Of a stretch of DNA of 38,822 nt, positions 1 to 38,822 are shown one piece after another. The notes below the pieces were generated by a model that had not been told where the DNA came from, did no database searches, and worked only from the letters and a program-made list of their open reading frames with translations. Positions within the stretch are counted from its first letter, which is position 1, and every line of letters starts with the position of its first letter. The DNA lies in NCBI RefSeq assembly GCF_000373925.1, contig NZ_KB892747.1, forward strand, positions 1 through 38,822, given 5' to 3'. This DNA comes from Actinopolymorpha alba DSM 45243 (GTDB lineage Bacteria > Actinomycetota > Actinomycetes > Propionibacteriales > Actinopolymorphaceae). Both the position numbers and the translations under genes were made by a program.

Positions 1-354
1 GGGCAGCTGCTGAGCCTGCATCCACTGGCGAAACGCTTCCTCCGCGGACTCCCGGCAGAGTTCGTGCAGTCACTCAACCAACGCTGCACCTGGATGCTCT
101 GCAGACGCCCAGCAATCAGCTGCGACCTCGACCACACCAAACCCTACGCCCAAGGCGGCGAAACCTCCGTCGCGAACATGGCACCACTCTGCCGACGCCA
201 CCACCGCGTGAAAACCGAAGGCGACTGGAAAGTCGAACAAACCAGCCCAGGCCACCTCACCTACACCGACCCACACGGACGGCAGTACGAGGTCACCCCA
301 CCACGACTTACCGATCCCGTGGAACCCGCCGATCCGGATCCGCCGCCGTTCTAA
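1..354 (+). CDS. HNH endonuclease, 13E12/DUF222 type, C-terminal part
   Basis: The frame is open from the first base, so only the last 117 codons are present. An HNH nuclease signature is visible: CTWMLCRRPAISCDLDHTKP, then a GGET segment and PLCRRHHRVK, which supply the Cys-x-Cys/His metal ligands, the Asp-His pair and the closing HH of the fold. In the 13E12/REP13E12 family a long DUF222 domain precedes this module; it must lie upstream of the window. The members are multicopy actinobacterial proteins of uncertain role, usually regarded as mobile or selfish. The C-terminus is short and Pro/Asp-rich. It is a different copy from the DUF222-HNH gene at the other end of the window, since the residues around the HNH core differ. 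Confidence 0.85.
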   Translation, partial: GQLLSLHPLAKRFLRGLPAEFVQSLNQRCTWMLCRRPAISCDLDHTKPYAQGGETSVANMAPLCRRHHRVKTEGDWKVEQTSPGHLTYTDPHGRQYEVTPPRLTDPVEPADPDPPPF

Positions 355-388
355 CCGGCGCACGGGGAAGCCACAAGCAAACAAGACA

Positions 389-430
389 GCAGGCTCGAGA
401 GCCCTTGAAAGGAAGGGCTATCGAGCCTGC
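389..430 (+). terminator. Long hairpin terminator after the HNH gene
   Basis: Arms GCAGGCTCGA (389-398) and TCGAGCCTGC (421-430) pair perfectly. An inner stem AGCCCTT/AAGGGCT (400-406, 413-419) closes on a 6-nt loop, with one G/A mismatch between the stems. The hairpin lies 34 nt after the HNH stop and has no T-run, as is common for actinobacterial terminators. Its core recurs at 743-760. Confidence 0.7.
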
Positions 431-651
431 CGGCATATCCGAGCGATTTCAGGTCGGCACCCGCAGCCCGCCTTCAGTTTTCCCGCCGACCGTCCCCTTC
501 CGCCGGTGGGCGCCGTTCACGACCGGCGGGCCCACCAGTTGAGGTAGGCACTACAGAGCAGCGCTGACCCGAAGCCCTGCTGGACATCATGGTCGTCATA
601 GATCGCCCGGGAATGGTCGAACACCCGCTCACCCCATGGCCCGACCTGCAT
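395..651. repeat. Imperfect direct duplicate of 738-1112
   Basis: This segment matches 738-1112 in the same orientation: the GAGCCCTT hairpin core, then a run from CCTGCCGGCATATCCGA through CGGCACCCGCAGCCCGCCTT, then the 3' end of the minus-strand hydrolase gene. The copy at 738-1112 carries roughly 120 extra bases in the middle (about 836-955), including a (GGGT)5 tract. The pattern suggests a tandem gene duplication followed by deletion. Confidence 0.7.
517..651 (-). pseudogene. C-terminal remnant of a duplicate of the 975-2666 hydrolase
   Basis: Read on the minus strand from 651 to the TGA at 517-519, the sequence gives 44 codons, starting MQVGPWGERVFDH and ending AYLNWWARRS. The intact gene ends MQAAPWGERVFDH to AYLNWYARRS, also 44 codons and in the same register. 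By eye 35 of 44 residues agree, with no gap or stop. Homology ends sharply at about 651, where the rest of the gene is missing. This is seen directly; the history (tandem duplication, then loss of the body) is inferred. It is very unlikely to encode a functional protein. Confidence 0.8.
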
Positions 652-726
652 CGATGACACAGAACCCAGCTACCCAGATCCTCGCCGTTCTATACGGCGC
701 GGAGAAGATGCGGGACAACACAACAC

Positions 727-780
727 GCCGGCAGGCCTGAGAGCCCTTGCAGAGAAGGGCCGGCCCGCGGACCTGCCGGC
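727..780. terminator. Hairpin downstream of the 975-2666 gene
   Basis: Outer arms GCCGGCAGG (727-735) and CCTGCCGGC (772-780) enclose an inner stem GCCCTT/AAGGGC (743-748, 755-760). The structure lies about 195 nt past the hydrolase stop on the minus strand and has the same inner core as the hairpin at 389-430, so it belongs to the duplicated unit. Confidence 0.5.
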
Positions 781-852
781 ATATCCGATCGATTTCAGGT
801 CGGCACCCGCAGCCCGCCTTCTGTCTTCCCATCAAGCTGCTGGCTCCTGACT

Positions 853-872
853 GGGTGGGTGGGTGGGTGGGT
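853..872 (+). repeat. (GGGT)5 tract, G-quadruplex-type sequence
   Basis: Five perfect GGGT units in a row give five G3 runs with single-T loops, a pattern strongly associated with parallel G-quadruplexes. It lies about 100 nt beyond the stop of the minus-strand hydrolase gene, with the G-rich strand on plus. Confidence 0.75.
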
Positions 873-974
873 CGGCGATCGACCACACCGATTTCCGCCG
901 ACCGGCCCCTTCCCGCCGACCGGACCTTCCTGCCAGGCCAGTCCCGACCGTCCCTTCCCGTCGGCGGGCGCCGT

Positions 975-2666
975 TCACGACCGGCGGGCGTACCAGTTGA
1001 GGTAGGCAACGCTGAGCAGCCCGGACCCGAAGCCCGGCTGGACATCACGATCGTCATAGATCGCCCGGGCGTGGTCAAACACCCGCTCACCCCATGGTGC
1101 GGCCTGCATCCAACGCGGCGCCTGAAGGTACTGCCCGGATGGTGCGAGTCCACCCGTGCCGTCGACCCGGACGAAGCTCGTCGCGATGTCGCCGTCGGTG
1201 GTGGCGAGATTGCGGGTGTACGTCCGCGCGAACCTCACCAGGTCAACACCGCGGAAGGCCATGCCGTAACGGAAAGCGAGCACGGCGAACTCGACGTCGA
1301 TGGCGCCATGGCTCAGGTCTTCGTACTGCCGGTTACCCGCACCAGGCCGACCATACGCCGGGGTGTACGCGGAGATATCGGTCGCCGGATCCCCCGTCTT
1401 GGCATAGCCCAGATAGACCTGACTGAACTTCGGCCAGTACGGCCAGATGTAGGCGCCGCCCCCGTCAACCTCCAGTTGCGCGGCGTACATCGTCGCCAAC
1501 CCAAGCACCCGCTCGCGGTACGCCGCACTGCCGGTTGCCTTCGCGAGCTCCGCATACGTGCATCCCAGGGCCACACTCTGGTTGATCGGCTGGGCGGTGC
1601 CGTCATAGGGCACCGGCATGCCCTTGGGCCACTGGAAATAGCCGGCGCCGACGCCGGCGCCGACGCCGGCCCCGGCGCCACCCTCACCCTGCCGCCACTC
1701 CGGGTCGTGAACGGCGACCGCATCGACCACGGCAGCGAGGTACTCGTCGGCCTTCGCCTTGTAACGCGGCGTCTTCCGCAGCTGCGGATCGCCATAGACC
1801 AGCCGCACGAAAGCGGCCAGCGGATAGGTGATCATGCCCGTGTGCACCGCGAAGATCACCGGCTGGGACTCGAGCGCGACAACCCCCTGGGCCGGCATGC
1901 CCGCCGCCGAAGGATCGGTGCGCAGGTCTCGTGCCGTGACCATTGTCGTCGACGGATAGGCCGCATAGATCCGCCTGACCACGTAGTCAGGGCTCGCCGG
2001 ATCCATCGTGACGTCGGTGAACGTATCGACCCGTGCGTAGTTGCGGTTCCTGACCTCCAGCGTGAAGCGCCCGTCGCCGCTGCCGGCCCGCACCGTGGCA
2101 GTCGCCAGGTCGGCGTAGGCCAGGGCGCTGCGGACCTCGAGCACCGGCTGCCCCGCGCCGTCAGTGAGCCGCGCGACACCAACCGTGTAAGGATGCATCG
2201 CCCGCCACGCCGGCTGTGACCGGCCGCTGTAGTCGGCGACGCCACGGACGCTGTCGCGGGTCGCGAGCATCAGGTCGACGTTGTGGATGATCCGATCGAG
2301 GTAGTAGGTGTCGCGGTACGCCTCGTACATCCGGACGAACCCGAGCAGCGCATAGGACTGACCCCACGCAAGACCGCCGTGCTCGTTGGGTTCGTCCGGC
2401 TGCCCGGAGACACCACTGTCGTGGAACGCGCGGTCGAAGGCGTCGAAAGTCGCCCGGGCCGTGTAGTCGTACGCCGCCGCGCGGGCCACGCCAGGCAAGG
2501 CGACGTTGACAAGTCCCCCACCGAGCACGCCACCGCCACCGGCGACCAGCGCGGCAAGGCCAGCCTGACGGAGGAACCCGCGCCGGCTCCGGCCCCCGCC
2601 ACCGGCGGGGCGAGCGGCAGCGGCCGGCAGGAACGGACCGCTGGATGGTTCGGACTGGTGAGACAT
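975..2666 (-). CDS. Tat-exported probable (alpha/alpha)6-barrel carbohydrate-active protein
   Basis: A 563-residue secreted protein. The start at 2666 (MSHQSEPSS) is chosen because AGAGGG lies upstream at good spacing; a longer reading from 2732 only adds an Arg-rich stretch. A twin-arginine signal follows: RRGFLRQAG, then a hydrophobic Ala/Gly/Leu segment ending near VARAAA, so export of the folded protein is likely. There is no lipobox Cys. The mature part is rich in Trp, Tyr and Ala helices. GLAWGQSYALLGFVRMYEAY (N-terminal third) and YEDLSHGAIDVEFAVLA (C-terminal third) look like active-site helices of six-hairpin glycosidases, lyases or epimerases. It is the last gene of the transport operon, 93 nt after the deacetylase-like gene and beyond a hairpin, and probably acts on a glycan outside the cell. 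The exact family is not recognised. A Gly/Ala/Val low-complexity linker sits mid-protein. A decayed copy of its 3' end lies at 517-651. Confidence 0.6.
   Translation of the reverse strand: MSHQSEPSSGPFLPAAAARPAGGGGRSRRGFLRQAGLAALVAGGGGVLGGGLVNVALPGVARAAAYDYTARATFDAFDRAFHDSGVSGQPDEPNEHGGLAWGQSYALLGFVRMYEAYRDTYYLDRIIHNVDLMLATRDSVRGVADYSGRSQPAWRAMHPYTVGVARLTDGAGQPVLEVRSALAYADLATATVRAGSGDGRFTLEVRNRNYARVDTFTDVTMDPASPDYVVRRIYAAYPSTTMVTARDLRTDPSAAGMPAQGVVALESQPVIFAVHTGMITYPLAAFVRLVYGDPQLRKTPRYKAKADEYLAAVVDAVAVHDPEWRQGEGGAGAGVGAGVGAGYFQWPKGMPVPYDGTAQPINQSVALGCTYAELAKATGSAAYRERVLGLATMYAAQLEVDGGGAYIWPYWPKFSQVYLGYAKTGDPATDISAYTPAYGRPGAGNRQYEDLSHGAIDVEFAVLAFRYGMAFRGVDLVRFARTYTRNLATTDGDIATSFVRVDGTGGLAPSGQYLQAPRWMQAAPWGERVFDHARAIYDDRDVQPGFGSGLLSVAYLNWYARRS
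1641..1679. repeat. 12-bp tandem repeat coding a Gly-Ala-Val linker
   Basis: GCCGGCGCCGAC occurs twice head to tail (1641-1652, 1653-1664), followed by a diverged third unit. On the minus strand it encodes the GAGAGVGAGVGAG linker of the exported protein. Repeat-unit slippage could change the linker length between strains. Confidence 0.7.
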
Positions 2667-2714
2667 TGGTACACACCCTCTTTCCCTGAGAGCCGACCGA
2701 GGCCACCCGTCCAT

Positions 2715-2752
2715 CGCCGGGCGGCGGCTCACCCCCGCGAGCCCGCCCGGCG
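2715..2752 (-). terminator. Intergenic hairpin inside the transport operon
   Basis: CGCCGGGCGG (2715-2724) and CCGCCCGGCG (2743-2752) form a perfect 10-bp stem in the 93-nt gap between the deacetylase-like gene and the exported enzyme gene. It could be a partial terminator or RNA-stabilising stem that lowers expression of the last gene. Confidence 0.45.
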
Positions 2753-2759
2753 TGGACCG

Positions 2760-4282
2760 CTAGCCGGTTGGCCGCACGGTGAATGACGACGTACCCGCCG
2801 GAAGGTCAGCGGCGAGCTCAAGCAGCAGGCGTCCGTGCCGGGTCACGACGCTCGCCCTGGCGGCACCAGACACCACAACGAACGCAGCGTTCTCGGCAAG
2901 CCCTGGCACCGCAAGCAACACTCCGGCCCCCTTCACCGCCTGCTCCGCGGTGATCTCGACCCGGAGCTCCCCATCGGCGGACGAAACGGCGAGTTGAACA
3001 CCGCGCCGACCGCGTTCCCAGCTGTTGAGCTGCTCACTGGTCCACCACGGCATGCCCCGGCGCCGCGCCTCGGCCGCCACCTGGCGGCAGGCCTCCGCGA
3101 CGTCGGGCTTGGTGTGCAGGTGGGCGGAATGGAACAGGAAGTGCGCGACACCGTGGAGAGCGAGGACCTCGTCGAGAATGACGTCCCGGATCGAAATGTG
3201 GCTGGCCCAGGCGAGGTCCTGCGTGTGCAGCGGAAGCTCGAGCACATCGATCCGCCGGTTAAGCTCGGCGGCCCCTGCGATCGGGAACCACAGATGGCAC
3301 GAGCCGAACGGAAATCCGACGTTGCCCTGCTTGCTCGGCCCGCGCGACTGGTCGATCTGGATCCCGATCCGCTCGCACCACAGGAAGAACTCGTCCCAAC
3401 CCTCCCAGCGGGTGTAGTGGTTCTTGTTCGAGACGATGCCGTCCCGGCCGGTGAGCGCCTGGGCCCACGCGTACTGCGCCCGCAGCTGCGGCCAACCCCA
3501 GGAGGCGATGTCGGCGTCGCCCATCGCGTTGTAGTGCAACGCCTGCTCGTGCCCACGCGCGGCGATCTCCGCGACGATTTCCGGGGTGTACCCGCCCGGG
3601 AAACAGTGGCACCAGGTGACCTTGACGCCCGCCTGGTCGAAGACGTCGAGCCCACTGGCCGCCTGCTCGGAAACGTTGCCGTCGGAGTCGTGCGACATGT
3701 GGGCGACCGCGGGTACGCCGGCCGGCCAGTAGTGCAGCCACGGCAAGACCAGGTTGACACCGGCGGCGGCATCGAAGACCAGGGCCAGGAAGTCCAGTCT
3801 CAGCCGGTCGGCCATCGCCTGATGGAACATCGGCGGCGCCGCCTCTGGCGGATACACGTGGGGAAACTCGCCCTCGACGGTGGCCTCGCCGGGTGGCACC
3901 GCCCGGTCGGTGACGTACGACAGGGTGATCCCGTCATCGCACTTGAGCAGGCCGTCGTCGACCGGGCTGGAGCCGTCGGGTGCGGGGGTGCCGTCCTTCT
4001 CGACCGGAACTCCCTGCTGGATCTCGACGATCCGCTGCCAGATACCCGGGTCAAATGCTGTCTCGCCGGCACTCGTCACCAGCCGGCCCTCGTGGGGGTA
4101 CACCGCCACCACGTCGCCGGTGGCCAGCCGGCCGGCCGCCTCCTCCGGTCCGATCACGGTGTACGGCAGGCGCAGGTGGTCGAGGACCTCCGTGCAGTAG
4201 AGCCACCAGGCGTTCTCGCCGGCAGCGTGCGCGGCCGCCACGATCTCCTGGTCAAGCACCACCACGATCGGGCTGGTCGAAC

Positions 4283-4286
<4 letters not shown>
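2760..4286 (-). CDS. Polysaccharide-deacetylase-like protein with an amidotransferase-like N-terminus
   Basis: A 508-residue protein without signal peptide. The start is GTG at 4286, overlapping the preceding ATPase stop as GTGA, with GAGGAGG upstream. Residues 1-100 (VVVLDQEIVAAAHAAGEN, then LRLPYTVIGPEEA and GDVVAVYPHEG) resemble the first half of a glutamine-amidotransferase/ThuA-like fold. The middle has NodB-type deacetylase marks: HMSHDSDGN in place of the usual TxDDG, then ARGHEQALHYNAMGD supplying the HxxxxH pair, and later LHTQDLAWASH. The C-terminal 100 residues look like a small beta domain. Lack of an export signal, with an ABC importer encoded just upstream, suggests that it deacetylates or hydrolyses the imported compound in the cytoplasm (inference). 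The metal-ligand set is not standard, so the activity is uncertain. Confidence 0.6.
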
Positions 4287-5111
<825 letters not shown>

Positions 5112-5119
<8 letters not shown>

Positions 5120-6152
5120 CTGCCACCGCCTTCCAACAGGCCGTTTCCCTGCCGTCGGTCAGCGTCACCAGATCCTGGTCGGTCTGGCAGCGCGGGAGTT
5201 CGGCTCGCCCGCACCGTGGATGGAAGGCGCATCCCGACGGCAGCCTCGCCAGGTCGGGCGGGCTACCGGGGATCGGCAGCAACGGCCGCGCCCTATCGCC
5301 GAGCTCGACGCTGGAGCCCAGCAGGCCAACGGAATAAGGGTGTTGAGGCTCGTCGAGCAACGCGGTCGTCGGTGCCCGCTCCACCACCCGGCCGGCGTAC
5401 ATCACCACCACGTCGTCGCAGAAGTAGCGGGCCACACCGAGATCGTGGGTGATCATCACGATGCCGGTTCCGCGATTCTTGACCTCGACCAGCAGGTCGA
5501 GGATCTGCCGCTGCACCGTCACGTCCACCGCCGTCGTTGGTTCGTCGGCGATCAGCAGAGCCGGCTCGGTCAGCATCGCCATCGCGATCATCGCCCGCTG
5601 GCGCATGCCACCCGACAGCTGGAAGGGGTACGTACGGATCCGGCGTTCCGGCTCGGGAATCCCGACGTCGCCCAGGGCGCGCACCGCCCGCTCGCGCGCC
5701 TCGGTCTTGCCGCAGATCCCGTGCCACAGTAGGTGTTCGGTGAGCTGGCGTTCGAGGGTCAGCGTGGGATTCATCGCCTCCATGGCGTTCTGGAACACCA
5801 TGCCAACCTCGCGGCCACGCACCCGGCGTAACTCGCGTTCGGGCAGCGCCAGCAGATCGACCTCCCGGTGCGCGTCAGAGGCCGACCCGGAACCTCGCCG
5901 GTGGCCCCCGGACGCTCCAGCCCGCTTGGGAACCCGCAGGATCGCCTGCCCATTGGCGATCCGCGCCGTCCGCGGCAGCAGTCTCAGCAGACTTCGCGCG
6001 GTGACGGTCTTGCCACTCCCGCTCTCCCCCACAATCGCGAGCGCGCGGCCCGGCTCGACGTCGAAGCTGACTCCCTGCACCGCGCGCAAGGTCTCCTTGC
6101 CACGGACGAAGTGTGTGCGCAGGTCGCGCACCGACAGCAGGGGACCCGTCAT
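5112..6152 (-). CDS. Oligopeptide/dipeptide-type ABC transporter ATP-binding protein (OppD-like)
   Basis: A 346-residue ATPase, the partner of the OppF-like protein. Walker A GESGSGKT is at 42-49, the Q-loop VFQNAMEAMNP near 119-129, the signature LSGGMRQR near 179-186, Walker B LLIADE at 199-204, and the H-loop in IVMITHDLG. The C-terminal GCAFHPRCGRAELPRC is the oligopeptide_trans C-terminal extension typical of OppD/DppD. An insertion at about residues 72-105 (Gly/Arg/Ser-rich, GGHRRGSGSASDAHR) lengthens the segment before the Q-loop. It overlaps the permease gene upstream by 4 nt and the OppF-like gene downstream by 8 nt. Confidence 0.9.
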
Positions 6153-7072
6153 CGTTGCTCACCACTCGCGTCGAAGGCGTCCCGCAGTCCGTCGCCCACC
6201 CAGGTGAACGCCAGCAGCGTGAGCGCGAAGAGCACCGCCGGGAACACCATCATGTGCGGCGCCGCCAGGAGGTACTTCATACCGTCGGTGATCATCGCTC
6301 CCCACGACGGCGTGGGTGGCTGGACACCGAGCCCCAGTAGCGCGAGGCCCGCCTCCGCGGCGATCGCGGCCGGGATGGCGAAGCTGGTCGTCACCAGGAT
6401 GGGCCCGATGGCGTTCGGCAAGATGTACTTGACAGCGATCGTCGGGCCACGCGCCCCCATCGCGCGGGCGGCCTCGACATAGTCACGTTGTTTCAGGGCA
6501 AGCACCTGCGCGCGCACCAGCCGGGCCTGCGTCACCCACGACGCGATGCCGATGGCGAGGATCAGGGCGAAGAGACTGCGCCCGAGCACCGTGACCAGTA
6601 CGACCGCGAAGAGATAGCTCGGGAACGCGTACATCACGTCGGTGAAGCCCATCAACACCTGCTCGATCCGGCCGCCGCGGTAGCCCGCGACCAGCCCGAT
6701 GAGCAACGCGAGCACGAGCGCGGTCAGCTCCGCGCCGAACGCCACGAACAACGCCGTTCGCAGGCCGTAGATCAGCCGGCTGGCGACGTCGCGACCCAGC
6801 AGGTCGGTGCCGAGCAGATGCCCCGGCGTACCAATCGGCGTGAGGCGTGCGTTGTAGTCGGTCTCGGCGTAGTGATGCGTAGCGACCCACGGCGCGGCTA
6901 GCGCCAGAAGCACGAGCAGGCCACAGAAGATCAGGCTCACGAACGCGAGCCGGTTGGAGCGGAATCGATCCCAGGCCCGGGCCCACTGGCCGCGCGGCCG
7001 GGGTGCGTCGGCTACTGGACTTCCTGCGCCGAGATCGGTGGCGAGAGTTTCCGACGTCGCGATCGTACCCAC
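6149..7072 (-). CDS. ABC transporter permease (OppC/DppC-like)
   Basis: An inner-membrane permease of 307 residues. After a polar N-terminus of about 35 residues comes a first membrane helix (LAFVSLIFCGLLVLLALAAP), a periplasmic loop with the family HLLGTDLLGRDV motif, and about five more helices. The EAA coupling loop is AARAMGARGPTIAVKYILPN, which contacts the ATPases. The chosen GTG start at 7072 makes the gene overlap the DppB-like gene by 61 nt. The Shine-Dalgarno there is poor, so a slightly shorter N-terminus cannot be excluded. Confidence 0.88.
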   Translation of the reverse strand: MGTIATSETLATDLGAGSPVADAPRPRGQWARAWDRFRSNRLAFVSLIFCGLLVLLALAAPWVATHHYAETDYNARLTPIGTPGHLLGTDLLGRDVASRLIYGLRTALFVAFGAELTALVLALLIGLVAGYRGGRIEQVLMGFTDVMYAFPSYLFAVVLVTVLGRSLFALILAIGIASWVTQARLVRAQVLALKQRDYVEAARAMGARGPTIAVKYILPNAIGPILVTTSFAIPAAIAAEAGLALLGLGVQPPTPSWGAMITDGMKYLLAAPHMMVFPAVLFALTLLAFTWVGDGLRDAFDASGEQR

Positions 7073-8109
7073 CCCCTGTCCTTGTCCTTGCCGTTCCGGC
7101 CCGCACTGTCCTTGCCTGATCCGGTCCCCGCCCGCCGCGGCCCGCCCCCGCCATCCGCGCGGATCCTCGGGTCGAGAACGCCGTACACCAGATCGACCAG
7201 CAGGTTGGTGACCATCAGGATCACCGCGAAGAAGAGCGTGCTGCCCATCAGCAGCGGCATGTCCCGGCTGGCCGCGGCCGTCGCGAAGTACAACCCGAGA
7301 CCGGGAATGCGGAACAGCGCCTCGATGAAGACGGTGCCCGTCATCAGGCTTGCCAGCAACGGGCCGACCACAGTGACCAGCGGGATGAGTGAGTTACGCA
7401 GCGCGTGCCGGATGATGACGGTGCGCCGCGGTCCACCTTTGGCGAACGCCGCCGTGACGTACTCCTCCCGCAGGGTCTCGAGCATGCTCGACCGCACATA
7501 CCGCGCGAGGACCGCGGCCGGACCGATGGCCAGCGCCAGCACCGGCATCAGGAGGTTCTGTGGGCCCTGCCACCCACTCGACGGCAGCAGGTGGAGGGTC
7601 GCGGTGAACAGCAGGACCAGGAACGCCGCGCTGAGGAATCCCGGCAACGCGTGCCCCAGCGTGACCAGGAACATCATCCCGTGGTCAGCCGGGGAGTTCT
7701 GCCGCAGCGCGGCGAAGACGCCGATCGGCAACGCGATCAGCAGCGCCAGGATGACTGAGAGCAGCGCGAGCGTCGCCGAGATCGGGAACGCCGTGGCGAT
7801 GATCTCCTGGACGTCCAGCGTCGGGTACTTGTACGACGGACCGAAGTCCCAGGTCACCGCGCCCTTCATGAAGATGAGGTACTGCTTCCACTGCGGGACG
7901 TCGGCGCCGTACCTCGACTCGAACGCGTTGACCACGTCCTCCGTGCCCGCCGACCCGATCGTCGTCGCCCCGCTGCTGATCCGCTGGATGTCGGCGAAGT
8001 TGCCCGGCGCCAGCTGCAGCAGGGTGAACGTGATGAGCGAGACCGCGACCAACGACAGCACCACGCGCCCCACGCGCCTGGCGAGGTAGCCGAGGAACCC
8101 GGTGCCCAC
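7012..8109 (-). CDS. ABC transporter permease (OppB/DppB-like) with a long basic tail
   Basis: An inner-membrane permease of 365 residues. It opens with GYLARRVGRVVLSLVAVSLITF, the classic DppB first helix, and has about six membrane segments. The EAA loop AFAKGGPRRTVIIRHALRN and the closing LVDLVYGVLDPRIR are family-typical. After DPRIR, where DppB proteins normally end, about 50 more residues rich in Gly, Lys, Arg and Asp follow (GGGGPRRAGTGSGKDSAGRN and on), and their coding bases overlap the start of the DppC-like gene. The start is GTG at 8109, five bases after the oxidoreductase stop. It works with the neighbouring permease, ATPases and binding protein. Confidence 0.88.
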   Translation of the reverse strand: MGTGFLGYLARRVGRVVLSLVAVSLITFTLLQLAPGNFADIQRISSGATTIGSAGTEDVVNAFESRYGADVPQWKQYLIFMKGAVTWDFGPSYKYPTLDVQEIIATAFPISATLALLSVILALLIALPIGVFAALRQNSPADHGMMFLVTLGHALPGFLSAAFLVLLFTATLHLLPSSGWQGPQNLLMPVLALAIGPAAVLARYVRSSMLETLREEYVTAAFAKGGPRRTVIIRHALRNSLIPLVTVVGPLLASLMTGTVFIEALFRIPGLGLYFATAAASRDMPLLMGSTLFFAVILMVTNLLVDLVYGVLDPRIRADGGGGPRRAGTGSGKDSAGRNGKDKDRGWVRSRRRKLSPPISAQEVQ

Positions 8110-8114
8110 CGTGC

Positions 8115-9002
8115 TCAGGCCCCGTCGAGTACGTCGGCCACGCGCACCCGGGCGCCGTCACGCTCGGCGGAGAGCACGCCGGCCCGCAGCACCGCGAGGA
8201 GTTCGAGCGTCTCCTCCGGGGCGATCGGCGGCGTGCCCGTGCGCGCCATCTCCGCCGCGGCCCGCACCTGGCCGGTGTAGAACCCGTCGAAGTCGGCGAT
8301 CCGGACGGCGTGGAGGTCCTCCTTGCCGTACGCGGTGATGTGGAACGCGTACGACGCGTCGCGCAACGTCTGCACGACAGCGCTCGGACCACCATCGGCG
8401 TACGACAGGACCGCCACGTCGCGGTCGGGCCAGGTGAAGCGCTGGACCCACTCGACTCCGGCCCCGGCGACGGCGTACAACTGCTCGACGGCGTGGACGC
8501 CGTAGTAGTACCACTCACCTGGCCCCACACTGACCACCGACGACAGCGCGCCGAGCGCGGCGAGCCGCTCGCGTTCGGCGTCGAGCTCGACCGCGAACCT
8601 CAGCGCCGACGAGCTGGTCACCGGGGTGCTCCGCTTCGCCGCCAGCGCGAACAGCTCCTTCGCCTCCGCGAGGTCCACCGCCATCGGCTTGTCGAGGAAC
8701 GCCGGGATGCCCGCGTCCACGAAGGGCCGGGCGAGCGGGACGTGGTGGGCCCCTCCCCCGGTGTCGTCGACGACGAGCACCAGGTCGGTCTCGCTCAACC
8801 GCTCCGTCGGCTCGGTGGCCACGTGCGGGATGTCGTACCTCTCGGCCAGCGTCGCAGCATCGGGCTGGTCGGAGCGGAGCTCACCGCCCCACACCCAGGC
8901 GACCCGCGCACCCTCGACGACACCACGCTCGTTGAGCAGCCGGGCATATGCTCCCGCGTGCGAGGTGTTGACTCCGACCAGCCCAACCCGCAAGTCGCTC
9001 AT
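8115..9002 (-). CDS. Gfo/Idh/MocA-type NAD(P)-dependent oxidoreductase
   Basis: A 295-residue protein. The start at 9002 (MSDLRVGLVG) is chosen over an upstream ATG because GAGGA lies 7 nt away. The N-terminal Rossmann motif is VGLVGVNTSHA, lacking the usual GxGxxG glycine pattern. The family Lys motif appears as FLDKPMAVDLAEA (Lys105), with Asp in place of the common Glu of EKP. The C-terminal half fits the alpha/beta substrate domain (VSVGPGEWYYYGVHAVE). Family members oxidise or epimerise sugars, inositols or amino-sugar derivatives. It lies between the binding-protein gene and the permeases of the operon, so its substrate is probably the imported compound. The weak nucleotide-binding glycines make cofactor binding less certain. 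Confidence 0.75.
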   Translation of the reverse strand: MSDLRVGLVGVNTSHAGAYARLLNERGVVEGARVAWVWGGELRSDQPDAATLAERYDIPHVATEPTERLSETDLVLVVDDTGGGAHHVPLARPFVDAGIPAFLDKPMAVDLAEAKELFALAAKRSTPVTSSSALRFAVELDAERERLAALGALSSVVSVGPGEWYYYGVHAVEQLYAVAGAGVEWVQRFTWPDRDVAVLSYADGGPSAVVQTLRDASYAFHITAYGKEDLHAVRIADFDGFYTGQVRAAAEMARTGTPPIAPEETLELLAVLRAGVLSAERDGARVRVADVLDGA

Positions 9003-9033
9003 GCGCGTCCTCGCTTCGCTCCGGGCGCGCATG
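9000..9033 (-). promoter_or_regulatory. Inverted repeat enclosing the oxidoreductase ribosome-binding site
   Basis: CATGCGCG (9026-9033 on the minus strand) pairs perfectly with CGCGCATG (9000-9007), which contains the start codon. The GAGGA ribosome-binding site lies in the loop. In the transcript this could modulate translation of the oxidoreductase. The 76-nt gap also holds two copies of GAGCGAAGCGAG. Confidence 0.4.
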
Positions 9034-9078
9034 AGGCCCCCCAAGCGCTGTGTTGAACGATTCGCTCGCTTCGCTCAC

Positions 9079-10905
9079 TCATGCCGCACCCTTCTCGATG
9101 CTGATGCCCTTGAAGTAGAAGAACTCAGGGGCGGCACGAAGGTTGAGGCCCTTCACCGTCGGGCGGACCGCGAACATCGCGTCGCCCCACGTCAGCGGAA
9201 CGTACAGGAACTGCTCGTCACGCAGCTTGGCGGCCTGCTTGAAGAGCGCGAGCTGCTCCTGCTCGTCCCGGGTGGCGGACGCCTTCTCGACCAGCTCGGC
9301 GAGCTGACGCGTCTGAGGTGTGGCGTTCTTGCTGAGCAGGTCCTCCAGCTGCTTGGTGCGCTCGGCTGGTTTGAGCTTGGTGTTGGTCTCCGTCTGCTGG
9401 TACTGCTTCCAGATGTTGGCGGGCAGGCCGAGCTTCTGTACGTCCAGCGGCGACCAGAGCACGCCGACCATGACCGGCCAGGTGTGCAGGCCCGCGAACG
9501 TCCCGAAGTAGTAACCGATGTAGTCGCCCGCCTGGACCTGCCAGCGCCGCTCGACATAGACCCCGGCCTCCACGATGTCGGCCTTGGCCTGGATGCCGAG
9601 GTTCTTCTTCCAGGCGTCGATGAGCCCGTCGATCAGGGGTGACTGGACACCGGCCAGGATCCGCACGGTCGGGAGTCCCTTGCCGTCGGGGAAGCCCGCC
9701 TCGGCGAGGAGCCGCTTCGCCTCGGCTACGTCCTCCTTCAGCGCCAGACTCTCGTCCCAGCCGGGCACGTCGTCGACGACCAGGCTGGTGCCGGGCCGCA
9801 GTCCGGGACCGATCTCGGCGAGGTCGGCCCGACCGGCGGCCAGCGAGAGCGCCTTGCGTACCCGCACGTCGTCGAGTGCGGGGTTGCTGCTGCGGAGCTT
9901 GGCGAGGTAGGCGATGGAGTATGTCGGAACCGACCGCACCTGCTTCGACAGCGTCGGATCCTTCTGGAACCTGATCGCGTCGGCGTCGACGATCGCGACG
10001 ATGTCGACCTCGTCGTTCTCGTACGGCACGGTCGCGGTGCCCGTGGCCACCGACTCCTGCAGCTCGATGTCGATCCGGCTGAGGAAGACCTTCCCCTTGT
10101 CCCAGTAGTGCTCGTTGGGCGTCAGGGACATCGCGGAGTTCTGGGTCCACTTCGAGACCTTGAACGGCCCGTTGGACACCAGCGTGCCGGCGTTCTGCCA
10201 CTCCTTCGGCTTGCCCTCCACGGAGTCCATGTGGAGGGGCAGCATCGAGGGGTGGGTGAGTCCGAGCAGGAAGCCGGGGTTGGGGTTCGCCAGCGTGAAC
10301 TGCAGCTCGTGGTCGCCGGTCGCCTTGACGCCGACCTGGGACCAGTCGGTGAGTGTGCCACCGAGGAACTCCACGGCTCCCTTGATGCCGGTCGCCGCCT
10401 GGTAGGAGTTGGCCCCCATCGTGGTCCCGCCGGCCGAGGCCTGGCTGGGCGTGAACAACCGCTTCAACGTGCGTTCGAAGTCCGAGGCCACCACCGGGTC
10501 GCCGTTCGACCACTTGGCGTTCGTACGCAGCGAGAAGGTGTAGGTCAGGCCGTCCGGCGACACCGTCCACTTCTCCGCCACCGCCGGCACGACGTCGCTG
10601 CCCTTGGGATTCTGCGCGATGAGACCTTCGAAGACGCCGCGCAGGGCGAGCCACATGCCGTTGGTGATGACCTGCGGGTCGATCACCGGGAAGTTCGGGA
10701 AGCCCATGCGCATCACCTGCGCGGGCTTGCCCTTGCCCTTCTCGCCGGTCGATCCGACGTCGGAGCTTTCTTCGAACAGTGAGCAGCCGGTCAGCGCGGA
10801 AGCACCGGCGGCGAGGGCAAGGAAGCTCGTGCCACGCAGGAGGTCGCGGCGGGTGGTGCGGTACCCGGTGGAGAACGCGGATACGGCGTTGCCTGAAGAC
10901 GTCAT
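9079..10905 (-). CDS. Substrate-binding lipoprotein of an Opp/Dpp-type importer (SBP_bac_5)
   Basis: A 608-residue extracytoplasmic binding protein and first gene of the minus-strand operon. The N-terminus has a twin-arginine motif (TTRRDLLRGTSFLALAAG) and a lipobox LTGC with Cys41, so it is probably Tat-exported and lipid-anchored. The SBP_bac_5 fold is shown by WTVSPDGLTYTFSLRTNAKW, then NGDPVVASDFERTLKR and the later NGPFKVSKW. GAGGGG precedes the ATG at good spacing. It would capture the substrate for the permeases at 6149-8109. Its promoter carries the palindrome at 10960-10975 over the -10 box, shared with the divergent operon. Confidence 0.92.
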   Translation of the reverse strand: MTSSGNAVSAFSTGYRTTRRDLLRGTSFLALAAGASALTGCSLFEESSDVGSTGEKGKGKPAQVMRMGFPNFPVIDPQVITNGMWLALRGVFEGLIAQNPKGSDVVPAVAEKWTVSPDGLTYTFSLRTNAKWSNGDPVVASDFERTLKRLFTPSQASAGGTTMGANSYQAATGIKGAVEFLGGTLTDWSQVGVKATGDHELQFTLANPNPGFLLGLTHPSMLPLHMDSVEGKPKEWQNAGTLVSNGPFKVSKWTQNSAMSLTPNEHYWDKGKVFLSRIDIELQESVATGTATVPYENDEVDIVAIVDADAIRFQKDPTLSKQVRSVPTYSIAYLAKLRSSNPALDDVRVRKALSLAAGRADLAEIGPGLRPGTSLVVDDVPGWDESLALKEDVAEAKRLLAEAGFPDGKGLPTVRILAGVQSPLIDGLIDAWKKNLGIQAKADIVEAGVYVERRWQVQAGDYIGYYFGTFAGLHTWPVMVGVLWSPLDVQKLGLPANIWKQYQQTETNTKLKPAERTKQLEDLLSKNATPQTRQLAELVEKASATRDEQEQLALFKQAAKLRDEQFLYVPLTWGDAMFAVRPTVKGLNLRAAPEFFYFKGISIEKGAA

Positions 10906-10959
10906 GGGATGCCCCTCAAAGGTTTTGCGAGCCAGGTGTCACGCCAAGCCGGGGGGAAT

Positions 10960-10975
10960 TACGGTCCTGACCGTA
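10960..10975. promoter_or_regulatory. Palindromic operator 1 (transporter promoter)
   Basis: TACGGTCCTGACCGTA: 7-bp half sites TACGGTC and GACCGTA around two bases. It covers the -10 box of the minus-strand promoter. A near-identical palindrome lies at 11053-11068 over the opposing promoter, with centres 93 bp apart. Confidence 0.75.
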
Positions 10976-10999
10976 GGACCGGCGCTTGGTTCGTGTCAA
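10970..10999 (-). promoter_or_regulatory. Promoter of the transport operon
   Basis: On the minus strand TTGACA (10994-10999) is followed by an 18-nt spacer and TACGGT (10970-10975). The -10 box is the half site of operator 1, so a bound protein would block RNA polymerase. The leader to the ATG at 10905 is about 60 nt. Confidence 0.65.
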
Positions 11000-11028
11000 T
11001 GGCGTTCGTCAAGGCCGCGGGACGGGCG

Positions 11029-11058
11029 TTGACGGCCGGACCTTCCGACAGATACGGT
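11029..11058 (+). promoter_or_regulatory. Promoter of the divergent enzyme operon
   Basis: TTGACG (11029-11034), an 18-nt spacer and TACGGT (11053-11058). The arrangement mirrors the opposing promoter, with the -10 box being the left half of operator 2. Confidence 0.6.
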
Positions 11059-11068
11059 CTCGACCGTT
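11053..11068. promoter_or_regulatory. Palindromic operator 2 (enzyme operon promoter)
   Basis: TACGGTCTCGACCGTT differs from operator 1 only in the central bases and the last base. It lies over the -10 box of the plus-strand promoter. Confidence 0.72.
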
Positions 11069-11129
11069 AGTCAGGCGCGGACGTCAGCAGCGCGGTGGCG
11101 GTCTGGGCCGCGACGAGAAGGAGACGAGG

Positions 11130-12152
11130 GTGTTCGAGTCCGAGGAGGACCTGGAGCAACGGCTCGCCGAGCCGTCATCACGACTGGTCGCCGACCTGGC
11201 CGCGCTCGAGGGGGACCTCGTCGTGCTGGGGGCCGGCGGCAAGATGGGGCCCAGCCTGTGCCACCTGGCCCGGCGCGGGTTGGACGCGGCCGGCCGCTCC
11301 GACGTCCGGGTGATCGCCGTCTCGCGCTGGACCGACCACGAGGTCGAGAAGCGCCTCCGCGGCCGCGGCGTCGAGACGGTGACCTTCGACCTGTCCCCCG
11401 ACGCCGACCTCAGCCGCCTACCCGACGCGGGGAACGTCGTCTCCATGGTGGGCGCGAAGTTCGGGTCGGCGAGCCAGCCCGCGCAGACCTGGGCTGTCAA
11501 CGCGTTCCTTCCGGCGGCGATCGCGCGGAGGTACGCCGACGCGCGGATCGCGGCGTTCTCGACCGGCAACGTCTATCCCCTGGTGCCGGTCTCGACCGGA
11601 GGCTGCACTGAGACCGACCCACCCGATCCCGTCGGCGAGTACGCCATGTCGTGCCTCGGACGTGAGCGGGCCTTCGAGTATGCCAGCCTCGAACGCGGCA
11701 CCCGGGTCGCGCTGCTGCGCCTCAACTACGCCGTCGACATGAGGTACGGCGTCCTCGCCGACATCGCCCGCACGGTCCAGGACGGCGAGCCGGTCGACGT
11801 CACGACCGGGCACGTCAACGTCGTCTGGCAGGCGTACGCCAACGAGGTCACGCTGCGGTCGCTCCTGCACGCGTCGAGCCCCACGCTCACCCTCAACCTC
11901 ACCGGACCCGAGACTCTGTCGGTACGCCGGCTCGCCGAACTCTTCGGGCACCTCCTCGACACCTCACCGTCGTACACCGGTGAGGAGGCACCGACCGCGC
12001 TGCTGTCCGACGCGAGCCGCTGCCACGCACTGTTCGGCTATCCCGACCTGTCGGTGCGCGTCCTCGTCGAGGCGCAGGCCGACTGGCTGCGACGCGGCGG
12101 CACGCTCTGGAACAAACCGACGAAGTTCCAGCGCCGGGACGGGCGGTTCTGA
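11130..12152 (+). CDS. NAD-dependent epimerase/dehydratase-like protein lacking the catalytic lysine
   Basis: A 340-residue short-chain dehydrogenase-type protein. The start GTG at 11130 has AGGAG seven bases upstream; the frame is open further upstream without a ribosome site. The cofactor loop is VVLGAGGKMG (residues 31-40), and AFSTGNVYP near 143-151 is the usual SxxxVY strand. The expected YxxxK reads YAMSC (Tyr171, Cys175), so the catalytic lysine is replaced. GPETLSVRRLAELFG near the C-terminus is a normal epimerase substrate-domain motif. The gene overlaps the next by one base (TGATG), implying coupling. It is first in an operon with a DapA-type aldolase and a hydroxyacid dehydrogenase, so it probably handles a sugar acid, but the missing Lys leaves the reaction open. 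Confidence 0.75.
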   Translation: MFESEEDLEQRLAEPSSRLVADLAALEGDLVVLGAGGKMGPSLCHLARRGLDAAGRSDVRVIAVSRWTDHEVEKRLRGRGVETVTFDLSPDADLSRLPDAGNVVSMVGAKFGSASQPAQTWAVNAFLPAAIARRYADARIAAFSTGNVYPLVPVSTGGCTETDPPDPVGEYAMSCLGRERAFEYASLERGTRVALLRLNYAVDMRYGVLADIARTVQDGEPVDVTTGHVNVVWQAYANEVTLRSLLHASSPTLTLNLTGPETLSVRRLAELFGHLLDTSPSYTGEEAPTALLSDASRCHALFGYPDLSVRVLVEAQADWLRRGGTLWNKPTKFQRRDGRF

Positions 12153-13210
12153 TGGCGCAGGAACTGCCTCCGGGCCCGGCCCGCCTGCTGGCCGACGGCT
12201 GCGCCATTCCGGCCCACCCGCTCGCACTCACCGCCGACCGGCGACTCGACGAACGCCGGCAGCGCGCGCTCACCCGCTACTACGTCGCGGCCGGAGCGGG
12301 CGGCGTCGCGGTCGGCGTCCACACGACGCAGTTCGCGATCCGCTCTGCGGGACTCTTCGAACCCGTGCTGGACCTCGCCCGGGAGACCATCGACGAAGCC
12401 GCCGGAAACCAGCCGTTCCTGCGGATCGCGGGTGCGGTCGGCGACGTCCAACAAGCCGTCCGGGAGGCCGAACTCGCCGCGGCGCTCGGCTACCACGCCG
12501 TCCTCCTCGGTCCGGCCAGTTCGAGAGACCTTGACGAGCAGGACCTTCTCCTGCGGGCCAAGGCGGTCGGTGAGGTGCTGCCGGTGGTCGGGTTCTACCT
12601 GCAGGAGGCGGTCGGCGGGCGGCACCTCACCCGGAGGTTCTGGCGTGAACTCGCCGACCTGCCATGCGTCGTCGCCGCCAAGATCGCGCCCTTCGACCGC
12701 TACCGCACTCTGGAGGCGGTCCGCGGCATCGCTGAGGCCGACCGCGGGAGCGAAGTCGCGCTCTACACCGGTAACGACGACACGATCGTCACCGATTTAC
12801 TCACCCCCTACACCGTCGACGTCGGTGAACGGGTCGTCCAGCGCCGGATCGTCGGCGGGCTCCTTGGCCAGTGGGCGGTCTGGACCCGCCAGGCCGTCCG
12901 CCTTCTCGAACGCGCCCGTCAGGCCTGGGCCGGGGACGACGCCGAGCTTCGGGCCCTGCTTGCCGAGAGCGCACCACTGACCGAGGCAAACGCGGCCGTC
13001 TTCGACGCGGTGGGTGGGTTCGCGGGCTGCATCGCGGGCGTGCACGAGGTGCTCCGGAGGCAAGGCCTGTTGGCGGGCACCTGGTGCCTTGACCCGGACG
13101 AGGGCCTCTCGCCCGGGCAGGCGGAGGAGATCGCACGAGTCTGCCAGGCCTATCCCGAACTCACCGACGACGCGTTCGTGGCAGAACATCTGGACAGCTG
13201 GCTACGGTGA
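12152..13210 (+). CDS. DapA/NAL-superfamily aldolase (not DapA itself)
   Basis: A 352-residue class I aldolase or dehydratase of the dihydrodipicolinate synthase/N-acetylneuraminate lyase superfamily. The Schiff-base lysine is probably Lys177 in VVAAKIAPFDRYR, with the assisting Tyr149 in VVGFYLQEA. The substrate loop GGVAVGVHTTQ replaces the DapA GTTGE, so the substrate differs from pyruvate plus semialdehyde. The C-terminal 80 residues, including GCIAGVHEVLRRQGLL, are longer than in DapA. Related enzymes cleave or dehydrate keto-deoxy sugar acids. It begins inside the stop of the epimerase-like gene (TGATG). The real dapA lies elsewhere at 25853-26764. Confidence 0.82.
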   Translation: MAQELPPGPARLLADGCAIPAHPLALTADRRLDERRQRALTRYYVAAGAGGVAVGVHTTQFAIRSAGLFEPVLDLARETIDEAAGNQPFLRIAGAVGDVQQAVREAELAAALGYHAVLLGPASSRDLDEQDLLLRAKAVGEVLPVVGFYLQEAVGGRHLTRRFWRELADLPCVVAAKIAPFDRYRTLEAVRGIAEADRGSEVALYTGNDDTIVTDLLTPYTVDVGERVVQRRIVGGLLGQWAVWTRQAVRLLERARQAWAGDDAELRALLAESAPLTEANAAVFDAVGGFAGCIAGVHEVLRRQGLLAGTWCLDPDEGLSPGQAEEIARVCQAYPELTDDAFVAEHLDSWLR

Positions 13211-13238
13211 GGGGCGGCCGGCCGAGGAGGAGGAACGC

Positions 13239-14240
13239 ATGGGTACGCGCGTCGCGGTCGCCGTCCCGGTCGCGCTGCGGGAGGTCTTCTTCCCCGCGAC
13301 CACCTGGTCCCGGCTCACGGACGGTTTCGCGGTAGCCACCATCGACGGCGACCACCGCGATCCGGCCGTGGTCAGTGCGCTCGCCGCGGAGGCCGACGTC
13401 CTCGTCACGGCCTGGGGCAACCCGCCGCTGTCTTCCGACCTCCTCGCCGCGGCGCCCCGCCTACGCCTGCTCGCCCACCTCGGCGCGACCGTCAAGCCGT
13501 ACGTGACAGAGGCGTCCTGGGCGCGCGGCGTCCGGGTGACCCAGGCCGGTCAGGCGATGGCGGCGGCGGTCGCAGAGGCGTCGCTCGCCCATACGTTGGC
13601 CCTACTCCACCGGATCCACCGCTTCGACCACGCGATGCGGACCGGCACACCATGGGCCCAGGCGCAGGCGGCGCCGCCTCGCCGGGAGCTCGCCGCGAGT
13701 GTCGTCGGAGTAGTCGGAGCGTCGCGTACCGGCCGGGCGTACATCCAGATGGTCCGCGCGCTGGGTGCCGAGGTCGTGGTCTTCGACCCGTATCTCCGCG
13801 AGGACGAGGCCGCGGACCTCGGCGTACGCCGGTCCGGACTGGACGAGTTGCTCCGCGGGTCCACGGTGGTGGCGCTGCACGCACCGGTCCTGCCCGAGAC
13901 CCGGCACCTGCTGGGAGCGAGGGAGCTCGCGCTCCTTCCCGACGAGGCACTGCTCGTCAACACCGCACGGTCCTGGCTGGTCGACGAGGCCGCGCTGCTC
14001 GCCGAGCTGGTGTCGGGGCGCATCGACGCCGCACTCGACGTGTACGACGAGGAGCCGCTCCCGGTCGACCATCCGTTCCGTTCCCTGCCAAACGTCCTAC
14101 TGGTCCCGCATCAGGCCGGCGGCACACTCGACGCACGGTGGCGGGCCGGTGAGCTGATCGTGGCCGAGATCGAGCGGTTCGCGGCTGGGCATCCGCTCGA
14201 GCACGAGGTGACCGTCGCCATGCTCGACCGGATGGGCTGA
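13239..14240 (+). CDS. D-isomer-specific 2-hydroxyacid dehydrogenase
   Basis: A 333-residue NAD(P)-dependent dehydrogenase that interconverts 2-oxo acids and D-2-hydroxy acids. The ATG at 13239 has AGGAGGAGG upstream. The N-terminal catalytic half ends with VAEASLAHTLALLHRI. The nucleotide-binding motif is VVGVVGASRTGRAY (about 155-168), with acidic Asp183 in VVVFDPYL favouring NAD. The catalytic triad is visible: Arg244 in NTARSWLVDE, a Glu in DVYDEEPLP (271/272) and His291 in LLVPHQAGGT. It lies 28 nt after the aldolase gene and is the last gene of the operon, 19 nt from the convergent regulator gene. It probably reduces the oxo acid made by the aldolase, or oxidises its precursor. Confidence 0.88.
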   Translation: MGTRVAVAVPVALREVFFPATTWSRLTDGFAVATIDGDHRDPAVVSALAAEADVLVTAWGNPPLSSDLLAAAPRLRLLAHLGATVKPYVTEASWARGVRVTQAGQAMAAAVAEASLAHTLALLHRIHRFDHAMRTGTPWAQAQAAPPRRELAASVVGVVGASRTGRAYIQMVRALGAEVVVFDPYLREDEAADLGVRRSGLDELLRGSTVVALHAPVLPETRHLLGARELALLPDEALLVNTARSWLVDEAALLAELVSGRIDAALDVYDEEPLPVDHPFRSLPNVLLVPHQAGGTLDARWRAGELIVAEIERFAAGHPLEHEVTVAMLDRMG

Positions 14241-14259
14241 ACACCCGCGCCTGTGGAGC

Positions 14260-15519
14260 TCAGAGGTCGACGCGGTAGATGACCGGTGGCCGGCCCATCT
14301 GGCCGGCGTTCAGGGTGCCGATGGGTACGGCCGCACCGGCGCGTTCGAGCCGTTTCAGCAACCGGCGTGCGCTGCGCTCCTGGATCGAGAACGCCTGCGC
14401 CAGCTCAGTCGCCGTCACGCGCTGCTCCTCAGCGCTCTCCACGAACTGCCGCAGCGACAGCAGGGTGCCCCGACTCATCCCGAGCCGCTGGGCGAGCCGG
14501 CCGAGATCGGTGGGCCCGCTCCTCGCCGAGCCGCCCTTGGCGAGCACGATGTCGGCATCATGTGGTGCCGACAGGACGGCCGCAACGTCGCCCTGCGCCC
14601 GGGCACGGGCCAGTGCGCGTGACGCGTTGGCCGCGGCCTCGCCGGCGGACCGCCCGATGCCGAGCCCGACCTGCACCACGCGGTGCCGGGCCGCGAGGCG
14701 CTCGATGAACGGCGCGGACCGGAACTCGTCGGTCACGCGTTCCAGCGGACCCCGCGTCGTGACGAGTAGGTAGCGTTCGGCGTCGATCCTCGCCACGGCA
14801 CCACCCAGCTCCCCCAGGTCGTGTTCGAGGTTCGGATCGGCGTTCTCGAGTTCGATGAAGCCCAGCGCCACCTGGGCGTCGGAATGGTGGCGGTTTCGGG
14901 TGCGCAGAGCGAGTGCGTCGACGGCGCTCCGGATGTCGCGCAGGGACGGCGCGAGCCGGACCACCGGCATCTGCTTGCGGAGGACGTCGTACGCCGACCG
15001 GAGACAGGTGATCGCGACCGTCGCGTCCTGCCGCTCCCGCGCGTCGTGGTGGAACGCCACCACATCGCGAGACCGCACGGACGGCTCGTAGACCATCGTG
15101 AAAGCCGCACTCTGGGCAATGCCGGCCTCCGCGAGGGTCTCGCTCACCTCGGCCGGGTCGAGCGTGTCGATGCTGATCCGGGTGAGGTCGGTGCCTTCGC
15201 GGGCAAGGCGGAAGAGCGCGGCGAGCAGCGTCAGTCCGCTGTACGACACGTGGCCCGCGGGCAGGCTGGTCGCCTGCTCGGCGTCGGCAATCGCGTGCGG
15301 GACCACGCCGGTGAAAAGCCACGCGTCGACGTCGTCGGCGCGTTCCCGCAGGATGCGTACGGTCTCCTGCTCCTGGCGGTAGGGCAACCGCACCGCGCGG
15401 AGCTGCGGCGTAGCGTCCACGACATCGGCGACCCGCGGCACCAGGTCCGCCGGGCCGACGACCCCGAAGGTCAGGGCACGACCGACCCTGTCCGCTCCCC
15501 CGCGTTCGTGTCTTTCCAT
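14260..15519 (-). CDS. Probable transcriptional regulator: sensor region plus C-terminal winged helix
   Basis: A 419-residue protein. Residues 15-130 (LTFGVVGPADLVPRVADVVD, then DAWLFTGVVPHAIADAE and HVSYSGLTLLAAL) resemble a periplasmic-binding or receiver-like sensor fold. Residues 200-320 (SDAQVALGFIELENADPNLE, YLLVTTRGPLERV, VVQVGLGIGRSAGEAAANA) resemble the degenerate GGDEF/cyclase-like domain of PucR/CdaR-type regulators. The C-terminus holds a helix-turn-helix (VTATELAQAFSIQERSARRL) followed by a wing-like GRPPVIYRVDL. The ATG at 15519 has no Shine-Dalgarno and lies 11 nt from a palindrome, so the mRNA may be leaderless and autoregulated. It is the natural candidate for the protein binding the TACGGTCnnGACCGTA sites. 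The family name is not recognised. Confidence 0.65.
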   Translation of the reverse strand: MERHERGGADRVGRALTFGVVGPADLVPRVADVVDATPQLRAVRLPYRQEQETVRILRERADDVDAWLFTGVVPHAIADAEQATSLPAGHVSYSGLTLLAALFRLAREGTDLTRISIDTLDPAEVSETLAEAGIAQSAAFTMVYEPSVRSRDVVAFHHDARERQDATVAITCLRSAYDVLRKQMPVVRLAPSLRDIRSAVDALALRTRNRHHSDAQVALGFIELENADPNLEHDLGELGGAVARIDAERYLLVTTRGPLERVTDEFRSAPFIERLAARHRVVQVGLGIGRSAGEAAANASRALARARAQGDVAAVLSAPHDADIVLAKGGSARSGPTDLGRLAQRLGMSRGTLLSLRQFVESAEEQRVTATELAQAFSIQERSARRLLKRLERAGAAVPIGTLNAGQMGRPPVIYRVDL

Positions 15520-15529
15520 ACGGATACGT

Positions 15530-15545
15530 TACGGCCTTGGCCGGA
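15530..15545. promoter_or_regulatory. Related palindrome between regulator and second aldolase
   Basis: TACGGCCTTGGCCGGA matches the operators at 10960 and 11053 at most positions (TACGGyC and GrCCG half sites). It sits 11 nt upstream of the regulator ATG and 117 nt before the aldolase gene. Confidence 0.55.
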
Positions 15546-15661
15546 ACCAGTCGCCGTTCAGGAGCGGCTCTCGCGGGCCGACACTGCCGGGCGCGGCCGC
15601 CCCCTGCTGGAAACAGGGCGATAACCCACCTCGCCCCACGGACGCGGCAGACTCAGGGGTT

Positions 15662-16627
15662 ATGCCGAGTAGCGGGATCCCCACCAACGCGACTCCCTCC
15701 GCCGTCGACCGGCTGCGCGATCACCTGCGCGGGCGCCTCGTCGCCGCTGCCCTTACGCCGTTCCATCCCGACGGCACCATCGCCCGTTCGGCCGTCGCCG
15801 GCTACGCCGCCGCGCTGAGGCAGGGCGGGAGCACCGCGATCGCCGTCGGCGCCCACACCGGCAGGGGTGGGCGTCTGGGCGCCGACGACCTCACCTGGCT
15901 GGTCCGGGAGTTCGGCACTGCCTCGGAGCTTCCCGTCGTGGCCGGCCTCGCCCTGCCCGCGGGCGCGCCACCCGCCAGCGCGCTGCCGCTCGCGACCCGC
16001 CTGCGGGAAGCGGGGGCACAGGCACTGCTGGTCTGTCCGGTGCCGGGTGCCTCCCGCGACACGGTCGTCACGCTGCACAGGATTCTCGGCGAGAAGGTGG
16101 GCCTGCCGCTGGTCGCGTTCGTGTTGTACGAACGGGCGAGTGGCTGCCAGTACGACGCGGCGACACTGGCTGAGGTGCTCAGCCTCCCGTGGGTCTGCGG
16201 CGTCAAGCTCGCCCTGCTCGACGACGCGATGAGGTGTCAGGACCTCCTTGACACTGCGCGGACTGCGGCGCCGGACGCACTGGTGTTCACCGGCGAGGAC
16301 CGGATGTACGGCCCATCCCTGATGTGGGGGTCCCAGGCGGCACTGCTCGGCATCGCGGCGGCACTCCCCGACTGGTCGGTGGCGGTTCTGGACGCCTGGA
16401 CCAGCGGCGACGCCGCGGCGTTCGTGGCGGCATCGGACCGGCTGGACGCCCTGGCCCGCCTGACGTTCCGGGAACCCATGGAGGGATACGTCCAGCGCAT
16501 GGCCTGGATCGCCGCCTGGCAAGGCATTCTCCCCGCGGGGGTGGCCCTGGATCCGTACGCACCCGCCCTTCCCGACAGCGAACGCCGCACCCTGCTGGCA
16601 GCGGTCGACAACCTCGCCTGTAGATAG
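15662..16627 (+). CDS. Second DapA/NAL-superfamily aldolase
   Basis: A 321-residue protein with the same fold as the 12152-13210 product but clearly diverged. The likely Schiff-base lysine is Lys182 in VCGVKLALLDD, with Tyr156 in VAFVLYERAS. The N-terminal strand is LVAAALTPFHPDGTI, as in true DapA, but the substrate loop is IAVGAHTGRGG instead of GTTGE. The ATG at 15662 follows AGGGG closely; a shorter start is possible. Two divergent family members controlled by one locus may perform consecutive steps, for example dehydration then aldol cleavage of a sugar acid (inference). It is transcribed away from the regulator gene. Confidence 0.8.
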   Translation: MPSSGIPTNATPSAVDRLRDHLRGRLVAAALTPFHPDGTIARSAVAGYAAALRQGGSTAIAVGAHTGRGGRLGADDLTWLVREFGTASELPVVAGLALPAGAPPASALPLATRLREAGAQALLVCPVPGASRDTVVTLHRILGEKVGLPLVAFVLYERASGCQYDAATLAEVLSLPWVCGVKLALLDDAMRCQDLLDTARTAAPDALVFTGEDRMYGPSLMWGSQAALLGIAAALPDWSVAVLDAWTSGDAAAFVAASDRLDALARLTFREPMEGYVQRMAWIAAWQGILPAGVALDPYAPALPDSERRTLLAAVDNLACR

Positions 16628-17063
16628 CAGTCCAGTTCGTGAGGCAACCCCTCGCCGGCGAGTAGCCATTCAGGTCGACGGATCGCGGGCCGGCCAGCCG
16701 CACCCGATGGCTCCGGCCGACTCTCGGGTGGTCCGCTGCGGCAGCACCGAAGTCCGCGCGCAACATGTTTGACATCCGTAGTAACGTACCCTACTTTTCC
16801 ATACTAACGACTGTTACCGCGCTCGCCCCGGGCGCTTCCCCACTGTCCGGGCCAACACCACGAGCGAGTCCGGCCCGTTCTCCACCACCAGCCTGGACTC
16901 GGCTCAGTCAGAGCATTAGCGCAGACGCCCGCCCACCAGCCGTCGTGGGCACACACCGTCCTGCGACGCATGGGATGCCAGCGCTCCACGTCCATGACCC
17001 AGTCACCCTTTGAAGCGGGGTATCGATCGGACGCCGGAGTCTGGACCATGGAGGGAGGAGATC
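16628..17063 (+). other. 436-nt gap with a long leader
   Basis: No coding region is convincing here. The first 140 bases hold no feature I can support. A sigma70-type promoter lies at 16769-16797, and the roughly 260-nt leader up to 17064 ends in GGAGGGAGGAG. No riboswitch class is recognised in the leader. Confidence 0.5.
16769..16797 (+). promoter_or_regulatory. Promoter of the binding-protein operon
   Basis: TTGACA (16769-16774), a 17-nt spacer and TACTTT (16792-16797) in a locally AT-rich stretch. It precedes the five binding-protein-like genes. Confidence 0.6.
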
Positions 17064-18743
17064 GTGGCCGGGAGAATTCGCAGACTTGCCTACCTTGTGG
17101 CGGCGGGGGCACTCCTCACCGCCCCCGCATGCACCTCCAAAGGCGCGGGAGCCTCCGATCCGACGGAGCGCACCGTCAAGGTGGCCGCCGTCGCCTCAGG
17201 TCCGTTCACCCACGCCTTCAATCCACTCATACAGGGATACGGCAACGCCAATGGTTATGCCGGTTCCTCGATTTTCCAACCACTCCTTCAGGACGACTTC
17301 GCCAACGGCAAGAACCGTCCATGGTTGGCTCAGTCGTTCAACTGGGGCCAGGATGGGAAGACGTTGACGATCAACGTTCGCTCGAACGTTCGATGGTCCG
17401 ACGGAAAGCAGCTGACCAGTGAGGATGTCGCCTTCACCTACGATCTACTCCGAAGGTTTCCGGCGCTCAACACTCAGGGATTTCCGCTCGCCGGCACCGG
17501 CACCGCCGGATCACACACAGCCGTGCTCAGATTCACCGAGCCGGCGTTCCAGATCATGTGGTGGCGGGTGCCCATCGTGCCCAAACACCTGTGGGAGAAG
17601 GTCAGCGATCCAGTCACCTTCACCAACGCGAACCCCGTCGGCAGCGGACCTTACCGACTGAAGACCTTCACGCCTCAGGTCATCACGCTGGAGCGGAATC
17701 CGCACTACTGGCAGAAGAATCAGCCTGTCATGAAGACCGTGCAGTACATCTCCTTCGAATCGACCAGCAGTATGGTCGCGGGCCTGCGGGCCGGCGATCT
17801 GGATTGGATCGGGCCTTCGAGCATCGACCCGAGGCCCATTGCGAAGCATGACCCTTCCGGGATCGGCTATTCGGTCACAAAGCCAAGCCCAGCGGTCATC
17901 GTACTCATGCCCAACCTGACCAGATATCCGCTGGACCAGCCGGTGGTACGCAAGGCGATCAGTCTCGCGCTTGATCGGCAGAAGGTCACCGAAATCGGGT
18001 TGAGTCGTCAGAACGAACCAGTTCAGTCGCCAACCGGACTGGACATCGAAACGCGTAGTGACGTACTCGCACCGGAGTACCGGGAGCTGAGATACGGGCC
18101 AGGCGACCCGGCCGAGGCCGCGCGGGTGCTCGAGGTCGCCGGCTACAGAAGAGGACCGAACGGGATCTTCCGAAGCCCGCGCGGAAAGCCACTGAGCTTT
18201 GAACTCATGCTACCCACCACCAACCCCTACGCTGATCTCGTCCGGGCGGCCCAGGTGATGACTCAGCAACTGCGGGCCGCTGGAATCGAGATCAAGGTCA
18301 GGGCCAAGGCCCAGGTCGCGTGGCGCACCGACACCGGATTGGGCAACTTTGATCTCACCATGCGCCCATTGGGCGGCACGCTCTCGGTCTACGACCTCTT
18401 CGATCGGATCTTCAATCAGAAGCTGCTTCTCCCCGCCGGCAAGAAGGTCGAGCGCAACTACGAACGCTACAAGAATCCAGCCGCCGGACAATCGCTCAGG
18501 TTATACGCCTCGAGCCCACCCGACAGCGCAGGCGAAAAGCAGGCTCTCGCAGAGCTCCAACGCCTCATGGTCGAGGACGTTCCAGTCATCCCGATGTTCT
18601 TCAGCGCCGGCGTCAGCTTGTGGCGTACCGACAAGGTCACCGGCTTTCCCAGCGAATCAGATCCGTACGCCGTCCCGCTTCCCAACGCGGACAACTCCGA
18701 GATCGTTCTAGCCAGGCTTCGACCCGCACCCGCCCGAAACTAG
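17064..18743 (+). CDS. SBP_bac_5 family substrate-binding lipoprotein
   Basis: A 559-residue extracytoplasmic solute-binding protein. GTG at 17064 is chosen because GGAGGGAGGAG ends four bases before it, and the product then begins with a compact signal (AGRIRRLAYLVAAGALLTAP) and lipobox TAPAC with Cys23. The family fold shows in FNWGQDGKTLTINVRSNVRW, then SEDVAFTYDLLRRFPA, NPVGSGPYRLKTF and VRKAISLALDRQKV. It is the only protein of the five-gene run with an export signal. No permease or ATPase genes follow, so if it serves transport it must borrow components encoded elsewhere; the Opp-type system at 4283-8109 has its own binding protein. A 90-nt gap separates it from the next gene. Confidence 0.9.
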   Translation: MAGRIRRLAYLVAAGALLTAPACTSKGAGASDPTERTVKVAAVASGPFTHAFNPLIQGYGNANGYAGSSIFQPLLQDDFANGKNRPWLAQSFNWGQDGKTLTINVRSNVRWSDGKQLTSEDVAFTYDLLRRFPALNTQGFPLAGTGTAGSHTAVLRFTEPAFQIMWWRVPIVPKHLWEKVSDPVTFTNANPVGSGPYRLKTFTPQVITLERNPHYWQKNQPVMKTVQYISFESTSSMVAGLRAGDLDWIGPSSIDPRPIAKHDPSGIGYSVTKPSPAVIVLMPNLTRYPLDQPVVRKAISLALDRQKVTEIGLSRQNEPVQSPTGLDIETRSDVLAPEYRELRYGPGDPAEAARVLEVAGYRRGPNGIFRSPRGKPLSFELMLPTTNPYADLVRAAQVMTQQLRAAGIEIKVRAKAQVAWRTDTGLGNFDLTMRPLGGTLSVYDLFDRIFNQKLLLPAGKKVERNYERYKNPAAGQSLRLYASSPPDSAGEKQALAELQRLMVEDVPVIPMFFSAGVSLWRTDKVTGFPSESDPYAVPLPNADNSEIVLARLRPAPARN

Positions 18744-18833
18744 GCGACGCTGCCCGCGAATGCCATCAGGTGTCATGCCGAACGCTCGTCTTCTGACAGT
18801 GACGTTCCCGCCAGCAACGAGGAGGCCAGACCA

Positions 18834-20258
18834 ATGACAACTGCCGGCGAGCTACGAATCGCCTTCGGTCCGGACGCGCACCTCACAGTCGCCACCGACG
18901 CGACCAGAAAGCCGGTCGAAGCCTTGCTGTGGGGGCTCGGCGAAACGCTGACGCTCGTGACCCCACAGGGAACCATCAAGCCGTGGCTGGCCAAGGACAT
19001 AACCGCCCTGGACCCGCTCACCTGGCGGGTAACCCTCCGCGACAACGCGAGGTTCTGGGACGGCAGCCGAGTCACCGCCGAGGATGTCGCGGCGTCCTTC
19101 CGGCGCAACTGGTCGACGCAGATAGCCACCGACTTCATGCTCAGCAAACAGACACAGGTAAGAGTCGTGGACGAAACAACGCTCGACTTCACGACACCGG
19201 AACCCACCGGCGGCGTTCCGTACGCCCTGGCCTACCACCAGCTGATCGTGCACAAGGGTGACGGACTGGTGATGACCGGAGCCTATCGACCGGTCGAATT
19301 CGAGATTGACCAACGCCTGGTCCTCGAACCCTTCCGCCAGCACTGGCAGGGACCGCCGCGCATCAAACGCATCACAGTGACGTACGAAGATGATCCAGGC
19401 GTTCGAATCAACGCTCTGAAGGCCGGCGAAGTCGATCTTCTCTACGGGCTTCAGCCCGACGTGTTGTCCCAGCTCGGAGACGATGTGGACGTTCAGTCCT
19501 CCATCACCAACCGAATTCATTACCTTCAGTTCAATCTCAGCCGACCACCGCTCGACGACCGGTGCGTGCGCGAGGCGGCGTCGTTGGCGATCGACCGCCA
19601 GGCACTTCTGGACGACGTGATGGGAGGGTACGGCGAAGCGGCGTACGCCTTCTTTCCAGATAACGCCGGCGTCGAATCGGTCGCGGTCCAGTCAACGGAC
19701 GTCCAGCGGGCCGCGAAGCTACTCGACCAGGCCGGGTGGTTGCCCGGGGCTGACGGCGTCCGTTACAAGGGCTCCCAGCGGCTGGGGTTCACGCTCTACT
19801 CGTTTCCACAGCGTGCCGAGATGACGCGTCTCGCCCACTCCATCCGCGACCAACTCCGGCGGGTTGGCTACGACATCACCGTCGAGCAGGTCCCGAACAT
19901 CGGAGTCCGCACCGCGGGCCGTGACTTCGACGCCGCCATGCGTTCGATCAACACACTCATCTCGGGCGACCCCTATTTCCTCCTCGCCATCACCCTGAGC
20001 CAGGCCGGCCGCGAAAACACCGGAGGCTATTTCAACCCGGAGGTCGAGCGGCTTCTCAGTGACCTCAAACAGGAACGGGACGCCATCCGCCGGCAGGAGC
20101 TGTCCGGTCAGATCCAGGAGGAAGTTCGCGACGGGGTTCCTAACGTCTACCTCCTGGTCGCGCCTTTGATCACCGCTGCCAGAAGGGGAAAGCTCAAGGG
20201 CCCCAATCCGAGCCCGTTCACGCAGTACTTCATCTCGACCGAACTCTCCGTCTCATGA
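18834..20258 (+). CDS. SBP_bac_5-like protein without signal peptide (paralogue 1)
   Basis: A 474-residue protein starting MTTAGELRIAFG, with GAGGAGG eight bases upstream and no hydrophobic N-terminus. The start leads straight into the first strand of the binding fold, so nothing is missing. Family features follow: PWLAKDITALDPLTWRVTLR, DGSRVTAEDVAASFRRNW, then VVDETTLDFTTPEPTGG, VREAASLAIDRQALLDDV and the closing QIQEEVRDGVPNVYLLVAP. It resembles the next gene product along its full length. SBP_bac_5 domains do occur in the cytoplasm, for example the C-terminal sensor of SgrR, but that protein carries a DNA-binding domain and this one does not. A cytoplasmic ligand-binding or enzymatic role is inferred. 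The stop overlaps the next start as ATGA. Confidence 0.82.
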   Translation: MTTAGELRIAFGPDAHLTVATDATRKPVEALLWGLGETLTLVTPQGTIKPWLAKDITALDPLTWRVTLRDNARFWDGSRVTAEDVAASFRRNWSTQIATDFMLSKQTQVRVVDETTLDFTTPEPTGGVPYALAYHQLIVHKGDGLVMTGAYRPVEFEIDQRLVLEPFRQHWQGPPRIKRITVTYEDDPGVRINALKAGEVDLLYGLQPDVLSQLGDDVDVQSSITNRIHYLQFNLSRPPLDDRCVREAASLAIDRQALLDDVMGGYGEAAYAFFPDNAGVESVAVQSTDVQRAAKLLDQAGWLPGADGVRYKGSQRLGFTLYSFPQRAEMTRLAHSIRDQLRRVGYDITVEQVPNIGVRTAGRDFDAAMRSINTLISGDPYFLLAITLSQAGRENTGGYFNPEVERLLSDLKQERDAIRRQELSGQIQEEVRDGVPNVYLLVAPLITAARRGKLKGPNPSPFTQYFISTELSVS

Positions 20259-21676
20259 GTGGCGTCAGTGGGCAGCTACGGATTGCCATGGGCGACGATC
20301 TGACCATCTCCGCCAACGCAACCCACAAGGCTTATGAAGTGATCGTGTGGGGCCTGGGTGAGACACTCACCCGAGTGTCTCACGACGGCAAGCTCGTAGC
20401 CTGGTTGGCGAAGAGCATCCGAAACCTCGATCTGTTGACGTGGCAGGTCCGGTTGCGAGACAACGCGGAATTCTGGGACGGATCACCCGTGACCGCGGAG
20501 GCGGTCGCCCAGTCGTTCCAGAAGAACTGGACGGTGCAGGCCGACGTCGATTCGCTTATCAGCAACGAGACCTGTATCCGGGTTGTCAATCGCACGACGC
20601 TGGAGTTCAGGACACCTGAGCCCACGGGCAACTTTCCCAACGCACTCGCCTACCACCAGTTTGTGGTCCATAAGTCTGATGGTGCGGTGATGACGGGGCC
20701 CTACCGGCCAGTCGACTATCAGCCCGGGAAGGTTCTGGAGCTGGAGGCTTTCCCGCTCCATTGGTCGGGATGCCCGCCTATCGAGCGGATCATTGTCCAG
20801 GTGATCAGCGATACCGCCGCACGGATCCGCGCACTCGAGGACGACGAGGTGGACCTTGCCTATGGGCTGCCGCCAGAGGCACTGTCGCGGTTCGGCGACG
20901 GCTACGAGATCACATCGATTCCTTCCAAGAAGCTCCATTTCATTCAGTTCAACCACACCCGCCCACCGTTCGATGACCGTGACGTCCGCGAAGCGACCTC
21001 GCTCGCCCTGGATCGGGTGAGCCTTCTCGAGGCGGCGCTTGCCGGGCATGGCGCTGTCGCAACCAGCGTCTTTCCGCCCTACGCCGGAGTCGGAGTAGCA
21101 CCGATCCAGTCCGGTGATGTCGAACGCGCCGAGCGGCTGCTGGACCAGGCAGGTTGGGTGCGTGACCGGAACGGCTTACGCCACAAGGGCACGGAACGAC
21201 TCGCCTGCACCCTCTACTCGTTCCCGCAGCGACGCGAGATGACCAGACTGGCGCAGGCTGTTGCGAGCCAGCTCGGCCCAGTGGGTTACGACGTGACCGT
21301 GCAGGAAGTGCCCAACATCGTCCAGCAGACCAAGGACGGTGACTTCTCTGCCTCCATGCGGTCCATCAATTCTCTTGTCACCGGAGATTCCTATTTCCTG
21401 CTGCGCGCCATGCTCGGAAAGGGCGGCCGGTCCAACCAGGGCGGCTACTTCAATCCGGAGGTGGAGCAGCTCCTTGGTGACCTTCGCGTAGAAACGGATC
21501 CCGGGGCACGCCAGCGCCTGTCCCTCCAGATCCAGGAGACCCAACGACACGACGTGTCCAACGTGTTCCTGCTCTTCACGCCCATTGTCATGGTCAGGCG
21601 ACGAGGCCGATTGGCACACTTCGAACCCGACTGGAACAACGAGTACATCATCAAGAGCGACATGTCGGTCGCGTAG
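20255..21676 (+). CDS. SBP_bac_5-like protein without signal peptide (paralogue 2)
   Basis: A 473-residue paralogue of the preceding product, starting MSGVSGQLRIAMGDD inside the preceding stop codon (ATGA), which implies translational coupling. Shared blocks include VWGLGETLTRVSHDGKLVAW, FWDGSPVTAEAVAQSF, TPEPTGNFPNALAYHQFVVH, VREATSLALDRVSLLEA and YFNPEVEQLLGDL. There is no signal peptide, lipobox or membrane segment. Where the first copy has VDLLYGLQPDVLSQLGDD, this one has VDLAYGLPPEALSRFGDG, so the ligand-contacting hinge regions are similar but not identical. Tandem duplication is the likely origin. The two may form a heteromer or bind related ligands (inference). Confidence 0.82.
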   Translation: MSGVSGQLRIAMGDDLTISANATHKAYEVIVWGLGETLTRVSHDGKLVAWLAKSIRNLDLLTWQVRLRDNAEFWDGSPVTAEAVAQSFQKNWTVQADVDSLISNETCIRVVNRTTLEFRTPEPTGNFPNALAYHQFVVHKSDGAVMTGPYRPVDYQPGKVLELEAFPLHWSGCPPIERIIVQVISDTAARIRALEDDEVDLAYGLPPEALSRFGDGYEITSIPSKKLHFIQFNHTRPPFDDRDVREATSLALDRVSLLEAALAGHGAVATSVFPPYAGVGVAPIQSGDVERAERLLDQAGWVRDRNGLRHKGTERLACTLYSFPQRREMTRLAQAVASQLGPVGYDVTVQEVPNIVQQTKDGDFSASMRSINSLVTGDSYFLLRAMLGKGGRSNQGGYFNPEVEQLLGDLRVETDPGARQRLSLQIQETQRHDVSNVFLLFTPIVMVRRRGRLAHFEPDWNNEYIIKSDMSVA

Positions 21677-21710
21677 CGAACCCGGATCAGGCGGCAAGGA
21701 GGGATGCACG

Positions 21711-22889
21711 ATGGCAGGTCCACTGGCGTTTCCTGGACAATCGCGGCCGGTCGATCCCGTGGGCCTCGCCGAGGCCCGGGCGATCGGAATCGCGGGGCGG
21801 TCGCGCCAGCGGTCTTACACCAGGACGTTCGATCTCAGCGCCATACCCTCATACCAACCACGCCGGAGCGTCCACTCGGTGATCAGGCAATGGGGACTCG
21901 AATATTTCCGCACGACCGGACTTATGGAGGTCTGGGAGCGGGGATTTCGGGAGTACCATCCGGGCGCGACCTTCCAGGACAATCTGACCAGCTCCGCGGT
22001 CGCCTTTCCAGGACTGATCGCGGGGCAGGCCGACCTCGCTCCGATGGGACGCCCCGCGCTCTGGACCGAGCTCAAAGGCGCGGAGCGGCAACAAGCCGCC
22101 GCCGGTGGAGTCGGTCTTACCCCGCTCGAGGTCGTTGTCTGCACAGGGTCGTTCGATGTCAGTGGTTGGTCGTTCGCATTCGGAATCTTCGTCAACAGCG
22201 CCAATCCCATCTCTCGCCTCACGCTCGACCAACTCGACGGCATCTTCGGCGCCGAACGCAGCGGCGGCTGGAAAGGCCTGGCCTGGGACACCAGCGTGGC
22301 CCGAGGCTCCGACCTGAACATCCGAACCTGGGGCCAACTCGGACTCACGGGCCGATGGAAAGACAAGGAAATCAACGTCTATGGCTACAACCTGAGTTTC
22401 CACTTCCCCGACGAGTTCGACAAGAAGGTCCTCAAGGGATCACAGAAGTGGAACGAGCGACTCATCACCTTCGCGAACACGTTCGGCGCCAAGGCGGACG
22501 GCACGATGACCGTGGCCGGCGAGCAGATGGTCGACGCGCTCGCTGATGATCCCTACGGCATCACCTACTCCTGTATTCGGTATCTGAACCCACACATCAA
22601 GCCGCTTCCCCTCGCACGTGAGTCGAGCGGACCCTACGTCGACCTCACGCTGGAGAACGTCCAGAACCGCACCTATCCATTGTTCAGAGACATCTACTAC
22701 TACATGAGCTTCCAGCCCGACAGAGAGCGTGCACTGGTGGACCCGGACGCCGCTGAGTTCCTGCGATACATCCTCAGCCGCCATGGCCAGGAAGCGATCC
22801 AGGAGCACGACGCGAAGTATCTACCCCTGACCAGCGATGAAGCCGCCAAGCAGCTTCGTAGGCTCGAAAGCCACCTGCCTTGGCAGTGA
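21711..22889 (+). CDS. PstS-like binding-fold protein without signal peptide (paralogue 1)
   Basis: A 392-residue protein. The ATG at 21711 has AAGGAGGG upstream; the open frame before it adds only polar residues, so no signal peptide is hidden there. The N-terminal 45 residues hold SYTRTFDLSAIPSYQPRR, a block also found in the next protein. A PstS/PBP-like_2 fold follows: GLIAGQADLAPMGR, then FAFGIFVNSANPISRLTLDQ with LDGIFGAE, RTWGQLGL, and near the end YPLFRDIYYYM, FLRYILSRHGQEAI and KYLPLT. These match the phosphate-type binding-protein family, including its C-terminal GYLPL-like closing strand. Whether phosphate is the ligand cannot be told. Cytoplasmic location is inferred from the missing signal. 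Confidence 0.78.
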   Translation: MAGPLAFPGQSRPVDPVGLAEARAIGIAGRSRQRSYTRTFDLSAIPSYQPRRSVHSVIRQWGLEYFRTTGLMEVWERGFREYHPGATFQDNLTSSAVAFPGLIAGQADLAPMGRPALWTELKGAERQQAAAGGVGLTPLEVVVCTGSFDVSGWSFAFGIFVNSANPISRLTLDQLDGIFGAERSGGWKGLAWDTSVARGSDLNIRTWGQLGLTGRWKDKEINVYGYNLSFHFPDEFDKKVLKGSQKWNERLITFANTFGAKADGTMTVAGEQMVDALADDPYGITYSCIRYLNPHIKPLPLARESSGPYVDLTLENVQNRTYPLFRDIYYYMSFQPDRERALVDPDAAEFLRYILSRHGQEAIQEHDAKYLPLTSDEAAKQLRRLESHLPWQ

Positions 22890-22905
22890 CCGCGCGGGAG
22901 GAACA

Positions 22906-24063
22906 ATGGACTCTCCTACGACGTCAGCCGCTGACCGCTCGGCGGAGACAGGTCCGCACGGCACGAGCACGACCGCGGACTCGCTCGCCCTCCAGCAGGC
23001 GCGAGAGAGATGGAAAGCGGAGCGAGCGAGGAAGGCCTACTACACCAGGAGGTTCGATCTCAGTGGCCTCCCCGAATACCAGCCGGAGCAGGTCGTATCC
23101 GGCACGATTCGTCAGCGCGGTGTCAACTACATCGCCGACAGCGGATTGGTCGACCGATGGGAAGAGGGATTTCGGCGGCACCACCCGGACGTGAGGTTCG
23201 ACGATGACCTGAAGAGCTCGGTCCTAGCCCTCCCGGCTCTGTATACGGGCATGGCGGATCTGGCTCCGATGGGCCGCCGACTGACCTGGGACGAGCTCAC
23301 CGCGTACCAACGTGAACTCAACGCCGCGCCCTTGGAGATCACCTTCGCCACAGGGTCGCTTGACGTTACTGGTTGGACCTACGCCCTCGCCGTGATGGTT
23401 CACCAGAGCAATCCGATCTCGAAGCTCACGTTCAGGCAGTTGGATGGCATCTTCGGAGCCGAGCGGACCGGTGGCTGGAACGGCCTGATGTGGGACACGT
23501 CGGTCGCTCGCGGAGCCGAGGAGAATATCCGAACCTGGGGGCAGCTCGGGCTCGGCGGTGAGTGGGAGCAAAGGCCCATCCACGTGTATGGATACAACTT
23601 GAAGTTCCATTTCCCCGACGAGTTCGCACGGAAGGTCCTGAACGGCGGAGACAAGTGGAACGAGCAGCTCATCGAGTACGCCAACGAAGCGAAACCCGAT
23701 GGGAGTGGTCTCGTCCTCGCTGCCGAGCAGTTCATGGCCGACCTGAGTGACGACCCCTGCGGGATCGCCTACGGTAGCGTGCACGATGTGACTCCCCAGA
23801 CCAAGCCTGTGGCGGTCTCGGCAACCGACGAGGGTCCCTTCGTTCCGATCAATCTCGGCACCGTTCAGGACCGCACGTATCCGCTGACGCGCGATGTCTA
23901 TTACTACCTCGCTGGCGAGCCGGGCAAGCCGATCGAGCCGAGGCTCAGGGAGTTTCTCAGGTACGTCGTCAGCCGCGAGGGCCAAGAAGCCGTCCAGCAG
24001 GACGGAAAGTACCTTCCGCTGACCGCTGAGTGCGCTGCCGAGCAGCTCCGCAAGCTTGGGTAG
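22906..24063 (+). CDS. PstS-like binding-fold protein without signal peptide (paralogue 2)
   Basis: A 385-residue paralogue of the preceding protein, 16 nt downstream, with GGGAGGAA before ATG 22906. The first 60 residues are polar and charged (TTADSLALQQARERWKAERA) and lead to YYTRRFDLSGLPEYQPEQ, the shared N-terminal block. The fold shows in LYTGMADLAPMGRR, YALAVMVHQSNPISKLTFRQ, RTWGQLGLGGEW, YPLTRDVYYYLAG and FLRYVVSREGQEAVQ. Long stretches such as VYGYNLKFHFPDEF are nearly the same in both copies, pointing to the ligand site. It is the last gene of the five-gene run and converges on rnj through a strong hairpin. Confidence 0.78.
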   Translation: MDSPTTSAADRSAETGPHGTSTTADSLALQQARERWKAERARKAYYTRRFDLSGLPEYQPEQVVSGTIRQRGVNYIADSGLVDRWEEGFRRHHPDVRFDDDLKSSVLALPALYTGMADLAPMGRRLTWDELTAYQRELNAAPLEITFATGSLDVTGWTYALAVMVHQSNPISKLTFRQLDGIFGAERTGGWNGLMWDTSVARGAEENIRTWGQLGLGGEWEQRPIHVYGYNLKFHFPDEFARKVLNGGDKWNEQLIEYANEAKPDGSGLVLAAEQFMADLSDDPCGIAYGSVHDVTPQTKPVAVSATDEGPFVPINLGTVQDRTYPLTRDVYYYLAGEPGKPIEPRLREFLRYVVSREGQEAVQQDGKYLPLTAECAAEQLRKLG

Positions 24064-24090
24064 GCCCGCCTAGGGCGCGCCGATCACCCC

Positions 24091-24153
24091 GTTTCGCCGG
24101 CGAAACGACGCGACGGCGGACGCGGTCGTTGCCTGACCGCGCCCGCCGTCGCG
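24091..24153. terminator. Bidirectional terminator between the binding-protein operon and rnj
   Basis: Two stems lie between the convergent genes: the perfect palindrome GTTTCGCCGGCGAAAC (24091-24106), and a 19-bp stem with one mismatch pairing 24109-24127 with 24135-24153 around a 7-nt loop. Confidence 0.75.
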
Positions 24154-24164
24154 AGAGATCCAGC

Positions 24165-25856
24165 TCAGATCTCGACGACGACCGGGATGATCATCGGGCG
24201 GCGCCGGTGAGAGTCGCTCACCCAGCGACCGACGGTACGCCGGATCAGCTGCTGCAGTTGGTAGATGTCGTCGACGCCCTCACGGCCGGCCCGAGTGAGC
24301 GCCTCCTCGATCAGCGGGCGGACCGGATCGAAGACCGAATCGTCCTCGGCGAACCCGCGCGCCTTGATCTCCGGGCCCCCGGTGACCTTGCCCGTCACCG
24401 AGTCGACCACCACGATCACCGAGATGAAGCCTTCCTCACCGAGGATCCGCCGGTCCTTCAACGAGACTTCGGTGATGTCACCCACGGTCGAGCCGTCGAC
24501 ATACACATAACCGCACTCGACCTTCCCGGTGATCCGCGCGACACCATCCACCAGGTCGACGACCACGCCGTCCTCGGCCACCACCACCCGGTCCCGCCGC
24601 ACACCGGTCGCGACCGCCAGGTCGGCGTTGGCGCGCATGTGCCGGATCTCGCCGTGGACCGGAAGCACGTTGCGCGGCTTGACGATGTTGTAGGCGTACA
24701 GCAACTCCCCAGCCGAGGCGTGCCCGGACACGTGCACGAGCGCGTTGCCCTTGTGGATGACGTCGGCACCCCACCGGCTCAGGCCGTTCATGACCCGGAA
24801 GACGGCGTTCTCGTTACCGGGGATGAGCGACGACGCGAGGACGACCGTGTCACCCGTCTCGATCCGGATCTGCGGGTGGTCGCGCCCGGCGATCCGCGAC
24901 AGCGCCGACAGCGGCTCACCCTGCGAACCCGTCGAGATCAGCACCACCTCGTGTGGCGCGTAGTTGTCGAGCTCTCGCACGTCGACCAGGGTGTTGGGCG
25001 GCACTCTGAGGAAGCCGAGCTCCCCCGCGACGCCCATGTTGCGCACCATCGACCGGCCGACGTAGGCGACCTTGCGGCCATGGTCCACCGCCGCGTCCAT
25101 GACCTGCTGGACCCGGTGTATGTGCGACGCGAAGCAGGCCACGATGATCCGGCGTTCGGCACTGGCGAAGATCCGGTCCAGGACGGGCGTGATGTCGCGT
25201 TCGGAGATGGTGAAGCCCGGCATCTCGGCGTTCGTGGAGTCGACGAGGAAGAGGTCGACGCCTTCCTCACCGAGCCGAGAGAACGCCCGCAGGTCGGTCA
25301 GCCGGCGGTCCAGCGGCAGCTGGTCCATCTTGAAGTCGCCGGTGTGGAGCACGAGCCCGGCGGCCGTACGGATCGCCACCGCGAGCGCGTCGGGGATCGA
25401 GTGGTTGACCGCCACGAACTCCAGGTCGAACGGCCCGAACTGCACCCGCTGGCGTTCGCGAACGACGTGTCGCGGAACGTCCTTCAGCCGGTGCTCGCGG
25501 AGCTTGCTCTCGACCAACGCGAGCGTGAGCTGCGAACCCACGACGGGAATGTCTGGTCGCTCGCGCAGGAGATAGGGGACGGCGCCGATGTGGTCCTCGT
25601 GACCGTGGGTGAGGACGATCGCCTCGACCTCGTCGAGCCGGTCACGAATCGGCTCGAAGTCGGGAAGGATCAGGTCGACGCCAGGATGCCGGTCCTCCGG
25701 GAAGAGCACGCCACAGTCGACGATCAGCAGTCGACCCTCGTGCTCGAACACCGTCATGTTGCGGCCGATCTCACCGAGGCCGCCGAGCGGAATGACCCGG
25801 AGCGCGCCGGGTGGGAGGGCGGGAGGGGGTCCGAGTTCAGGATGGGGGTGGCTCAT
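24165..25856 (-). CDS. rnj: Ribonuclease J
   Basis: A 563-residue metallo-beta-lactamase/beta-CASP ribonuclease with endo- and 5'-exonuclease activity in mRNA decay and rRNA processing; usual length is about 555. The metal site HGHEDH is at residues 84-89, preceded by LLIVDCGVLFPEDRHPGVD. VVNHSIPDALAV and the following LHTGDFK add the next ligands. The beta-CASP part includes FLVDSTNAE, VACFASHIHR, ISTGSQGEP and VHVSGHASAGE, and the C-terminal domain starts near KVECGYVYVDG. The start overlaps the dapA stop by 4 nt. The dapA-rnj order is conserved in actinobacteria, including Streptomyces and Mycobacterium. Confidence 0.95.
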   Translation of the reverse strand: MSHPHPELGPPPALPPGALRVIPLGGLGEIGRNMTVFEHEGRLLIVDCGVLFPEDRHPGVDLILPDFEPIRDRLDEVEAIVLTHGHEDHIGAVPYLLRERPDIPVVGSQLTLALVESKLREHRLKDVPRHVVRERQRVQFGPFDLEFVAVNHSIPDALAVAIRTAAGLVLHTGDFKMDQLPLDRRLTDLRAFSRLGEEGVDLFLVDSTNAEMPGFTISERDITPVLDRIFASAERRIIVACFASHIHRVQQVMDAAVDHGRKVAYVGRSMVRNMGVAGELGFLRVPPNTLVDVRELDNYAPHEVVLISTGSQGEPLSALSRIAGRDHPQIRIETGDTVVLASSLIPGNENAVFRVMNGLSRWGADVIHKGNALVHVSGHASAGELLYAYNIVKPRNVLPVHGEIRHMRANADLAVATGVRRDRVVVAEDGVVVDLVDGVARITGKVECGYVYVDGSTVGDITEVSLKDRRILGEEGFISVIVVVDSVTGKVTGGPEIKARGFAEDDSVFDPVRPLIEEALTRAGREGVDDIYQLQQLIRRTVGRWVSDSHRRRPMIIPVVVEI

Positions 25857-26764
25857 GAGGTCAGTCCGGCCTCCTGCAAGTCAGCCTCGAGTTGGGTTAT
25901 CTGCTCGTCGGTCGCGGGTACGAGCGGGAGCCGCACCGCTCGCGACGGTATGACGCCCAGCAGCTCCAGTGCGGCCTTGGCCATGATCGCACCCTGGCTT
26001 CGCGTCATTATCGCTTGGTACGCCGGCACCAGGCGCCGGTCGATCGCCCGGGCGGTCGCAAGGTCACCGGCATCGACGGCCCGCACCATCGCGGCGTAGT
26101 CCTTGCTCGCCACATGGCTCACCACGCTCACGGCGCCCACCGCTCCGAGCGCGAACAATGCGAGGTTCCACTCGTCGGCGCCGCTGTAGTAGGCGAGGTT
26201 GGTGCGGGCGAGGACCTCCGTGGTGCCGGCGATGTCACCCTTCGCATCCTTCACCGCGACGATCCGGTCGTGCTCGGCGAGCTGGATCAGGGTCTCGGTG
26301 GCGATCGGCATGCCGGTACGTCCCGGAATGTCGTACAACATCACGGGCAGACCAGTGGAGTCAGCGACCGCGCGGAAATGCGCGAGAAGGCCCGCCTGCG
26401 GCGGCTTGTTGTAGTACGGCGTCACGACCAGAAGGCCGTGGGCCCCCGCCTTCTCCGCGTGTTGGGACAGCTCGATCGCGTGCCGCGTGTCGTTGGTGCC
26501 GGCGCCGGCGACGACCACGGCGCGGTCCCCTACCGCCTCCAGGACCGCCCGCAGGAGGGCGTCCTTCTCGGCGTCTGTCGTCGTCGGGGACTCCCCGGTC
26601 GTACCGCTCACGACGAGACCGTCGTTGCCGGCGTCGACGAGCAGGCTGGCGAGCCGCTGCGCGGCGTCGAGATCGAGATCACCGCTGGCCGTGAAGGGTG
26701 TGACCATCGCGGTGAGAATGCGCCCGAACGGCGCGGGCGGAGTGTGCGTTGAGCTGGGAGCCAT
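25853..26764 (-). CDS. dapA: 4-hydroxy-tetrahydrodipicolinate synthase
   Basis: A 303-residue lysine/diaminopimelate biosynthesis enzyme condensing pyruvate with aspartate semialdehyde. Diagnostic features are all present: GTTGESPTT (54-62), TPYYNKPPQ (115-123), Tyr144 in VMLYDIPGRTG, and the Schiff-base Lys172 in IVAVKDAKGD. This contrasts with the two related aldolases at 12152 and 15662, which lack the GTTGE loop. GAGG lies five bases before ATG 26764. It is the first gene of the dapA-rnj pair. In related genomes thyX lies directly upstream; here a synthetase gene in the opposite orientation intervenes. Confidence 0.95.
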   Translation of the reverse strand: MAPSSTHTPPAPFGRILTAMVTPFTASGDLDLDAAQRLASLLVDAGNDGLVVSGTTGESPTTTDAEKDALLRAVLEAVGDRAVVVAGAGTNDTRHAIELSQHAEKAGAHGLLVVTPYYNKPPQAGLLAHFRAVADSTGLPVMLYDIPGRTGMPIATETLIQLAEHDRIVAVKDAKGDIAGTTEVLARTNLAYYSGADEWNLALFALGAVGAVSVVSHVASKDYAAMVRAVDAGDLATARAIDRRLVPAYQAIMTRSQGAIMAKAALELLGVIPSRAVRLPLVPATDEQITQLEADLQEAGLTS

Positions 26765-26917
26765 GGAACCTCACGCTACCGGTTTTCCCCCGCGCATCGG
26801 CGGCCGCCGCGGTACGTCGCGCCTGGCCATCCGGGCGAAGGCGGCACCTCGCTGGAAGCTTGCCGGTCTGGACGGCCCGGCCGCGAAAGATCTGCCGGCC
26901 CGGCGGAACCACGCGGT

Positions 26918-27022
26918 ATGGTCGGACTCGTGAAACCTGCGCTGGCCGCCTCTCTTCGGTCATTCAGCACGACGACGCCGCACGTCGCTTCCGGCGACGC
27001 GGCGGCCTCGTCATGTCGATGA
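26918..27022 (+). CDS. Candidate threonine leader peptide
   Basis: A 34-codon frame, MVGLVKPALAASLRSF then STTTP and a polar tail, ending at TGA 27020-27022. Three consecutive Thr codons (ACG ACG ACG, 26969-26977) sit just before a hairpin. There is no Shine-Dalgarno. TATGGT at 26917-26922 would serve as a -10 box for a leaderless mRNA starting at GTG 26930, giving a 30-codon peptide with the same Thr run. The next gene is a threonyl-tRNA synthetase homologue, so stalling at the Thr codons would report low charged tRNA-Thr. The peptide is inferred; no homology is claimed. Confidence 0.5.
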   Translation: MVGLVKPALAASLRSFSTTTPHVASGDAAASSCR

Positions 27023-27075
27023 CCCATCGATAACGGCCACGCGGACGGCCCCGGGAGTGATCCCGGGCCGTCGCC
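26976..27075 (+). promoter_or_regulatory. Putative attenuator upstream of the ThrRS-like gene
   Basis: Three alternative pairings can be drawn. Hairpin A, 26976-26988 with 26994-27004: 11 bp with a 2-nt bulge, starting at the last Thr codon. Terminator-like hairpin T, 27044-27056 with 27061-27072: 12 bp with one bulged C and a GTGA loop. Antiterminator: GGCGACGCGGC (26993-27003) with GCCGTCGCC (27067-27075), 9 bp, excluding both A and T. A ribosome stalled on the Thr codons would open A and free the antiterminator. No T-run follows T. Confidence 0.45.
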
Positions 27076-27117
27076 TCGTGGGGTCGCTCCCTCACCACCA
27101 CCGAAGGAGCAAACCCC

Positions 27118-28518
27118 ATGTATCTCCACGATCCACGCAGCGACGAGCCCGGCGTAAGTCCTGCCGGGAGCTCCGCTGCCGCAGACCAGCCGGGCGCCCC
27201 CGCCGTCGACCACCGCCGGCTCGGCCGCGACCTCGGGATCTTCACCAGCGACGAACTCGTCGGGGCGGGCTTCCCGCTCTGGCTTCCCGACGGCGCCGCG
27301 ATCGTGGCCGAGCTCGAGAGGTACGTCGTCGAAGCCGAACGCCGGGCCGGGTACCGGCACGTGCGTACCCCTCCGGTCGCCAAGCGGGAGCTCTACGAGC
27401 GATCCGGACACTGGCAGCACTTCGGGCCCGACATGTTCCCGCCCATGCGGCTGGGGCACGCGGACCCCGCCGAGGACAGCGCCGAGAACGGCGCCGAGGA
27501 TGACGCCGCGCCACGCCGGCCCGGCCAGGACAACCGTCCGGGTGACGAGCTGCTCCTGCGGCCAGTCCTGTGCCCGCACCACGCGCTCGTCTTCCGGTCC
27601 CGGCTACGGAGCCACCGGGAGCTACCACTGCGAATCGGCGAGTTCGGCCCGCAGTTCCGGATGGAGCGCTCGGGAGTCGTGGGTGGACTGACCCGCGTCC
27701 GCGGCATGATCCTCAACGACGCGCACATCTTCTGCCCGCTGGACCAGGCGGCGGATGAGGTCGTTGGTGTCCTGCGCATGATCGACGAGGCGTACGACGT
27801 CCTCGGTATCAGCGCGGCTTACCACAGCCTCTCCCTGCGCGGACCGGCCGAGGCCGGTAAGTCGTACGCCGGCAGCGAGGAGATGTGGCAGCAGGCCGAG
27901 GTGGTGCTACGTCAGGCGCTGGAGCGGCACGGCGTGGCGTACCGCGAGCAGCCCGGCGAGGCGGCGTTCTACGGCCCGAAGATCGACATCCAGGTCTATG
28001 ACGCGCAGGGCCGGGAGTTCACCCTGTCGACCGTGCAGGTGGACCTCTTCCAGCCCGAGAGGTTCGACCTGGAGTACGCCGCACCGGATGGCACCCGGCG
28101 CCGCCCGGTCATGGTGCACCGGAGTGTGCTTGCCTCGATGGAACGCATGGTGGCGTACCTCCTGGAGGCGTATGCCGGGGCGCTGCCACCCTGGCTGGCA
28201 CCCCTGCAGGTCCTGGTCCTTCCCGTCGCGGAGGAGCAGGCGGGTGCGGCCTGGGCGGTCGCCCGGCGGCTGGAGGGCGCCGGGCTGCGGGTCGAGGTGG
28301 ACGATCGGGACGAGAGTCTCGGCGCGCGGATCAGGGCGGCCAGGCTGCGGAAGGTGCCGTACGTCGGAGTGGTCGGCGCCCGCGAGGCCGCGGCGGATTC
28401 GGTCACCGTACGGCTCCGCGACGGCCAGCAGGTGGGGCCGATCCGAGCGGAGCGGTTCGTCGACGGCGTACGGGTGAACGTCGAACAACGCCGCCGCGAC
28501 TCTGCGCTCGACGTCTGA
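27118..28518 (+). CDS. Short threonyl-tRNA synthetase homologue without editing domain
   Basis: A 466-residue class II synthetase of the ThrRS type. The TGS and N2 editing domains of full-length ThrRS (about 640-690 residues) are absent; it starts just before the catalytic domain (LGRDLGIFTSDELVGAGFPL). All three zinc ligands are kept: Cys152 in PVLCPHH, His203 in NDAHIFC and His334 in VMVHRS. Motif 2 reads EFGPQFRMERSG and motif 3 lies in HRSVLASMERMVAYL. The C-terminal 110 residues form the anticodon-binding domain (LQVLVLPVAEEQ, DDRDESLGARIRAARLRKVP). An acidic insertion follows residue 110 (AEDSAENGAEDDA). AAGGAG precedes ATG 27118. It may be a second ThrRS used under stress or inhibitor exposure, or may charge another carrier (inference). 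Confidence 0.85.
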   Translation: MYLHDPRSDEPGVSPAGSSAAADQPGAPAVDHRRLGRDLGIFTSDELVGAGFPLWLPDGAAIVAELERYVVEAERRAGYRHVRTPPVAKRELYERSGHWQHFGPDMFPPMRLGHADPAEDSAENGAEDDAAPRRPGQDNRPGDELLLRPVLCPHHALVFRSRLRSHRELPLRIGEFGPQFRMERSGVVGGLTRVRGMILNDAHIFCPLDQAADEVVGVLRMIDEAYDVLGISAAYHSLSLRGPAEAGKSYAGSEEMWQQAEVVLRQALERHGVAYREQPGEAAFYGPKIDIQVYDAQGREFTLSTVQVDLFQPERFDLEYAAPDGTRRRPVMVHRSVLASMERMVAYLLEAYAGALPPWLAPLQVLVLPVAEEQAGAAWAVARRLEGAGLRVEVDDRDESLGARIRAARLRKVPYVGVVGAREAAADSVTVRLRDGQQVGPIRAERFVDGVRVNVEQRRRDSALDV

Positions 28519-28553
28519 CCCACGCCGAACCGCGCCCAAATCTGCGGCTCGGT

Positions 28554-28607
28554 GGACTTGTCCGGAGATCTCCCGCTCAGATCGGAGCCGATCCTCCGGA
28601 CAAGTCC
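28554..28607. terminator. Bidirectional terminator between the ThrRS-like gene and thyX
   Basis: GGACTTGTCCGGA (28554-28566) pairs perfectly over 13 bp with TCCGGACAAGTCC (28595-28607). The loop contains a smaller GATC...GATC stem. It lies between two convergent genes. Confidence 0.75.
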
Positions 28608-28628
28608 GCTGTGGTCAGCTCTCCGGGG

Positions 28629-29411
28629 TCAGGGACCGACGCGACCGTTGCGTTCGAACGCGGCGTGGCTGATCGGCATCAGGCGCGCCCAGGCGGCTTC
28701 CATCTTCTCCGCCACCATCTCGATCTCGCGTTGCGGATAGGACGGGAACGTCGACTCCTCGCTGCCGATCCGCAGCGACAGGAAGTTCATCAGCGACCGC
28801 GCGTTGACGGTGACGTAGGCCGAGGAGTAGATCGTGACCGGCAGGACGATGCGGGCCACCTCACGCGCGATCCCGCTGTCGAGCATGCGTTGGTAAGCGG
28901 CGTAGGCCTCCGCGCAGACCTGGCGGGTCTCCTCCTCCACCAGCTTGTGCTGGTCAGGTGAGCCCGGAACGAACTGATAGTGCCCGGGCTTGCCTTCCTG
29001 GACGAGCTTGCGGTCAGGCCCTGGCACATAGAACACCGGGCGCAGCTCGCGATAGCGCCCGGACTCCTCGTTGTAGGAGGCCATCCGGTGCCGCATCAGC
29101 TCACGGAAGACGAAGATCGGAGCCTGGACGTAGAAGGTCATGGAGTTGTGCTCGAACGGCGAACCGTGGCGGCTGCGCATCAGGTAGTTGATCAGGCCCT
29201 TGGACCGCTCGGCATCGCCTTCGACGTCCTCGAGAGACTGCTCGCCCTTGGTGGACACCCGCGCCGCGAACAGCACGTCGGCATCGCGCGCGGTGGACCG
29301 GACCAGCTCGACGGTGACGTCGCTCCGGAACTCGACCGCTTCGTGCGCTCCCTCGACACCCGCTCCGGTGGGGTCCCCTTGCCCCTGCGAAGGTCCAGTC
29401 TCTTCGGCCAT
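28629..29411 (-). CDS. thyX: Flavin-dependent thymidylate synthase
   Basis: A 260-residue enzyme that methylates dUMP to dTMP using methylene-tetrahydrofolate, FAD and NADPH. The ThyX signature RHRxxSxNExSxRY is complete at residues 107-120 (RHRMASYNEESGRY), and HGSPFEHNSMTF (82-93) precedes it. ATG 29411 is chosen because AGGAGG lies nine bases upstream and an upstream ATG has no such site. The first 25 residues are a polar Gly-rich extension. In Streptomyces and Mycobacterium thyX is adjacent to dapA and rnj on the same strand; here the ThrRS-like gene separates them. Confidence 0.95.
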   Translation of the reverse strand: MAEETGPSQGQGDPTGAGVEGAHEAVEFRSDVTVELVRSTARDADVLFAARVSTKGEQSLEDVEGDAERSKGLINYLMRSRHGSPFEHNSMTFYVQAPIFVFRELMRHRMASYNEESGRYRELRPVFYVPGPDRKLVQEGKPGHYQFVPGSPDQHKLVEEETRQVCAEAYAAYQRMLDSGIAREVARIVLPVTIYSSAYVTVNARSLMNFLSLRIGSEESTFPSYPQREIEMVAEKMEAAWARLMPISHAAFERNGRVGP

Positions 29412-29513
29412 CACACGCCTCCTGCTCCTTGCCGTTCCCGCTTGCGCCAGCGTAGACCGGGCCACCGACAGGCCGGCCCACCCGGGCGCCGGGTCACGGT
29501 ACGGTTGTGCGCC

Positions 29514-30029
29514 ATGGCCGATCCAGTCCCGTCCTCCCGCGCACAGGTGCCCACGCCGCTGGCGGCGCTGAAGCCGATGCTCTACACCTTGCTGATGGCA
29601 CCGGTCCTGATGGCGGTGCCGGTGTGGTTCGCGATCAGCGGGTGGGCCGAGCCCGCGCTCTGGGCACCCGTCGCCATCCTCGTGCTCGCGCTCGCCGCCT
29701 TCGTGCTCGCGGAGTCGGTCGGCTTCGCGGTGCCGGCGATTCCGGCGGGCACGCCGCGGGAAGAGGCCCAGGGGACCGCGGTGAACGCCTGGCGGGCCCG
29801 CACGATGCTGCGCTTCGCGATCGTCGAGACCGTGCCGATGATCGGACTCGTGCTGTCCTTCGTGACGTTGAGCCGGTGGCCCTATCTCCTGGCGCTGGTC
29901 CTCGGCCTACCCCTCCTCGCGTACGAACTCCTCCCCACCCGCCGCACCATCGCCAAACTCCAGGCACAGCTCGAGCGCGACGGCGGTGTGTCGTACCTCC
30001 CCGAGGGCCTCGAAGGCCGGCGACCCTAG
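29514..30029 (+). CDS. Small integral membrane protein
   Basis: A 171-residue protein with about four membrane helices: LKPMLYTLLMAPVLMAVPVW, LWAPVAILVLALAAFVLAES, FAIVETVPMIGLVLSFV and PYLLALVLGLPLLAYELLP. It ends in a charged cytoplasmic-looking tail (RRTIAKLQAQLERDGG). There is no Shine-Dalgarno before ATG 29514, but TACGGT at 29500-29505 could be the -10 box of a leaderless transcript. It is divergent from thyX. No enzymatic motif is visible and the function is not known to me. Confidence 0.7.
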   Translation: MADPVPSSRAQVPTPLAALKPMLYTLLMAPVLMAVPVWFAISGWAEPALWAPVAILVLALAAFVLAESVGFAVPAIPAGTPREEAQGTAVNAWRARTMLRFAIVETVPMIGLVLSFVTLSRWPYLLALVLGLPLLAYELLPTRRTIAKLQAQLERDGGVSYLPEGLEGRRP

Positions 30030-30030
30030 T

Positions 30031-30053
30031 ACTCCAGCCGTAGATCGTGATCA
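30031..30053 (+). repeat. Left copy of a 23-bp perfect inverted repeat
   Basis: The 23 bases beginning ACTCCAGCCGTAGATC and ending TGATCA are exactly reverse-complementary to 30684-30706. The copy begins one base after the stop of the membrane-protein gene. With its partner it frames the PPOX gene (interval about 675 bp). Confidence 0.85.
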
Positions 30054-30115
30054 CCTGCGAACCAGCGCCACCAGCACCTGTCCCGAACCTGTTCCGGCAC
30101 AGGAAGTTGCTGGCC

Positions 30116-30511
30116 TCAGACAGAGAAGCCGGAGATCCTCTGCGGAATCACCCGGACGACTAGCCGGAGGACATCGTCCGACTCGGCGGGCGGGTCCTCG
30201 CCGAGGTACTTCTGCGAGAGCTTGCGCGGAAGCGACTTCTCCCGGTCCTCGATCAGTTCGACGGTGCCGCGGATGTCCACGGAGTGGTACGGGTTCTCGG
30301 TGTCGTAGACGGTGAGGCTGACCCGTGGGTCCCGGGTAAGGTTTCGGGCCTTCTGTCGACCGGCTGTGGTGGAGAACAGCACCGTGTCTCCGTCCCTTGC
30401 TATCCAGACCACCGAGGTCTGTGGACCGCCGTCCCGGTTCAGCGTCGCGACGGTGGCGAAGTTCCTCCCGTCCAGAAGCTTGCGTGTCTCCTCGTTGAAC
30501 GCCACCGACAC
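30116..30511 (-). CDS. PPOX-class (split-barrel) flavin/F420-dependent oxidoreductase
   Basis: A 131-residue split-beta-barrel protein of the pyridoxamine-phosphate-oxidase-like class. GTG 30511 (VSVAFNEETRKLL) is preferred: AAGGGTGAGG lies upstream, while a longer frame to 30598 adds an uncharacteristic Arg-rich segment. Typical blocks are NFATVATLNRDGGPQTSVVW, then LFSTTAGRQKARNLTRDPRV and the YHSVDIRGTVELIED strand. The KARNLxRDPRV segment is characteristic of actinobacterial F420-dependent or heme-utilisation-like PPOX proteins. The cofactor (F420 or FMN) cannot be decided by eye. The gene stands alone, flanked by inverted repeats at 30031 and 30684. Confidence 0.8.
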   Translation of the reverse strand: MSVAFNEETRKLLDGRNFATVATLNRDGGPQTSVVWIARDGDTVLFSTTAGRQKARNLTRDPRVSLTVYDTENPYHSVDIRGTVELIEDREKSLPRKLSQKYLGEDPPAESDDVLRLVVRVIPQRISGFSV

Positions 30512-30683
30512 GGCCTCACCCTTCTGTCCAGCAGTCCGTAGGTTCGCTACTTGCGTGGAACGGATGCGAGGGCTGAGTTCTTCCCGATGCAGGATCAACT
30601 AGCTGGCGCTGGCCCCACTGGCGGCGCCGCCACCAGGCCCGATCCCGAGCAAGCCACCACTACCGCCGGGCCCAGCCCAAGCA

Positions 30684-30706
30684 TGATCACGATCTACGGC
30701 TGGAGT
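30684..30706 (-). repeat. Right copy of the 23-bp perfect inverted repeat
   Basis: Exact reverse complement of 30031-30053. It lies 173 nt upstream of the PPOX start and 23 nt past the stop of the aminotransferase-like gene on the opposite side. Each copy read outward from the gap would encode M-I-T-I-Y-G-W-S, but no gene continues from it. Confidence 0.85.
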
Positions 30707-30728
30707 TACCAGAAGGTCGCCCAAACCG

Positions 30729-31934
30729 TCAGCCGGCGAGGTCGGCGACGGCGGTCACCACACGCTCGACGTCGGAGCGGTCGTTGTAGTGGACCAGGCC
30801 CGCCCGCACGGCGCCGCCGGCGTCCCGCAGGCCCAGCGCGCCGGTCAGCTCCCACGCGTAGCTGTGCCCACTCCATACGTTGACCCGGCGGGACGCGAGG
30901 TGCTCGGCCACCTGCCGCGGCGGGTGGCCGGCGACGGTGAAGTAGGCGGTGGCGGTACGCCGACTGGCCTTGCCGTACGTCGTCACCGGGCCGATAGCGT
31001 CAAGTCCGGCGAGGAGTTCGGCGAACAACTCCTGCTCGTAGGCGTCGACCGTCGCCATCGAGGTGAGGATCCGCGCCCGGCGGGAGCCAGACGCGGCGGA
31101 GTCGAGACCGGCCAGGTGCTCCACTGCCGCGACGACTCCCGCGAGGTCGGCGAACGGCGCGGTCCCAGTCTCGAAGCGCACCGGCACGTCGTCAGGCGCG
31201 GGCCGAAGCTTGTCGGGCGTCAGGGCCTCCAGCGCGAGCGGATCGGCGATCACCGCTCCGACGTGCGGCCCGGACCATTTGTACGCACTGGTGGCATAGA
31301 AGTCGGCACCAAGCTCCGCGACATCGACCGGGCCGTGCGGCGTCGCATGCACACCGTCGACGTATGCCAGCGCTCCGACCGCATGCGCCCGGGCGGTGAT
31401 GGCGGGTACGTCCGGGCGGGTTCCGAGGATGTTGCTCGCCGCGGTGACGGCGACCAGCCGGGTGCGGGGACCGATGAGGTTGTCGTACTGCTCGACCGGG
31501 AGTTCACCAGTCGCGGGATCCACCTCGGCCCACCGGACGGTTGCGCCCGCCCGCTCCGCGACCTGGATCCAGGGCCTGACGTTCGCGTCGTGGTCGACGC
31601 GCGACACGACCACCTCGTCACCGGGCCCCCACTGCCCGGCCAGCGTGTACGCCAGCCGGTAGGTGAGGGTCGTCATGTTGGCGCCGAGGACGACACCTTC
31701 GGGTGCGCCACCCACCAGGTCCGCGACGGCCCGCCGGCATTCGGCGACGATGCCGTCCGAGCGTCGGCTGGCCGGGAACGTCCCGCCGACGTTGCCGATC
31801 CCGCCGCGATAGGCGTCCCCGATGGCGTCAATGACGGGTTGCGGCACCTGCGTGCCGGCCGCGCCGTCGAGGTAGGCATACCCGTCCGCGAGTGCGGGAT
31901 AGCTCGCGCGGACCCTGCTCACGTCGTAGCCCAT
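30729..31934 (-). CDS. Class V aminotransferase-fold protein, cysteine-desulfurase-like
   Basis: A 401-residue PLP-dependent protein. The PLP lysine is Lys219 in YATSAYKWSGPHVG. Asp193 and His196 in AYVDGVHATPHG and His115 in SRVDHDANVRPW are the usual ring-binding residues. The N-terminal YLDGAAGTQVPQPVIDAI is the typical class V opening. In true SufS/CsdA enzymes a mobile loop carries the catalytic Cys (RxGHxCA); here the equivalent reads VWSGHSYAWEL, with Tyr in that place. It is therefore probably not a persulfide-forming desulfurase but a lyase or aminotransferase of the desulfurase-like subgroup. The start is ATG 31934. It is on the same strand as the paa operon, 53 nt after paaE, but need not belong to it. 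Confidence 0.8.
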   Translation of the reverse strand: MGYDVSRVRASYPALADGYAYLDGAAGTQVPQPVIDAIGDAYRGGIGNVGGTFPASRRSDGIVAECRRAVADLVGGAPEGVVLGANMTTLTYRLAYTLAGQWGPGDEVVVSRVDHDANVRPWIQVAERAGATVRWAEVDPATGELPVEQYDNLIGPRTRLVAVTAASNILGTRPDVPAITARAHAVGALAYVDGVHATPHGPVDVAELGADFYATSAYKWSGPHVGAVIADPLALEALTPDKLRPAPDDVPVRFETGTAPFADLAGVVAAVEHLAGLDSAASGSRRARILTSMATVDAYEQELFAELLAGLDAIGPVTTYGKASRRTATAYFTVAGHPPRQVAEHLASRRVNVWSGHSYAWELTGALGLRDAGGAVRAGLVHYNDRSDVERVVTAVADLAG

Positions 31935-31987
31935 CCGCCCACCGTAGCCGGCGTATCGCGCGACCTCTATGCGTCGTCGTCGATCCC

Positions 31988-33133
31988 TCAGGCGTCGTAG
32001 TCGATCACCAGGCGGTCACCGGACGGATGGGCCTGGCAGGTAAGGATGTATCCGCGGGCGACCTCGTCGGGTTCGAGCGCATAACAGTGGTCCATGACGG
32101 CCGCGCCCTCGATCACCTTCGCCCGGCAGGTGCCGCACACGCCACCCCGGCAGGCGAACGGCGCGTCGCCGCGCACCGCCAGCACGCCCTCGAGGACCGG
32201 CGCACCGTGGCGTGCGAGCCGGAACGTCGAACGCCGGCCGTCCATGATCGCGGTCACCTCACAGGCCGCCGCCTGGTCGGCCTGCGCGGCGGCCGCGCTC
32301 GCGGTCGCGGCACCATCCTGGCGGCCGCCCTCGACAAGCGGTGCCGACGGCCCGACGTGGAACAGCTCGCTGTGCAGGCGTTCGCGCGGAACTCCCTGGC
32401 CACGAAGGACCTTGCGGAGTTCGTCGACCATCAGCATGGGCCCGCACAGATACCACTCGTCGACCGGCGGAAGCAGGGTGTCAAGGAAGAGTTGCAGCTT
32501 CGGGCCGTCGATCCGGCCGCCCAACAGCTCCACGTCAGGCTCCTCCCGGGACAGGACGTGGACCAGGTGGAAGCGGCCTGGGTAGCGGTCCTTGAGATCG
32601 GCCAACTCCTCCAGAAACATGATCGACCGGGTGGTGCGATTGCCGTACAACAAGGTGATTGTGCTGTGCGGCTCGACTGCCAACACGCTCGCGATGATGG
32701 ACAGGATCGGTGTGATCCCGCTGCCGGCCGCAACGCAGCACAGATGGCGGGAGTGGCGTTGGTCTGGTATGACGGAGAACCTCCCGGTCGGCGTCATCAC
32801 CTCGACCACATCGCCGACCCGCATGCGTTCGAGGGCGTACGCGGAGAAGCCGCCACCCACGACGCGTTTCACACCGATCCGGAACGTCTCTGATCCGCTG
32901 TCCGACCAGGGCGTGCAGATGGAGTAGTTGCGCCGGAGGTCGTCGCCGGCCGCTTCAGTCCGGACGGTCACATGCTGGCCGGGCAGGAACGCATAGCTCT
33001 CCGTGAGTTCGTCCGGCACCTCGAAGGTCACGGCCACGGCGTCGTCGGTCAGCTTTTCCAGTCGCTCGACCCGCAGGGGATGGAAGACCGCGTGCCGGGC
33101 CGGTCGGGTGCCGGGCGGATCGGCGTTCATCAC
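31988..33133 (-). CDS. paaE: Phenylacetyl-CoA epoxidase, reductase subunit PaaE
   Basis: A 381-residue electron-transfer subunit passing electrons from NADPH through FAD and a [2Fe-2S] cluster to the di-iron subunit PaaA. The flavin domain shows RRNYSICTPW (FAD-binding RxYS) and the NADPH domain shows GSGITPILSIIASVL. The C-terminal plant-type ferredoxin has ligands Cys328, Cys333 and Cys336 (CRGGVCGTC) and Cys366 (LTCQAHP), with standard C-x4-C-x2-C-x29-C spacing. A linker of about 30 residues (AATASAAAAQADQAAACEV) precedes the ferredoxin. It starts GTG-ATG and overlaps paaD by 4 nt. Confidence 0.93.
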   Translation of the reverse strand: MMNADPPGTRPARHAVFHPLRVERLEKLTDDAVAVTFEVPDELTESYAFLPGQHVTVRTEAAGDDLRRNYSICTPWSDSGSETFRIGVKRVVGGGFSAYALERMRVGDVVEVMTPTGRFSVIPDQRHSRHLCCVAAGSGITPILSIIASVLAVEPHSTITLLYGNRTTRSIMFLEELADLKDRYPGRFHLVHVLSREEPDVELLGGRIDGPKLQLFLDTLLPPVDEWYLCGPMLMVDELRKVLRGQGVPRERLHSELFHVGPSAPLVEGGRQDGAATASAAAAQADQAAACEVTAIMDGRRSTFRLARHGAPVLEGVLAVRGDAPFACRGGVCGTCRAKVIEGAAVMDHCYALEPDEVARGYILTCQAHPSGDRLVIDYDA

Positions 33134-33621
33134 AACGCCTTCACGTGCTCGAACGGCTCACCGCAGGCGGCGCAGGTGCGGAGCGCGGTGCACGAGGTAG
33201 GTCCGAACCTGCTCAGCTCCTGCGTGTCCGGCGAGCCACATCGGGGACAGCGGACCGAGATCCCTACGGACACAGGGCCTTCGCCACGTGGGTGCGGCGG
33301 GGCGATGCCCGCCTCCGCCAGTTTGCGCTGCCCCACTGCGGAAATCCAGTCGGTGCTCCACGCAGGCGCGAGGATGGTACGGATCGAGACGTCGCCAGCT
33401 CCGACCACACGCAAGGCGTCCTTGACGTCCTCGCGGATCGCTTCCAGGGCAGGGCATCCGGAATATGTGGGGGTGAGGTCGACCTCGACGCACCCGCTGT
33501 CGTCGACGCGTACGCCACGCAGGATGCCGAGCTCGGCGATGGTGAGCACCGGCAGCTCCGGATCGACGACCCGGGCCGCCGCGTCGTAGGCCGCCTCGGC
33601 GGTCAGCTGACCGGTCACCAC
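33130..33621 (-). CDS. paaD: Phenylacetyl-CoA epoxidase accessory protein PaaD
   Basis: A 163-residue protein of the MIP18/DUF59 family needed for an active epoxidase, probably in cluster or di-iron maturation. The DUF59 part reads VVDPELPVLTIAELGILRGV, then VDLTPTYSGCPALEAIREDV with the conserved Cys. The C-terminus is a zinc-ribbon with CPRCG and CAACGEPF Cys pairs, usual for PaaD. GTG start at 33621; a second GTG follows at once. It overlaps paaC by 7 nt. Confidence 0.92.
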   Translation of the reverse strand: MVTGQLTAEAAYDAAARVVDPELPVLTIAELGILRGVRVDDSGCVEVDLTPTYSGCPALEAIREDVKDALRVVGAGDVSIRTILAPAWSTDWISAVGQRKLAEAGIAPPHPRGEGPVSVGISVRCPRCGSPDTQELSRFGPTSCTALRTCAACGEPFEHVKAL

Positions 33622-34409
33622 GTCGCTCCCGGGTGGGAACGCACCAGATGCTGGAGCTCGGCCAGGAGATATCCCATCGCCTCCGAATGGATGCCCTGCC
33701 GTCCCCCGCGGGCTGCGGACCTGGTTTCGGTGGGCTTGGATTCGGTGGGCTGGTCGAGGGTCGCCTCAGCGACCACGCCGCTGACGTACTCCTGCCAGGC
33801 TTGACGGATCACCGTGCGGTCGACCGCTATTCCCTGCTCCGTCAAGGATTTCTCGAGCGGATCGGTCTCGAAAAGCTCGGCAGTGAAGGGCCACACCCTG
33901 TCAAGGCCGGCTTGCATCCGGGCATGGCTTTCTGGCGTGCCATCACCGAGGCGCACCACCCACTGGGTGGCGTGATCGCGGTGGTAGGCCACCTCCTTGA
34001 CCGCCTTGGCGGCGATCGCGGCCAGCGTCTCGTCGGTGGACCGCGCCAGGCCCTCGTAAAGGAGTAGTTGGTACGTCGAGAACGCGAGGAGTCGCGCCAT
34101 CGTCTCCGCGAAATCGCCGTTTTGCTGTTCGACCAGGTGGACGTTGGTGTAGGCACGCTCGTCGCGCAGATAGGCCAGGTCGTCCTCGGTGCGGCCGAAG
34201 CCTTCGAGTTCACCGGCGTACGTCAGCAGCATCCTGGCCTGGCCCAGCAGGTCGAGTGCGAGGTTCGCCAGCGCGACGTCCTCCTCCAGCTGAGGCGCGC
34301 GGCTGATCCATTCGCCCAGTCGCTGGGCGAGAATGAGCGCGTCATCTCCCAACCGCACCGCGTACACCGCGGTCGGCGGCTCCACCACGGCACCGAAGGA
34401 CGAATTCAC
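33615..34409 (-). CDS. paaC: Phenylacetyl-CoA epoxidase structural subunit PaaC
   Basis: A 264-residue ferritin-like subunit pairing with PaaA. Helices are recognisable from DDALILAQRLGEWISRAPQL, LALDLLGQARMLLTYAGEL, LAYLRDERAYTNVHLVEQ and AVKEVAYHRDHATQWVVRLG. It lacks the full di-iron ligand set of PaaA, as expected for the non-catalytic partner. The start is GTG 34409, overlapping the paaB stop as GTGA. A Pro/Thr/Glu-rich segment (QPTESKPTETRSAARGG) near residue 225 looks like a flexible insertion. Confidence 0.93.
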   Translation of the reverse strand: MNSSFGAVVEPPTAVYAVRLGDDALILAQRLGEWISRAPQLEEDVALANLALDLLGQARMLLTYAGELEGFGRTEDDLAYLRDERAYTNVHLVEQQNGDFAETMARLLAFSTYQLLLYEGLARSTDETLAAIAAKAVKEVAYHRDHATQWVVRLGDGTPESHARMQAGLDRVWPFTAELFETDPLEKSLTEQGIAVDRTVIRQAWQEYVSGVVAEATLDQPTESKPTETRSAARGGRQGIHSEAMGYLLAELQHLVRSHPGATW

Positions 34410-34723
34410 AGATGTGGCGCCTCCTTCGGGACGTCGTAGAACGTCGGATGGCGATAGGGCTTGTCCGCAGCCGGGTCGAAGAACGGGTCCTTCTCGTCGG
34501 GACTTGACGCGGTGATCGCCGTCGCCGCAACGACCCAGATCGACACGCCCTCCTGCCGGCGAGTGTAGAGGTCGCGAGCGTTGCGCAGCGCCATCGTCGC
34601 GTCGGGCGCGTGGAGGCTGCCCGCATGTACATGCGACAGGCCGCGTCGTGCCCGGACGAAGACCTCCCAGAGGGGCCAGTCCGGCTCGGGGGGTACGGCG
34701 TTCACGGCGTTCACGAGGCTCAC
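34406..34723 (-). CDS. paaB: Phenylacetyl-CoA epoxidase subunit PaaB
   Basis: A 105-residue subunit thought to help link the PaaAC core with the reductase. The family pattern is clear: [20 protein letters not shown], then [20 protein letters not shown], and the closing [12 protein letters not shown]. It overlaps paaA (4 nt) and paaC (4 nt), in line with strict stoichiometry. Confidence 0.94.
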
Positions 34724-35721
34724 CCCGGGGATTCCGTCGTGGGATTCGTCGAGACTTCCCTGCTGTGCTTGGCGGCGTACGCGAGCGCCGCTTCGCGTAC
34801 CCAGGCGCCTTCCTCGTGTGCGCGGACGCGATGCTCCATGCGTTGCTGGTTGCAGGGACCGTCGCCCTTGATAACGCGGAACAGTTCGTCGTAGTCGGGT
34901 TGGGTGAAGTCGTAGTGTCCGCGGTCAGGATTCCAGCGCAGGTGCGGGTCGGGAATGCGCAGGCCGAGCACCTCCGACTGCGGGACAGTCATGTCAACGA
35001 AACGTTGCCGCAGCTCGTCGTTGGAGAACCGCTTGATTCCCCAGGCGGCCGACTCCTCACCATGGGTCGACCGCGCGTCGGGCGGCCCGAACATCGCCAG
35101 GCTTGGATACCACCACCTGTCAACCGCGTCTTGCGCCATGGCGTGCTGCTCCGGGGTGCCTCGTGACAGGGTGAGCAGCAGGTCGAATCCCTGCCGCTGG
35201 TGGAACGACTCCTCCTTACAGATCCGCACCATCGCCCGGGCGTACGGGCCGTACGAACACCGGCACAACGGGACCTGGTTGGTGATCGCGGCACCGTCGA
35301 CGAGCCAGCCGATGGCGCCGATGTCGGCCCAGGTCAGGGTCGGATAGTTGAAGATCGAGGAGTACTTCTGTGCGCCGGTGTGGAGCTGGTCGAGGAGTTC
35401 GGCGCGGCTCACGCCGAGCGTCTCGGCCGCGGCGTACAGATACAGGCCGTGACCGGCCTCGTCCTGCACCTTCGCGATGAGGATCGCCTTGCGTCGCAGG
35501 CTCGGCGCTCTGGTGATCCAGTTGCCTTCGGGCTGCATGCCGATGATCTCGGAGTGCGCGTGCTGGGCGATCTGCCGGATCAACGTCCTGCGGTAGCCCT
35601 CGGGGAACTGGTCGCGTGGCTCGATCCGCTCGTCAGCGGCCAGCAGAGCCTCGAACTGGCGTTCCTGGTCGGACGCCGAGTCGGCTCTGGTCGGTGGCGC
35701 GGTCCCAGATCTGGCGACCAT
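34720..35721 (-). CDS. paaA: Phenylacetyl-CoA epoxidase catalytic subunit PaaA
   Basis: A 333-residue di-iron oxygenase subunit that converts phenylacetyl-CoA to the ring-1,2-epoxide, the committed step of aerobic phenylacetate degradation. Candidate iron ligands are in [26 protein letters not shown] (Glu88, His91) and [12 protein letters not shown] (Glu171, His174). The N-terminal [19 protein letters not shown] is typical of actinobacterial PaaA. ATG 35721 has only a weak GAGG; a small ORF overlaps its first 89 bases in another frame. The other paa genes (thioesterase, isomerase, ring hydrolase, CoA ligase) are not in this window. Confidence 0.95.
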
Positions 35722-35872
35722 GCCTCAGGCTAACAGCCGCGCGCGCTTTATCGGCGGAGTACGCGTTCCTACCTCGACGGCCTGGATCGGACGGTTTGCT
35801 CCGGGCCTTCGCCTCCGCCACCGCCCGGTCGACCCACTCCCGAGCGAGCGCCTCGATCAGAGCTGGATGCAT
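35633..35872 (-). CDS. Small ORF leading the paa operon
   Basis: A 79-residue reading frame starting [23 protein letters not shown] 35872 has AGAGGAG seven bases upstream and lies about 40 nt downstream of the predicted paa start site. The first 45 residues look coding: an amphipathic Ala/Arg/Glu helix, similar in style to short actinobacterial proteins starting MHPxL. The last 30 residues overlap paaA in another frame and look like out-of-frame translation. It could be a real small protein or a translated leader for paaA. No function is recognised. Confidence 0.45.
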
Positions 35873-35904
35873 CTCGATCTCCTCTTTGATCTCTTCGAAG
35901 GGTT

Positions 35905-35983
35905 CGACACCAGCAAACAGGTTATGACGGTGTCGGACGGGTGTCAACCGGTGTTCGAGCTATGGTGGTGTCGGGTCGAGAGG
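35905..35983. promoter_or_regulatory. Cluster of GGTGTCG half sites between paa and the CGNR gene
   Basis: GGTGTCG or one-mismatch forms occur at 35929-35935, 35940-35945 (GGTGTC), 35950-35955 (GGTGTT) and 35977-35983. A reversed CGACACC at 35905-35911 makes an inverted repeat that brackets the paa -10 box. The spacing fits a cooperative regulator site. Confidence 0.5.
35919..35947 (-). promoter_or_regulatory. Promoter of the paa operon
   Basis: On the minus strand TTGACA (35942-35947), 17-nt spacer, TAACCT (35919-35924). Transcription would start near 35912 and run into the small ORF and paaABCDE. Confidence 0.65.
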
Positions 35984-35992
35984 AAGGGTCGG

Positions 35993-36589
35993 ATGACCGG
36001 GATGGCAGGAACGACAGGTACGCCACAGGCGACCGAGCCGGAGGGCGCGCGGGCGTGGTCCGCCGCTGAACTTCTGCGCGACTTCGCCAACACCGTGGAC
36101 GTCGTACAGAACGTCGAGGCCCTGCCCGAATCCTCAGACCTCGCCCAATGGCTGCGCCACTACGGCCTCCTCGACGGCGACCACCAGGCCGCCGAGGGCG
36201 ATCTGACCCGCGCCCGGGCGCTCCGCGCCGGCCTGCGCCAGGCGATGGCGCACCACCACGACGGGGTCGCCGCTCCCCTCCCCGACCTCGACCGGCTGGC
36301 CGCGGCCCTTCCCCTGCGGGTCAGCTTCGGTGGGCCGCGGCCCGCCCTGGCCCCGCTCGGTGATGGCGTCGAGGCGGCGCTGGCGCGGCTGCTCGTCGCG
36401 GTGACGGCCGCCCAGGCGGACGGCTCCTGGGCGCGCCTCAAGCTCTGCCACGCCGACGAGTGCCGGTGGGCGTTCTATGACACGTCGAAGAACCGCTCCC
36501 GCCACTGGTGCTCGATGGGCGTCTGCGGCAACCGGCAGAAGACCCGCGCATACCGGGCCCGGCAGCGCACAGGTGGGCCGAAGGAGTAG
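35993..36589 (+). CDS. CGNR zinc-finger protein (ABATE domain), probable regulator
   Basis: A 198-residue protein. ATG 35993 follows AGGAAGGG at good spacing; a longer frame upstream is rejected because it runs through the paa promoter. The N-terminal ABATE domain covers about residues 20-145 (LRDFANTVDVVQNVEALPE). The CGNR finger has Cys152 and Cys157 (CHADEC) and Cys173 and Cys178 (CSMGVCGNR), with the characteristic WAFYDTSKNRSRHW between them and a basic tail. Such proteins are presumed stress-induced DNA-binding regulators. Divergence from paa over a repeat-rich control region suggests that it may regulate paa and itself (inference). TATGGT at 35971-35976 is a possible -10 box. Confidence 0.88.
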   Translation: MTGMAGTTGTPQATEPEGARAWSAAELLRDFANTVDVVQNVEALPESSDLAQWLRHYGLLDGDHQAAEGDLTRARALRAGLRQAMAHHHDGVAAPLPDLDRLAAALPLRVSFGGPRPALAPLGDGVEAALARLLVAVTAAQADGSWARLKLCHADECRWAFYDTSKNRSRHWCSMGVCGNRQKTRAYRARQRTGGPKE

Positions 36590-36651
36590 CAACTGTCGCG
36601 TCGGCCGGCCGCCGGCATACGCTGGCGGGACTGCCTGACAGGATGGTGGGC

Positions 36652-37206
36652 ATGAGCGAGCAGACGGCCGACGCGAACGTCCGGATAGCGTGGGCAGCGG
36701 ACGCGCCGGAAGTGGCACGCGTGCAGGTGCGCGCGTGGCGTCAGGCGTACGCCGACCTCCTGCCGGCTCCGGTCCTGGAGTCCATCGACGAGTCGGCGTT
36801 CGCCGAGCAGTGGCGCCGATCGCTGGCCCGACCGCCCGACGCCCGGCACCGCGTACTCGTCGCGCTCGAGCACGGCACCGTCATCGGGTTCGCCTCCACC
36901 GGCCCAGCCGATGACCCCGACGCCGACGCGGTGTCCGACGGCGCGATCACGGCGTTCCACATCGACCCGGACCACACCCGGAAGGGCCACGGCTCCCGAC
37001 TCCTCCAGGCCTGCGTCGACACGCTCGCCGCCGATGGATTCACCCGGGCGGTCACCTGGTTGTTCAGTGCCGACGACGTACTCCGCGGCTTCCTCACCGA
37101 GACCGGATGGGAGCCGGACGGCGCACACCGTGAGCTCGACCTTCACGGCGACGGCGCCATCCGGGTGAAGGAGATCCGCCTGCACTGCTCCCTGACCGAC
37201 GACTAG
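36652..37206 (+). CDS. GNAT-family N-acetyltransferase
   Basis: A 184-residue acetyl-CoA-dependent acetyltransferase. ATG 36652 (MSEQTADANVRIAW) is chosen; an ATG three codons earlier is possible. The N-terminal VRIAWAADAPEVARVQVRAW with RQAYADLLP is typical of the GNAT subgroup with substrate helices alpha1-alpha2. The acetyl-CoA loop is AFHIDPDHTRKGHGSRLL (motif A, R/QxxGxG/A), followed by AVTWLFSADDVLRGFLTETG (motif B). A substrate cannot be named. It follows the CGNR gene by 62 nt on the same strand. Confidence 0.85.
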   Translation: MSEQTADANVRIAWAADAPEVARVQVRAWRQAYADLLPAPVLESIDESAFAEQWRRSLARPPDARHRVLVALEHGTVIGFASTGPADDPDADAVSDGAITAFHIDPDHTRKGHGSRLLQACVDTLAADGFTRAVTWLFSADDVLRGFLTETGWEPDGAHRELDLHGDGAIRVKEIRLHCSLTDD

Positions 37207-37230
37207 CCCGGACGCCGTTACTATGACCCC

Positions 37231-37596
37231 GTGGTGACGCCATTGAAAGCGGCCATCAAATGCCCGCTGGGTGACTTCGGGTTCCGCCAGCGAGAAATAG
37301 GATTCACGACGAACCTCGCCAGCGGAGTACTGCTCGAAGAGATGCTTCTGGCCGCGTTCACCTATGAGTAGTGAGCCGGCGGGAGCGCGGATGACTACGT
37401 CGGACCACCGCTACGCATCATCCCCGACCCAGGCACCGCCTACATCCGCAGCGAGAAGGCCGAGCTACCCGAATTCGAAGACGGCAAGGAAATCCGCGTG
37501 TCCCGATACCTGAGCCTCAAGAAACTCATCGTCGATGACGACAGGCGGGATGGTTCGGACCACTCCGATGCGATTGCTCTTCGGTTCATTCGCTGA
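37231..37596 (+). pseudogene. Reading frame interrupted by two tandem stops
   Basis: Starting at GTG 37231/37234 the frame encodes TPLKAAIKCPLGDFGFRQRE and further residues up to AAFTYE, then meets TAG TGA (37369-37374). The same frame then continues for 73 codons (GPPLRIIPDPGTAYIRSEKA, then RVSRYLSLKKLIVDDDRRDG) to TGA at 37594-37596. The downstream half has no start codon with a ribosome site near its beginning. Both halves look protein-like. TACTAT (37219-37224) could be a -10 box for a leaderless start. Likely a decayed gene; two small genes or stop readthrough are alternatives. No family is recognised. Confidence 0.45.
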
Positions 37597-37683
37597 GCCA
37601 ATGGTTCGCTTACCTAGAGATATTCAAGGAAACACAAAATTACATTCCTAAGGCCCTGCGAATGGGCTCTTTCGGGCGGGGTT

Positions 37684-38822
37684 GTGTCGGTGGTCGCCGA
37701 TAGTGTTTCGGTTATGGATGTCACGACCGGCGCCCCGCCCACGCTGCCGTTGCGTGGGTTGCTGGATATGGTCCAGGACGGGCTTGCTCAGGCGTTGGAA
37801 TCCTCTTTCTGGTCGTGTACGGACGCCGACTCTGCTGACGGGCTGGAGCAGGTGCACCAGATCGTCGCTATGGCTGAGGCTTTGAGGCTGCGGCTCATCC
37901 ATGATGCTGATACGCGAGAGCTCGCCTCCCAGGCGGGGGCGACCTCGACCGCTGCATGGTTGCGGCACAAGCTGCACCTTCATCCCGGCGCTGTCGGCGC
38001 GGATGTGAAGCTGGCCGAGGCGTTGGAGACCAACCTCCAGGCCACCGGGGAGGCACTCGCCGCGGGCAGGATCTCGGCGCTGCACGCCAAGATCATCCGC
38101 GAGTCGATCAACCTGCTCCCCAAGGACATCAGCGACGACCAGAAACGTGAAGGCGAAGCGCGTCTGCTGGAGTTGGCGACCCAGCACGATCCGAAAGAGC
38201 TTCGGCAGTTAGGGATCCACCTGTACGAGACGATCGATCCGGAGGATGCTGAGCGGCGGCTGGGTGAGCAGTTGGAACGGGAACGTAAGCGGGCCGAGCA
38301 GAAGCGGTCGATCACGTTCTCCCAAGCAGGGCCCGGACTTCACAGTGCCCGCATTCAACTGCCCGTTGATGAGATGGCACGCCTCAAAGCACTCCTCGAC
38401 CCGCTGGCCAGACCACGGAAGACGGACGCGAACGGACCCGACACCCGCACCGCATCGAGGCGGCTGGGCGACGCGTTCGTGGAGATGCTTGATCTGGCTC
38501 TTGCCGCGGGAGAGGCACCCACGCGTGGTGGGACGAAGCCGCAGATCATCATCACCATGACGCTGGCCCAACTCGTCACCGGGATCGGCTACGCGACATT
38601 GGACAGCGGGGAGCAAATCTCCGCTGAGGCAGCGAGACTCCTGGCCTGCGACGCTGATGTCATCCCCGCCGTACTCGACGGCAAAGGCCAAGTACTCGAC
38701 CTCGGCCGTACGACCCGCTTCTTCACCGCCGCCCAACGCCACGCCCTAGGCATCCGCGACGGGATGGAATGCAACTTCCCCTCATGTGACCGCCCCGCCA
38801 AATGGTGCGATGCCCACCACAT
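37684..38822 (+). CDS. DUF222 / HNH endonuclease, 13E12 type, 5' part
   Basis: The frame runs off the window after about 379 codons without a stop. The start is GTG 37684 or 37690, or ATG 37714; GGGCGGGG lies just before the GTGs. The DUF222 region shows LEQVHQIVAMAEALRLRLIH, STAAWLRHKLHLHPG, then ARIQLPVDEMARLKALLDPL and GTKPQIIITMTLAQL. The HNH module begins CNFPSCDRPAKWCDAHH, with its second half outside. About 90 nt upstream an unusually AT-rich stretch (37630-37655) may hold the promoter. The HNH core differs from the copy at 1-354, so these are separate paralogues. Confidence 0.88.
   Translation, partial: MSVVADSVSVMDVTTGAPPTLPLRGLLDMVQDGLAQALESSFWSCTDADSADGLEQVHQIVAMAEALRLRLIHDADTRELASQAGATSTAAWLRHKLHLHPGAVGADVKLAEALETNLQATGEALAAGRISALHAKIIRESINLLPKDISDDQKREGEARLLELATQHDPKELRQLGIHLYETIDPEDAERRLGEQLERERKRAEQKRSITFSQAGPGLHSARIQLPVDEMARLKALLDPLARPRKTDANGPDTRTASRRLGDAFVEMLDLALAAGEAPTRGGTKPQIIITMTLAQLVTGIGYATLDSGEQISAEAARLLACDADVIPAVLDGKGQVLDLGRTTRFFTAAQRHALGIRDGMECNFPSCDRPAKWCDAHH

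Follow-up and report, generated by a model that had tools for sequence, protein, structure and literature searches.

Within an acquired island, the actinobacterium Actinopolymorpha alba DSM 45243 carries five intact genes for substrate-binding-fold proteins in a row on one strand, the last four of which encode no export signal. Binding proteins are usually regarded as extracytoplasmic parts of transporters, and proteins of these kinds normally capture nutrients outside the cell. Here, four signal-less binding proteins of two fold classes are encoded next to one another on acquired DNA; should they prove to bind ligand intracellularly, they would be an experimentally accessible example of transport proteins given a new use as carriers or traps within the cell. 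The genes occupy positions 17064-24063 of the window, the 38,822-nucleotide stretch of contig NZ_KB892747.1 that was analysed (Table 1).

Table 1. Positions in the window of the acquired island and its five binding-fold genes.
Feature	Position	Strand	Description	Evidence
Acquired island	16628..24164	.	Between a DHDPS-like gene and an RNase J-like gene (rnj)	
P0001	17064..18743	+	Lipoprotein SBP_bac_5	Signal and lipobox LTAPAC in translation; PF00496, 221 bits
P0002	18834..20258	+	Signal-less SBP_bac_5 beginning at the mature domain	PF00496, 234 bits
P0003	20255..21676	+	Signal-less SBP_bac_5, tandem paralogue of P0002	PF00496, 214.9 bits
P0005	21711..22889	+	Signal-less PstS-like protein (PBP_like_2)	PF12849, 29.2 bits
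P0004	22906..24063	+	Second signal-less PstS-like paralogue	PF12849, 39.4 bits

P0001, P0002 and P0003 pass the Pfam cut-off for PF00496 (32.4 bits), and P0005 and P0004 that for PF12849 (27 bits). No other Pfam profile matches any of the five proteins (E ≤ 0.001), neither the NMT1 profile nor a helix-turn-helix or other DNA-binding domain. P0001 starts at a GTG codon with GGAGGAG ahead of it. P0002 and P0003 share 54% identity, and their genes overlap at an ATGA; P0005 lies upstream of P0004 in DNA order.

Export signals were called by a hydrophobicity rule together with reading by eye. P0001 alone carries one. P0002, P0003, P0005 and P0004 have no hydrophobic N-terminus, and in-frame extension upstream to the preceding stop adds no hydrophobic stretch to any of them, ruling out misannotated starts. 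The preliminary description credited all four with good ribosome sites; these are clear for P0002, P0005 and P0004, but not for P0003. The genome as a whole provides a control. Its 45 PF00496 open reading frame rows, less one duplicate and one 142-aa fragment, give 43 full-length proteins; seven rows fall under the hydrophobicity rule, five of these have a twin-arginine lipoprotein signal recognisable by eye, and the SBP_bac_5 proteins without an export signal (2/43) are exactly P0002 and P0003. Pfam matches, upstream frames and this control together confirm the initial claim of five binding-fold genes in a row, the last four signal-less. Their predicted location is the cytosol. In a survey of 49 model strains, about 1% of the proteins retrieved by SBP Pfam profiles had a predicted cytosolic location (PMC9602780). 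Exported relatives exist: in the Gram-negative and Streptomyces homologues of the PstS-like proteins, an export signal precedes a mature part that begins at the same point, and a Rhizobium homologue of P0002 (37% identity) carries a Tat signal. Signal-bearing homologues with the same start, a point raised at the outset, are thus present in the family, but no signal is encoded upstream here, and the difference is for that reason read as probable loss of the signal rather than misannotation.

The five-gene set is an acquired island. Its GC content is 0.625, against 0.69-0.73 in the left flank and 0.68-0.71 in the right, and GC3 ranges from 0.755 to 0.79 across the five genes, compared with 0.855-0.92 for four neighbouring genes. 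The genes flanking the island are adjacent to each other in three of the five relatives read, and the set has no strong match in seven relatives from the genus and family. An assembly artefact is rejected, as the island is interior to a contig on which the remaining genes have matches in relatives at 64-91%. The reported absence of a transporter holds for the island, which contains no permease or ATPase gene, but OppBCDF genes do lie in the window (4283-8109); they are an unlikely partner, since they are part of the ancestral neighbourhood and stand beside their own binding protein. A single promoter-like site was also proposed. TTGACA is indeed present at 16769, but no -10 partner for it passes the consensus scan, which over 16500-24300 returned a single match, at 22880, as expected by chance. 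No regulator gene was read between the five genes.

Related sets occur on a second contig of the same genome (C49) and on the Arthrobacter plasmid pHiyo8-1. Both combine signal-less PstS-like proteins, signal-less beta-propellers, a lipoprotein SBP_bac_5 and OppBCDF; the permease genes absent from the island are found within the C49 set and, on the plasmid, at a distance of about 12 kb. P0001 is 60% identical to the C49 binding protein that precedes OppBCDF and P0005 is 66% identical to P0006 of C49. All three PstS-like proteins of C49, and the one testable Arthrobacter protein, lack a signal. The initial interpretation holds in part. Two binding-protein classes kept together without signals are not a standard transporter layout, and the theme of the set is common to C49 and the plasmid. 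The gene order is not: at strict E-values, no second example of the five genes in this order came up among 56 and 395 other genomes. Searches, own genome included, covered 57 and 396 genomes with P0002, 57 with P0005, and 396 with A1 and with a 415-aa C49 protein. Among the matches listed, for which four candidates per genome were scored in the draws of 396, all four queries matched this genome only at strict E-values. The signal-less SBP_bac_5 pair is documented in one genome, because neither C49:1-20000 nor the stretches of Arthrobacter DNA that were read contain a counterpart of P0002 or P0003 above 26% identity. The genome has a contamination value of 3.69, and C49 may be contaminant sequence. 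ChrB_N is present in C49 and ChrA- and ChrB-like genes in Rhizobium, a candidate link to chromate. A literature search recognised no description of the five-gene set or of the Gram-negative PstS-like runs considered below.

The signal state of the PstS-like proteins has changed repeatedly. Approximately unbiased (AU) tests rejected a single clade for the five PstS-like rows of this genome (p-AU 6.7e-06), for P0004, P0005 and P0006 with P0007 (3.4e-06), and for the same three with P0008 (4.8e-04), but not for P0007 with P0008 (0.098) or for P0004, P0005 and P0006 (0.22). A single origin of the signal-less proteins is thereby rejected, and at least two origins follow; the starred branches of a quick tree ask for five, a number that the AU tests do not support. 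The signal-less genes stay under constraint. The ratio pN/pS is 0.35 for P0005 and P0006 and 0.46 for P0002 and P0003, pairs with both members signal-less, 0.34 for P0007 and its likewise signal-less Arthrobacter counterpart, and 0.61 for P0004 and an Arthrobacter protein, all of these ratios being rough since dS exceeds 1.

Four intact proteins without export tags suggest a job inside the cell. The explanation tentatively favoured here, at a probability a little short of even, is that they are former export proteins that now bind, in the cytosol, a compound brought in by an Opp system. The five genes are a horizontally acquired block and would be a partial sister of the C49 set. P0001, as a surface lipoprotein, would capture a compound resembling a peptide or a chelate and would probably pass it on to an OppBCDF importer whose genes lie elsewhere, with C49 as the candidate source of this permease because of the identity between P0001 and the C49 binding protein. 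P0002, P0003, P0004 and P0005 would be formerly exported binding proteins that lost their signal peptides and were kept as soluble cytosolic binders, which may buffer the imported compound(s), keep them bound or pass them on or, alternatively, keep a toxic compound off its target. A more specific version is quite improbable: a transferable intracellular trap, in which an Opp-imported small molecule is held in the cytosol on two re-used periplasmic-type classes, and which may protect the cell itself from a phosphonate-containing peptide or serve to store it. This ligand is considered because the plasmid of Arthrobacter has its Opp genes co-directional with phosphonate-making genes (PepM, Ppd and Fe-ADH); its PepM-like gene scores 293.5 bits, below the cut-off of 319.55. 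Phosphonate genes in the A. alba genome itself were rejected for want of a close PepM; PF13714 matches at three places, the best of which (C36) is 29% identical to the Arthrobacter PepM.

Other roles in the cytosol have been considered. The proteins could be sensors that report their ligand state to a regulator by protein contact, comparable to the SBP-fold domains of SgrR or LysR. P0002 matches the SgrR model weakly (18.4 bits against a cut-off of 476) and LysR/OxyR effector domains rank 43-50 among the fold neighbours of P0005, but the lack of both a matched DNA-binding domain in the five proteins and a regulator gene read between them makes this unlikely. Binding-protein folds have become enzymes several times, and cytosolic enzymes of this kind, comparable to THI5/NMT1, MqnA or HisG, would agree with constraint on proteins that lack a signal. 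However, PF00496 and PF12849 are the sole Pfam matches, the closest structures are phosphate-binding proteins and no catalytic motif was identified; the enzymatic module suggested in the preliminary description has gained no positive evidence and is likewise unlikely.

Two further possibilities are both very unlikely. Non-classical export, or carriage by a partner, would leave the proteins as extracellular binders; the beta-propellers of the sister sets are also signal-less, as if the whole set were routed differently, but the lipoproteins of the sets retain ordinary signals and no secretion gene was noticed on reading the island and sister stretches by eye rather than by profile. The genes could instead be transferred orphans in decay, a process that would have begun with loss of the signal. 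The sporadic distribution of an acquired island, the split genes of the Arthrobacter copy and the higher pN/pS of P0004 against its Arthrobacter relative agree with decay, whereas the five intact frames, the constraint between pairs with both members signal-less and the emergence of the signal-less state on two or more separate occasions argue against it.

The island proteins have partial parallels in known systems. P0002 and P0003 resemble NikA/Opp5A-type proteins, matching NF045468 near full length (231 and 215 bits), and P0002 has its best PDB matches in 3t66 and SaNikA 4ofj; both nevertheless fall far below the curated cut-off of 600 and lack a signal peptide and an adjoining permease. An AlphaFold model of P0002 built from two rows was unusable (pLDDT 33.8), while that of P0005 reached 93.5. 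PDB 4omb/4pqj, a phosphate-binding protein (PstS of Pseudomonas aeruginosa), has the fold closest to P0005 and is the nearest solved relative both by profile (E 2e-71) and by fold (Foldseek E 2.3e-29). P0005 and P0004 differ from PstS in scoring 76.7 and 78.1 bits against the TIGR02136 cut-off of 206.6, and in having neither a signal peptide nor PstCAB in the island. R...SGT, the phosphate-binding loop of PstS as mapped on 4pqj, is conserved in none of 350 family rows, and phosphate bound in the usual way is an unlikely ligand of the PstS-like proteins.

In Gram-negative bacteria, proteins of the same family as P0005 and P0004 are encoded by tandem runs that reach 18 genes. A scan of genome contigs with P0005 alone gave no match; an alignment-based scan yielded 69 loci from the best 80 of 180. 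Unlike the island proteins, members of these runs carry export signals, and their neighbours include PepSY_TM, 2HCT, SDF and TonB genes, not SBP_bac_5; no ABC transporter domain appears among the 25 families most often represented in 75 neighbours. Among 340 other family open reading frames, 31 of them left undecided, there is no clear case of a stand-alone signal-less PstS-like protein. These long exported runs become part of the same question.

A precedent for the favoured reading is FutA1 of Synechocystis, reported to be a ferric-binding protein located mainly inside the cell, its paralogue FutA2 being periplasmic (PMC6254336). As described there, this pair resembles the present case in that paralogous binding proteins of one kind occupy two compartments and their genes lie away from the permease; it differs in belonging to another family and in that FutA proteins carry signal peptides, that of FutA1 sending some GFP out (PMC6254336). 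In the island, two unrelated classes of binding protein lack signals outright.

The five binding-fold genes of the window comprise a lipoprotein SBP_bac_5 gene (P0001), two SBP_bac_5 paralogues at 54% identity (P0002 and P0003) and two PstS-like genes at 53% identity (P0005 and P0004), separated in order by 90 bases, a 4-base overlap, 34 bases and 16 bases, a spacing tight enough to make a single transcript likely. The preliminary description had reported that the last four lack an export signal, and this is borne out: each protein starts at the mature domain, and no hydrophobic stretch was found when each frame was extended back to its upstream stop. It had also placed a promoter-like site ahead of the set; the TTGACA motif is present there, but a consensus promoter scan of 16500-24300 returned a single site, which falls within the set and at chance rate. 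Inspection of all PF00496 matches in the genome (45 ORF rows, less one duplicate protein and one fragment) gave 43 SBP_bac_5 proteins; seven rows fell below the hydrophobicity rule, five of these carry a twin-arginine lipoprotein signal by eye, and the two left without a signal are P0002 and P0003. Approximately 1% of proteins retrieved by SBP profiles from 49 model strains are predicted to be cytosolic, according to a published survey (PMC9602780).

Features and their positions (window coordinates unless a locus, L, is named)
Feature	Position	Details
Five-gene set	17064-24063	one strand; P0001, P0002, P0003, P0005, P0004
TTGACA motif	16769	
Gap between DHDPS-like gene and rnj	16628-24164; L140, L144	contents differ between relatives (L140, L144 in G003, G006)
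Two proteins without Pfam match	975-4286	585 and 508 aa; E <= 0.001
ChrB_N genes flanking the C49 set	L016:1005-1766, 15831-16517	one on each side
Phosphonate-type gene group, pHiyo8-1	L095:22410-30762	OppBCDF, Fe-ADH, Ppd, PepM, OFeT-like; one strand; many split; close to the binding-protein set
Family 1-like (FutA type) binding protein, Rhizobium leguminosarum	L091:5747-6775	signal-less
Gram-negative PstS-like runs	L040 (whole), L077, L024, L025, many of L021-L089	up to 18 consecutive genes
EYRD subfamily	L025:2183 frame	also L027, L028, L029, L030, L040, L054, L057

The set is, on the evidence of its gene neighbourhood, base composition and distribution, an insertion. In five relatives read beside rnj the set is missing from the region; the DHDPS-like and rnj matches lie at most 60 bases apart in three (G002, G004, G005) and enclose other genes in two (G003, G006), and the genes to the left (OppBCDF, SBP, Gfo/Idh, epimerase and DHDPS-like) are ancestral as far as each relative's stretch extends. 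The OppBCDF genes of the window are among these ancestral genes and are therefore not obviously the partner of the set. GC content is 0.625 in the set (left flank 0.69-0.73, right flank 0.68-0.71), and GC3 is 0.755-0.79 as against 0.855-0.92 in four neighbouring genes. No match to P0002 (E 1e-60) or to P0005 (E 1e-20) came from 56 other genomes drawn as relatives, of which seven belong to the family and five of these seven to the genus. What lies between the DHDPS-like gene and rnj varies from relative to relative, in the manner of an insertion hot spot. Elsewhere in the window, the 508-aa protein without a Pfam match looks by eye to be a polysaccharide-deacetylase relative, with its start matched at 65-69% in three relatives.

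The exact five-gene order is known from a single genome, and neither propellers nor OppBCDF lie in the window island. The observation extends beyond the window to a transferred, recurring theme, with sister sets on another contig of the same genome (C49) and on pHiyo8-1, a conjugative plasmid of Arthrobacter sp. Hiyo8. The C49 set opens with a ChrB_N gene and an OFeT_1-like membrane protein, followed by two signal-less propellers (the one tested is TIGR02276, the other its paralogue), a PstS-like protein that lacks a signal and is 66% identical to P0005, and a lipoprotein SBP_bac_5 with 60% identity to P0001; then come OppBCDF (named by similarity), a 415-aa protein without a Pfam match, a further two PstS-like proteins without signals and, last, another ChrB_N gene. 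Relatives of this set span ~29 kb of pHiyo8-1, with identities to C49 of 61% (OFeT-like), 62 and 57% (propeller pieces), 52 and 46% (SBP_bac_5), 64% (OppB), 76% (OppC), 59% (OppD), 72% (OppF), 60% (415-aa protein) and 71% (PstS-like); several are split in the record, and the N-terminus is missing from one SBP copy. OppB is separated from the OFeT-like gene by pieces of PepM, Ppd and Fe-ADH, all on one strand; PepM scores 293.5 bits, below the curated cut-off of 319.55, and has no close counterpart in the A. alba genome.

Scanning GTDB contigs with an alignment of the five PstS-like members of A. alba, and retaining the best 80 of 180 relatives, gave 69 loci in Proteobacteria, Opitutaceae and other Verrucomicrobia, Acidobacteria, Eremiobacterota, one deltaproteobacterium and one Streptomyces. 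Clustering assigns 433 of the 880 gene calls there to the family, with longest runs of 18, 14, 13 and 12 genes (approximate values from a simple ORF picker). Export signals occur in most members of the Gram-negative runs, no published description of which was recognised in the literature searched; one subfamily has a recurrent EYRD motif and an additional N-terminal region. Streptomyces scopuliridis has three consecutive members with lipobox or Tat signals. Among 75 neighbouring genes hand-picked from ~150, the most frequent domains were PepSY_TM (10), 2HCT (5), SDF (4), HisKA (4), TonB receptor (3) and MFS (3); the 25 commonest of 81 domain families contained SBP_bac_3 twice and no ABC transporter domain.

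The 130 residues that precede the domain were scanned for a hydrophobic 11-mer in 346 complete family ORFs, taken from these 69 loci together with the window, C49 and the stretch of the Arthrobacter plasmid. None was present in 41 ORFs, of which six encode the two PstS-like proteins of the window, three of C49 (P0006, P0007 and P0008) and one of Arthrobacter. A split Arthrobacter protein, read by eye, shows no signal either. The other 35, read by eye, include no clear stand-alone signal-less protein: 28 carry another in-frame stretch or domain ahead of it and three are cut ORFs, 31 cases in which the test decides neither way, and four have a weaker signal. The six signal-less rows require five changes on a 129-row tree. 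AU tests rejected as one clade the five A. alba rows (6.7e-06) and P0004/P0005/P0006 joined with P0007 (3.4e-06), P0008 (4.8e-04) or the Arthrobacter row (7.8e-05); P0004/P0005/P0006 (0.22) and P0007/P0008 (0.098) were not rejected. A single origin of the signal-less PstS-like state is thereby rejected, and these tests support at least two. Counts of changes give no direction; we infer signal loss from the great preponderance of the exported state and from the agreement between the start of the protein and that of the mature domain. Loss in P0002 is supported by a 37% identical homologue on a Rhizobium plasmid, which has a Tat signal and precedes OppB- and OppC-like genes (from translations). 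The FutA-like protein of R. leguminosarum, with an upstream frame of just five codons, adjoins the P0002 homologue, OppB, OppC and ChrA- and ChrB-like genes (named by eye).

The theme, as read from sequence, is one of signal-less binding proteins from exported families, with the envelope side represented by a single lipoprotein in the set, joined in the sister sets by an Opp importer. The favoured reading, a tentative one, is that the signal-less proteins are putative cytosolic ligand binders coupled to Opp uptake; sensing, catalysis, unusual export or decay may account for them instead. Constraint was gauged from pN/pS, which for pairs in which both members are signal-less is 0.35 (P0005/P0006), 0.46 (P0002/P0003), 0.34 (P0007/Arthrobacter) and 0.61 (P0004/Arthrobacter; dS 1.78), the last giving the weakest support; the values are rough because synonymous sites are near saturation.

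P0005 and P0004 do not reach the PstS profile cut-off. The fold predicted with confidence for P0005 (pLDDT 93.5) is nearest to the phosphate-binding protein 4omb/4pqj, with a TM-score of 0.46-0.63 that may reflect differing domain closure. None of 350 family rows retains the R...SGT phosphate loop as mapped onto that protein. The nearest relatives of P0002 and P0003 are NikA/Opp5A-type proteins, although both score far below the cut-off for that type.
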